Shown here piece after piece: positions 1 through 64,000 of a DNA stretch of 64,000 nucleotides. Source of the DNA: Pontederia crassipes (lineage: Eukaryota; Streptophyta; Magnoliopsida; Commelinales; Pontederiaceae); contig CM060198.1 of assembly GCA_030549335.1 (NCBI GenBank), positions 49,751,353-49,815,352 on the forward strand. Reading direction: 5' to 3'. Every line of letters begins with the position of its first letter. Position 1 is the first letter of the stretch. A model generated the notes under the pieces. That model ran no database searches. It worked only from the letters and a program-made list of their open reading frames with translations, and was not told where the DNA came from. The position numbers were made by a program, and so were the translations under genes.

Positions 1-715
1 TGTATCTTTTGGGATTTACCACATTGGAAGGATTGTTTAATATGTCATAATTTGGATGTCATGCACATTGAGAAAAATGTGTTTGATAATGTATTCAAAA
101 CTATAATGAACATTAAGGGTAAAACAAAAGACAACCTCAAGGCGAAACTAGATTTGAAGAAGTACTGTCGACGGCTAGAGTTGCACCTAATTAATTTACC
201 TAATGGTAGATTATCTAAGCCCAAGGCAAGTTATGCTCTCACAAGAGCAGAAAACGCAAGTGTGTCGATGGATCCAAGAGCTTAGAATGTCGGTGGTTAT
301 GCATCAAATTTGACAAGATATGTGAATATGAATAACTTGCGTTTATTTGACATGAAAAGTCACGACTGTAATATTTTTATGGAAATCTTGCTTCCTATTA
401 CATTTTCATCTTTGTCGAAGAAGATTTGAATGCCGATCATGAAATTGAGTCAATTCTTCAGAGAATTGTGTTCAACAACAATAACTGTGGAAAATATGAG
501 GCAATCGAAGCATAATATTCCGATAATTTTGTGTAAGTTAGAACGAATATTTCCGCCAAGATTGTTTTATTCCATTGAGCACTTATCTATTCATTTGCCA
601 TATGAAGCAATGGTAGGTGAACCAGTACAATATAAGTGGATGTATCAATTTGAAAAATATTTTCCTTCTTTACCTTTTCTAAAGAACATGTTAGTTTTAT
701 AATTTCACATGCATG
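1..715 (+). pseudogene. CACTA (En/Spm) TNP2 transposase relic
   Basis: The translation matches the C-terminal part of plant CACTA TNP2 transposases. It has the block around HNLDVMHIEKNVFDN (from about position 45), then YASNL, MKSHDC, FFRELCST, ILCKLERIFPP and HLPYEA, in the family order. TNP2 would bind and cut the terminal inverted repeats of its element. The frame is broken: one frame stops at 285 while the family motif continues in the next frame, and another stop precedes the block starting at 430. The protein start lies before the window. With the Ptta-like piece at 3228-3660 and the subterminal repeats at 3880-4320 it forms one old CACTA element that a copia element later entered. The family call is firm and the gene is dead. 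Confidence 0.85.
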
Positions 716-799
716 TGTAATTTTCAAAGTTTCAATTTCATTTTTTAGTTTTTTAATCTCATATAGTCATTTTTCATTTCCCTCTTTAGTTGAAAAATA

Positions 800-1972
800 T
801 CATTTTATGAGAGAGGAGAGTTCTTCGTTTACATCTAAAAAACATTTTCTTCAAAAAATCTTGATGAGTCATTATTTAAAATTAAAGAATTTGAAGTTAC
901 CACATCGTTGTGTACCATTAGACACAAGTATGCATCCTCACTAAAAAAGTTTGATGAGTCATTTGATTCATCTTCACTCTTTATATTTCTTCTTCTTTTC
1001 CTTCTGAAATGTCTCCTTTTTGTCTTTTAAGTGATGTTTACATAATCCTTTTTCCGACTTCTCACTTTTTTCTTTAAATTTCACCAACTTGAGATATTTG
1101 TCAAGTTTTCTTGTATAACGGATGAGTTTCTTTTCGCCCACTTCTTCTTCACTTCAGTTATCTTCATTTTCGTTTATTTTCAAAGTCAATGTCTTCTTTT
1201 TCGGAGCATTGGATTCTTCTTCTTCTTGGATTCCGATCTCATAGGTTAGAAGTAAATCAATAAGATAATCAAAATCTAATTTGTTCAGATCCTTTTCTTC
1301 GATCACCATCCTTTTTGTATGCCATTGGGAGGAGAGAGACTTGAGAATCTTTTTCACTTTTTGAAGATTAGTTCTACGCTCGCACAAACATGTTAAGCCA
1401 TTCACAATATCATTAAATCGAGCAACCATATCATTTATGGATTCATTTTCATGCATCTTGAAGGAATCATATTGATGATTCAAAATATTTAATTTATATT
1501 ATTTGACTTTATCCATTCCTTCATAAGTAGTAATGAGTTTCTCCCAAATTTCGGTTGCACTTTCACAATTAGAAATTCGATTAAAATCCGTTGAATCTAA
1601 AGCACAATAAAAATATTCTTTGCTTTCCAATCCAATTTCAAAAAAAATTTCTGTCTTTCGTCATGTTCGGTAGGTAATTTTTTATAAAGATAATAACATT
1701 TTTCAACGATATCCCATATGTTAATATCAATAGAACAAATGTATGCTTGACTCCTAATTTTCCAATATTGAAAATTTGATGCATTTAAAAGAAGAGGATG
1801 GCTAATTGATTGTCCTTCGGCGAAAACACATCCACTTGATGTCATAGCTCTTAAGATGGTTAAATATTAAAGCAAGATAATTGAATCTTAAAAAGACTAG
1901 ATCTAAAAATGATTAAATTTTAAAACAAGATGATTCAAAAAATTAAAACGAGAGCAACCCGCTCTGATACCA
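800..1972 (-). pseudogene. Ty1/copia gag relic with primer binding site
   Basis: On the minus strand an N-terminal gag piece (1845-1597) has the copia pattern of a short leader followed by NFQYWKIR. A second piece (1483-1154) has the UBN2-type gag signature, with ESINDMVARFNDIVNGL and LPSQW-like residues. Degraded acidic and lysine-rich sequence continues to about 800. The complement of a tRNA-iMet primer binding site (TGGTATCAGAGC) lies at 1961-1972, two bases from the adjoining LTR, which fixes the orientation. No protease, integrase or RT is present, so the element is truncated. It sits inside the CACTA relic. Confidence 0.75.
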
Positions 1973-1974
1973 AT

Positions 1975-3170
1975 TGTAGGATCCCAAAGGGCACCAAGAG
2001 GAAGAGTGAATTGGTCTTCAAATGTTTAATCAAAAGTATCGATTTTAAAAAGATCATCGCGGAAGCACTAAATTGATTATTAAAATCTTTGCAAATAAAA
2101 CAATTCAGATCATAAACATAATATGAATAGGGAGAGAGAGAGAAAATCAAACGTAAAGCCACGGTGATTGTTGACGAGGTTCGGTCACACCTTAGCCTAT
2201 GTCCCCGCTCCGACTTCTCGACTTTATCGGAGATTCCAGTAGTCCCTTCCTTTGTTTTAAATAGGGCAAGGAAGAAAGCCCTTTACATCAATCACCTTTT
2301 CTCCGCTTCGAGAGGTAAGGCACACATCTCCTCTAATGAAACTAATCTATTTCTCTCGCTCAAGAGATAAGATTTTGAACATCTTTTACACAGGAGCTCT
2401 CTCAGTATTGTTCTAAATAAAATGCTTATCTCTTTTACAATGTTAAACTCACAAGAGAATGAGAGAAATAAGAGAAAACTTAAAACGAAAACTTCAAGTA
2501 ATGATCTCATTTCGATAACTTGAAGTTTTTTTTCAAGGCTTGAATGGATGCCTTTCCTTCTGACTTTGGCACTCCTTTTATAGGCTTCAACAAGTGAGAA
2601 AGTCGTACAAAAATCATTTCACACTTTTCTCCTTCAAATTTGACCGCTACTCGGAGGCTAGTCGATCGCACATATGGACCAGTCGACCGGTACACTTTCT
2701 TTTATGAAAAAAATATGAACGTTGGTGAATTCTGCAATGTCCGGTCAACCTGTGTTCTGGACTGGTCGACTGGTACCTCGACCGGTATAGTCTTGACATT
2801 CTATATGTTGAAAATGGACATTTTTTGCACTGACCGGTCGACCTGTATTCTGGACCGGTCGACTTGTGTTCTGGACCGGTCGACCTGTGTTCTAGCCGGC
2901 AGCTCGACTGCCTTGCACTATTTTAAGCATAACTTTTTGCACAGTTATCTAAATTAGATATCTTGAATTCTATGGAAAGCTAACAGAATTCTCTACAGCT
3001 TTTATATTTATGATTCATCCAAAATCTAATAGATAGTTAATTATTTAATCAAAGTGTGGTGCATAAAGTTATCCCTTTTTCTTTAAACTTTTTAAGCATT
3101 TTAACTTTAATCTTCGAGGTTTGTATCATCGAAATATAATTTTATATGTCATTAAAACTTAGATCCAACA
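1975..3170 (-). mobile_element. Copia 5' LTR (minus orientation)
   Basis: The block begins TGTAGGATC and ends GATCCAACA on the plus strand, an inverted terminal pair typical of an LTR. It lies next to the primer binding site at 1961-1972, so it is the 5' LTR of a minus-strand element of about 1.2 kb. It contains an array of GTCGACC-containing units at about 2650-2900. ORFs here are low-complexity and are not genes. The partner LTR is not in the window, so no target duplication can be tested. Confidence 0.7.
2655..2900. repeat. Array of GGTCGACC units inside the LTR
   Basis: Near-palindromic GACCGGTCGACC motifs recur. The clearest are three units of about 21 bp at roughly 2830-2895, each followed by a variant of TGTGTTCTG. 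Looser copies lie upstream at about 2660-2780. The repeats are internal to the copia LTR. Confidence 0.75.
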
Positions 3171-3227
3171 TGCTCGGGAGACATGGGTAAGAAAATATTT
3201 CATAACATAAGATAGTAAATTCGTCAT

Positions 3228-3660
3228 GTGAAAATAGTTGATGTATTTTTTTCTAAATTTCTCGAGGGTTACAAAACAAGAGAAGCCGAGCATATTACAC
3301 AAGCCATGCAGGAGGGGACCACACCGCTGACCCCTCGACAACTTTGGACATATCGTGTCGGCGTCAAGAAGGCTCGCATTTACGATCTCGGATCATCTGT
3401 TAGTAGTGCAGATACTGGATATGACCATAAATCGATATCCGGTTCCCCGAGTCAAGATATGCAATGACTTTTTGACAATACGTGGGAATAATGTTTATCC
3501 GATGTTCGATAGGAGATCAGGAGATTACGTAGGAACTCAGACAAGAGTTCGAAGAACGTGAGCGACTCATGGCATTAGCTCAAAAGAAAGAGATGCGTCA
3601 AATGATGTGTGGCGAGCTTGATGACGACGACGATGTTGTGTTGTATTTGACGTTTGAACA
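3228..3660 (+). pseudogene. Ptta/En-Spm-type CACTA accessory ORF relic
   Basis: Broken frames encode a segment with KKARIYDLGSS, resembling the GRVYGLGS motif of the plant Ptta/En/Spm transposase family (Transposase_24), the usual second ORF of CACTA elements. A charged tail (EFEERERLMALAQKKEMRQMM-like) follows at about 3545-3610, also typical. It lies between the copia LTR and the CACTA subterminal repeats, as expected for the 3' ORF of the element whose TNP2 part is at 1-715. The family call rests on few residues. Confidence 0.5.
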
Positions 3661-3879
3661 TTTGACGTTATGTTGTATTGACATTTGACGTTTTTCAATT
3701 TCATTTACTTTAGTATTTACTTAAATGATTTATTTAATTTGCTTTAAAATTATTTACTGAAATGATTTATTAAATGATTTATAATAAATGTTTTTTAAAT
3801 GATTTACTAAAATGTTTTTTAATTTACGTTTATTTAAATTATTCATTTACGTTTGTGTTAATTTTTTATTTCTTTTTTT

Positions 3880-4320
3880 TTGTTCTGACGGCTCAGACCG
3901 TCGATAGTCAAATTCAACGGTTCTAGCCGTCGATAACTATCGACGATTTGAGCCGTCGAAACTTATAGAAGGTCGGACCCATCGATAAATATCAACGATT
4001 CAAATCGTCGATACACTATCGATGGCTATAACCGCCAAAGTATCGATGGCTATAACCGTCAATAGTATCGACGGCTCAAATCGTTGATAAATATCAATGA
4101 CTCAAACCGTCTTAAGTCTCGATTGTTTGACAGCTCGGCCTGCCAAATTGATCGTCGAAGATTTCGACCATCATGTGGTAACCGTCGAAAATAATTTGTG
4201 ACGCATAATTTTCGGGCAGATACTATTCGTTGAAAAACCCATCGAAAAGTGTTATTTTCGACGATTTTTTACTGAACACAGACTATCTTAACCGTCAGAA
4301 AACGTGCTTTTCTTGTAGTG
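3880..4320 (+). mobile_element. CACTA 3' subterminal repeats and terminus
   Basis: About a dozen degenerate units of the form ATCGACGGCTCAAACCGTC, in both orientations, fill 3885-4290. They are followed by TTTCTTGTAGTG ending at 4320. TTGTAGTG is the canonical CACTA right terminus, and a dense short-unit subterminal array is the family's transposase-binding region. The base after the terminus (4321) is where similarity to segment B begins (compare about 47430), so this is the exact insertion edge. The left end is outside the window. Confidence 0.85.
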
Positions 4321-4376
4321 CCATTGACCTAATTTCCTTGATTTTAATAAGAGAAACAAAGGAGGAGGGGTCCCGC

Positions 4377-4834
4377 TAGGTGTGTTCACCGAAGATCCAA
4401 CCCGACCTAGGGTCGGGTCGGGTTCAGGTTGGAAAATTTCAATCCGAGTTGACCCGACCCGACTCGATGACCTGAGTTTTACTTTTTTAAAAAAACATTT
4501 AAATGATTTTTTATTAATTTAAAAGTTTTATATCATTAAAAATTGAAAATAATATAAAATAAACTATTTTAAATGTAGAAAAATATATATTTAAAACAAT
4601 ATGTTTTGATATTTAAAAATATTTTATTTAGTATTAAAAATAAAGTAATAAATGCTTTTTTATATTATAAAATTAAAAAATTAAAAAAGAACAATGGTGG
4701 TCGGGTAACCTGACCACTCGACCTTACCCGACCGGGGTCGGGTCATAGGAAAAAAAAGGGAAACCCAACCCGACCCGTCTCGGCCAAACTTGGCCGGGCC
4801 GGATCGAGTCAAATCCGACCCGTGAATAAACCTA
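4377..4834. mobile_element. hAT-like MITE, segment A copy
   Basis: A 458-bp AT-rich element with ends TAGGTGTGTTCAC and GTGAATAAACCTA. It is the degraded version of the segment B copy at 47480-47973, whose ends are TAGGGGTGTTCAC and GTGAACACCCCTA. Terminal stretches are rich in GGGTCGGGTC-like words. The flanking 8-mers GGTCCCGC and AGCCCCGC agree at 6 of 8 positions, consistent with an old hAT-size target duplication. It encodes nothing. Its presence in both segments places the insertion before the duplication. Confidence 0.65.
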
Positions 4835-5310
4835 AGCCCCGCCTTCTTCCCTCTCTCTTCTCCGGGGCCAGAGAGGAGAGGGGTGGGGGCGGCCGCCCCC
4901 TCCTCTTCTCCCTTCAGTTGCCGATGCTCAGGCGACCCCACCCTCTCCGTCAGCCACCCTCGATATTGACGTCTTCCCTTGCCGGCGAGGACGTTGATAA
5001 TCAGAGAGAGAGGAGGGGTGATATTATATTTTTATTTTAATCTTATTTTATTATTTATATTTATTTTATTATTTTAATAATTTTTTGATGTAGAGGGCAG
5101 TCTGCGTGGCAGTGTCACATGGGACAGTTGCCTGCATGGCGGAGAGAGAACATCATCCCGTAGCTTAGCAATCGGAGAATGGGCGTTGTAGTGAAATGGG
5201 CATTCCGTGAAAGAAGTTAAAAGCTGGAAGGTAATCTAGTTACATAGTAAAGTTGGAGGATAATGAGAGAATGGTCAAAGTTGGAGAATACTTGACATAA
5301 TTTATCCACT
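4835..5310. repeat. Non-coding block shared with segment B
   Basis: A GC-rich stretch (4835-5010) is followed by sequence from about 5090 with AAGTTGGAGG, ACTTGACATAATTTATCC and GTGGCGGAGAGAG words. The latter part resembles one arm of the foldback family at 21585-22253. The same order is present at 47974-48410. No coding potential is visible beyond low-complexity ORFs. Confidence 0.5.
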
Positions 5311-6025
5311 GTCATACAGACTTTAGGGGCATTACAATATGCGATTTTAACGGGGCCAGATATTGCTTATAGTGTCAATTGTGTCTCACAATTCATACAG
5401 ACACCCTCTACATAACATTGGCAACATGTTACAAGAATCCTATGGTACCTTAATGACACATTCGTTAGTCTGCTAATCTCCCCTCCCAAACAACACTCTC
5501 TACGGGCATTCTGCATTGCCAACTAGGCAGGTGATCCGGTTACTCTTAAATTATTTGGCGGCTATGGAATCTATTTTGGTAGCAATCTCATCTCCTGGAC
5601 AACAAATGAGCAACATACAATCTCTTGTTCGTCAACAAAATCATACGAACTCATATGGCTTCGCACTCTTCTTCATGAACTACAATTGCCACTTATCTCT
5701 CCTCTGACCTTACGGTGAAGAACTACAATTGCCACTTATCTCTCCTCTGACCTTACGGTGAAGAACTACAATTGCCACTTATCTCTCCTCTGACCTTACG
5801 GTGTGACAACATTGTACAATGCATCTCACAGCCAATCCAATTTTTCATGCAAGAACGAAGAACGTCGACGTGAATTATCATTTTGTGAAGTTTCCTTACA
5901 ATGCGGTTTGTCTCCTCCAAAGACTAAATTGCATATATATGGCGAAACCATTATGTGGTGCACGTTTTCAGTTTATTTACAATAAACTCCGCCTATGTCT
6001 GCGGCCACGTTGGGCTTAAGGGGGT
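5311..6025 (+). pseudogene. Ty1/copia RNase H-end relic (segment A)
   Basis: The C-terminal end of a copia polyprotein is readable across several frames: ALQYAILTGPDIAYSVN, then HWQHVTRILWYLN, YFGSNLISW, ELIWLRTLLHELQLP and, after damage, CDNI. These belong to the region between RT and RNase H and to RNase H itself. Frameshifts, stops and a 43-bp tandem triplication (5677-5803) break it. A polypurine stretch (AAGGGGG, about 6018-6024) leads into a 3' LTR. The orthologous relic in segment B is at 48410-49260 and lacks the triplication. Confidence 0.8.
5677..5803 (+). repeat. 43-bp tandem triplication in copia relic
   Basis: Three near-identical units begin at 5677, 5720 and 5763 with GAACTACAATTGCCACTTAT and run to ACGGTGA. 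Segment B has one unit at the matching place (about 48998-49040), so the expansion is specific to A. Confidence 0.9.
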
Positions 6026-6227
6026 TGTAATGGAACACGTACATCAGTTTACTCGGTCATCAACCACCTCAACGATCATCGAGTCTAGCACTTGCATATC
6101 CCCTGCCACTATTTTTATACCTGAATGCTAGGATTGCCACTATGCAAGTTGTATATATAGACACACATGTATGTGTTGTGTTTGTGGGGAATATAATATA
6201 CTTTCTCTGCGTGTATTTTTAGTAGCA
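6026..6227 (+). mobile_element. Copia 3' LTR (segment A)
   Basis: It begins TGTAATGGAACACG directly after a polypurine tract and ends about AGTAGCA. It includes a TATATATAGACAC stretch that may be its promoter. The matching LTR in segment B is 49261-49460. Length near 200 bp. The element's 5' half is missing. Confidence 0.6.
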
Positions 6228-6863
6228 CCCCCAAACTAATGCTCAGAACACCTGATCGACAGGATTTTGAAAGATGCTATCTAATTTCATGATATTTTTT
6301 ACTTTGATAAGTTAACATAAATTTATACAAAAGAATATTCAAATACAATAAATTTAATTTTAACGAAAGGAAAAACTATATGATACTTAATGACTTATGA
6401 GTTATAGACTTTTATCTATCAAATATTCTATCCTTACTAATGTTCATATTTATATGCATGCCAACTATTAAAAGAGCAACCATTTATCTCATCATCGTCA
6501 TTTATTCAACCTACAACGATGCAAGTACAAAAGAAAATTTCAATTAGCATACATTCATTACATAAAGTCACCCAATAGTAATGTATAAATCATGCATAAA
6601 CTGTTAACACACACTAACAATCAAATTCATATCAATATGCATAAATATAGCACCAGTAATAGGATTGTGCACTTCAAAATTATGAGAATAGGAGTCTATT
6701 TATAAGATTTTGGAATAAATTAATTTCAATTACCAAAATTTTGAATTCTGATCTTCTAATTAATTTGAACTTTTATCACAACTAAAAGTCCAAAAGAATT
6801 AACTCTTATGTGAATTTTAAATTTCAAACCAACCCAAACTCCTTTCTTATTTATTATTTCGAA
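6228..6863. other. AT-rich intergenic DNA, no gene seen
   Basis: Collinear with 49461-50094 in segment B. I see no open frame, RNA gene or repeat of note. It ends with GAA at 6861-6863, the target duplication of the CACTA element that follows. Confidence 0.7.
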
Positions 6864-7830
6864 CACTACAACAAAATATGTTTATTGGGACAAAAAAATT
6901 TGGTTCCAAACTCATCAATTTTGGTCTCTATTTCTTTTCGGGACAAAAATTTTTTTAGCCTCCATTGGTTCCTAAAAGTTGGTCTTTAAAAGTTTTGGGA
7001 ACAAAAAATTTGTGTTGAATTCCAAAAGTATCACTTTTAGACACTAATCTATTGGTCCCTATAAAATTATGCAATGGTCCCTAATAACTACCTTTGGTCC
7101 CAAATCAAAATAGTTTTGGCAACAAAAAAATCAAGTAATTGACACCAAAAAATTGGTTCCTAATAATATACTTTTAGGAACCTAGAGGTTGGTCCCTAAT
7201 AATATATTTATAAAGATCAACATGCTGGTCCTCGTATATATTTATCTCCAACAATGTACTAGTAGTCAATTTATGAATTTCTAAATTTACAGACATTAGA
7301 CAATAAAAATTAAGATGCAAAAAGGATTTCAGCCACAAAATTTCTTATTCATCCTTGATTCATTACAAAAGTAATGCTTAAAAAATATTAGAAGTGTCAT
7401 CCACAAAACTTTATATTACCCCTCTATCCACAAATCTTATGTAATTTGTTTCTGCAACACATACTTGAAGACTTGATTAAGAGCTCAAGCAGTTCTTCCA
7501 AGCACTGTAAATCAATCGTTTAACCATCCGGAAAGAAAAGCACGAACACAAATTTCATTCCTTATCTTCAGAAATCATGAGAATGCTGAGATTTGTCTGG
7601 CTACCATACTCTTGTGGTCCTCCTCCAGCAACCAAGCACAGTGTCCAACTATCCAAGTAGTCCAGTTGACAACATGCAGATATTTGCTTCTCAATGATGA
7701 CCCATCAGTGGATGAACTCATGCATGGCTGTTTCAAGAAAAAAAAAAGAAGACCAAAAGATTTTTATAACAAGGAAAAATCCACAAGTAACAAAGAAGTA
7801 CTGCAGTGACATGGGACACTTGCTACATAT

Positions 7831-7876
<46 letters not shown>

Positions 7877-8045
7877 TGCTTGAAGATTGAAGACCCACTG
7901 AATTAGCTGTGACAGGCATTACATGGCGAGTGCACCTTGTCCAAATCTGAGTTGGTCGTGACACTGCCAGAATATGCTCAGATATATTAGATGCCATGCA
8001 CATAGCAACATCTCCAAATCTATAAAGGTTTATGGCATCACTGAC

Positions 8046-8741
8046 TCTTGAGTAAGTCTTTTGATTGCGACGAGCTGGCCATCCTCTAGGCATCCCTTGT
8101 AAACTTCTGCAAACCCACCCATGCCTATGATGTTCTCTGCAAAGGAAGGAAAAAAAAAAGAAGAACAAAGGAAGAATCAGTTTACATTTTGCAATGAATC
8201 AGACAGCTAAAACGTTCAGGACCATGCATCGAAATCTAGCTCGAAATGAGAAGAGCCATGTTCAGATTTCCACAGCTTGAGCATGCTGATGAGTTGATTC
8301 CAGTGCGAAAGACAAATCAATGGAGGGAAGCGTTACCTGGACTGAAGTCATTCGTAGCACTTCGGAGCTCCATCAGAGTAAAGGTCTTCTAGGAAGGCTT
8401 AAAGAAGGGCTGCGACTCATCATGATCAAATGTCGTATCCATGACCAACAAATTAACATCTCCGTCAGTTGAATCCGGTTCTGAAACTTGAGCGCCCTCC
8501 GCATTGCTCTTCTTCGACTGCTTCGCGACACCGAAGGGCGGGAAGCTCGACAGCAGCCTCAACGACCTCTTGCACCATATGCTGACGATTCCTTTCCAGA
8601 GCGGGTTCTCCTTCGACGCCATTGCTGCGTCAGGGTATGAAGTGCTGGCCTTGGAGGAGCCATTCTCCGAATCCGAACTCCTCATGTTTTCTTCCAGGAC
8701 GCATCTTGGGGAGCCTTCTTCCCTGTTTTCCTCCTCGTCCT
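8046..8741 (-). pseudogene. RBK-type receptor-like cytoplasmic kinase fragment
   Basis: On the minus strand the first exon (8741-8337) encodes an acidic, serine-rich leader, then NPLWKGIVSIWCKRS, SSFPPFGV, a stop where RBK family members have tryptophan (FFKPS-stop-KTFTL), and ELRSATNDFSP. A donor (CCAG/GTAACG) ends it and an acceptor (TTTGCAG) starts the next exon at 8136, which joins in phase to [15 protein letters not shown] and [10 protein letters not shown]. These are the glycine-rich loop and the ATP-binding lysine of class VI RLCKs (ROP-binding kinases). Everything past the N-lobe start is absent. An upstream exon may lie at about 8925-8836 (MESLLEFKDW). The intact introns show capture at the DNA level into the CACTA. 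It is not a functional kinase gene. Confidence 0.8.
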
Positions 8742-10269
8742 CTGCACACACCAAACAAGATTTGATTCTTAGCTACATGCATGTAATCCATTTTTTTTCT
8801 TTATCCTGCAACAGGAAGTCTATATAATGTTCAATGTACACATCAAACCTCTCGAAGATGTGCGCGCCGCTCGAATGACCAATCTTTGAATTCTAGGAGG
8901 CTTTCCATTCCGATCTGAACAAACATGCAATTCAACCAGTTGATATAAGAGTTACTGCTGATCCGAAACATGATAAAATTTCAGCTCCCAGTACTGGAAA
9001 AGAGTTACTTTGCGAATTAGGTACCTTGAAGGGGACGATGACGCAGAACAAGAACCATTGCTGATCTTAATTAGGGACACCTTGGACTCCCTTAAGAAAA
9101 CTTCGACAATAATTTGAGTTAACTACTGACCTCTTGTTATCGTATCAAACTAATATTGGTATCCACAAGGAAAAATAAAATGCAATATAGGGCTCATGAT
9201 TTTACCTAGTGATCTCCAAATAGGTGCTGGCGGTGGGTGAAAAGCAGGAGCACCTGCATAGCCTGCGCGAGGATTTTAGTCGCCACCAGTTCACATCTGC
9301 TTACTTTAATCGTCAGAGTTACTTTAATCTTCTGAAGGATAACTGTGTGTTATTTTTAAATAAAACAAATAGAAAATTTACCTGCTATAATAATCAAACA
9401 CACATTTCATCTGAAAGGATAACAAAGAGAGAGGGCAGTCATTTGAACCCTATTAAGTTGGAAATTCATTTATCCTCCTTACTGCTGGAAGAAAGTCAAG
9501 TCACCACATGCAATACTTGTATTTTCCAAGAACAAGTAACCAACAACTCACCTAATATTCCTCTCAAAACAAAATTCACTTAATTAGTATTCAAAATTAT
9601 ATCTTCTGAAAGATAACTGTGTGCTATTTTTAAATAAAACTAAAAGAAAATGCACAAAACTATAGCTATGTTCGCCAGAACATAAAATAATTCATCAATA
9701 AATGGGTCTAGATAAATATGATATAAAATATCAGAAAACACCATGATCATTGGATGAGCTGTTATAGATAGCAGAACAAGCTCAAATAAGTGAAGTTTCA
9801 TGGCAAATTAGCCGACAAAATTAGTGTTACTTTTAGGAGTAGAATCCAGGTAGGTGATCATTTCAGGAAAGCTTAAACTGATAGAAGGGAAAAACATAGC
9901 TCTTGTAAGAGAAGAGATTGATTACATTATGATTCAGTTAATTACATAGTGGACCTTCCATCATGCCAAGGTCTAGCATGCAATTGTTCCTTATGAGTTA
10001 TAAATCAGATTTTGTATGAAAAACTGACCACTAGCAGAAGCCTGCATGCCGGCATCACCGAAGACATTTCCATACTGATCATTATGTGCATGTTTCAGGT
10101 AGAACATACTATCTCGTAGTTGTAAGAAGAACAAGACCAGTTGAACAAATATATAAATTCATTAACAAGTAGCAGATATTTCCCAATTACATTCTTAGAG
10201 GTCCATTAACAAACACTTTGTCCGCATATGTGGCAGATAAACATAGCAGAAGCTGCAGAACATGGAGAG

Positions 10270-10700
10270 GCCGCCTTGGCTGCGATCGCAGCGTTGCAGC
10301 CATGGAGTAGATGATGAAGTTTGCTAGGAGGAGCATGACGGAGGTGGGCGTACAGGAGAAGACCTGGAAGAGCCAAACGAAGGAGGAGTTCATCTCCTGC
10401 TGGACCCTGCCCAAGATCCTCTGGAGGACCTCGTAGAACAGGACCCGCCGGAGCTAGAGGGCATAGCTCTGGAGCTCGCGGACGATGAACACCATGGAGG
10501 AAAAGGCCTTCTTTACGGAGCAGCAGGCCAATTCGCCCGCCTCCGCCATCTCAGCTGCTTCCCATCGCTTCTTCTTCTCCTTGATGTTACGGAGGGAGAG
10601 CAGCTACTCTACCCGGCTGGTGTTCTCCTCCACGATTGCCGGCACAACCTCAGTTAGTCACTCCGGAGGTTGCGACTGGATGGGGTGCCCACGACGGCTC
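10270..10700 (-). pseudogene. Host gene fragment, probably TPR-like protein
   Basis: The minus strand reads VKKAFSSMVFIVRELQSYAL, a TAG stop, LRRVLFYEVLQRILGRVQQEM, SFVWLFQ, then SVMLLLANFIIYSM. The pattern of a paired charged region followed by a hydrophobic LLANF-YSM segment resembles uncharacterised plant tetratricopeptide-repeat-like proteins. That match is from memory and is moderate. One in-frame stop, and the TPR part itself missing, mark it as a captured fragment of the CACTA. Function cannot be stated. Confidence 0.45.
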
Positions 10701-10827
10701 GACCACTGAAATGAGGCGCTAGGTTTTCCGGGAGGTAGTGCAGGAGTTAGGGCCGACTGAAATCATATTAACAAAAAGGAATAAGATTTGTGAACCACTG
10801 AAATGGGGATCAAAATTATGATTGGAC

Positions 10828-12129
10828 TAGGGGTGGCAATATTCCCCACCCCCGCGGGCCCGTGGGAATTCTCCATTCGAGATCCCGCATTCGGAGATTT
10901 TTTTCCCGCGGGGGCGGGATGGGGGCCAAATTGCCCCCGCCCCCCTTTTCGGGGATCGGAGCGGAGGTAGTTCCCCCGCCCCGTCGGGGTTCCGAATCTC
11001 CGATATATTATTTATAATTAATAATTATTATAATTATATTTATTAGATTACATCTGAACCGTTCATTTTACATACATATATATATATATATATATCAAAT
11101 TAAACCCTAATAACCCTCTTCTTCTTTCTCCCTTTTCTCTACAGTGCAGTGACCCAATCGGCCGCTCCGGCTGAAACCACTCGTAGCCGCCGACCGCCAG
11201 CCACCGACCGCCAGCATCAATGTCTGTCTCCGGCGATTATGGGATCTTCACAAGACACAAGGTATTCATTTCAATGTGGTCGTCGAGGGGATCGCCGTGG
11301 GCGGCGGCATCATCGTGGTCGAGGGGATCGCCGTCATGCCGTCACGCCGTGGTCGTCGTCGTGTGGTCGTCGTGGACGGCGGCCGAAAGGGGCGGCGGCG
11401 TCATCGTCGAGGCCGGGTCGTCGTGGGCGACGGCCGAAAGGGGCGGCGGCATCATCGTGGTCGAGGGCATCGTCGTTGAGGCTAGGTCGTCGTCGTCGAG
11501 GGCGAGTCATCGTCGAGGGCGGCGGCATCATCGTGGTCGTCTAGGCGGCGGCGTCATCGTGGTCGTCGGCGGCCGAAATCGTCTGCGTAGAGGCGATTTC
11601 GCCGCCGCCCCTTTCGGCCGATTTCACCTCTGCGCACAGTGCGCAGAGGCGAAATCGGTCGAGTGGCGGTGATTTCGCCGCCGCCGCTGCGAAATCGGCG
11701 GAGTGACGACGATTTCGCCGCCACCGCCGTGCGAAATCGCCTCTGCGCACTGCGCAGAGGCGACGCATAGTGTTGCCTCTGAGCGCAGAGGCGATTTTGC
11801 CTCTGCGCGCGGTGCGTGAGGTGATCACCTTTGCGCACTGTGCGCAGAGGAGAGTCACCTCTGCGCACAGTGCAAATTTTTTTTTGATTTTTTTTGTAAT
11901 TTTTTTAATTACTCGTATAGTTGGTTATTTTATCATTTTTTCACATTATGTAATAAAAAATTCGGGGAATCAGATTCCCCGCGAGGATTCGAGGCCCCGC
12001 GGGGATCGGGGCGGAGAATAAAATTTCCCCCGGACCGAGGATTCGGGGCGATGTCGGGGGCGGGGTCGGGTCGTCGGGGTCGAGGCGGGAGTGGTGTCCC
12101 GCCCCGAACAGCGGCGGGTGCCATCCCTA
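10828..12129. mobile_element. Nested non-autonomous hAT-like element
   Basis: Ends TAGGGGTGGCA (10828) and TGCCATCCCTA (to 12129) form an 11-bp inverted repeat with one mismatch. It is flanked by a perfect 8-bp duplication GATTGGAC (10820-10827, 12130-12137), as hAT superfamily elements make. The 1302-bp body is very GC-rich at both ends and in 11150-11870, where CGTCGTCGAGG-type repeats create long but meaningless arginine-rich ORFs on both strands. No transposase is encoded. It lies in the right subterminal zone of the CACTA, so it inserted after that element formed. Confidence 0.88.
11627..11873. repeat. Cluster of CCTCTGCGCAC palindromes
   Basis: Perfect or near-perfect hairpins of the form CCTCTGCGCAC-n-GTGCGCAGAGG occur at 11627-11649, 11740-11760, 11776-11791 (shorter) and 11828-11850, with a fifth partial copy from 11858. 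All sit inside the hAT-like element. No coding role is apparent. Confidence 0.85.
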
Positions 12130-12350
12130 GATTGGACCCTAAAATTAATGCTTATGAAATATTATTAAACATCAATATCTTAATTGGTTCCTGTAATATT
12201 TGTATTAGACACAAATTAAATTTTTATCTCTAAAATTAGAAAGAATTTGGGTCCAATTTTTCATTGGTCCTAAATAAATATTTTTTGGAGATTTAATCAT
12301 GATTGGTCCCAATAATGTAGTCCCTAAATGTTAATTTTGTTGTAGTGGAA

Positions 12351-13190
12351 CTCATGTCTCATCGTCAATTATTTCTTATTTTTCAAACTAGATGAACAAA
12401 TATGATTCTTGTCTATTAGTTTTCGTGAAAAATAATTAAACTATTATTTATTTAATCATAAAAAATGGGGGTGTCACAATTCTACTATATACATTCAGAT
12501 CAATGTTGTTAAGATCGGACTGGACAACGAATCGGACAAGTCTCCATTTTAAGTCGAACCGGTCGGACCGGTCGAATCGATCGGTCGGACCGATTAATAA
12601 TAAAATATTATAATTTAGTATAATATATTAAATTATTTATGTAACAAATATATATCAAAAAATTTTGACATAATAGAGTAAAAGATTATAATAAAATTAA
12701 ATCATAATATTTTGAAATTTAACAAGTTTAAATTATAAAATAAAATATTATAGTCAAAATAATTTTGTATAAAATATTTCTTAATATGTTACCTTCATTA
12801 TTAAAAAATTTCTTCCACACGTTTTCAACATGATCTATCTCACACTTGCCTTTTTCTCCTCCCAAATTCTCTCTCTCATTCCTCCAATTAATCTGGCCTC
12901 TTTATCTCTCTCATTCCTAAAATCTTTCTCTGTCTCTCCATTCCCAACATTTCACGCGTCTCTCTCTCTCATCTCTCTCACATTTTCAAGTTTTCAACGC
13001 ATTTATTTCTCCCTCACGTCAAATCCAATTCAGCCGGTTCTCAATTCGCGACTTAATTCGATTTTATCTGATTTTTGACCTGATTTGATCGATTTAATTC
13101 AGTTCAAAGGACAATTTGTTAATCTTCAATATGATTTTTGTTAGCGGCCGATCACAATATTGATTCAGATGGCATGGGATGCTCAGATTT
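12351..13190. other. AT-rich intergenic DNA shared with segment B
   Basis: Collinear with about 50095-50950. It includes a run of CGGTCGGACCGGTC-like words (12555-12600) followed by very AT-rich sequence, then a pyrimidine-rich tract (12830-13010). No gene seen. Confidence 0.6.
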
Positions 13191-13199
13191 GCGTTTAAT

Positions 13200-13998
13200 C
13201 CAATTGATTAACCAATGTTCAGGTTTGTCCAGATCCTAATTTTCACAAACGTACGAATATTATTGGTAAATAATTTTCACACATATGTCATCAACCATAT
13301 AAGTTGTCCCATTAAACGGCCATAAATAACGCAGTCAAGGCGGCCGTGCAGCTCGCTGTGCAGCTAATAAGTGTGCTCCATCAATGGCATATTTTTCCCA
13401 GCAGGACGTTGAATTGTCCGTCTTATTCATACATGCATGTTACCCATCCGACGGAGGATCCAAATGAATGAATTTTGGTACATGTATCTATCAGATCGAA
13501 GATCTTCTAGTTGCTGTATTTCATTTTATACATTCCTAATGTTCAGAGTTGTCCAGGTCTTAAATTTTCACACACACGGATAAGAATGTTATATGCAAAT
13601 AGTTTTCAAAGACAGAGAAATGGCAATACAAATGCATTTGTTCAGATAAATGTGTGTGCGCTACTGCTGCTCATGTCTCAGCTCTGGTCAAGTGGTCAGA
13701 CGTTCAACTCGGACTCCTATTTTTTTTACCCAGTAGAAGTGAAGTCTATGGAGATGGGCAACGCAACAACAACGATATTAGTGTTTTTTTCACCTCTGAT
13801 TAAATTAAATTAAATGGTATAAACCAAAAGAATGTCCAACGCAATCACAGTACAAGTAATAAAACACACTTGTCATCAACTAAATGCGATACTCGTTAAA
13901 ATCCTCTTTGTCTTGCAATTAAATGGCCATAAATAATTCGGTCAACGCGGCCGTGTGAACTGTGAAACAATCTCCGCTGTGCAGCTAATAAGTGCTCC
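13200..13998 (+). promoter_or_regulatory. Repeated SRLK upstream modules
   Basis: Two kinds of module recur here and before the other SRLK copies. One contains ATTAAACGGCCATAAATAA followed by GGCGGCCGTG and GTGCAGCTAATAAGTG (about 13310-13380 and again 13918-13995). The other contains GTTGTCCAGGTCTTAA, CAAAGACAGAGAAATGGCAA and a GTCTATGGAGATGGGCA stretch (about 13545-13800). Similar blocks precede S2 (16760-17220), S3 (51390-52085) and S4 (54770-55370). The shared CCATAAATA could serve as a TATA element. The module at 13310 has no SRLK exon directly after it. Confidence 0.55.
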
Positions 13999-15496
13999 AT
14001 GAATGACATGAAGAAGATTACTAGTATTTCATCTTACTTTGCTCTGATCATTAACAACTCAATCATGAAGAAGATTACTAGTATTTCATCTTACTTTGCT
14101 CTGATCATTAACAACTCAATCATGAAGAAGATTACTAGTATTTCATCTTACTTTGCTCTGATTATTAACAACTCAATCATGAAGAAGATTACTAGTCCCA
14201 TGACTACTCTTCCATTCCGGCTCGAAATCATCGTCATCTTCTTCTTCTTCTCCACTCTCTGCCCCTCTTCCAGTGCACAAGTTGACATTCTAACAGCAGC
14301 ACAACCCCTCACCGATGGCCAGACCTTGATCTCTGAGAACGGAAGCTTTGCTCTTGGCTTCTTTAGCCCTGAGAACTCAAATGATCGCTACGTCGGCATA
14401 TGGTACAACAAGGTCTCCGTCCAGACCGTCGTCTGGGTCGCCAACCGCAAGGCTCCGGTGTCCGACCGTCAAGGAAGTCTATCCATCAACTCCAGAGGGA
14501 CCCTCGTCATCACCAACAAGAACTCGACCGTCGTCTGGTCCTTGACCTGGGCCACGTCCAGGCTAAACAGCCCGGTCGCCCAGCTGCTGGACAACGGAAA
14601 CTTCGTATTGAAAGAAGCCAATAGCAGCAGCAACAATCCGGACAGCTTCTCGTGGCAAAGCTTCGACCAGCCGACAGACACGCTGCTGCCAGGCATGAAG
14701 TTCGGCCTGAATCTGACTAGCGGACTCAACCGCAATTTGACTGCTTGGACAAGCACTAGCGACCCCGCGCCGAGCGAGTATACGAATGGCATCGACATCC
14801 ATGGCTATCCTCAAGTGTTTCTGTGGTCGGGTTCACGCCCTAAGTGGCGCGGGGGCCCGTGGAATGGCCTCCGTTTCGCCGGTATCCCCGAGATGATGAC
14901 CTATGCGGGCATCTTCTCCTTCGACTTCGTCATGAACAGTGAGGAGGTATCCTACACGTTCTACATCACTCAGCCCTCCGTCATATCGAGATTAATCTTG
15001 AACCAGTCCGGCATCATGCAGAGACTCATTTGGATCGAGGAGAGCAAGGCCTGGAATCCCTTCTGGTTTGTGCCCAAGGACCAGTGCGACTACATTTCGC
15101 TGTGCGGTCAGTATGGCATCTGCGACCCCAACGCCTGGCCAACATGCAGCTGTGCACAGGGTTTCCAGCCGAAGAATCCGACGAACTGGGCTTTGCGGGA
15201 TGGGTCAGAAGGGTGCGTCAGGAAGACGGCCTTGGACTGCCGGAACCGGACGGATGGGTTCTTGTTGGTGCGCGGTGCAAAATTGCCAGACACGTCGAGC
15301 TCATGGGTCGACATGAGCTTGACCCTGGAACAGTGCAGAGCAACATGTTTGAGCAATTGTTCATGCACGGCTTATGCCAGTGCTAATATCAGTCGCGGGA
15401 TTGGATGCATCATTTGGATTGTGAACTTGACCGACATGAGAGTGTACACCAATGGCGGACAGGATCTCTACATTCGAATGGCAGCAGCCGATTTGG
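13999..15496 (+). CDS. S1: SRLK ectodomain gene, kinase-less
   Basis: The exon encodes a full SRLK extracellular region: signal peptide, B-lectin/GNA-type domain with WVANR and [14 protein letters not shown]-locus glycoprotein domain with [11 protein letters not shown], an EGF-like cysteine set ([16 protein letters not shown]), and a PAN domain ([13 protein letters not shown]). The core start by comparison with S2 is the ATG at 14179; upstream in-frame ATGs at 13999, 14008, 14065 and 14122 come from a repeat. A donor (GG/GTACGT) follows 15496 in the same phase as S2. If unspliced, the frame runs into the intron and stops at 15591, giving a secreted lectin-PAN protein of 470 residues from 14179. 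The next exon is a damaged relic (16647) and no kinase exons precede S2. It may be a decoy-type protein, part of a fused transcript, or a gene losing function. Confidence 0.7.
14008..14178 (+). repeat. Three 57-bp units of 5'UTR plus start codon
   Basis: Units at 14008, 14065 and 14122 each begin ATGAAGAAGATTACTAGT, the same 18 bases that start the S2 and S4 coding regions. They continue with 39 bases matching the S2 leader just before its ATG (17342-17380). The S2 leader has an in-frame TGA two codons before ATG; here it reads TCA, so the frame is open. The translation is MKKITSISSYFALIINNSI three times. S3 has one such unit (52095-52151); S2 and S4 have none. Confidence 0.95.
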
Positions 15497-16646
15497 GTAC
15501 GTATCCATCAATTCCTTTGAAACTGTTAAGACTAATAATGTGGTTTCAAATTAATGCTCATTATTTTAGTATTGGCATATGTTGGAAATAAAACATCGAA
15601 AATCAATGATTAATTTTAACAACGAAAGAAAATGAAGATGAACACATAGATTTAACGTGATAAAATTCTCGTGATCAATGTGAAAAAGAGAGAAACATCA
15701 GGAAGTAAAGGAGGTCGTTGAAAAGAATTTATTATAAAAAAAATACATCATATAAAATCTTAACGGTCCAAGTCCTTCGCTATCGTCGCAGATCCTTATT
15801 TTTCCTTCTTTCTTATTTTTTTCTTTCATAATTTTATATACAGAGTACATAATTTAATGTACATCAATCATCAGGTATTGTGGCAGCCCTGGATTCTTTT
15901 TGGTATCGGGGTTGCATTTTCTATGTATTTTATATGTATTTAGTAGGAAATTGGGAGCCAACAGAAGGTTCCTTGTAGACTTGGACAAGGAACTTTGCAT
16001 CGGTCAAGTGCTCTCAGCAGCCGTCCATCTAACACGTAGAATTTTGATATTGTAGTCTTAACTCCCAATTTGTCTTTTTTTAAAAGAAACTCAATGATCC
16101 CATTTGGATGCAAATTAAATGTTCTAGAACAAAAATAAAAATTTTTGTAATCCCACTCTGACATAAAATTTTCACCCCATAAAAGACAATATGTTCACAT
16201 GAAATTTCAATTTTAATCCAGCAAATTGATATAATGAGAAGAAGGAAACAATTTTATAAAACATTAATCTCTCTCTTATTATCAAATTAAATCATCTCTT
16301 TTTACTCTCTATTTTATATTAATAAATTATCTTTTTTCTCTCATAGGAATATGACATTGATAAAATAGTTTATTTATAATTATTATTTAATAATATTTAT
16401 TTCTGACTTTTATTTTTTAAAATAGATAAATAAAATAGTTATGACAAAAAAAATTAAAGAATATGACAAAAAATCGAAAAAAAATAGGAAAAATAAAAGA
16501 TAAATTAAGTGGTAAGAAAATTAATATTTATTACTCATTAGATATTATAAATAATTTATATATAATGAATAATAAAAATATTTCTTAATAAATCTGAATT
16601 TATTTTTTTGTGATTGGTACTGACTGATGGCACTTGATGATATTAG
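15497..16646 (+). other. S1 intron-like region with replaced block
   Basis: Collinear with 53454-54574 downstream of S3, except that about 15577-15875 (starting TGTTGGAAATAAAACATCG) has no counterpart there and replaces the sequence encoding the intron stretch seen in S2, S3 and S4. S3 in turn has extra sequence near 53935-54160. The rest is AT-rich and non-coding. Confidence 0.5.
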
Positions 16647-16725
16647 GAAGAGAACGGAAACTAAATGGTTGGCTGTGTATTGGATATTCTGATTCTTCTA
16701 TTATATACATTATTTCTGATGACGT
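16647..16725 (+). pseudogene. S1 transmembrane exon relic
   Basis: After an acceptor (GATATTAG) the sequence follows S2 exon 2 (GAAAAGAATC versus GAAGAGAACG) but lacks 22 bases beginning with AGCACCATAGCCGCGACG. The membrane helix frame is therefore lost, and similarity stops after GATTCTTCTA. The S3 relic at 54575-54690 shares the same deletion, so the lesion predates the segment duplication. Confidence 0.8.
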
Positions 16726-16759
16726 CGAGTGCTCACATTTCAATCCATGTGCTTTTATT

Positions 16760-17380
16760 CCTAGAATGTTCAGAATTGTCCAGGTCTTAATTTTCACACA
16801 CACACATAAAAATATTATATGCAAATACTTTTCAAAGACAGAGAAATGGCAATAAAATTGCATTTGTTCAGATAATGTGTGCTCACGTCTCGGCTCTGGT
16901 CGAAGTGGTCAGACGTCCAACTGGGACTCCTATTTTACCCGGTAGAAGTCTATGGAGATGGGCACGCGACAACTTTGTTTTCTTCACCTCTGATTAAATT
17001 AAATGGTATAAACCAAAAGAATGCGCAACGCAATCACAGTATAAGTAATAAAACGCATGTCATCAACTAAATACGATACTCGTTAAAATCCTGTTTGTCT
17101 TGTCCAATTAAACGGCCATAAATAGTTCAGTCATGGCGGCCGTGTGAAACAATCTGCGGTGCGGATGGCTCGCCGTGCAGCTAATAACTATAAGTGCTCC
17201 ATGAATGGCATGTTTTCCCGGCTGGACGTTGAACTGTCCATCTAGTTCATACTACATGTTACCCATCCAATGGAGGATCCAACACCAATCATGCAATTTG
17301 GTACATGTATCCATCAGCACAAACTTCTTTCTCGTTGCTGTATTTCATCTTACTTCACTCTGATTATTAGCAACTGAATC
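16760..17380 (+). promoter_or_regulatory. S2 upstream region with TATA-like site
   Basis: It contains the shared modules described before S1, with CCATAAATAG at about 17117-17126, some 255 bases before the S2 ATG. The leader immediately before the ATG (17342-17380) is the sequence that became coding in S1 and S3. Transcription start not determinable by eye. Confidence 0.45.
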
Positions 17381-20300
17381 ATGAAGAAGATTACTAGTCC
17401 CATGACTACTCTTCCATTCCGGCTCCAAATCATCGTCATCTTCTTCTTCTTCTTCTTCTTCTTCTCCACTCTCTGCCCCACTTCCAGCGCACAAGTTGAC
17501 ACTCTAACAGCAGCCCAACCCCTCACCGATGGTCAGACCTTGATCTCTGAGAACGGAAGCTTTGCTCTCGGCTTCTTTAGCTCTGAGAACTCAAATGATC
17601 GCTACGTCGGCATATGGTACAACAAGGTCTCCGTCCAGACCGTCGTCTGGGTCGCCAACCGCAAGGCTCCGGTGTCCGACCGTCAGGGAAGTCTATCCAT
17701 CAACTCCAGCGGGACCCTCGTCATCACCAACAAGAACTCGACCGTCTGGTCCTTGACCTCGGCCACGCCCATGCTAAACAGCCCGGTCGCCCAGCTGCTG
17801 GACAACGGAAACTTCGTATTGAAAGAAGCCAATAGCAGCAGCAACAATCCGGACAGCTTCTCGTGGCAAAGCTTCGACCAGCCGACAGACACGCTGCTGC
17901 CAGGCATGAAGCTCGGCCGGAATCTGACGAGCGGACTCAACCGCACTTTGACTGCTTGGGCAAGTACTAGCGACCCGACGCCGAGCGAGTACACGGTGGG
18001 CATGGACATCCATGGCTATCCTCAATTGTTTCTGTGGTCGGGTTCACGCCATAAGTGGCGCGGGGGCCCGTGGAACGGCCTCCGTTTCACCGGTATCCCC
18101 GAGATGATATCCTACACGACCATGTTCTCTTTCGACTTCGTCGTGAACAGCGAGGAGGTCTCCTACACGTTCTACATCACTGAGCCCTCCGTCATATCGA
18201 GGTTGATCGTGAACGAGTCCGGCATCACTCAGAGGCTCATTTGGATCGAGGAGAGCAAGGTCTGGAATCCTTTCTGGTTTGCGCCCAAGGACCAGTGCGA
18301 CGACATTTCGCCGTGCGGTCAGTATGGCATCTGCGACCCCAACACCTGGCCAGTATGCAGCTGTGCGCAGGGGTTCCTGCCGAAGAATCCGACGAACTGG
18401 GCTTTGCGGGATGGGTCAGAAGGGTGCGTCAGGAAGACGGCCTTAGACTGCCGTAACCGGACGGATGGGTTCTTGTTGGTGCGGGGCGCGAAATTGCCAG
18501 ACACGTCGAGCTCATGGGTCGACATGAGCTTGACCCTGGAACAGTGCAGAGCAACATGTTTGAGCAATTGTTCATGCACGGCTTATGCCAGTGCTAATAT
18601 CAGTCGCGGGATGGGATGCATCATTTGGACTGTGAACTTGACCGACATGAGAGTGTACACCAATGGCGGACAGGATCTCTACATTCGAATGGCAGCAGCC
18701 GATTTGGGTACGTATCTAGTAATCCTTCTGCAACTGTTAAGACTAACACCGTGGTTTCAAATTAATGCTCATTATATTAGCATTGGCATCTCCATCACAG
18801 CATCTGGTAAACTTTGAAAACAGGGACGACCTTTGTGGCAACCCTGTGGATTCCTTTCAGTAGTGGAGTTGCATTTTGTATGTAGTTTTCTTCGGTGTAG
18901 ACTATGAGTCATTTAGTTGCGACTTGGGCGCCAAAACAGAAGGTTACTTGTTGACTTGGAGAAAGAAGTTTGTATCGGTCAAAAGCTGTCAGCTGCCTTC
19001 CATCTTACACGTAGAATTTCGATCTCGTCTTAACTCCCACTTTTTCTTCTTTGAGGAAAAGAAAAGTAACCAGTTTGCCTGAATATCCAAATAGAACCAC
19101 ATTGCACCTGATATAGTTAATCAGAAATATAATAAGATCGAACTAGAAGATTAGCAGCTGCATCCAGCTCTGTGTAATCTGAATTTTTTTTTGGTGCTTG
19201 GTATTAACTGATGGAAGTTGATGATATTAGGAAAAGAATCAAAACATTCTAAATGGAGCACCATAGCCGCGACGTTGGTTGGCTGTGTATTGGGGATTTT
19301 GATCCTTCTACTGATAGGCTTTTGCGTCAAGAAAAGGAAGCAAACAAGACAAAGACTACGAGAAGGAGGTAGAATCAAAGTCGTTTCATTTTTACTGTAA
19401 CATGATGCTTGGCATACTAATTTTCTCTAACTTGACAGATATGTCAAGGGGCGTCTCATCCTTAAGACAGAAAAGAGTTGATGAAATCAGTGATAACAAA
19501 AACTTGGACCTTCCCTTGTATGATTTAACCACAATCATACATGCCACTGATGACTTCGCAGCTGAAAACAAGCTCGGCGAGGGAGGATTCGGTCCTGTGT
19601 ACAAGGTATAACTGCTTCTACGAACAATGAATCTGGTTCAGAAGAAACATTAACTTCGCTATCGTTGAGTGCAGGGGAAATTGGGGGACGGTCAAGAAAT
19701 AGCAGTAAAAAGGTTAGCAAAGACATCGGTTCAGGGCATCGACGAGTTCAAGAATGAGGTCATGCTAATTGCAAAGCTTCAGCACAGGAATCTCGTTCGG
19801 CTCCTGGGCTGCTGCGTTGAAGAAGAGGAAATGCTCATCTACGAGTACATGGACAACAAAAGTTTGGATGTCTTCCTATTCGGTCAGTAGGATGGACTCC
19901 TCGTAATCTAAATATCATGCATGTTTTTTTTTCTACTATATATGATTTCTTTCCTGCTGATTTTAATGCTCAGATAAAACAAAACGCTCGCAACTGGACT
20001 GGCAAACTCGCTACAACATCATAATAGGGATCGCTCGAGGGCTTGTTTACCTCCATCAAGATTCTAGATTCCGAATCATCCACAGGGATCTCAAAACTAG
20101 CAACATTCTTCTGGACAAAGATATGACACCCAAGATATCAGACTTTGGCTTAGCGAGGATATTCAGAGAGGATGAAACAAAAGTAAATACGAAGAGAGTG
20201 GTGGGAACATAGTAAGTATAACCTGCAATTTGTTTCCCTAAATGCATGATTAGTTAACATGTGTCTCGGCCTCTCAACCAAATCATTGCAGTGGCTACAT

Positions 20301-20838
20301 GTCTCCTGAATATGCCATGGATGGAGTCTTCTCGATAAAATCAGATGTGTTCAGTTTTGGGGTCTTGGTATTGGAGATCATAAGCGGCAAGAAAAACAGA
20401 GGCGTTTATGCACATGAACGTCATGAAAATCTTCTAGGACATGTCAGTATCACAGACCAAATATTTCTTCTTTCATTGATGGTATGTTTTCTTTTCATAT
20501 TTTCAGAAACTAATCCAATGTTTTTTCAGGCATGGAGTCTATGGAAAGATGGTCATGCTCTGGAGTTAGCTGACGCATCAATGGGAGAAGCGTATCCTAT
20601 TGCAGAAGTTATAAGATGTCTAAATGTTGGGCTCCTGTGTGTCCAAGAACGTCCAGATGACAGGCCGACAATGTCGGCTGTGGTGTTCATGTTGGGCAGT
20701 GAGAGTTCAGATGTACCCCAACCAAAGCCACCTGGGTTCATCGCAACAAAAGGTCCCTTTGAAACCGACTCATCATCAAGCAAACAAATATCGTACCCCC
20801 TAAACGAGGTGTCACTTACAATGTTTGAAGGACGGTAG
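17381..20838 (+). CDS. S2: intact G-type lectin S-receptor-like kinase
   Basis: Seven exons give an open 845-residue protein: 17381-18707, 19231-19368, 19439-19605, 19675-19882, 19974-20211, 20292-20442, 20530-20838, all with GT-AG junctions in phase. Order: signal peptide (about 1-38, with eight phenylalanines), B-lectin domain, S-locus glycoprotein domain, EGF-like region from Cys306, PAN domain ending near 440, membrane helix 452-475 followed by KKRK, then a Ser/Thr kinase. Kinase landmarks are intact: glycine loop GEGGFG at 535-540, Lys556 in IAVKR, HRDLK with Asp652, Asn657, DFG at 670-672, then [17 protein letters not shown]. It ends in a SLTMFEGR tail, usual for SRLKs. Such receptors sit in the plasma membrane, bind ligands outside and phosphorylate partners inside, often in defence or self-recognition; the ligand is unknown here. 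It is the only complete SRLK in the window. Confidence 0.93.
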
Positions 20839-21584
20839 CAAAATCTCGGTTCATGGAATCATAAGAATCGAGGGTCATTTCAGGCCTGATTCAGCCTGAT
20901 ATATAAAATCAGATGTTCAAAGTTCAAACAAACTTGCTGAAGGAGTCAGGTCATCATGTGCCTGAATCAGACGTGTTGATTCCTTTATCATGGAACCACA
21001 CTTTTACAAGAGAAGATTCTTAGAAGGAAATCTGGTCATTGCCAATTTTTGTAAAGTCAATGGTATAGGTGTTGGCAGGTACAGAAAATAGTATAGTTGG
21101 AAGTTAAAGAAAACCGTGTAGCATGTATTCCAAATCTTACTGAAGAGAACATATATTCCAAATATAAGCACATTTATCATCGAATTTTGTAAGAAGCATA
21201 AACAAATAGAGCTGAGAATTTAATAGTTATGATAAGTGCCTGAAAAGAACTTCATTTAATATTGGACGATATAGCAAAGAAAACCAAATTATGTTGCTTA
21301 AGCATAAAATTTACAAGCTCGTAGTCACAGAAAAATGAATGACTGCAATGGCCTTGGCAATTGAACAATGAGCTCGTCATAAGAATGACGTGATTTGTTA
21401 GAGTGAAATAACCTAAATTTCTCTAACATTTGTGATGAATGTAAAATGCTGGAAGTTAGTGATACGAGGGCGGTGAGCGCGGCGGCGACGATCGCGAGGG
21501 CGGTGAGCGCAGCGGCGACGATCGCGGGAGTGGTCGATCGCTAGGAGGAGAGAGAAGAAAGAAAGGAGAAATGGTTTAGTTTAG
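20839..21584. other. S2 3' flank, no further gene
   Basis: Includes the likely 3'UTR. A tandem pair of about 31 bp containing GAGGGCGGTGAGCGC lies at about 21467-21530. Nothing coding seen. S2 and the minus-strand relic S5 converge on this interval. Confidence 0.6.
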
Positions 21585-22253
21585 GTAAATTACACCAAAT
21601 GTCCTCCAACTTTAAGGTTTGCTCAGCGATACCCTCAAACCTCACTTTGTAACACAAATGCTCTTCATCTTTTAACGCGTTTCACCCGATGCCCTTTTTA
21701 CCCAGGATAGCCGATTTTTCAGTTTTTCGTCGACGTGGCGTCCACGTGATCATTTCCTCTCTCCTCCACGCAAATAGTCGTCCGACGTGGCATGCTCTGA
21801 CATGGCAAATAAAATTACACTAATGCCCTCCAACTTTAAGGTTTGCTCAGTGATACCCTCCAACTTCGAGATGATCACGTGGACGCTACATCGACAAAAA
21901 ATCAAAAAATCGACTGTCCCAGGTAAAGAGGGCATCGGGTGAAATGTATTAAAAGATGAAGGACATTTGTGTTACAAAGTGAAGTTGGAGGGTATCGCTG
22001 AGCAAACCTTAAAGTTGGAGGGCATTAATGTAATTTTACGTGCCACGTCAGAGCATGCCACGTCGGACGACTATTTGCGTGGAGGAGAAAGGAAATGACC
22101 ACGTGGATGCCACGTCGACGAAAAATCTGAAAACCGGCTATCCTAGGTAAAGAGAGCATCGGGTGAAACGCGTTAAAAGATGAAGGGTATTTGTGTTACA
22201 AAGTGAAGTTGGGAGGGTATCGCTGAAGTTGGAGGACATTTGGTGTAATTTAC
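21585..22253. mobile_element. Foldback (MULE-like) element
   Basis: GTAAATTACACCAAATG at 21585-21601 is mirrored by CATTTGGTGTAATTTAC at 22237-22253. The arms pair over most of their length, including CTCCACGCAAATAGTCGTCC against GGACGACTATTTGCGTGGAG and the CCTCCAACTTTAAGGTTTGC block. A further copy of the AAGTTGGAGG region lies in the loop. No ORF of note and no clear target duplication. The family call (MULE-derived foldback) is inference. Confidence 0.75.
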
Positions 22254-22429
22254 CCGATTTGGTTTGGATCGTGCGTAGGTTGAAGAAAAAAAAAGAAAAA
22301 AAATCGCGCCGTTGTGAGCCGTTGAGATTGAATGGGACGATGACCATTGGACGCACGATTTGAACCCTTGATGAGAAAATAAACGGCAACTCATGAATTA
22401 AATGTTGGATGAATATTGTTTCAACGTCC

Positions 22430-24811
22430 ATCTATGGTGAGGGTGATCTCACTAGAGTTGGACCAGTCTCTGTCTGCGTTGCCTGCACCACCGCTGCCGG
22501 CTTTATTTGGCGGCCTGGGAAGGGGCAACGAAGCGCCTTGGCTCACCAGCATCCGATACACCTCGTCCATCGTCGGCCTGTCTTCGCTCGCTTCTTACAC
22601 GCACAAGAGCCCCCACTCGAACGCATCTCAACACCTCGGCCGCCGAGTACGAGCCTTTCACCGATTCGTCGAGCAGCTCCAGTGATTTGCCTTGCAGCCA
22701 CAACGTCCAAGCCTGCATTGCATATGCGTTCATCCATCACTCACGCACGAAGTCGACGGCATACATAAGTTACGATCGAGGAGACAACTTACGACGTCTA
22801 AGAGGCCTTGTTCCTGCAAATATGAATTCCTCCTACCGCTTAAGATCTCCAGCACTATTACTCCGAAGCTGAAGACGTCAGATTTCACCGAGTAGATCCC
22901 TCCTGTTGCATACTCCGGGGCGATGTACCCTCTGTTAAAGGCACAGCCAGCAACTGATTTATATGTCCACAGTACTTACGGTAATTAATTTATTTATATA
23001 CTTACGGTGTCCCAACTCGTTTTGATCTCTTTGGATGCGTTTGGCAACCATTCCGATTGTTCTGTCAAACGAACTCCGTGACGGGAACAAAAACGTGATC
23101 TGGGCGAGAATATTTTGAGAAATGTTCTCGCCCAAATCGAGAACATTGACTTTTTTTCTCGAGCCGCCATCCCTTTTTTTAAATTTCATCTATTTTTTAA
23201 ATTATTTTAGTTTATATGTATATATAATTTATAATATATTAATACGTTATTAATGATATTATAAAATAATTTATTAAATGTTATTAATTCAAAACTATAA
23301 AATAATTAATAAATATTTTATTAATTAAACTATTTAATTATTTTATTAAAAAATAAATTATATTTGTATTTTAAAATGTACGTAAATTATAATATTAATA
23401 ATATTTAAAATATTTAATCAAAATAAATAAAAATAATATTAACAATATAACAATTTACGTAAAATATAATATTAATAATATATTCTTATTTACTATAATT
23501 TTATACCTCGTAAAATAATAAATTATATTCTTAGTTCTTACTTTTTATCCAAACACCCACTAAAATTTATCCATCACATCAATCTTTTAAATCTTCATCG
23601 TTACACTTTTTCATCTAAACACCAACTTAAACTTTCCTATCACATCAATTAGTTCTCGAGAATAAATATTTTATAATGTTCCCGTACCAAACGCAGCCAA
23701 ATAGTTGCAATGCCGAAGTCTGAAATAGGATGTTCCTTGGCTTGAGGTCTCGGTGTATGATGTTTAGTCTGGAATCCTGATGCAAGTAGAGTAGGCCTCT
23801 GGCGATGCCAAATATGATGGATGTCCGCTTTTTCCAGTTCAAGCTTGCACTCTTCCTTTTATCTGGTCAAAAATTTTCCAGCACTCGTTAGTACATCGTT
23901 TGTGTGTATGTGTGTGCGCGCAATACTGCATTGGAATTGTGCACACAAATCGCGTAAGTATACCAAACGAGGAAAATGCATATGTATAGCGACCGCTCTA
24001 CACCAAAGTGTAAAACGTCCGCTCTACCGTCCGATTTTGAATGAAGGGTGTCATCTTGTGCGATCTTATGGGATGTATCGCAATCATTCAAATTTAGATG
24101 AATGGCTTAGATGGAATAAGAAAGGGAAGTAACTAAGAACTTGCACGTAATTTGGCGGTCCCCAAAATTTCACCAGCACTCTTCGCGCTCCCAATCTTGC
24201 CGCTGCTCCCTCCTCCTCCATTTGCTGCTGACGCAATGCTACTATTCTCGATCCTACAGCTGCTCTCTCCTCCGCTGTTCGCTGATGTCGCGCCGCCATG
24301 CTCCCGATTCTGCAGCTGCTCCCGATTCATATTCTACAAATATGAAGGTATCTAAGCTCTTGTTCTCCAAGTGCTCATATATCAAGATTCTTTCATTTCC
24401 TTCGATACAGCAGCCAAGAAGACGGACGAGATTCCTGTGCTGCAGCTGTGTTATCAGCAGCACCTCATTTTTTAATTCTTCCTAGCCTTGCAACGAAGAT
24501 TTGGACAACTTTTTGGCTGCAATTTCCTGCCCATCTCTCAGCTGACCCTGCATTATGGTTGAACATTGCTTCAGTAATCTCTCAACTCTGAAGAGTATGC
24601 ATCAATTTCCAATATTGTTGAGTGGTTTTGCGGAAGATGCATGACTAATCAATGGTGATGCATCTATTACCAATTCATGCCTACATACCTTGTAAACTTC
24701 ACCAAAACAACCTTGACCAAGTTTATTCTCGTTGGAGAAATTTCTAGTGGCGGCTTTAATGGTATCTAAATCATACAAAGGCAACTCCTGTAACTCTAAG
24801 AAACCTGGCAA
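22430..24811 (-). pseudogene. S5: decayed antisense receptor-kinase relic
   Basis: Reading the minus strand, kinase exons appear in family order: LPLYDLDTIKAATRNFSNENKLGQG with a donor after EVYK (about 24800-24690); GQLRDGQEIAAKKLSKSSLQG, a stop, then [13 protein letters not shown] (24556-24340); [15 protein letters not shown] and [12 protein letters not shown] (23842-23700); [24 protein letters not shown] (about 22930-22820); and a last exon ending SSEITLTIDGR (about 22730-22430). Lesions include the TAG stop, valine changed to alanine before the ATP-binding lysine, a lost DFG-side segment, frameshifts in the last exon and a TIR element at 23030-23701. No ectodomain or membrane exon is found upstream. 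It is an SRLK/CRK-type relative and is dead. Confidence 0.82.
23030..23701. mobile_element. AT-rich TIR element inside S5
   Basis: Ends TTTGGATGCGTTTGG (23030) and CCAAACGCAGCCAAA (to 23701) form a 15-bp inverted repeat with one mismatch. The 670-bp body is AT-rich and non-coding. It separates two kinase exons of S5. No convincing target duplication, so the superfamily (hAT or Harbinger-like) is open. Confidence 0.6.
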
Positions 24812-25207
24812 AGAGAAAATGAAAATAAATTTGAAATTCGCAGGTATAACTTTGGCGTGGAAATGGAAGCATGCTTGAAGTTATCTGCGGTTAGGAAGAA
24901 GATAATGCCACAGTAGACACGTAATAACCTGCTGGACATTTTTTTTTCTTTTTTATTTTTTTTAACATACTTTATTAGTCAGAAAGCAGGGTGAAGCTGA
25001 GGTATTTACTACTGCGTTTTATATGGACCAATAAAATTCTATCATTAAGCAGGTGAGAAACTGAACCCCACCCGCCCGCTCAACTGCTCTTCCGCTCCCT
25101 CAACTCCGAAATTCCACTAATAACACTAAGATGGTTGGATGTTATGAAAATTAGACGAGTAAGGTGCAGGCAACATTACTTTCCATTGCGGCAAAAGAGC
25201 AATCGGG

Positions 25208-25350
25208 ATTAAGAGTGTTCATGGGTCAGATTGACCCATGAACAAATCCGCCCGATCCGACAAAAATTAGTCGGGTCAGGTCAAGGCCACTAAGGGTAGA
25301 AAATTTGACCAATCTGACCAGGTTCGGATCGGGACCCGATCACCCTTTTT
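25208..25350. repeat. Fragment of the GTGTTCA hAT-like family
   Basis: Starts AAGAGTGTTCATGGGTC and contains GTCGGGTCAGGTC and GACCCGATC words like the termini at 4377 and 47480. Only one end is recognisable. AT-rich DNA follows to about 25700 without a credible gene. Confidence 0.45.
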
Positions 25351-25699
25351 TAAAATTTTTTTATCTTACTTTTTATAGTTATTTTAATATAAAAATTTAG
25401 TTAGTAACTATTATAATAAAGTATGTTTTTTGAATATTTGAACATTATTTTCATAATTAAAATATTTTACTTTAATATTTTTTATTTTAAATCAAGTATA
25501 GGACTAAAATTAAGTAAAAAAGTTAAAAAAATAATAAAATTGTCGACTCATATTTGTGATATAAATTTTCACCTCGAGCCTCTCGTGCAATTTTTCTTGG
25601 TTATTTTGCAACTCAAAAGGGATATAAGCTTCTATATCTCTCTTCTCATAAGATTGTTTGCAGCAGGGATGCTCAATTTCAGGAAACCATTTTTCCTTT

Positions 25700-27610
25700 T
25701 TTTGAATCACCTGCTTCTTCATCCTCTCCTACTATTGTGGTTTCTCCACATGTTATTCTTAATCCTTTTAGTCGTCTTTGTATCTCCTTCTAGTTCTCCT
25801 TCACATGTCTCGGCGGATGTCAGTTTGCACCTCTTCCTGATACAGACATTCCTACTGCTGAGCCTGCTCCTCTTGTTCCTTCTTCCAGGGCTCGAAGGAA
25901 TATCAAACCCCCTAATTGGCTTCATGATTATGTTACTCATTCTTCTTCTTTAGTTTCTCCTCGTTATCCAATATCTGATGTTGTTTCCTATGGCCATCTG
26001 CCATCTCACTACCAAGCTTTTCTAGTTTCCTTGAATACTGCTGTTGAACCTTCTTCTTATTATGAAGTTGCTAGGCATCCTGATTGGATTCAGGCCATGA
26101 AGTTGGATATGGATGCTCTGGAATCTAACAACACTTGGGAGGTTGTTGATTTACCACCTGGTAAGAAGGGCATCGGGTGCAAATGGGTTTATAAAGTGAA
26201 ATTGAATTTCTTTGGTCAAGTCGAGCGTTATAAGGCTCGTTTGGTGGGTAAAGGGTTTACTCAATTAGAGGGTGTTGATTACAAGGAAACTTTTTCTCCT
26301 GATGCAAAAATGTCCACCGTTCGTTGTCTTCTTGCTACTACTGCTTTGAGTTCATGGCCGTTGTTTCATTTGGACATTAATAATGCCTTTCTCAATGGTG
26401 ATTTTTTTGAGGAAGTCTATATGCAGATTCCACTTGGTTTTCGTCGACAGGGGGAGTCCAAGGTGTGTCGACTTCAACGTTCCTTATATGGATTAAAGCA
26501 GGCTTCTAGGCAATGGAATCTCAAACTTTCTCAAGTGTTAATTTAGATAGGTTTCTTACAAAGTCATTTGGATTACTTCATGTTTATAAAACGTTCTAGT
26601 AGCAATATTGTTGTATTCCTCGTTTATGTGGATGATATCATTCTCATTGGAAATTCTGAGATTCTGATTCAGCAAGCAAAGGATGTTCTTAGTTCAAATT
26701 TCAAAATCAAAGATCTTGATAAATTGAAGTTTTTTCTTGATTTAGAAGTTATGAGGTCTGACAAAGGAATTATTTTAAATCAAAGGAAGTATGCTATGAA
26801 TTTAATTGCAGATACTAGACTTTCTGCAGCAAAAGGAGTTGAAGCACCACTTGAACAAAATTTGAAGCTCATGACACTTGAATATGATAAGTTGTTTGTT
26901 CCTGAATTCACTGATACAGTTTTATCTGATGTTACTTCTTATCAAAGACTCATGGGCAAGCTAATATATCTGACAATTACTCATCCAGATATTTCTTTTT
27001 CAATTCAACACCTTAGTCAATACATGCAGCAGCCTAAACAGTCACATATGGAAGCAGCCTTAAGAGTTATCAGATATTTGAAAAGTAATCCAAGTGCTGG
27101 TCTCTTCTTTCCTGCAAAGAATTTTGATAATCAGCAGGGCTTTTGTGATGCTAACGAGAAAGCTTGCCCTATGCCGAGGCATTCAGTAACAAGGTACTAT
27201 GTGAAAATGGGTGAAGCTCTGATATCCTGAAAATAAAAAAAATAGGAAATTATCTCACGTTCATCCGTAGAATCAGAGTATAGGATTATGGCCAACCTTG
27301 TTGCAGATCTTATTTGGATATATAGAATGTTTTCATAGTTGGGGGTTTATATATTAACTCCTATTGCAATTGACTGTGACAACAATGCAGCAATACACAT
27401 TGCCAAGAATTCAATCTTTCACGAAAATATCAAACATATAGATGTAGATTGTCATTTTGTTAGAGATCAGTTTATAGCTCGATGCATTCAAGCATATTAT
27501 GTGGCTTCAATTGAACAAGTTGCTGATATTTTCACCAAGGCATTAAGTACAAGACAACATGCTTATCTTACTTCCAAACTAAGCATGCTTAATGTGCATA
27601 AGGCCTAGTT
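25700..27610 (+). pseudogene. Ty1/copia integrase-end, RT and RNase H relic
   Basis: A readable pol region: an intervening ARRNIKPPNWL segment, then RHPDWIQAMKLDMDAL, NTWEVVDLP, GCKWVYK, YKARLVGKGFTQ, FHLDINNAFLNGD and SLYGLKQASRQW; after a stop at 26544, YVDDI with the catalytic aspartates intact, and RNase H pieces ending in ADIFTKAL. The frame 26568-27230 is open for 220 codons. Stops at about 26544 and 27229 and a gap near 27240-27340 kill it. A purine tract GAGGGGGAG (27612-27620) precedes the LTR. Gag, protease and most of integrase are missing. Confidence 0.88.
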
Positions 27611-27620
27611 TGAGGGGGAG

Positions 27621-27816
27621 TATTAATAGTTAGTTAATTCTGTTTGAATGTAGCAGTGTTATAAAGTTCTGTACCGGAAACTTTGTAATCGTTTGTAATC
27701 GGATAGTTATTTCAGTTTTTACTGTAAGAACACAATATAAATACAAGGCTTGCTCCTCAGTCGATTTGATTGAGTTATTTTTCGCCCGTTCTCTCTTTCT
27801 GAATTTGAGACTATCA
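27621..27816 (+). mobile_element. Copia 3' LTR
   Basis: It starts TATTAATAG (TG decayed to TA) straight after the polypurine tract and ends CTATCA at 27816, where sequence changes abruptly to a host-gene fragment. An ATATAAATAC box lies at about 27736-27745. About 196 bp, in the range for small copia LTRs. Confidence 0.65.
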
Positions 27817-28341
27817 CGTACCACCGGACCTCGCCCACCTCCTCGTCATCGCCGTCGATGGACGCCTCCCGCAGGCGGCACTCCGCCGCCACAATGCATG
27901 CCATGCGCGCCGTGTTGGCACGCTCGCCGAAGCAGGAGGCGTCAGCGGAGATGCGGAGCGGAGGGGACTCGGTGTGCCACGTGCCATTGGCTAGGGCCTC
28001 GTCGAGCCTCACGTGACCGCACGTGACCCCAGGGTGCCACCACAACTCGCTGTAGCTCCGACAGCGGTCCCAAGTCCGCGCGGAGGCGCCGATGCCGAAG
28101 ACGACGTGGGAGACGTTGGTGGCTGGCGGGAATGATCGTCGGGGTCACCTGTGAAGCTTTCATTACGGTTGGAACGAACCGAGGCGAGGCGGTCATCACA
28201 GTTCGGGCAAAGCCAGCCATGGTCGCCGGAGGACAAGGTGGAGAGGCAGACGAAGGTGAGGGAAAGGACAGCGAAGAGGCAAAGGGAGGCGGTGGTACAC
28301 CGGCGCCGGTCGTCCTTCGCCGGAGCGCAGATGGGCAGCAT
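27817..28341 (-). pseudogene. DUF604 / fringe-like glycosyltransferase 5' fragment
   Basis: On the minus strand an ATG at 28341 opens a leader with a hydrophobic stretch (LCLFAVLSLTFVCL) as in Golgi type II enzymes. After a frameshift near 28130 the sequence reads NVSHVVFGIGASARTWDR, ELWWHPG, GHVRLDE, ISADASCFGERANTARMA and EVRWYV. This is the conserved order of plant DUF604 proteins (GT31-related), just before their DDD motif. The copia LTR begins exactly after RWYV, so the catalytic part is lost and the gene is broken. No remainder of the gene is recognisable on the other side. Confidence 0.75.
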
Positions 28342-31300
28342 CTTAAATCGACAGTTTGCGGTGGCGGAAATGAAAGGGGCGGAATTCGTATTTTTTCTTC
28401 AGATGGAATTCGAGGAGACCTGTATTTCTTTTTTTTTAATTAACATTTAACACCGTGATATAGTTACAATAATAAATACTTCAATCGGATTTTTCACCAT
28501 AATTATGCAAACGTTAAAAATAATTATAAAATTAATATTAGATCTCAATCATATGTTTATATAATTGGGTACCATGTGCACATTAGTTGGAGACAAATTA
28601 GTTGCATGCTTAAAGCTTAAAGCAAATTAGTCATGTTTAAAGCAAACCTTAGCGTTTACAAGCCCACTTATTATCTATTTTACTGGGTTATAAACTTATG
28701 CAGTTTGGGCCGAAGAAGGCCGTTCACACGCACTGCAAAGACCCTTGGATTTAGGGTGTAAAACCGATAAGTTTGTCCGACCTAAAAAATTTAATTGAAT
28801 TTGAAAATTAGAAGTTCGTATGAGATATAGAATAACTTTTATAATAAAATAAAGTCCCACTAAAAATATTATAAAATACTTGGAGCTGAGATGGACCGAG
28901 AAAAAAATTTTGAGGGACCAACATATATTAAAAAATTAATAAATATTTGTCTAAGAACCCGTACCATGCGCGATTGTTACAAATTATGTTAATATTATTA
29001 AAAAGCTACAGTAAATATTTTTTAACTTTTCTAATTTTTTGAACATTTTTTGAAGGCCTAAATCAATCATGGTTGCAACAATTCAAAAGTTCTCTTAAAA
29101 AATATGCATTTATAATATCATTTTAAACATAAAAAATATGAAATATTTTTTGTAAAAGAAAAATAATTACTTAGAGGCCCAAAACCAATTATTTAATACG
29201 TTTAGTTTCAATGATTTCAAAAGATCACTCATAATCGACATAATAGCAATGTGAAATGATATAAAAATTAAACTTCAAAGAGCAAACCTGAATTTTAAAT
29301 CTACTACTTGAGAGAGCAAAATTACTCTAAAGCTTTAATCCATGTCAAGTATCACATAAGTTTAAAATCTAGGGAGATCAAAATTACTCTAAAGTTTTAA
29401 TGCATGTCAAGTATCACATATCGAATACTTAATTGGCATAATTTATTTTATCAATCATATAATATGTTAAAATAAAAATTCAAATAACTTAATTAGTATC
29501 TATATGCAAAAGATTAATACTATGAATTTGTCAATTTTTTTGGCGGAGTCAAGAATATTTTGAATGAATTTATAATTGAGCATACAATTTGGTCCTTTCT
29601 TAAATTTTAAAAATTTTAATATATATATTTTTATTTTAAGATATTTTTATTTTCTATAAATAGATTCAAAAATAATAGTATCATTATGTTTACTCAGCAA
29701 ATATTCATTTACAGATCCAAAAAACCTACTCCTAATCAAATTAATTTTAGCTCTACTTTGTTTTAAATTATTTGTAGTCATTTATTTTTTTTAATTCTAA
29801 AGACATTACACAATCTTTGAAAAATTATTGTTAAAAGGATTGAATTTTTTAATTCCTTTGCTGGATGCAGAAACATGTAATATCGTAAAAGCTATTATAT
29901 CTTGTGTAGCAGTCTTTTTAAGATACATATGAATATTAGAATAGAGGTAGGATTTTATGCAATATTAGGATCCGAGATTATTTAGGATTATGATTACGAC
30001 TTAAATTTAAATAAATCAGGATAATTATCAACTTGTATGGAATAAATTAATATTAGTAAAGTTAAATACGCAATATTAGGATATATAATATTAATCTTAG
30101 GATGCAGTGAAACAAATTACGCAATATTAAGTACGCAATACTACTACTATTATTACTACTACTACTACTATTACTTTTATATGATATAAGCAGATGTATT
30201 TTTTATAGTCAAACTTGGTTTAGTCTTAGGATAATAAGAAATATAAATTTATATAAATTATTTCTATTATAAGATATTTTATTTTTCAAGAAAAGCTTGA
30301 AAATAATAATGTTTTTTTATTGTATTTCATACATAAATTATTTTAAAAAATTTTATCTGGCGGCATGTTTAATTCTAATCCAAACATTGGGTTTATGTAA
30401 TTATCTTCTAATATATATTGATTAATGTAGTTATTGATTAATCAAAGACATCTAACATATAACCAAGCTGGATTATGACCCAGTGAGTCGTGGGTAGCCT
30501 CAATTCCTAGAATCATGATAAAAACAAATCATCACTTGATTAAAAGAGTATTGTTCTGCTCTTTATCCTAATTTTGAATTAATTGGATGCTAATAGCTGA
30601 GAACCGAGTGGGTATAAAAAAATACATTTAACACTCTTCCTCCGACATTCTTCTAGGAGTTTTATTTCCTAATCTAATATCCTATACTATTTTAAATATA
30701 TATTAAATTGAAATAATAATCCTTATAATATATATATATATATGTATATATATATTAGGATCAATAAAACTCAGTTCATACGTTGATTCTATCCTTATAT
30801 TTGATATAACAATATTTGAAATTTCATAAACTATATGATAAAAATAAATTTTATTTGAGCAGAAATAGAAGTTTTCAAAGGTTTAAATTTTAAAAAAAAT
30901 GAATAAACGAAAATTTAATTAAATATAAAAAATAAATTAAGTTAGAGAAATAGTTGAAGCTCTATAAATTTAATTAATTTATATTCTTTTGAAATTGTAT
31001 TATTTAATCTGAAGAAATAGGACTTGAATAACACGGATAATCCCAACCTATTTAAAATTCGAATATTCACCATAAGCCTTATTTAAGTTCTATTCTTTTA
31101 ATTTTAGATTATTTAATCCGAATATAAGGACTTTAATAACATTGATAATTATATATATTAATGTTAATAATCCCATTCTACTTCAAATTCTAATATTAAA
31201 TATAATCCTAATCCTAATATAGAATTCCATCAGATTATATTAAACTAATCTAATCCTAATCCTAATCCTTCACATAACTAATCCTAATCATAATATAATT

Positions 31301-32335
31301 AATATAACTAAACCTAATACATTCACATCCTAGCCGTACCTAAACACATTCCGAATCTATAAATATTATTATATATTGATATTTAATTCTAAATCCCTAT
31401 ATAATATCGAATTACATTGAGAAAGATAAAATACGTAAAACAATTTTAAACTATCCCCAATATTAATACATATAATAAATAATATATAAGAAATAATATT
31501 TTGTATTTCATTAGAATATCCTACTATGTAATAATATTTAATTATATATCTATATCTCTATATATGATAGTAACCATAATGTATTCACATGAAAAATTAT
31601 TAGGTACAAAATACTAATATTATAATATTTGATTCCATAAAAATGTATAAACCTGACGGTATTAATACCTATTTAAATCATAATACTAATCGATTTCATT
31701 GGATTAGCAAATATATACTATCTGATTATTTATATAATATCCTACACTGTTTCCTATTTTCTAATCTAATATTCTATTTCCTTGGATTAGTAAATATGTT
31801 AGACGTCAATTTTAAATTCTAATATTAAAATAATAAATTATATATATATATTAGGATTATTATTTTTAATCTAATATATACATTTAAAATAGTGTAGGAT
31901 ATTAGATTAGGAAATAGGACTTCCTGAAGAATCTTGATGGAATTCTACACGTATAGATATTACAAAATTATTATTAGAATAAATCTTGGTAATATTAGAT
32001 TATATGTGTCTTAGGATAGGTAATATTTTACATATATAGATTAAGATTAGTACATATATATTAATGTAATAAGATTGGAATATTATGATTAAAATTAGTT
32101 ATGTTTAGGATAATAATTTAACATATATTAATTTTATTAAATTTATCTATATTATGTTTCAATATCATTATTCTATTTGTATTTAACTATTTTTTTCAAA
32201 AAATTGTGGACATGCCATGTGACATCCCAATGTTTACCTTTTATATATATAATGAAGATTAAAATAAACTTTAAAAAGTAATAAATATTTATAAAAAATA
32301 TGAAGTAATATGCTCTTAACTCATACTTAACATAA
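28342..32335. other. AT-rich DNA without recognisable genes
   Basis: Nearly 4 kb of AT-rich sequence with no ORF over 60 codons of note. It holds a short ACT/ATT trinucleotide run (30140-30172), (AT)n runs (about 30727-30755) and the inverted repeat pair listed separately. Probably old transposon debris. Confidence 0.7.
30636..31960. repeat. Inverted repeat pair, about 100-bp arms
   Basis: The left arm (about 30645-30725, with TTTCCTAATCTAATATCCTA) is complementary with mismatches to the right arm (about 31850-31930, with TAGGATATTAGATTAGGAAA). The 1.1-kb interior is AT-rich with TAATCCTAATCCTAATCC words. The arrangement fits an old TIR element; no target duplication was found. Confidence 0.6.
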
Positions 32336-32809
32336 TCTATATATATAATCCTAAGACTTCAGGCGCCTTCTCCTTCCTCCTTTGCTATTTATCCTTTTTA
32401 TTTAATTATATTTATCTATTTTAACCACCTATATCTTTCCTATATATTCCCCATTATCTTCTATTATATTTTCCATAACTATATATATATCTCCTTCCTC
32501 CTTTCATATTTATCTTTTTTCTGATTTTTTTGATTTAATTATATTTATTTATTCTAACCACCTATATCTTTCCTATATATTTCCCATTATCTTTTATTAT
32601 ATTTTCCATAATAAATAATACATTTGGTAACTTCCACACATACTCATGTTAACTAACCCACTATCCACTGGTAATAAATAATTTCTTTAAAAAAATATTT
32701 CATTTATTGACATTTAATTTATAGACATTTAATTGATTTCACATAATACATTCTTTCTATTTAAGATCATCCTCTCTTCAAATTTATTTTCTGACATTTT
32801 CATATCAAA

Positions 32810-33109
32810 ATGAATTACTCACTACTTAGTGATATTAGCAATGTTAGAGATGATTGATCAGTTATAGTTAGGATTTCTAGAATTTGGGAAACAAAAAATT
32901 TGGAAAAAAATGAAGAGCTAATAAGCTTAAATATGATTTTAATTGATGAGAAGGTAATTTCTTACTCCATTTTTATTTATCATATTTTTTATTTGTTTAT
33001 TATTAACACAACTTCTTTTCCAATCTTATTACAGAAAAATATGATGCATGCTTCAATCCATAAGAATCAAGTTGGACGGTTTAGACACCTATTATTTGAA
33101 ATTTTATAA
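32810..33109 (+). pseudogene. RPA-like OB-fold fragment of the Helitron
   Basis: Exon one reads MNYSLLSDISNVRDD, a TGA where tryptophan is expected, VIVRISRIWE, and SLNMILIDEK. A GT-AG intron of 81 bases (32954-33034) follows, then NMMHASIHKNQVGRFRHLL. This matches the N-terminal DNA-binding fold of the RPA1-like proteins that plant Helitrons carry. The frame is short and stopped. Confidence 0.75.
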
Positions 33110-35619
33110 CATTATATTATGCTTCTTTTTCTCCCTCCAAAATAGAGCATTACTTCAATTAATATAAAGTCAAATAACTAAGATAAATATTTATTATCAT
33201 TACCTACCAAGATAAGTATTTTTTATTATCATATTTCATAACATTATATTATGCTACTTTTCTCCCTCCAAAATAGGCCATTACATGAATTAATAAAAAG
33301 TCAAATAAATAACGTAAACTTCTAATATTAACATATTTTATTTTATTTAATTACCTTCCAAGATAAATATTTATTATCAAATTTTAACATTATATTATGC
33401 TTCTTTTTCTCCCTGCAAAATATGGCATTACGTGAATAAATAAAAAGTCAAATAACTACTGTAAACTTCTAATATGTTGGAAAATAAATATATTTATATA
33501 ATAATATTTACCATTTTTTATTTTTCTTGTATAATACGTGAGGAAATAATATTTATTTATCTTTAATATTTTTCCAATTTATTTATTTAATTGGAAATAT
33601 AAATATTTTTTAACAAATTTGAAAAAATAATATTATGCCTCTTTTTATCCTTCCAAAATAGGACGACACATGAAGCAAGAAAAGTCATCTAACCAATATA
33701 AACTTATTATATGTTGAAAAATAAATATATTTATACAATAATAAATGCAGAGCTTATTAGTCTTGAAGGTCATTATTCGAGTCATTTTATCATTGTTTCT
33801 TTTATTTCTTACCAAATTTTAATGATTTTAATTTGATACTCTTCACTGTTTATTATTAAGAAGAAGCTACATAGATATTATCTTATTAAACAACGAGGTC
33901 TAAATTCTCATGAAGCTTTACTTTTGAAGGCAGAAATATGCACTTTTTCTAAATTAAAGCAAAGGATTGCAAGAATACAAAAGAAATATAAAGACGATGC
34001 AAATAAAATGCATTTGCTTATACAACAATGCATAAAAGATCAAGACAATCACTAAATTTTAATGACAAATGCATAATAAATAAGTCAATGCCCCGCATGG
34101 TAAGCCACCTCTTACTTTTCAGTTGAAATCTGTATTTTGCTTTACACAAAAATTTCAATCAATCTACATTTCTTTCTTGGTTTTATATTTTAGTTTTGAT
34201 GTCGTTTTTTATTTTTATATTCCTTAAAAATGAGTATTAAAATAAATTGATGTGAATCTTGTGTAGCTATATATAATTGAATTTCTCTTATTTTTTATGA
34301 TATTAAATCCACAGATATACATATTTGTCTTAATACAATATGAGTCATTCCTTTTATTAATTATACTATATATAGTATATTTCATGACATAAGGACATTT
34401 TATATAAAATAGGGTGTACTATTTTTTTATCATAAATATAATTACTTTCAACTACATAATGATATCACAAATATTATTTTTAATACATATTTTATTATTC
34501 ATTACTATTAAGCATATTCCAATGAAAATTAACTATATTTATATTGCCCACATTGTCTTTGTTATTTTTAACTCACATATGTAGGAACTCAATTCCTCAT
34601 TTATTTACCATCTCATATAAATTCTTAATTCTTAATTGTATTTATTTGTTGTTTAGGTGAATATATTTTTCAACAAGAAAGAGAAGGGGTAAATCTGACA
34701 AACGATGGGAAAATGTTAAGAATAATGAGACCTTTAGAAAAAAGAAGTCAATAATGCAGGTATTTTTCGTAACACAATATACGACTTATTCCCTCCTTTA
34801 AAAATTATTATATATTGCTTAAGATTATGTTATATATAAATGTTGTATGGTTTATGACATAAGCATTTTTTTCCCAATTAAGGACATGGCAAAGGATAAT
34901 CTTCCTCAAACACGATGCATAATGTTCAGGAGGAAAACCAAATAAGTCATGTGTCAGGTGGCATATTATTCTCAAAAAGTTATTTTATAATTTTTTTCTT
35001 CAAAAGTATAAGTTTAAAGCATTTATTATATATATTAAGTAGGACACATTTATTAAAAAAAATATTTATGTTTGTACAGATACTCTTAAAATGGTTTGGA
35101 ATTTTGGACCCTCTATATACACGTACCAATATTGTGGTACTCTATTGTGGTATGAAGAAAAAATATGTAAAAGCAAAAATGTATCAAATTCAAAGTTCTC
35201 ATTATGTTGTCTAGAAGGTCATGTGCAAATACCTTTATTTAAAGATCTCCTCCATTGTTAAAACATCTCCTTAGTCAAGATTCTGGAATTAATGGGATGA
35301 AATTTTGAAAAAATATACGAATATACAACTCTATGTTTACTTTGACATCAATGGGTGGAAAAATTGATATTCCTCAAAATCAAGGGACATGACCTTTTGT
35401 ATTTAGAATGGCTGGACAAAATTATCATCACATTGGTTCTTTATTACTGGTGGTTGGAAAAAAGTCAAATTTTGCACAACTTTATATCTATGACACTGAT
35501 CATGAGGTTACAAATAGGATTGCATCTGTGCAAAAAAATTGTGCACAATGATATAAATCCTCAAATTATTAAAGAGTAATCTAAAATGTTAGATGACAAT
35601 AACATTTTAATAAAATCTT

Positions 35620-37905
35620 TTAGAATGGCCAGAGATCGATCTAAAGAAAATCTTAAATTAATTTTTCATCTATGGCTTTGTGCCAATAGAACACAAGATG
35701 GCCAGTAATATAATTTGCCCACTGAAGTTGCAGCCTTAGTAGTTGGTGATATAAATGGTGAAAATTTTGAAACAGATGTCATAGTTGAACATAAGACAAA
35801 AGATCTCCAACGAAACTTAGATTTGCATCCAACTTTCATGCTTATAACATATCCCTTGATACAATCCTTATGGTGAAGATGGATATATGTTGGACATACC
35901 TTTATGTTCAAAATCTGGTAAATCTTACAAAAGGAAGAAATTAACTATGAGACAATATTATTGTTTCAAAATTCAACAAAGATTACATGAAGGCAGTACT
36001 TTACTTCAATCTGATTGACTTTTTGAGCAATATATACTTGACTCTTACATGGCGATTGAAGAAAGATTCAGATGGATTCGATATAATCAATCAAAACTTA
36101 GAGCTAATCTTTTTTCTAAACTAATGGATTCTATTCATCGTGGTGATACTAATGCTTCAAAGATCGAAAAGACAATAATACTACCGTCATCTCACACCGG
36201 AGGACCAAGATACAAAGTGAAAAATTATCAAAATGCCATGACATTTGTAGATTGCCTGGATATCCTCATATATTCATTACTTTTACTTGTAACCCCAAGT
36301 GACCTAAAATAAATTACATGCTTCATTTGATAGATCAAAAGGATGATGATAGACGAGTTGATATCATATGCAGGGTATTTCAAATAAAATTGCTACAATT
36401 GATGCAAGACTTAAAAGAAAGATCAACCTTTCGGAAAAATTATTGCATGTGAGTAATTTTCTTCTATATTCAATATAGCTTATCATATGAATTTTTTATT
36501 GTCATTATGGAAACCAAAACTTTTTATTATTAGTTACATTGATTTTTGTTCTATACTATATGTTTGTATACAATTGAATTTCAAAAAAGAGGCTTGTCAC
36601 ATGCTCATATAATATTATTCTTACATCAATCAATGAAATCACCTTCTTTGGAACAAATTGATAAAATAATAAGTGCAGAGATCCCAGATCCAAATTGAAG
36701 TTGAAAAGAAGGGCGTATTATTAGATAATCTTGTTCCTTACAATAGAAATTTGTTGGTGAAATTTGATGCCCATATAAATGTTGAACTTTGCAATTATTC
36801 AAGATCAGTCAAATATTTATTCAAATATGTATATGAAGGATCCGATAGAACAAGAGCTACAGTCAAATCCATTGACATAATGACAGAAGTGGATGAAATC
36901 AAAACACATTTGGATTGTAGATATATATATCAGCCACAGAAGTATGTTGGAGAATCTTTAATTTCAATATCAATCAAAGAGAACCTTCTGTTGAAATATT
37001 ACCTTTTCACTTACTTGGACAAAAATACAATTATTTTTTCAGAAGATATGTCAATAGAAAATGTGCTAAATCGTCTAGGTGTGGAGAAGACAAAATTCAC
37101 AGAATGGTTTGAAGCAAATAAATTGTATGCTGATGCACGAGAATTGACATATTTTGATTCCCTATGCATTGGGTATGGAATGCAAAAGATAAACTTTGGA
37201 CTAAAAGAAAAAAATGGCAAATGCATTGGAAGAGTTTATTTTGCACATCCTTCAAGAGGAGAAATATTTTATTTGAGAATGTTTCTTAACATTGTAAAGG
37301 GAAGCACATCCTATGAAAATATTAAAATAATTGATGGAGTTAGACATCCTATGTTCAAAGCTGCATGTTATGTTTTGGGCTTGCTAGATGATGACAAAAA
37401 ATGAAATGACTGTCTTATCGAAGCATCTTTGTGGCCTAGGGGTAATGAACTTAGGCATTTATTTGTAACAATGGTTATACATCGTGGCGTTAATGATGCA
37501 TATGAGGTTTGGAAATCAAATTTCCATATTTTATTTGAGGATATTTGCTCTTTGCAAAGAAAGAAGTTCAATTATGAGAATTTGGAATTGACAAATGAGC
37601 AAATTGAAACGTATACATTGTTTGAAATTGAGAGCATACTTTCAAAAAATGATAGAAGTTTGAAAAAAATATCAGGAATGCCTTTGCCCGATGCATCTTT
37701 GTTAAGGGATTTGGGAATTCATTTAATCAATGAAGAACTTCAGTATGATCATTTTAATTTGCATTTTATGCATCAAGAGTTATTCACATCTCTGAATAGT
37801 GATCATAGAAAAGCATATGATGCAATACTCCAGTCTATTGACAACCACGAAGGTAAATTATTTTTTATCAATGGCCATAGAGACACTAGTAAGACTTTTC
37901 TATGC
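35620..37905 (+). pseudogene. Helitron Rep/helicase (RepHel) relic
   Basis: Family motifs occur in order over several frames: FRMARDRSKENL, NLPTEVAALVVGD, IVEHKTKDLQR, the Rep region with EERFRWIRYNQSKLRANL, LPSSHTGGPRYKVKNYQNAM and ITFTCNPK, then a 243-codon open stretch (36673-37404), a TGA in place of tryptophan, and a further open stretch to a degenerate Walker A (NGHRDTSKTF, where the family has a GHGGTGKT core). Rep nicks and joins single-stranded DNA in rolling-circle transposition, and the helicase unwinds it. Downstream helicase motifs are absent. Many stops show it is dead. Confidence 0.88.
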
Positions 37906-38235
37906 AGAGGTTGTGGGTACGAGCGTGGAGGTGACCTTGTAGCAGCCAACCCAGAGATTACAACCGATGGACTTGACTCCACATTTGAGAGTCAATTTAG
38001 TGATAGATGTTAAAACGTTTATTGGGCATGATTGGAAATTTATTTTCAGATTAAAATCTTCTAAGGATATCGTACCAGGCATAGGTAATGAAGCATCAAA
38101 ATCATAGAAAATGTGACAATTGTGACACTATGTCAAAGTTAAGGAGAAAGTAAGGACATGATAAAAAGATAACTACTAGAAAACTTTGCTTCGTACAGGA
38201 TTCGAGGACGAACCCTTTTTCTATGGGTATTATAA
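37906..38235 (+). other. Junction with possible gypsy pol 3' tail
   Basis: After the Helitron break no domain is recognisable. GGATTCGAGGACGAACC at 38201-38217 would encode the FEDE motif that often ends plant Ty3/gypsy pol just before the 3' LTR, and the LTR start at 38236 fits. This rests on a very short match. Confidence 0.35.
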
Positions 38236-38884
38236 TGTAACTCCCCATAGTTTAAAAAAAATGAAATGAAGAGACATCGACAGGTTTGTTTCACCTTCCT
38301 CTCCCCTCTTCATTTCACTCCACCTCTCTCTCTTCCTCTCCCCTTCATTACACCATCCAGAGAAATTAAATATCCTCTCCACTCACTAATTGGGAGACCA
38401 AGAGACATAACCCACCTATAAAAACTTCATCTCCTTTCTTTCTTTTTCCATTTTTTCCTCCATTCTCTCCCTCCCTGTTCGTGTGTCTGCCGCATTGATC
38501 GCTGCCAAAGGACGAAAGGAAGGTGCTGGAGACTCCATCCAATGCAGACGATGCAGGGGGATGACGGGAAGGAGGTTGAGGATGAATCCTGCACGACGAA
38601 TTAAAAGCGTAGGCATTAAGGTTGTAGTTCAGGATCTATCTCATAGGTTAAGTTGCTGGACGAATCATGCATGCTTAGGACAGAACCCGAAATAGAATTC
38701 ATGATTTGGAGAGGAAAGTTGAATCGGGATATATTTTCTTTGTCCTTGACTTCGTGATTTGCCTATTGATTTGTCTAGAAATTAGTTCCTACTAGTAATT
38801 ACCATGTTTGCTGATTGTTAAAACGTACTAAAGCTTTTAGGATAGAAAATTATGAAATTTGCATGATTTATATGTTTTGTAATA

Positions 38885-39130
38885 CGAACAATCCGGTCGA
38901 CCGGTCAAACATGGATCGATTGACCGACAACACGCAGATCGGTCGATCGACCTTTAACCATCGGTCGACCGACGCTCACAGACTGATCGATCAACCCTCA
39001 CAGATCGGTCGATCGACCCTGTAGGCTATCGATCGACCGACCAACACATACCGGTCGATCGACCCTCCTAGATCGGTCGACCAACCTGGTAGTTTATCGA
39101 TCGACCCATGGAGACCGGTCGACCGGCCTT
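38885..39130. repeat. Array of GGTCGATCGACC units in the LTR
   Basis: About ten GGTCGACC or GGTCGATCGACC motifs recur at irregular spacing of 20-30 bp. They resemble the array in the unrelated copia LTR at 2655-2900. A tandem pair of about 88 bp starting ACTCGGCCCGGGTCCTAACC follows at about 39419 and 39507. Confidence 0.75.
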
Positions 39131-39924
39131 GGATCAGACCATTTTGGACCGAGTGCTGCTCAACTCGACCCGGACCCACCATTGACGATCGACCCAAGCT
39201 CGACTCGCACCAGTAACTCGACCCAGGTTCTATCTGACCTGACCCGAGTATTGATCAGAGAAGACGATCGGGCGACTCAACTTTTCCGACCCGATTGCGC
39301 ACCTAGCTCGGCCCGGGTATGACCCTGACTCGGCCCGGGTTCCCACTCGGAATTTCCAAACTTGATTCGGTCAGGAACTCGGCCCGAGTTCCTCTGTACT
39401 CGGCCCGAGTTCCTCTGTACTCGGCCCGGGTCCTAACCAACAGATTGATGAACTTACGATTACTGACTCTTATTTACGTAATTGATATCTAATGATTCGG
39501 TCAGGAACTCGGCCCGGGTCCTAACCAATAGATTGATGAACTTATGATTATGGACTCTTATTTATGTAATTGATATCTGATCCGTCCACGAAGTAAATTA
39601 TGCCCAACAGAACTATGTTACCCTTCCTTACGATCAAACGGGACTGATAGAATGTGATGCCAACTTAATATGATCCTCCATGAACGATGAATGATGATGA
39701 CACTCATGAACCACATGAAGAACAATGATGAACCATTATGAGCCACTATGAAATGACAAACGGTCGTCCGCTTCCTCTACGATGACCACTGAAAAGATCT
39801 AAAGACGGACAACCATCTAACTTCCGGGCATCCGGTATGTGGACAGAAGAAATTCGACTCTAATCGAACCCTCTGATTTATTAAGCTTTTGTCCAGCTGA
39901 TTTATTATCGAATGAAATAAGCAA

Positions 39925-41490
39925 TAGAATGAATAGGGAGAAGGAGGTTGATGCATTATGTTGTTATAATGAAATGCATGTCCAGTTACTAGAGTGACGA
40001 TAAGAAGAAGTTGGTTAAATGCCATGATAGATTACCAAGATATGAAGACTTATATGTTATCAAATGATGCACCGATTAGATTATTTCTAAGTTGGGGAAT
40101 TGCTGCCATATGATTGCTTAATCCTCCGTATTGGATATTCTTCTCATATGATTATACATGTTTAAGGCTATAGAAGTCATATTATGGTTTGGTACTTTAA
40201 TGACATATGGAAATTCAGTCCAAAAAATGATAACCAGTGATAACTTGTCAAAACTAGTGATAACCTAGTGATAAATAATGATATGGACATTAAAATAGAT
40301 TGAAAACATGGTGTAAAGTTTAGAAAAGCACCAGGTTTCCTCCCCCAAGCTTATTCTCAGTACTGTCCCCAGTGGTGAAAAATATAGGCAAGGGAGAGGG
40401 TTGTGAGGGTATTGAATTCTTGGATTTGTGCAATTGATTCCGTTTGTTCTCTCATGTCAACCAGAGGTTTTAGGTGATCCATACTTCCTGGTTTGCAATC
40501 AATTCTGCAGAGACAAGTAAAAGGAAATTAGTGAAATCTGCAATATCAGATTTTTGTAATCAATAAAGTGCACAAGTTGGCATTTTATATGGAAGTTGAT
40601 AAATGCACTGAAATTTGGCATCAAGTGATTTGGATAATTGATATGAGTGATGATTCAACTATCATTATGATATATAAAGCATGGATTAGTAAATAATATC
40701 AGTTATCATTATAGTATATCAGTGAGAAAAAAAATGGAATTTGGTTTAGGAGTACTCCCTAGGTGAAAGGGTGATGGTGATTCTAATTTCCCTCTGAATT
40801 ATTCCTGTAAAACAGAGAAAATTAGATATAAAATGACTTGGATTACCTCCCAAGAAGTGCCCTACTTTAGTGTCTTAGGCTAGACATTGTTACAACTTCT
40901 TCATGTCAAGGAGGTTTAAATAGTATGATATGATCAAGTAGAGATCTCAATCTGTGGACAGCTTCACTAATCAAGTATGGATCTCTTTGTTTGTTAATGA
41001 TTGACCTTTGTTTTTCACTTGGATGTACCCCTCCTTCATTGTACCAGAAGTCTACTAGCTTTTCATTACTAGAATCCTCATATATGACATCTGAATCCCC
41101 TGGGTCACCATCTTATTTAAGTAACAATTTTTTTAATGGCCTCTTTAAATGCATCATTGTTGGAAGATCTTTGAGCTCTTGGTTCCATCTTTCAGTAGGC
41201 AAACATTTATCTCCCTTCATTAAATGTTCCATTCCTTCTACAAAATTGAATTCTGCCACAGCTTCCTCTATTGGCTCTTCAATAGGGTTTGAGCTTGAAA
41301 TTGCTTGAGCTGGATTGCCCTCAACATTCTTCATTGGTTCCTCAACAATCTTTCCACTCCTGAGTTGGACAGTTTGGGCTTGTTCCTTGGGATTCACTTC
41401 TGGTTGTCCTACGGATTGAGAGATAGGTCCACATGGTTTGGAGCTTTTGCTCCATACGGCCTTGACCAATTTACAGATTGGAAGATATGT
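39925..41490 (-). pseudogene. Nested retroelement fragment with gag-like relic
   Basis: The minus-strand frame 41469-41113 reads QAQTVQLRSGKIVEEP and continues as a degraded gag-protease linker. The LRSGK motif is typical of Athila/Tat-type plant gypsy elements. A GCTTGGGGGAGG tract on the minus strand at 40342-40353 resembles their polypurine tracts. The piece is absent from the related LTR at 43398-45457, so it inserted into this one. Confidence 0.5.
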
Positions 41491-42521
41491 TCACATGATA
41501 CAGAGCTATATTTCATACGACCTTAATCAATCTTTGGATTGAAAGAAATGTCCATTATGACGAGGAAAGTTGAGCGAGACCTAAGCAAGGCACTCCCTCA
41601 TGGGTTACCATTTATCCTATCTAGATGAGAGTTTCTCCCTTACGGATGTTTCCTCATGGCACGAGATCATCCCAGCTCGACGGGCTGGCCGTGGCACTGA
41701 TCACCCACTGGTCCATAATGGTCTAGATAGTAGCACTACGAGTGCAGACAATGGTATTCCCTATAAGAATGAAGAGCTCTTCCAAAGAAAGAATGAATGA
41801 ATGAATTGAATTGAATGAATAAATGAATGAATGAATGAATGAATATGAATGAATGACTGACTGAATGTATGAATGATGAGCAAATGCTTATGATGTTTTT
41901 ATTGATCCTTCATGTTGATCCATTCTATTATATGATCTATATGTTTGTCTCATGCGACGAATGAAAGGACCTTGTCCTCAAGAGTATGAACAATGGATAT
42001 GAATCAAAGAATAGAAATATGAGTGTGAAAAAAATGAACTATGAACATGATCTCCTAATTGATTTCCTCATTATGATTTTCCCTCATTTCTGATTTGAAA
42101 TGTTTACCTCATGCTTATTTTGACAGAACTAATCTATGATTTAGACAAACTCACACTTAGCTTTATGCTAACAGTTAAGTTTGCTCTCTTGTGTGATCCC
42201 CACATGTACTTGATGATGATTTTGTGAGCCGTTGATGTGTGTGCGGTGACTACAGCTTGGTGGCGGATGCACATGGTTATCTAGAATATAGATGGGACCT
42301 ATAGAGTTACACTTATGGCATGGACTTTACATGCCTTATGGATAAACCATTACCTATTTAGCTTCTGCATTTCTTTATTGTATTATTTTATTGGTAAGTT
42401 TTCCGCTTACGTGTCATTTTCCTTGACCATTAGAGTCAACAAAAGAGTCAATAAAAGAAGAAAAGGGTAGCGCACGAGAGGAGATCGCGCCACGTGGTGG
42501 GTCAAATTTCGGGGCGTTACA

Positions 42522-43392
42522 TTGCAGGTGTTGGAAGTTCTTTGTGTTCTGGAGTTTTGATATGTCGCGTTAATTTCTAAGCATATCATTAGCTTTGATT
42601 TGATTTGAAATATGTGTATAGAGGATTACAAATATGAGCAACCGAAACTAGAGTTTCACCAAGTTTCCGTGAATAGTTGAATTGATAGATTTGTTCGAAG
42701 TGTATTTGGATGGAATAAAATTTGATGATGATGAATAAGGTAGTTGATATAATAGAAAAAAGTAAAGATGATGGTTAACTTTAGTGGGTGATTGAATTAA
42801 AAATATGTATTATAAATATAGACTATAAAAATATTAAAAAATTAAAATACATGATATATATTAAAAAATTTATGTCAACAATTTTGTTTCAAAATATATT
42901 ATTTTAAATATTAAAAATAATTTTTTATTCATTATATTTAATAAAATATTAAAATTTTATAATGAAATAACAAATAATATTATATTAATTCTTTATTATT
43001 TATATTATGTATATAATAAATAAATTAACTTATATAAGAAAGGTTATAAAAGAAAATGATAAAGGAAAAAAGTCTGAAAAAAATAAAATGTCATTTCCCA
43101 AAAAAAAGTCAAAAACAAAAAAGGAACGACCATCTAGTGGAATGGCAGCTTGGAACCAGGGTCGTTGGAACGGAGGGGGGCGTTTGGCGGAACCAGTTGG
43201 AATCAGACGCTGAGTGTGAATGGGTGTGATTGGGTTCAGATATGATTCCACCTGGTTATGCAAAATGACCCTTGAGTGTGATTGGGTTTAGATCTTATTC
43301 TCGTTTCTGAAATGATTGAGAGAGACCAGTTTTCTACCCAAAAGGGTCCTTGTAATGTTGATGCAGAGGTTAAAATTAACCAAGATCTTGTT
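42522..43392. repeat. Spacer with dispersed AT-rich repeat
   Basis: The part 42690-43200, beginning near TGTATTTGGATGGAATAAAATTTGATG and ending in CCAGGGTCGTTGG-type GC-rich words, resembles 46830-47340 (GAAATTTGATAACGAGAAATAAGG to the GGTTCCTGCCCGG region). It is a non-coding repeat family with two copies in the window. Confidence 0.5.
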
Positions 43393-43397
43393 CAGAT

Positions 43398-45457
43398 TGT
43401 AGCGTCCCGAAATTTGATTCGCCACATGTCAAAATCTTCTCTAGTCGCTACTTTCTTCGATCTTTTTATGACTCTTTAGTTGATCCAAATGGTCAAGAAA
43501 AATGACACATAAGTGGAAGACTTAACAATTAAAATAATACGACAATGAAAAGAAATGCAGAAGCAAAAGAGATAAAATACGTCCAAAGGACTCGATACGA
43601 AGCAAGGTGTGAAAGAAAAAGGTACATCCCAAAAGTTTCAGTAATAAAAGTAAAAGCATGAGTACTAAAAGCTTATGGTCAGCCATGACTTGATACTCAT
43701 CCAGGTAGGTATACCATTTAATATAATGTATAAACATACGAGCAATACTAGACTTAACTATAACTATATGCACGTGCCACCTGAACTGTAGTCTTCGCGC
43801 ACCCACCAACACATCACGAGTCATCATCATGTACTTGTAGAAATTACATAGGAGGGCAAGATCAACCGTTAGCATAAAGCTAAATGTGAGTTCGTATAAA
43901 TCATAAATCAGTTCTGTCAGAATAAGCATTAAAAGATCGTATAATCAAATGTAAGAGTGAAATCATAATAGAGAAATATGATTCATGTCTTTTCATTTCC
44001 TTTCCTTTCCATATTCATTTTCATATTCATCATTCATATTTATTATTCACATTCTTGGTTCTTACTCATATTCATGATATTCATCATTCATATTCATTAT
44101 TCACATTCTTGGTTCTTACTCATATTCATGATTCATATTCATAGTCATAAGGATTAAAGTCCGTCCTTTCATCTTTTGGTCATTCATTCTTTCTTACTTA
44201 AATACTTTGGAAGAGCTCTTCATTCTTTTAGGGAATACCATTGCTTGCATCGCAAGATACAACTATCTAGACCATCATGGGCCAGTGGGTGATCAGTGTC
44301 ATGGCCAGTCTCATTGGACGGGATGACCGCATGCAAGATGGAAACATCCGTAAAGGGAGAGACTCCCATTTAGATAGCACAAATGGTAACCTGTGAGGAA
44401 GTACCTTGCACAAGGCTAACATAACTTCCCTCCATCAAAGTGGACCTCTCTTTCAATCCGTAGTCACGGTCATATGAAGCGTAGCTTCAAATCATCTTTA
44501 AGTTCCTTTCATTCGATATAAATCAGGTGGACATAAGCTTAATAAATCAGAGGGGTTCGATTATGATCGAATTCCTTCTGTCCACATACCGGACATTCGG
44601 AAATCAAGCGATTGTCCATCTTTAGTTCTTTTCAACGGTCATCCGAAGAATGAGCGAATGATCGTTTATCATTTCATAGAAATTTATTATGGTTCATCAT
44701 TGTTCTTCATATAGTTTATAAGAATCATCATCATTCATCGTTCATGGGCGATCATAATCAAGTTGGCATCAAATTCTATTAGTTCAGTTTAGTCATAAAA
44801 AGAGTAAACTTAGTTATGTCGAGCATAATTAAGGTTACAGACATATCATGTATCGAATATGTAAATCAGGATTCATAAATCATAAAATCTTCATTGTGGT
44901 GGTCAGAACTTGGGCTGAGTTTCGACGAAATCAAACTCAAAAAAATTCGAGTAGGAACGTGGGTGGGGTCTGGGTCATACCCGGGTCGGGTCGGTATGCG
45001 ATTGGGGCGCGAAAGTCGATCCGCCCGATCGTCTTCTTCGGTCGATACCCGAGCCGGGTCAGACAAAGCTCGGGTCAGGTACTCGAACTCGTAGAGCTCA
45101 GAGCTCCGCATTAGTGGTGGATCCGGGCCAGGTACAACAGAACTTGGTCTAGACTTGGCATGACTTGGGCCGGGTTATAGTCAACCCAAGCACGAGTTCT
45201 GTCATGCCGAAAAATAAATTCATCGATTCATCTTTCCTACGATCATCGGTGCAATACATAAGGACTTATCTTTCCAAGTGCATGAATAGACACATCATTT
45301 AACTATCTAAATCATATGCAAACAGGTCTTGCAATCTATCTTACACAAATCCATATCCAGCATGTAGATCGTTTGGCCGAGTTCCAAAACTTGCTTAAAA
45401 TAGGTTTGTAACTCTCTCTCTTCATTTCCTTTTCTTTTTTTTGTCCTAGGTGTTACA
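43398..45457 (-). mobile_element. Solo LTR with CAGAT target duplication
   Basis: A 2060-bp block starting TGTAGC and ending GTTACA is flanked by a perfect 5-bp duplication CAGAT (43393-43397, 45458-45462). No internal retrotransposon sequence is present, so it is a solo LTR left by recombination between two LTRs. It is an inverted relative of 38236-42521; the strand given follows from that copy's TATA-based orientation. Confidence 0.85.
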
Positions 45458-45462
45458 CAGAT

Positions 45463-47429
45463 CATAATCATCCCTTACACTTTGATTTCCATATTTACAT
45501 TATTAAATTCGTAATGTTAAATTTTGTTTCATATGGGGGCTTTTGACAAGTGAAATTAGGTGGAATCTACTTAGTTCCGTCAAACGTGATATAATTCTCA
45601 AGGTGAAATCAAGCTTCAATTAATGTCCTAGAACCATGTTCAAGTGACCTTGCTTCCGGGGTCTCATAAGGTATTTTACCTTTCTTTTGTCTTCATCTTT
45701 TTTTTTATTTGTCATTTTTCTTTTTTATTTTACAAATTAATTATTTTCTTTTTAAAGCTTTTTATATGAAATAATTATTTATTAAATATAAAATAAATAT
45801 TATAAAGGATTAATGTAATATTATTTTATTAAAAACTATTTTTTTAAAAAAATGTATATTTAAATGCTATATTTTAAACAATTTTATAATAAAAAATTAT
45901 ATTTATATTTATATTTTTTAATAAAATTATATTTTATGTTTATAATATCTATTTCTTATTCAAACAACCATTAAAATTAATTTATCATATTTATTTTTTA
46001 CTATCATATCATCTTTTTGTTTTTCGTCATTACGTTTCAATCTATTGAAACACATCCTGAACTAATATATGTCAATTCAATTATTTACGTGAAACTCCAA
46101 AGAATTATAATTTCGATTGCTAAATAGCCCCAATACGTTAAGGTCACATAATTATTGCACTCTCTTATCCTTTGCTCTTACAAATTAAAATATCTTAATG
46201 GATATGCCTATCCAGACTTTTGACATTATGTATGGACTCAACTGCTCGAGGATAAGGACTTCATACATAGGTTAATAGTGTGGAGTGAATAGTTGACGTA
46301 CAGGTCTAATAGTTGTTAGTTACACCTAATGGCAATATTACGCATTAATCATTAATCGCCCTTATTTACAATAAAGGTGAGAATTGAAATATACATGTGT
46401 GATTGAGCTTTGTGAATTATTTACCATGTCAAAAGAAATTAAAGAGATTGTATAAAAATTCACCATTCTGATAAGCCGCCCTCACCAGTTGCACTATAAA
46501 TAGAGGTAGAAAGCTAGCGATTTAATGCGTGTCATGAAGGTTAATCCTTAATCACCCATATATTCAATAGTATTGAGAATATATTGAAATGAACAAGCGT
46601 GTTTGTGGTTTATGGTTTGTTTACCCATACCATAAGAAGATCGCGGTGATTGTATAAAATATTATATCTTTTCTACTACAAAAGGAACAACGTGAATCCA
46701 TGACAAATATTAAGATCTAACTAATTTAGAGTAGCATAATTGATCTTCCCGTACTCAATTTGGAAACGAAACCAGAGTTCCTTCAAAGTTCCAGGTACAT
46801 AGTTGTATTTGATAGTTTAGTTCAAATTATATATGTTTGGTTGGAGTGAAATTTGATAACGAGAAATAAGGTGTTTGATATGATAGAAAAAAATAGATGT
46901 GATGAATGAATGTTCTGTGGGTTTTGAATTAAAAATGATTATTATAATTATGAAGTATAACAGAAAATTATATAATAAAAAAATTTTAAGGAAAATTTTT
47001 TGTTAAAAATATATAATTTAAATATAAAAAATCATTTTTAAAATTAATTATGTTTAATGAAATATTAAAATTTTTAATGAAATAATAAGTAATAAATAAT
47101 ATTATATTAATCCCTTATTATAATTATTAAATTATTTATTTTATAGAAGATATGGTGCGAGAGAAAAGAAAAAAAAATGAATTTTGAAAAAAAAGAACCG
47201 TCATGTCAAACCCAAAAGAAAAAAATAGATTGGTATGGCTCCCAATTGCAGCACATTTGTTTCCACTCCGAAATCTGATTCTGGGGCGGTCTTTGGCGGA
47301 ACCGGGCAGAAAAGAGCGTGGTTCCTGCCCGGTTCCGCAAACAAATGGGCCCAAGAATCCTCGGGGTTCCTAAGAAAGTTAATTAAAGTCAAACGAAACG
47401 GGGTATAAATATTTCATTTCATATTACCA
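45463..47429. other. AT-rich intergenic DNA, no gene seen
   Basis: Contains an imperfect direct repeat of about 200 bp (about 46350-46450 and 46555-46655, both ending GATTGTATAAAA) and the second copy of the dispersed repeat (46830-47340). No coding frame is supported. Confidence 0.6.
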
Positions 47430-47479
47430 TTGATCTTATTTTCTTGATTTTAATAAGAGAAACAAGGAGGAGGGCCCAC

Positions 47480-47973
47480 TAGGGGTGTTCACCGGGTCGA
47501 CCCGGTAAATTCGAAAATCCAACCCGACCCGATCATGAATCGACCTAGGGTTGGGTTGGGGTCGGTTTGGAGAATTCCAACTCGAGTTGATCCGACCTGA
47601 TTCGATGATTTTGTTAATTTAAATAATTTTTTATTTCAAATGATTTTTTTATTACTTTAAGAGTTTTATATCATAAAAAATTGAAATAATATAGATAAAC
47701 TATTTTAAATATAGAAAATACACAAATATTTTAAAAAAATATGTTTTGTATTTAAAGATATTTTATTTAGTATTAAAAATAAAGCAATAAATAATACTTT
47801 ATATTAAAAAATAAAAAAATAATTAAAAAAATAATCGTGGTCAGGTACCCCGACCACTCGACCCGGCCTAGGTCAAGTTGGGTCAGGTCATAGGAAAAAA
47901 AAGGGAAACCCGACCCGACTCGAACAAACTTGGTCAGGTCGGATTAGTTCAACCCGACCCGTGAACACCCCTA
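47480..47973. mobile_element. hAT-like MITE, segment B copy
   Basis: A 494-bp element with a perfect 13-bp inverted repeat TAGGGGTGTTCAC / GTGAACACCCCTA, better preserved than the segment A copy at 4377-4834. AT-rich interior, no ORF. Segment B similarity to A starts about 50 bases upstream (47430). Confidence 0.75.
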
Positions 47974-48409
47974 GGCCTTGCCTTCTTCCCTCTCTTTTCT
48001 CTAGAGCCGGAGAGGAGAGGGGTGGGGGCGGCCGCCCCCTCCTCTTCTCCCTTCGGTCGTCGACGCTCAAGCGATCCCACCCTCTCCGTCGCGCACCCCT
48101 GATGTCGACGCCTCCCCTTATCGACGAGGACATCGATGATCGAAGAGAGAGGAGGGGTGATATTATATTCTTATTATATTATTTATTTATTTTTAATAAT
48201 TTACTGACGTGGAGGGCAATCTACGTGGCGTTGCCACGTCGGATGATTGCGTGGCGGAGAGAGAACGTCATCCCGTCAATTGAGCAATCGGTGAAACAAT
48301 CATTCAGTGAAATAAGTTAAAATCTGGAAGGTAGTCTGATTACAAAGAAAAGTTGGAGGCTAATGAGAGAACGATCAAAGTTGAAGGGTACTTGACATAA
48401 TTTATCCAC

Positions 48410-49260
48410 TGCGAGACTTTAGGAGTATTATAATATGCGATTTTAATGCGGCCAGATATTGCTTATAGTGTCAATTGTGTCTCCCAATTCATGCAGACAC
48501 CCTCTCCAGAACATTGGCAACATGTTACAATAATACTATGGTACCTTAACGACACACCAGTGGCGGAGCTAGATGCCTTCCGGTGTCTGTACGTGCAGGC
48601 ACTGGAAGGCCCAATAAGTACTTTGTCAACTCTATTGTGACACAAGCATCTACTTGGCATGGCGACTAAGACATGCAATTTATAGATGAGAGCGCCAGTG
48701 TTTGAATCCCAGTGACACCACTGGAATTTTTGCTAGCTCCGCCTTTGTGACACACCGTTCGTCAGTTCGCTCATCTCCTCTTCCAAACAACACTCTCTAC
48801 AGGCATTCTGCAATGCCAACTAGGCAGGTGATCCGGTTACTCATAAGTCACTTGGCGGCTATGTGATATATTTTGGTAGCAATCTCATCTCCGGACAACA
48901 AATGAGCAACATACAATCTCTTGTTCGTCAATAGAATCATACTATAAAGCGCTTGCAGACATAACCACCGAGCTCATATGGCTTCACTCTCTTCTTCATA
49001 AACTACAATTGCCACATCTCTCCTTCGACCTCGTGGTGTGACAACATTGTACAATGCATCTCACAACCAATCTAATTTTTCATGCAAGAACGAAGCACAT
49101 CGAAGTGAATTAACATTTTGTGAAGTTTCCTTACAATGTGGTTTATCTCCTCCAAAGACTAAATTGCATATATATGGCAAAACCATTATGTGGTGCACTT
49201 TTTCAGTTTATTTACAATAAATTCTGCCTATGTCCGCGACAACGTTGGGCTTAATGGTGG
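48410..49260 (+). pseudogene. Ty1/copia RNase H-end relic (segment B)
   Basis: Orthologous to 5311-6025: RPDIAYSVNCVSQFMQTPS, EHWQHV, NQSNFS-region and downstream pieces across frames. It is interrupted by a 190-bp MITE (48558-48747) and has a single copy of the 43-bp unit that is tripled in A. A region near 48940-48965 (GCGCTTGCAGACAT) is retained here but deleted in A. Not functional. Confidence 0.8.
48558..48747. mobile_element. 190-bp hAT-like MITE, B-specific
   Basis: Ends CAGTGGCGGAGCTAG and CTAGCTCCGCCTTTG match at 13 of 15 positions as an inverted repeat. Flanking 8-mers CGACACAC and TGACACAC differ at one base, as an 8-bp target duplication would after slight decay. Segment A has the empty site (TTAATGACACATTCG near 5450). 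Confidence 0.88.
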
Positions 49261-49460
49261 TGTAATGGAACACGTAGAGCAATTTACTCAGTCATCAACC
49301 ACCTCAGCAATCACAGAGTCTAGAACTTGCATATCCAGTGCCGTTATTTTCATGCTTGCGTGCTAGGATTGCCTCTATGCAAGTTATATATATAGACACC
49401 CATGTATATGTTGTATGTGGGGAATATAATATACTTTCTCTGCATGTATTTTTATTAACA
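49261..49460 (+). mobile_element. Copia 3' LTR (segment B)
   Basis: Starts TGTAATGGAACACG and ends TTAACA. It is the counterpart of 6026-6227. Confidence 0.6.
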
Positions 49461-50957
49461 CTCCCAAACTAATGCTCAGAACACCTGATCGATAGGACTT
49501 TCAAAGATGCTATCCAATTTCATGATTTTTTTTACTTTGATAAATTAACATAAATTTATACAAAAGAATATTCAAACAAGATAAATTTAATTTTAACGAA
49601 AGGAAAAACTATATGATACTTAATGACTTAAGAGTTATAGACTCTCGTCTATCAAATATTCTATCCTTATTAATGTTCTTATTTATATGTGTGTCAACTA
49701 TTAAAAGAGCAACCATTTATCTCATCATCGTCATTTTTTCAACCTACAACGATGCAAGTACAAAATAAAATCTCAATTAGCATACATTCATTACATAAAG
49801 TCAGCCAATAATAATGAATCATGCATATAAACTTTTAACATACACACTAACAATTAAATTCATATCAATATGCATAAATATAGCACCAGTAATAGGATTA
49901 TGCACTTCAAAATTATGAGAATAGGAGTCTATTTATAAGATTTTGGAATAAATTGATTTCAATTACCAAAATTTTGAATTCTGATCTTCTAATTAATTTG
50001 AACTTTTATCACAACTAAAAGTCCAAAAGAATTAACTCTTATGTGAATTTTAAATCCCAAACCAACCCAAACTCCTTTCTTATTTATTATTTCAAACTCA
50101 TGTCTCATCTTCAATTATCTCTTATTTTTCAAACTAGATGAACAAATATGATTCTTATCTATTAATTTTCGTGAAAAACAATTAAACTATTATTTATTTA
50201 ATCATCAGAAAAATGGAGTTGTCACAATTCTACTATATACATTCATATCAATGTTGTTAAGATCGGACTAGACAATAAATCGAAAAAGTCTTCGTTTTAG
50301 ATCGAACCGATCGATTGGACCGGTTAATAATAAAATATTATAATTTAGTATAATATATTAAATTATTTATGTAACAAATATATACCAAAAAATTTAGACA
50401 TAATAGAGTAAAAAATTATAATAAAATTAAATCATAATATTTTGAAATCTAAAAAGTTTAAATTATAAAATAAAATATTATAATCAAAATAATTTTCTAT
50501 AAAATATTCCTTGATCTGTTACCTTCATTATTAAAAAATCCTCTTTCACACATTTTCAACATGATCTCTGTCACAATTACCTTTCTCTCCTCCCAAACTC
50601 TCTCTCATTCCTCCAATTAATCTAATCTGGTATCTTTATCTCTCACACACGTTTTTCTCTTCCCAATTCTCTCTCATTCCCAACATTTTTCTCTCTTCCC
50701 AACTCTCCCTCCCCATTCCCAACTTCTCGCGCGTCTCTCTCTCACATCTCTCACTCATTTCCAAGTTTTCAACACATTTATTTCTCCATCATGCCAAATC
50801 CGATTCAGCAGGTTCAGTTCGTGACTTAACCCGGTTTTATCCAATCTTTGATTTGATCAATTTAACTGGGTTCAAAGGACAGTGGGGTTTTAATCTCAAC
50901 ATGACTTGTGTTAGCCAGTCCTGACAATACTGAAAGATGGCATGGGATGCTCAGCTT
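49461..50957. other. Intergenic DNA, collinear with segment A
   Basis: Matches 6228-6863 followed directly by 12351-13190, without the CACTA. Reading passes from TTATTATTTC to AAACTCATGTC near 50094, which is the empty site. No gene seen. Confidence 0.75.
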
Positions 50958-50960
50958 TAA

Positions 50961-51229
50961 GGCGCTGTTTGATTTCGGATTAAAGGATGGAATAAGATCT
51001 TAATCGTCGAAATATCGTTAAACACGAGCTGAATTAGGATTAAGAAGAGACAAGCGTCACATAATTTACAAAAACTGTTTAATCCTGTCGGGCCAATGTT
51101 TTCTTCGTAATCCATCGCTTTTGTATTCTTCATTTTTACTGGATTAAAAAAAATTCATCGCAATCCATTACTTTTCACGAGTTACGTAACTCTCCTCCTA
51201 AATTAGTTATTCTGCAACCAAACAGCGCC
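50961..51229. mobile_element. PIF/Harbinger-like MITE, B-specific
   Basis: A 269-bp element with ends GGCGCTGTTTG and CAAACAGCGCC, a perfect 11-bp inverted repeat, flanked by TAA on both sides (50958-50960, 51230-51232). A 3-bp TAA/TTA duplication is the Harbinger hallmark. Segment A near 13170 lacks it. No ORF. Confidence 0.88.
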
Positions 51230-51232
51230 TAA

Positions 51233-52085
51233 ATCTGTATGCGTTTATTACAATTGATTAACCAATGTTCAGATTTGTCCATGTCTTCATTTTCACAAAC
51301 GTACGAATATTATGGTAAATAATTTTCACACATATGTCATCAACCATATAAGTTACTCATTAAAGTCCTGCATTTGTCTTGTCCCATTAAACGGCCATAA
51401 ATAATGCAGTCAAGGCGGCCGTGTAGCTCGCTGTGCAGCTAATAAGTGTGCTCCATCAATGGCAAATTTTTCCCAGCAGGACGTTGAATTGTCCATCTTA
51501 TTCATACATGCATGTTACCCATCCAAAGGAGGATCCAAGTGAATGAACTTTGTTTGGTACATGCATCTATCAGATCGAAGATCTTCTAGTAGCTGTATTT
51601 CATTTTATATATTCATAGAATGTTCAGAGTTGTCCAGGTCTTAAATTTTCACAAACACGCATAAGAATGTTACATGCAAATAGCTTTCAAAGACAGAGAA
51701 ACGGCAATAAAAAATGCATTTGTTCAGATACTGTCACTGTGTGTGTGCTACTGCTGCTCATGTCACAGCTCTGGTCAAGTGGTCAGATGTTCAACTCGGA
51801 CTCCTATTTTTTTTACCCAGTAGAAGTGAAGTCTATGGAGATGGGCAACGCAACAACAACGATATTAGTGTTTTCTTCACCTCTGATTAAATTAAATTAA
51901 ATGGTATAAACCAAAAGAACGTCCTACGCAATCACAGTACAAGTAATAAAACACACTTGTCATCAACTAAATGCGATACTCGTTAAAATCCTCTTTGTCT
52001 TGCAATTAAATGGCCATAAATAATTCGGTCAACGCGGCCGTGTGAACTGTGAAACAATCTCCGCTGTGCAGCTAATAAGTGCTCC
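51233..52085 (+). promoter_or_regulatory. S3 upstream modules
   Basis: Same two module types as before S1: the CGGCCATAAATAATG block at about 51400 and again at about 52010, and the GTTGTCCAGGTC/GGAGATGGGCA block at 51625-51850. Collinear with 13200-13998. Confidence 0.55.
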
Positions 52086-53453
52086 ATGAATGACATGAAG
52101 AAGATTACTAGTATTTCATCTTACTTTGCTCTGATCCTTAACAACTCAATCATGAAGAAGATTACTAGTCCCATGACTACTCTTCCATTCCGGCTCGAAA
52201 TCATCATCATCATGATCTTCTTCTTCTCCACTCTCTGCCCCTCTTCCAGTGCACAAGTTGACACTCTAACAGCAGCCCAACCCCTCACCGATGGTGAGAC
52301 CTTGATCTCCGAGAACGGAAGCTTTGCTCTTGGCTTCTTTAGCCCTGAAAACTCAAATGATCGCTACGTCGGCATATGGTACAACAAGGTCTCTGTCCAG
52401 ACCGTCGTCTGGGTCGCCAACCGCAAGGCTCCGGTGTCCGACCGTCAGGGAAGTCTATCCATCAACTCCGGAGGGACCCTCGTCATCACCAACAAGAACT
52501 CGACCGTCGTCTGGTCCTTGACCTCGGCCTCGTCCAGGCTAAACAGCCCGGTCGCCCAGCTGCTGGACGACGGAAACTTCGTATTGAAAGAAGCCAATAG
52601 CAGCAGCAACAATCCGGACAGCTTCTCGTGGCAAAGCTTCGACCACCCGACAGACACGGTGCTGCCAGGCATGAAGCTCGGTCTGAACCTGACGAGCGGA
52701 CTCAACCGCAATTTGACTGCATGGACCAGCACTAGCAACCCGGCGCCGAGCGAGTACACGATGGGTATGGACATCCATGGCTATCCTCAAATGTTTCTGT
52801 GGTCGGGTTCACGCCCTGAGTGGCGCGGGGGCCCGTGGAACGGCCTACGTTTCACCGGTATCCCCGAGATCATATCCTACGCGACCATGTTCTCTTTCGA
52901 CTTTGTCGTGAACAGCGAGGAGGTCTCCTACCCTCCGTCATATCGAGGTTGATCGTGAACGAGTCCGGCATCACGCAGAGGCACATTTGGATCGAGGAGC
53001 GCAAGGTCTGGAATCCGTTCTCGTTTGCGCCCAAGGACCAGTGCGACGACATTTCGCCGTGCGGTCAGTAAGGCATCTGCGACCCCAACGCCTGGCCAAC
53101 ATGCAGCTGTGCACAGGGTTTCCAGCCGAAGAATCCGACTTACTGGGCTTTGCGGGATTGGTCGGGAGGGTGCGTCAGGAAGACGGCCTTGGACTGCCGG
53201 AACCGGACGGATGGATTCTTGTTGGTGCGCGGTACAAAATTGCCAGACACGTCGAGCTCATGGGTCGACATGAGCTTGACCCTGGAACAGTGCAGAGCAA
53301 CATGTTTGAGCAATTGTTCATGCACGGCTTATGCCAGTGCTAATATCAGTCGCGGGATTGGATGCATCATTTGGACAGTGAACTTGACCCACATGAGAGT
53401 GTACACCAATGGCGGACAGGATCTCTACATTCGAGTGGCAGCAGCCGATTTGG
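52086..53453 (+). pseudogene. S3: broken SRLK ectodomain gene
   Basis: The segment B counterpart of S1, with start ATGs at 52086, 52095 and 52152 and one 57-bp leader unit. The lectin and S-locus glycoprotein parts are open until about 52926, where 19 bases present in S2 (starting ACGTTCTACATCACTGAG) are missing. This shifts the frame to a stop at 52952. A second lesion turns the tyrosine of GQYGIC into TAA (53068-53070). The remainder, including EGF-like and PAN coding, is recognisable to the donor after 53453. No kinase exons follow, only the damaged membrane exon at 54575-54690. Confidence 0.92.
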
Positions 53454-54574
53454 GTACGTATCCATCAATCCCTTTGAAACTGTTAGACTAATACTGTGGT
53501 TTCAAATTAATGTTCATTATTTTAGTATTGGCATCGCCATCACAGCATCTGGTAAACTTTGAAGACAGGGATGACCCTTGTGGCAGCCATGGATTCTTTT
53601 CGGTATCGCGGTTGCATTTTATATGTATTTTTCTTCGGTCTCAGTTGTCTGGGAGATTTAGTAGGAACTAGGAACTTGGGAGGCAACACAAGGTTCCTTG
53701 TAGACTTGGAGAAGGAACTTTGCATCGGTCCAGTGCTCTCAGCAGCCGTCCATCTAACACGTAGAATTTTGACATTGTAGTCTTAACTGCCATTGTCTTT
53801 TTTAAAAGAAACTCAATGATCCCATTTAGATGCAAATTAAATATTCTAGAACAAAAATTAAATTTTTTGTAATCCCACTCTGACAAAAAATTTTCATCCC
53901 ATAAAAGACAATATGTTCAGATGAAATTTCAATTTTAACCCCATTCTCAGCCCCCAAAGAATCTTGAAATTTCAATTTTTGTTATCATTATATTTGGGGC
54001 CCCTAAGATTAAAAAAAAGTGTTTAGATGAAATTATGTGAATAATAAAATTTTTCGGGTGAAACATAAGGAATGTGATTAAATAAATCATTTTATTTAAA
54101 TTTTTATTTTATTTAATCAGCATTCTAAACATCACATTTTTTTATTCCAGAAAATTTATATAATGAGAAGAAGGAAACAATTATATATAACATTAATCTC
54201 TCTCTTGTTATCCAATTAAATCATCTCTTTTTGCTCTCTATTTTATATTAATAAATTATCTTTTTCTCTCATACGAATATGACATTGATAAAATAGTTTT
54301 ATTTATAATTATTATTTTATAAATATTTATTTCTGACTTTTTATTTTTTAAAATAGATAAATAAAATAGTTATGAGAAAAAAAATTAAAGAATATGACAA
54401 AAAATCGAAAAAAAGGAAAAATAAAAAATAAATTAAGTGGTAAGAAAATAAATATTTATTACTCATTAGATATTATAAATAATTTATATATAATGAATAA
54501 TAAAAATATTTCTTAATAAATCTGAATTTATTTTTTTGTGATTGGTACTGACTGATGGCACTTGATGATATTAG

Positions 54575-54690
54575 GAAGAGAACGGAAACTAAATGGTTGG
54601 CTGTGTATTGGATATTCTGATTCTTCTATTTGTAGGCTTTTGTTTTGCGTCAAAGAAAAGGAATCAAACAAGACAAAAGACCAACGGAAT
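54575..54690 (+). pseudogene. S3 transmembrane exon relic
   Basis: Follows an acceptor (GATATTAG) and aligns with S2 exon 2 through GGCTTTTG and the basic KKR region, but carries the same 22-base deletion as the S1 relic. It is longer than the S1 relic, so the further truncation in S1 came after the duplication. Confidence 0.8.
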
Positions 54691-55097
54691 AATTTCATTT
54701 CAATTCTATTATATACATTATTCTGATGACGTCGAGTGCTCACATTTCAATCCAAATGCTTTTATTCCTGAATGTTCAGAATTGTTCAGGTCTTAAAATT
54801 TTATATGCAAATACTTTTCAAAGACAGAGAAATGGCAATAAAATTGCATTTGTTCAGATAATGTGTGCTCACGTCGCATCTCTTGTCTAAATGGTCAGAC
54901 GTCCAACTGGAACTCCTATTTTCCCCGGTAGAAGTCTATGGAGATGGGCACGCGACAACTTTGTTTTCTTCACCTCTGGTTAAATTAAATGGTATAAACC
55001 AAAAGAATGCGCAACGCAGTCACAGTATAAGTAATAAAATGCATGTCATCAACTAAATACGATACTCGTTAAAATCCTTTTTGTCTTGTCCAATTAA

Positions 55098-55257
55098 TTC
55101 CCAAGTCTGGATAAAGGAGGAGGGTTGTGTTAGGCTCTGACAGCCAGCGTAAAACTCTGTCGAATCGCATGAACATAGATCAACGAATGGGGAATGGCAT
55201 CGTATGATCCATGTAGCCGACCCCACCTAGTGAGATAAGACTTTGTTGTTGTTGTCG
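55098..55257 (+). mobile_element. Au-like SINE in S4 upstream region
   Basis: A 160-bp insert whose 3' part reads ATGTAGCCGACCCCACC, then AGATAAGACTTTGTTGTTGTTG, the signature end of the plant Au SINE family. It is flanked by a perfect 15-bp duplication GTCTTGTCCAATTAA (55083-55097, 55258-55272), as target-primed insertion makes. The pol III A and B boxes of the tRNA-like head are not clear, so it is probably 5' truncated. The matching A site (about 17096) is empty. Confidence 0.85.
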
Positions 55258-55272
55258 TCTTGTCCAATTAAA

Positions 55273-55540
55273 CGGCCATTAATAGTTCAGTCATGGCGGC
55301 CGTGTGAAACAATCTGCTGTGCGGATGGCTCGCTGTGCAGCTAATAACTATAAGTGCTCCATGAATGGCATGTTTTCCCGGCTGGACGTTGACATGTCCA
55401 TCTAGTTCATACTACATGTTACCCATCCAACGGAGGATCCAACACCAATCATGCAATTTGGTACATGTATCCATCAGCACAAACTTCTTTCTCGTTGCTG
55501 TATTTCATCTTACTTCACTCTGATTATTAGCAACTGAATC
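55273..55540 (+). promoter_or_regulatory. S4 proximal upstream region
   Basis: Nearly identical to 17111-17380 before S2, but the TATA-like word reads CCATTAATAG instead of CCATAAATAG. The distal promoter modules are pushed 175 bases away by the SINE and its duplication. Confidence 0.5.
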
Positions 55541-58277
55541 ATGAAGAAGATTACTAGTCCCATGACTACTCTTCCATTCCGGCTCGAAATCATCGTCATC
55601 TTCTTCTTCTTCTTCTTCTTCTCCACTCTCTGCCCCTCTTCCAGTGCACAAGTTGACACTCTAACAGCAGCCCAACCCCTCACCGATGGTCAGACCTTGA
55701 TCTCTGAGAACGGAAGCTTTGCTCTCGGCTTCTTTAGCTCTGAGAACTCAAATGATCGCTACGTCGGCATATGGTACAACAAGGTCTCCGTCCAGACCGT
55801 CGTCTGGGTCGCCAACCGCAAGGCTCCGGTGTCCGACCGTAAGGGAAGTCTATCCATCAACTCCAGCGGGACCCTCGTCATCACCAACAAGAACTCGACC
55901 GTCTGGTCCTTGACCTCGGCCACGCCCATGCTAAACAGCCCGGTCGCCCAGCTGCTGGACAACGGAAACTTCGTAGTGAAAGAAGCCAATAGCAGCAGCA
56001 ACAATCCGGACAGCTTCTCGTGGCAAAGCGTCGACCAGCCGACAGACACGCTACTGCCAGGCATGAAGCTCGGCCGGAATCTGACGAGCGGGCTCAACCG
56101 CACTCTGACTGCTTGGGCAAGCACTAGCGACCCGGCGCCGAGCGAGTACACGATGGGCATGGACATCCATGGCTATCGTCAACTGTTTCTGTGATCGGGT
56201 TTCACGCCCTAAGTGGCGCGGGGGCCCGTGGAACGGCCTCCGTTTCACCGGTATCCCCGAGATGATATCCTACACGACCATTCTCTCTTTCGACTTCGTC
56301 GTGAACAGCGAGGAGGTCTCCTACACGTTCTACATCACTGAGCCCTCCGTCATATCGAGGTTGATCGTGAACGAGTCCGGCATCACTCAGAGGCTCATTT
56401 GGATCGAGGAGAGCAAGGCCTGGAATCCGTTCTGGTTTGCGCCCAAGGACCTGTGCGACGTCATTTCGCCGTGCGGTCAGTATGGCATCTGCGACCCCAA
56501 CACCTGGCCAGTATGCAGCTGTGCGCAGGGGTTCCTGCCGAAGAATCCGACGAACTGGGCTTTGCGGGATGGGACAGAAGGGTGCGTCAGGAAGACGCCC
56601 TTAGACTGCCGTAACCGGACGGATGGGTTCTTGTTGGTGCGGGGCGCGAAATTGCCAGACACGTCGAGCTCATGGTTCGTCATGAGCTTGACCCTTGAAC
56701 AGTGCAGAGCAACATGTTTGAGCAATTGTTCATGCACGGGTTATGCGGATGCTAATATCAGTCGCGGGATTGGATGCATCATTTGGACTGTGAACTTGAC
56801 CGACATGAGAGTGTACACCAATGGCGGACAGGATCTCTACATTCGAGTGGCAGCAGCCGATTTGGGTACGTATCTAGTAATCCGTCTGCAACTGTTAAGA
56901 TTAACACTGTGGTTTCAAATTAATGCTCATTATATTAGCATTGGCATCTCCATCACAGCATCTGGTAAACTTTGAAAACAGGGACGACCTTTGTGGCAGC
57001 CCTGTGGATTCCTTTCAGTAGTGGGGTTGCATTTTGTATGTAATTTTCTTCGGTGTAGATTATGAGTCATTTAGTTGCGACTTGGGTGCCAAAACAGAAG
57101 GTTCCTTGTCGACATGGAGAAAGAACTATGTATCGGTCAAAAGCTGTCAGCAGCCTTCCATCTTACACGTAGAATTTCGATCTCGTCTTAAACTCCCACT
57201 TTTTCTTCTTTAAGGAAAAGAAAAGTAACCAGTTTGCCTGAAGATCTAAATAGAACTACATTGCACCTGATATACTTAATCAGAAATATAATAAGATCGA
57301 ACTAGAAGATCAGCAGCTGCATCCAGCTCTGTGTAATCTGAATTTTTTTTGGTGCTTGGTATTAACTGATGGAAGTTGATGATATTAGGAAAAAGAATCA
57401 AAACATTCTAAATGGAGCACCATAGCCGCGACGTTGGTTGGCTGTGTATTGGGGATTTTGATCCTTCTACTGATACGCTTTTGCGTCAAGAAAAGGAAGC
57501 AAACTAGACAAAGACTACGAGAAGGAGGTAGAATCAAAGTCGTTTCATTTTTATTGTAACATGATGCTTGACATACTAATTTTCTCTAACTTGACAGATA
57601 TGTCAATGGGCGCCTCATACTTACGACAGAAAAGAGTTGATGAAATCAGTGATAGCAAAAACTTGGACCTTCCCTTGTATGATTTAACCACAATCATACA
57701 TGCCACTGATGACTTCGCAGCTGAAAACAAGCTCGGCGAGGGAGGATTCGGTCCTGTGTACAAGGTATAACTGCTTCTACGAACAATGAATCAGAAGAAA
57801 CATTAACTTCGCTATCGTTGAGTGCAGGGGAAATTGGGGGACGGACAAGAAATAGCAGTAAAAAGGTTAGCAAAGACATCGGTTCAGGGCATCGACGAGT
57901 TCAAGAATGAGGTCATGCTAATTGCAAAGCTTCAGCACAGGAACCTCGTTCGGCTCCTGGGCTGCTGCGTTGAAGAAGAGGAAATGCTCATCTACGAGTA
58001 CATGGACAACAAAAGTTTGGATGTCTTCCTATTCGGTCAGTAGGATGGACTCCTCGCTCGTAAACTAAATATCATGCGTTTTTTTTCTACTATATATGAT
58101 TTTTTCCTGCTGATTTTAATGCTCAGATAAAACAAAACGCTCGCAACTGGACTGGCAAACTCGCTACGACATCATAATAGGGATCGCTCGAGGACTTCTT
58201 TACCTCTATCAAGATTCTAGGTTTCGAATCATCCACAGGGATCTCAAAACTAGCAACATTCTTCTGGACAAAGATAT
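55541..58277 (+). pseudogene. S4: broken full-length SRLK paralog
   Basis: The segment B counterpart of S2, with the same exon plan: 55541-56865, 57389-57527, 57598-57764, 57828-58035, and exon five from 58127. Lesions by comparison with S2: TGG to TGA at 56192-56194; one inserted T just after (about 56200); an extra A in the membrane exon (about 57390-57395); and a copia element inserted after 58277 in the catalytic-loop exon, just past [14 protein letters not shown]. The DFG and all later kinase exons are not in the window. The HRD histidine-side helix also has LYLYQ for LVYLHQ. The gene cannot make a receptor. Confidence 0.93.
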
Positions 58278-58549
58278 TGTTACGAAAATAGGGAGAGAGA
58301 GATCGCACGAAATACAGAAGAACACGAAGAGGAAAAACGGCGGCGGCTCTTTGTTATAGAATAACGATGATTACAAGATAGGTCTCGGTCTAGACCCCTA
58401 GGGAGTTTATATAGACACTCCCTTTGACAGATGATAGGAATTACATACGAACTGAGACTCTAAATAAATCCCCTGAAAATAGGAATTCTGCTGAAGCGCC
58501 TGACTATATAGGGGGATCAACTGGGTTCAGATTCAAAGCATTATTAACA
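58278..58549 (-). mobile_element. Copia 3' LTR inserted in S4 exon 5
   Basis: Plus-strand ends TGTTACG and TTAACA give an inverted TGTTA/TAACA pair over 272 bp. On the minus strand a purine tract AAGGTGGAGATT (58561-58550) lies directly before the LTR, identifying it as the 3' LTR. A TTATATAGACAC stretch (about 58407) may be its promoter. S4 sequence stops exactly at GATAT (58273-58277). Confidence 0.88.
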
Positions 58550-58624
58550 AATCTCCACCTTGACTTGAATCATCTTCAGAGCACAAAAGCACGCCACGCC
58601 GCCGCTAGTCCCATCTTGAAGCTA

Positions 58625-60551
58625 TTACCAAGTATTTATATTAAGCAAGTCCAAACAATGTTGGAACTTGCCATAAGGAACAGATTTGTTGAACATATCA
58701 GTTGAATTGTCTTCAGTGCCAATCTTCTTCACCTTGATCCTTTTCTCAGTGCGGATGAAGTGATATCTAACATCAATGTGTTTGGTTCTTTCATGATGTA
58801 CTTGATCCTTGGCTAAACATATTGCACTCAGACTGTCACAGTGCACTATAGCCTGCTCCTGATGTAATCCGAGATCTCCAACTAAGTCTTTTAACCATAT
58901 GCCTTCCTTGGCAGCTTCCGTCAGTGCCATGCATTCAGCCTCTGTGGTGGACAATGTAACTGATGGTTGAAGTGTAGCCTTCCAACTAATAACTGAACTG
59001 CCCAAAGTGAAGACATAGCCTGTCATAGATCGTCTTCCATCAACATCTCCAGCATAATCTGAATCTGAGTACCCTGCAACCAAACACTCTTTATCACTTC
59101 TGTAAATGAGGCCAATATCATATGTTCCTCTCAGATACCGAAAAATTCGCTTCACTGCTTGTCAGTGCTCCTTTCCTGGATCGTTCATGAACCTGCTGAC
59201 AACACTGACTGCATGAGCAATGTCTGATCTTGTGCAAACCATGGCATACATCAAACTTCCAACTGCACTAGCATATGGAACCCGAGACATGTACTCCTTT
59301 TCTGCATTTGACTTTGGTGCGAAGGCAACAGAAAGATGAACATTTGCAGTTGATGGAGTATTCAAAGGCTTCGCTCCAGACATTCCAAACCTGGATAAAA
59401 TCTTCTCAATATAACTTTTCTGAGATAAGAAGAGTTTACCCTGTGCGCGATCCCTTAGAATTTCCATCCACAAAATCTTCTGTGCTGCACCAAGATCTTT
59501 CATGTCGAATTCTGCATTGAGAAGCTTCTTCAGATTTTGAATGTCTGTCATGTCTCTGACAGCAATAAGCATATCATCAACATACAAGAGCAGATAGATG
59601 GTGGAGCCGTCATTCACCTTCTTGTGATATACACAGCAATCATAGGGACTTCGACTGAATCCCTTATTGATCATGAAGCTGTCGAACCTCTTGTACCATT
59701 GTCTGGGAGACTGCTGCAAGCCATACAGAGATTTCTTCAGACTGCAAACTTGATTCTCCTTTCCAGGAATGGAGAATCCCTCTGGTTGGCTCATAAGAAT
59801 ATCTTATTCAAGTTCTCCATGAAAGAAAGCAGTCTTCACATCTAGTTGCTCGAGCTCTAGATTCTGATGTGCTACAAGAGAAAGTAGGACCCTGATAGAA
59901 GTATGTCTGACAACAGGTGAGAATATCTCATTGTAGTCCACACCTTCTTTCTGACTATAACCTTTAGCAATCGATCGTGCTTTGTATCTCGTGCCTTCAA
60001 CTCCTGAATTCCTGCTTTCTTCTTGAAGATCCATTTACAGCCAACAATCTTCCTGCCTTTAGGCAAATTGACCAGCTCCCACGTCTGATTCTTGTGAAGA
60101 GATTCCATCTCCTCACCCATAGCAGCGATCCACTATTCAGATTCGGCACATGTGATGGCATCCCTATAAGAGGACGGCTTCAGGGACTCCACCTCTTCAG
60201 CTACCTGTAGTGCATAAGCAACCATGTCCTCGAAACCATATCGCTTAGGAGGATCCACTTCTCTGCGAGGACGTCTAGCAGCAATTGACTCCTCTTCAGG
60301 TTGCTCATCAGATTCTTCACCTTCTGGTTCTGCTTCTTGATGTGATCATTCAGCATGATCCTCAATTTGAGTGATTTCAACCTCCACCTATTTACTGACA
60401 CTCTCTTCAGCCTCCACCTTCAATTGAAGCATTGATGCTTCATCAAAGGTTACGCTTCTACTGTGGATGACTTTGTGTTCTGAAGGAGACCAGATTCTGT
60501 AGCCCTTCACTCCTGCACCATATCCCATGAACACCCCTTCTTTGGCCCTTG
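58625..60551 (-). pseudogene. Ty1/copia integrase-end, RT and RNase H relic
   Basis: Read on the minus strand from 60551: integrase tail (FMGYGAGVKGYRIW, IHSRSVTFDE), a linker, NQTWELVNLPKGRK, CKWIFKKK, a frameshift, YKARSIAKGYSQKEGVDYNEIFSPV, LDVKTAFFHGELE, a stop, then a 210-codon open RT part with YVDDM, a TGA where tryptophan is expected (59162-59164), and RNase H with YSDSDYAGD, STTEAEC and a final motif NSTDMFNKSVP. Everything upstream of the integrase tail is on the far side of the gypsy insertion. Not functional. Confidence 0.92.
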
Positions 60552-61426
60552 TGTCACTCCTGCCCACTGAAGGGCGCGCCCCGAGCGGGCGTGGCCATGC
60601 GCGTGAGGAGGCGGGCGTGGCCGGGGCGATTCCTACTCCTAGTAGGAATAGGAGTCGTCCAACACTCCGAAGGTCCGACGAGGAGGGAAGAGCTTCTGGA
60701 GATGAAGACTTGGACCCCTATCGTGAGTAGGAGGACGAGCGCGTGGAGAAGTGCAGGATCGGAAGGATTCCTACTCCTAGTAGGAATAGGAATTCGGACC
60801 TCTCCTAGGTCGAGTAGGACTTGGGCGCGGACGGAGCTTCCTTCTGGATCGAGGGTCACTTGGAGAGGAAGTCCTAATCATAGGAGGACTGAAGATGGGG
60901 AGAGGCCACAGGAAAACAGTCCTAGTCCTAGTAGGACTAGGACTTGTCCCGGCGGGCGCACCCGGGGCGCGCCCCAGACATGGCAGGGCGCCAGGAGGGC
61001 GGCCTGACCAGTTTGCCTTCAAGATGGATTTTGAAGGAGTGCTGGCCGAATTCTTCTAGGACTCCAAGTTTGTTGGATTTCTACTCCTACTCCAAGGAGG
61101 TTTTTTCTAGAGAAGGGCTTGCATGCCTAATAGGATTAGGTCCTTAACTTAGACTAGGAGTTGTTTCTCTTGGGCACTATAAAAGGACATGTAATCAAGG
61201 CTTGTAAGACCATCCTGGACAATCTGAGATTGCTCAATAATATTCTCTAGTTTTCCTCTAAACTCTTAGCCTCCCTCTCTTCTTCCTGGGCGGGTGTTTC
61301 GTTGTGCATCCGGGGCGTGTACAGCCGGGGTCCAAGGCACGTCCAAACGAGGGCTGATCGGCAACCGAGCAGGGTTCGTCCAGCCGCACGTCTGGTGTTT
61401 CATATCCGAAGCGTAAGGACGTGACA
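60552..61426 (+). mobile_element. Ty3/gypsy 5' LTR
   Basis: Begins TGTCAC and ends GTGACA, a perfect 6-bp inverted pair, 875 bp apart, with the primer binding site four bases downstream. A CTATAAAAGG box at 61177-61186 is a good promoter candidate, and CAATAATATTC near 61235 may mark the poly(A)/R region. Three palindromic CCTACTCCTAGTAGGAATAGG-like units lie at 60629-60655, 60767-60793 and 60919-60945. It interrupts the copia integrase tail. Long ORFs across the LTR are shadows. Confidence 0.9.
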
Positions 61427-61429
61427 ACA

Positions 61430-61441
61430 TGGTATCAGAGC
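61430..61441 (+). promoter_or_regulatory. tRNA-iMet primer binding site
   Basis: TGGTATCAGAGC, the standard plant retrotransposon primer site for initiator tRNA-Met, four bases after the LTR end. Confidence 0.95.
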
Positions 61442-61454
61442 TTAGGTTCCGACT

Positions 61455-64000
61455 ATGTCAGGAGAAGAAGGTGCTTCGAGCAAAGGCCGTTCGATGGAAG
61501 CTGAGGACACGACCCGGGGTCGAGTCCAAGGTGCGGACGTTGGGGAAAAGAAAAAGAATACGCGAGCAAAGTCCAGAGATCCCGGCAACCATATTGAGAA
61601 GAATATGGAGGCGCTGGAACGAAGTCTTCAGGAAACGGACGAGGCGGTCCGTATCTTGGAAGCCGCGACAGGAGAACACAGCTTGGCACTGGAGCAAGGA
61701 GGAGCCTTACACCAAGAGCTGTCCAGCCGCGTTGCAGCCATAGAGGAGGCTATGGATGCAAGGTGGAAGGCCATGGAGACAGATTTGTTGCTGCTCAAAG
61801 GTCTTCTCTTCGATGCAGGAGGGCTGCGATCGAAGACCCCGGTGCCCAAGTTCTTGGGATCGGAACCGAAGAAATATGATGGTGCGGGGGCGGCGACGAC
61901 CATCGACGATTTTCTTTGGTGTCTTGAAAAGGGTTTCAAGACGAGCAAGATCGTGGTCGAGAAGGACCAGATCGACATGGCCGTGCGCTACCTGGTGGAT
62001 GGTGCGCTCTTGTGGTGGCGTCGGATGGAGGAAGGAGACGAGACTCCGATAGAGTCTTGGGCAGACTTCAAAGTGGAATTGAAGAAGCAATTCTACCCCG
62101 GCAATGCACAAGAAGTGGCTATGAACAAGCTGACCTCTCTCAAGCAAACGGGTTCCGTGAAGGAATATATCGAAAAGTTCCAACCGCTTATGTTGGAGAT
62201 GCCCGGGAGCATGGAGGAGTCGACATGGTTGTTCTTCTTCCTGCGGGGGTTGAAACCATGGGCGGCTCAGGAGTTGAGACGTCAGAGGATAACGACCATG
62301 AATGGAGCATTGGTCGCTGCTGAAGCTTTGGTGGAGTTTTCAGCAAACTGGGATCCTGGCGCGGGTGCTAAGGATCAGGGCAAGTCCAAGAAGGACGGAG
62401 CCCGAGCAGGTGGCAAGAAGAACGATAAGCAAGAGAAGAAGGCGACGACATCGAAGGGAGATGCCAAGAAGAGGGTCAGATGCTTCCTCTGTGGAGGGCC
62501 GCACTACGCGAGAGAGTGCGACACGAAGAAGGGGCTCTCGACCATGGCATCTACCGTGGACACCGAGCAAGGCGCTGCACACATGGGGTCTATAATGGCG
62601 CTGACGACTGCTGCCGCAATGCTCCCGACGAAGGAAGTGAAGAAGACCGCGAAGGGCCTGATGTTCGTGGAGGTCGCAGTGAATGGCCACACTTCGACTG
62701 CTCTGGTTGATACTGGAGCCACGCACAACTTCATGGATTCAAGGGAAGCGGCACGACTTGGCATACGGTATGTCAAGGAGCCAGGCCTGATCAAGACCGT
62801 GAACGCGGCCTCCCAGCCAATCCTTGGTACGGCCAAGGATATCCACGCGAAGGTGGGGGAGTGGGAAGGAGCGATCACCATGACGATCGTCAACATGGAC
62901 GACCATCGGTTCGTCCTGGGCATGGAGTTCATGGATGCGTTCCGTGAGGTGAGACTTTCCCAGGAGGGGATTCGTCTTTTATCTCCGGAAGCTTCGCATG
63001 AAGTTGCCACGATGAGGGCCAGCGTGAAGTCCAAGATGCTTTCGGCGATGCAACTTGATAAGGGCATACGTCGGAAGGAGGTCACCTACTTGGCTGTTTT
63101 GAAGCTCAACGAGACCGGGCTCAAGGTTCAAGGCGTCCCAGAGGAAGTGGAAAGGCTTCTGGAGCAGTACAGGGATGTAATGCCGCCAGAGCTGCCGAGC
63201 AGACTTCCTCCTCGTCGAGATATCGATCACGCCATCGACCTGGTGCCAAGTGCGAAGCCTCCGGCTATGGGGCCGTATCGCATGGCACCTCCGGAGCTGG
63301 AGGAGCTTCGGAAACAACCGAGCGAGTTGCTGAAAGCTGGGTTCATGGGATCCTCGAAGGCACCCGGTGGGGCGCCGGTCCTACTTCAGAGGAAGCAGGA
63401 TGGGTCAAGGATGAACAAGATCTTTCACCCAATATTGGACAAGTGCGTGGTGGTGCACTTGGGCGACATAGTGGCATGCTCGGAGAAGCTCGCAGAGCAC
63501 ATAGAGCATCCCGGGGAGGTGTTAAAGTTGCTGCGAGAGAACGAGCTCGGGGAATGCTCGTTCGCCCAATCGGAAGTGATGTTCCTTGGGCACCATATTA
63601 AAGCCGGGAAGATCAGCATGGACAAGGGGAAGGTCCAAGCTATTCTCGACTGGGAGCCGCCAACGAACGTTCCGGAGATGCGATCGTTCTTGGGACTCGC
63701 CAACTACTACAGAAGGTTCATCGAGGGATACTCGCGACGGACTGCGCCCCTCACCGACCTTCTGAAGAAGAACGCGAAGTGGGTATGGTCAGAGAAATGC
63801 GTGAAGGCATTTGAAGGCCTGAAGAACGCAGTGGCGGAGGAGCCGTGCTTGCGTCTACCCGACTACGGGAAGCCGTTTGAGGTGCAAACGGACGCTTCCG
63901 ACTTTGCATTGGGTGGTGTCCTCATGCAGGAGGGACACCCAGTGGCCTTCGAGAGTCGGAAGCTCAACGAGGCCGAGCAACGATATCCGGTCCATGATAA
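61455..64000 (+). CDS. Ty3/gypsy gag-pol, RT core deleted, runs off window
   Basis: One frame is open from the ATG at 61455 to the window end (848 codons, no stop), so it was never closed here. Order: a coiled, charged N-terminus; a retrotransposon gag domain (about 120-300, with ALLWWRRMEEG and FYPGNAQEVAMNKL); a CX2CX3HX4C zinc knuckle at 343-355 (CFLCGGPHYAREC); protease with DTGA at 419-422; an RT start with VPSAKPPAMGPYRM; then QRKQDGS jumping directly to MNKIFHPILDK. The roughly 80-90 residues that normally lie between these two motifs are missing, and the catalytic YxDD is HLGD (668-671). RT thumb motifs (VMFLGHHI, FLGLANYYRRFI) and the RNase H start (TDASDFALGG, Asp813) follow. The ATG is close to the primer site, as expected. 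The element cannot make its own RT but keeps gag and protease. Confidence 0.92.
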   Translation, partial: MSGEEGASSKGRSMEAEDTTRGRVQGADVGEKKKNTRAKSRDPGNHIEKNMEALERSLQETDEAVRILEAATGEHSLALEQGGALHQELSSRVAAIEEAMDARWKAMETDLLLLKGLLFDAGGLRSKTPVPKFLGSEPKKYDGAGAATTIDDFLWCLEKGFKTSKIVVEKDQIDMAVRYLVDGALLWWRRMEEGDETPIESWADFKVELKKQFYPGNAQEVAMNKLTSLKQTGSVKEYIEKFQPLMLEMPGSMEESTWLFFFLRGLKPWAAQELRRQRITTMNGALVAAEALVEFSANWDPGAGAKDQGKSKKDGARAGGKKNDKQEKKATTSKGDAKKRVRCFLCGGPHYARECDTKKGLSTMASTVDTEQGAAHMGSIMALTTAAAMLPTKEVKKTAKGLMFVEVAVNGHTSTALVDTGATHNFMDSREAARLGIRYVKEPGLIKTVNAASQPILGTAKDIHAKVGEWEGAITMTIVNMDDHRFVLGMEFMDAFREVRLSQEGIRLLSPEASHEVATMRASVKSKMLSAMQLDKGIRRKEVTYLAVLKLNETGLKVQGVPEEVERLLEQYRDVMPPELPSRLPPRRDIDHAIDLVPSAKPPAMGPYRMAPPELEELRKQPSELLKAGFMGSSKAPGGAPVLLQRKQDGSRMNKIFHPILDKCVVVHLGDIVACSEKLAEHIEHPGEVLKLLRENELGECSFAQSEVMFLGHHIKAGKISMDKGKVQAILDWEPPTNVPEMRSFLGLANYYRRFIEGYSRRTAPLTDLLKKNAKWVWSEKCVKAFEGLKNAVAEEPCLRLPDYGKPFEVQTDASDFALGGVLMQEGHPVAFESRKLNEAEQRYPVHD

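Follow-up and report, generated by a model that had tools for sequence, protein, structure and literature searches.

A start codon and its leader captured in an in-frame 57-bp repeat of a kinase-less S-receptor-like gene in Pontederia crassipes

What becomes of a gene when its start codon and untranslated leader are taken up into a tandem repeat that keeps the reading frame is the question raised by S1, one of the related genes S1–S4 in a 64,000-nucleotide stretch of the Pontederia crassipes genome (the window, C16:49751353-49815352). The preliminary description had proposed such a capture at the 5' end of S1, and both the unit alignment and TRF, which detected an array at 14007-14196 with a period of 57, 3.3 copies, 99% matches and 0 indels, bear this out. 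An array of this copy number and match level lies far beyond chance expectation, and a chance origin of the S1 repeat was rejected. The window also contains other tandem arrays detected by TRF. The features of S1 are as follows.

13927..13935, plus strand: TATA-like CCATAAATA upstream of the first ATG, a putative promoter element
13999..14007, plus strand: first in-frame ATG of S1 (MND), the counterpart of the S2 ATG at 17201
14008..14064, plus strand: 57-bp unit 1, sequence MKKITSISSYFALIINNSI
14065..14121, plus strand: 57-bp unit 2, identical to unit 1
14122..14178, plus strand: 57-bp unit 3, with a single C/T difference from units 1 and 2
14179..14196, plus strand: closing 18 bases of the unit, the normal S1 coding start (MKKITS), leading into the normal coding sequence
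14179..15496, plus strand: S1 exon 1 with a signal-peptide-like segment, B_lectin, S_locus_glycop and PAN_2, open throughout
16647..16702, plus strand: remnant of the S1 transmembrane exon, shorter than its S3 counterpart

Each unit joins 18 bases of coding start to 39 bases that match the leader of S2, an architecture already proposed and here supported by a match of the S1 unit to S2 over 59 bp (17340-17398, 91.5%). The earlier counts of three units in S1, one in S3 (52095-52151) and none in S2 or S4 are correct, as are their coordinates. In-frame ATGs lie 19, 38, 57 and 60 residues ahead of the normal S1 start, in agreement with the claim of up to 60 extra in-frame residues and several possible ATGs, and S1 and S3 indeed have TCA as the second in-frame codon before the final ATG, where S2 and S4 have TGA. 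A length divisible by three is expected in one third of duplications; together with the frequency at which stretches of this length are open by chance (below), this leaves nothing in the in-frame extension for selection to explain. Where the period of an intragenic tandem repeat is a multiple of three, gain or loss of a unit keeps the frame; the near-identical S1 units share this frame neutrality but differ from such repeats in that the unit takes in a start codon and former leader. No start codon repeated in the manner of S1 was found described in the titles and abstract openings of the open-licence literature searched.

The S1 open reading frame from 13999 encodes 530 residues with Pfam matches to B_lectin (4.2e-35), S_locus_glycop (2.6e-33) and PAN_2 (2.7e-23), and with PDB matches to the solved ectodomains of SRK8 (1.6e-116) and SRK9 (3e-109). 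B_lectin, S_locus_glycop and PAN occur in the order that marks G-type lectins, and these matches assign S1 to the G-type lectin, S-receptor-like family. S1 resembles SRK-type G-type lectin kinases (LecRLK/LecRLP/LecP) in its extracellular domains and their order, its signal-peptide-like start, its position in a tandem array and its having relatives with kinase exons. In contrast to SRK-type kinases, S1 has a repeated, longer N terminus and lacks both a kinase and an intact transmembrane exon: none of five S2-derived pieces from the kinase side matched before S2 begins, and the transmembrane exon is truncated. For the same reasons an intact receptor kinase was rejected, and S1 is classified, on its exon content, as a kinase-less relative. 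Comparison with S2 places a putative GT splice donor after 15496; reading through this splice yields a product of 568 residues that lacks the transmembrane sequence of S2, and reading on into the intron ends the frame at 15591. By sequence alone S1 fits a LecP-like layout, with a signal-peptide-like start and a lectin ectodomain but no kinase, and it fits a pseudogene equally well. Upstream of S1, a second promoter and leader copy at 13304..13528 (plus strand) is 75% like 17100-17352, which suggests the trace of a lost gene copy in the array.

The other three genes of the window differ in how much of the receptor kinase they retain.

17381..20835, plus strand: S2, a receptor kinase gene that lacks the unit; its ectodomain exon is open, its transmembrane and kinase pieces can be read, and TGA closes the leader
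52086..53490, plus strand: S3, with one 57-bp unit; a 19-bp deletion breaks exon 1, and the transmembrane exon is matched in part
55541..58341, plus strand: S4, without a unit; exon 1 with a +1 frameshift from a one-base insertion, kinase lost midway

Six transmembrane and kinase exon pieces, taken from S2 itself, served as the query set, and a search of S3 with the kinase pieces gave no match. The block holding S1 and S2 (about 4.3-20.1 kb; 4321-20124) is repeated, with gaps, at 47427-58277, where it holds S3 and S4; comparison of block against block found no counterpart across the duplication for the stretch 6865-12348. On the S1 side, a 43-bp repeat at 5677-5805 (TRF, 3 copies, 100% matches) is a second expansion, represented by a single diverged counterpart near 49000 in the duplicated block. 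Exon matches to another S-domain-type kinase gene lie on the minus strand at 22424-24787, with stops in two pieces, and similar opposite-strand kinase pieces stand beside the relatives on C4 and C15 (L035, L038).

Relatives were sought across the genome, which comprises 1.13 Gb in 43 contigs and is plant-like in its gene content. The exon search gave 41 match rows from the best 40 of 78 candidates, so that counts of relatives are lower bounds; full-length exon matches at ≥92% number at least nine, comprising S1–S4 and one each on C15, C4, C1, C16 (62 Mb) and C3. A search with the leader brought in one more 5' end, at C15:9345048 (C15a), and the ten 5' ends compared were S1–S4, C15a, C15b, C1, C3, C4 and C16b. 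All six S2 exon pieces were matched at the C15b, C3, C4 and C16b relatives, and none of the six within the 8.6 kb covered at the C1 relative. The C4 relative (C4:46978500-46990000; L014, L035) is an apparently intact receptor kinase relative with exon 1 open; its leader, which has no repeat, keeps the frame open over 84 codons and contains ATGs at -30, -57 and -60. Of the ten 5' ends, S1, S3, C15a, C15b, C3 and C4 have upstream ATGs that are in frame with no stop following, six in all, and S2, S4, C1 and C16b have none.

The unit itself is carried by three of the ten, namely S1 with three copies and S3 and C15a with one each. At C15a, unrelated sequence (starting TGTAAC) follows directly after the 18 shared coding bases, a switch that falls in the region L009:3000-4050, and beyond this 5' end the stretch L009:3000-3666 occurs in high copy number in the genome (3196 first-look candidates, of which the best 40 were scored). 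The copy may have been split by a transposable element. The 4 kb behind C15a yielded no ectodomain exon, nor did the exon-search matches listed include one at that place; together with the unrelated sequence after the coding start, this makes C15a look dead.

The sequences at the borders of the unit point to how it arose. S1, S3 and C15a share an upstream junction in which CCWTGAATGACATG runs directly onto AAGAAGATTACTAG, and C15a has TTG where the first ATG otherwise stands. The S2 counterpart reads CCATGAATGGCATG and lies about 130 bp ahead of the leader, and the S2 ATG at 17201 is inside a short upstream open reading frame (14 codons from 17201, 26 from 17165). CATG ends both flanks of the deleted stretch, a microhomology, and a 2-bp GT is common to both ends at the unit junction; these traits fit a 57-bp tandem duplication plus a microhomology deletion. 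In the proposed history, 39 leader and 18 coding bases would have been tandemly duplicated between ends sharing the GT, and a deletion between the CATG motifs would have fused the ATG of the upstream open reading frame to the main frame, the sequences compared being compatible with either order of the two events. Both together would yield the one-unit state seen in S3 and on C15, to which S1 would later have added two units by slippage or unequal exchange. Since the one-unit form also occurs on C15, it is probably older than the S1 expansion. Two codons ahead of the normal ATG, in frame, TCA occurs at six 5' ends out of ten and CCA at two, with TGA confined to S2 and S4, and the TGA is thus probably derived. 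The 5' regions of S1 and S3 share 99.5% identity across 182 bp, the exons of the two genes differ by about 0.11 synonymous changes per site, and an exon tree of nine rows does not group them. This suggests local exchange between S1 and S3 at the 5' region, and windowed differences likewise suggest a patchwork of exchange.

Whether the captured leader would be translated depends on where transcription begins. In an alignment of 12 upstream stretches, CCATAAATA is common to most, being changed in S4, disrupted in C1 and missing in C16b. In S1, position -3 is T for the ATGs at 13999 and 14003, the second of which is out of frame and ends two codons later. It is G for the ATG at 14008, the first from 13921 onward with a purine at this position, and A for the later unit ATGs. 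If S1 is transcribed from upstream, scanning ribosomes would mostly initiate at 14008 and add 57 residues, and the later unit ATGs would take leaky starts. The extension would include a peptide such as ITSISSYFALIINNSIMK and would precede an unchanged hydrophobic core of the signal peptide, giving a longer n-region. As judged by hydropathy rather than a dedicated predictor, the strongest hydrophobic 19-residue stretch still lies within the normal signal peptide (mean 1.78 vs 0.67 in the repeat). The units may affect signal peptide use, translation or localisation, as the preliminary description had proposed, because their ATGs precede the normal start and carry a purine (A or G) at -3.

A comparable arrangement is reported for human TREM2 (PMC10250343). 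There the signal peptide is extended by 30 residues through an in-frame AUG further upstream, output from the standard AUG is repressed, and most of the long form is degraded. S1 likewise has an upstream in-frame AUG with no intervening stop, which lengthens the n-region (by 30 residues in TREM2 and by a predicted 57-60 in S1). Unlike the experimentally demonstrated TREM2 extension, that of S1 is a prediction, and it would have arisen by tandem duplication. A preprint reports that extensions expected to disturb signal peptides appear at expected numbers in ribosome profiling and are depleted in proteomics (PMC11623489). The effect of the S1 extension would most likely be neutral or mildly repressive, the likeliest outcome being that a secreted lectin-like protein is made in equal or smaller amounts, with no selected role.

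The alternative that survives best, a tentative one that retains appreciable plausibility, is that transcription starts near the normal ATG, for instance close to the pyrimidine-rich TTCTTTCTC preceding the S2 leader, and that the extension is never translated; S1, in which the TTCTTTCTC stretch is deleted, would then be silent or initiate inside the array. Transcription of S2 from the TATA-like site would place nine ATGs, from 17133, before the normal one, an unfavourable leader that speaks for a nearer start, although splicing of an undetected intron within this leader could strip these upstream ATGs. The stretch directly before the 39-bp leader is absent in S1 and S3, as this alternative would have it. 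Against it, the ten 5' ends remain recognisably alike over about the last 100 bp before the first ATG, with gaps in C3.

The reading that we favour, and consider reasonably probable, is that S1 is a kinase-less array member with a history of duplication and deletion, whose upstream start would lengthen the N terminus to no selected end. The repeat would most likely be an ordinary by-product of gene duplication with no important function. A 39-nt stretch (13 codons) is open by chance in 44% of random draws of local composition and in 52% of the 39-mers of the window; given these frequencies, and the 84 open codons of C4 without a repeat, the open S1 leader was rejected as a signal of selection. 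Substitutions unique to S1 comprise 8 synonymous and 7 nonsynonymous changes (omega about 0.25, binomial p 0.008 vs neutrality), which, with exon 1 open in S1 while broken in S3 and S4, hints at past or present constraint. However, the broken S3 has a similar pattern (10 synonymous, 12 nonsynonymous; p 0.014), and that of S1 may only reflect the time before damage.

A functional extension, in which the number of units adjusts signal-peptide use, or the translation of a secreted S-domain protein serving the intact receptors as decoy or partner, is unlikely. Exon 1 of S1 remains open, its units are in frame with adequate start contexts, and kinase-less lectin architectures of this kind, LecRLP and LecP, are described (PMC5485988), all of which would accord with such a role. 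However, the units of S1, S3 and C15 differ by three bases in all, too few for a test of selection and bearing no sign of it, and the one-unit copies reside in broken genes, S3 being frameshifted and the C15 copy having no ectodomain exon in the 4 kb behind it. Still less credible is the stronger form, in which a copy-number-variable coding minisatellite that carries the start codon acts as a heritable tuner of signal-peptide use, each 57-bp step adding 19 residues and one start codon and so setting the amount of secreted S-domain decoy at the cell surface. It is equally hard to credit that misassembly turned a one- or two-unit array into the three-unit state, as the second three-copy repeat on the same side (43 bp, 5677-5805), with its single diverged counterpart in the duplicated block, might hint, because the array is short (190 bp), the window is free of N and lies inside a 64.7-Mb contig, unit 3 is distinct from units 1 and 2 by one base, and one-unit copies exist independently at S3 and on C15.

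S1 is a degenerate receptor paralogue whose leader has turned into potential coding sequence, with a function that is probably absent or minor. For annotation the locus carries a warning, since an automatic call could begin S1 at 13999 and give a protein 60 residues longer. For the gene family it offers a clear example of an untranslated leader and the ATG of an upstream open reading frame becoming possible coding sequence through duplication and deletion; copies with zero, one and three units coexist within a single genome.
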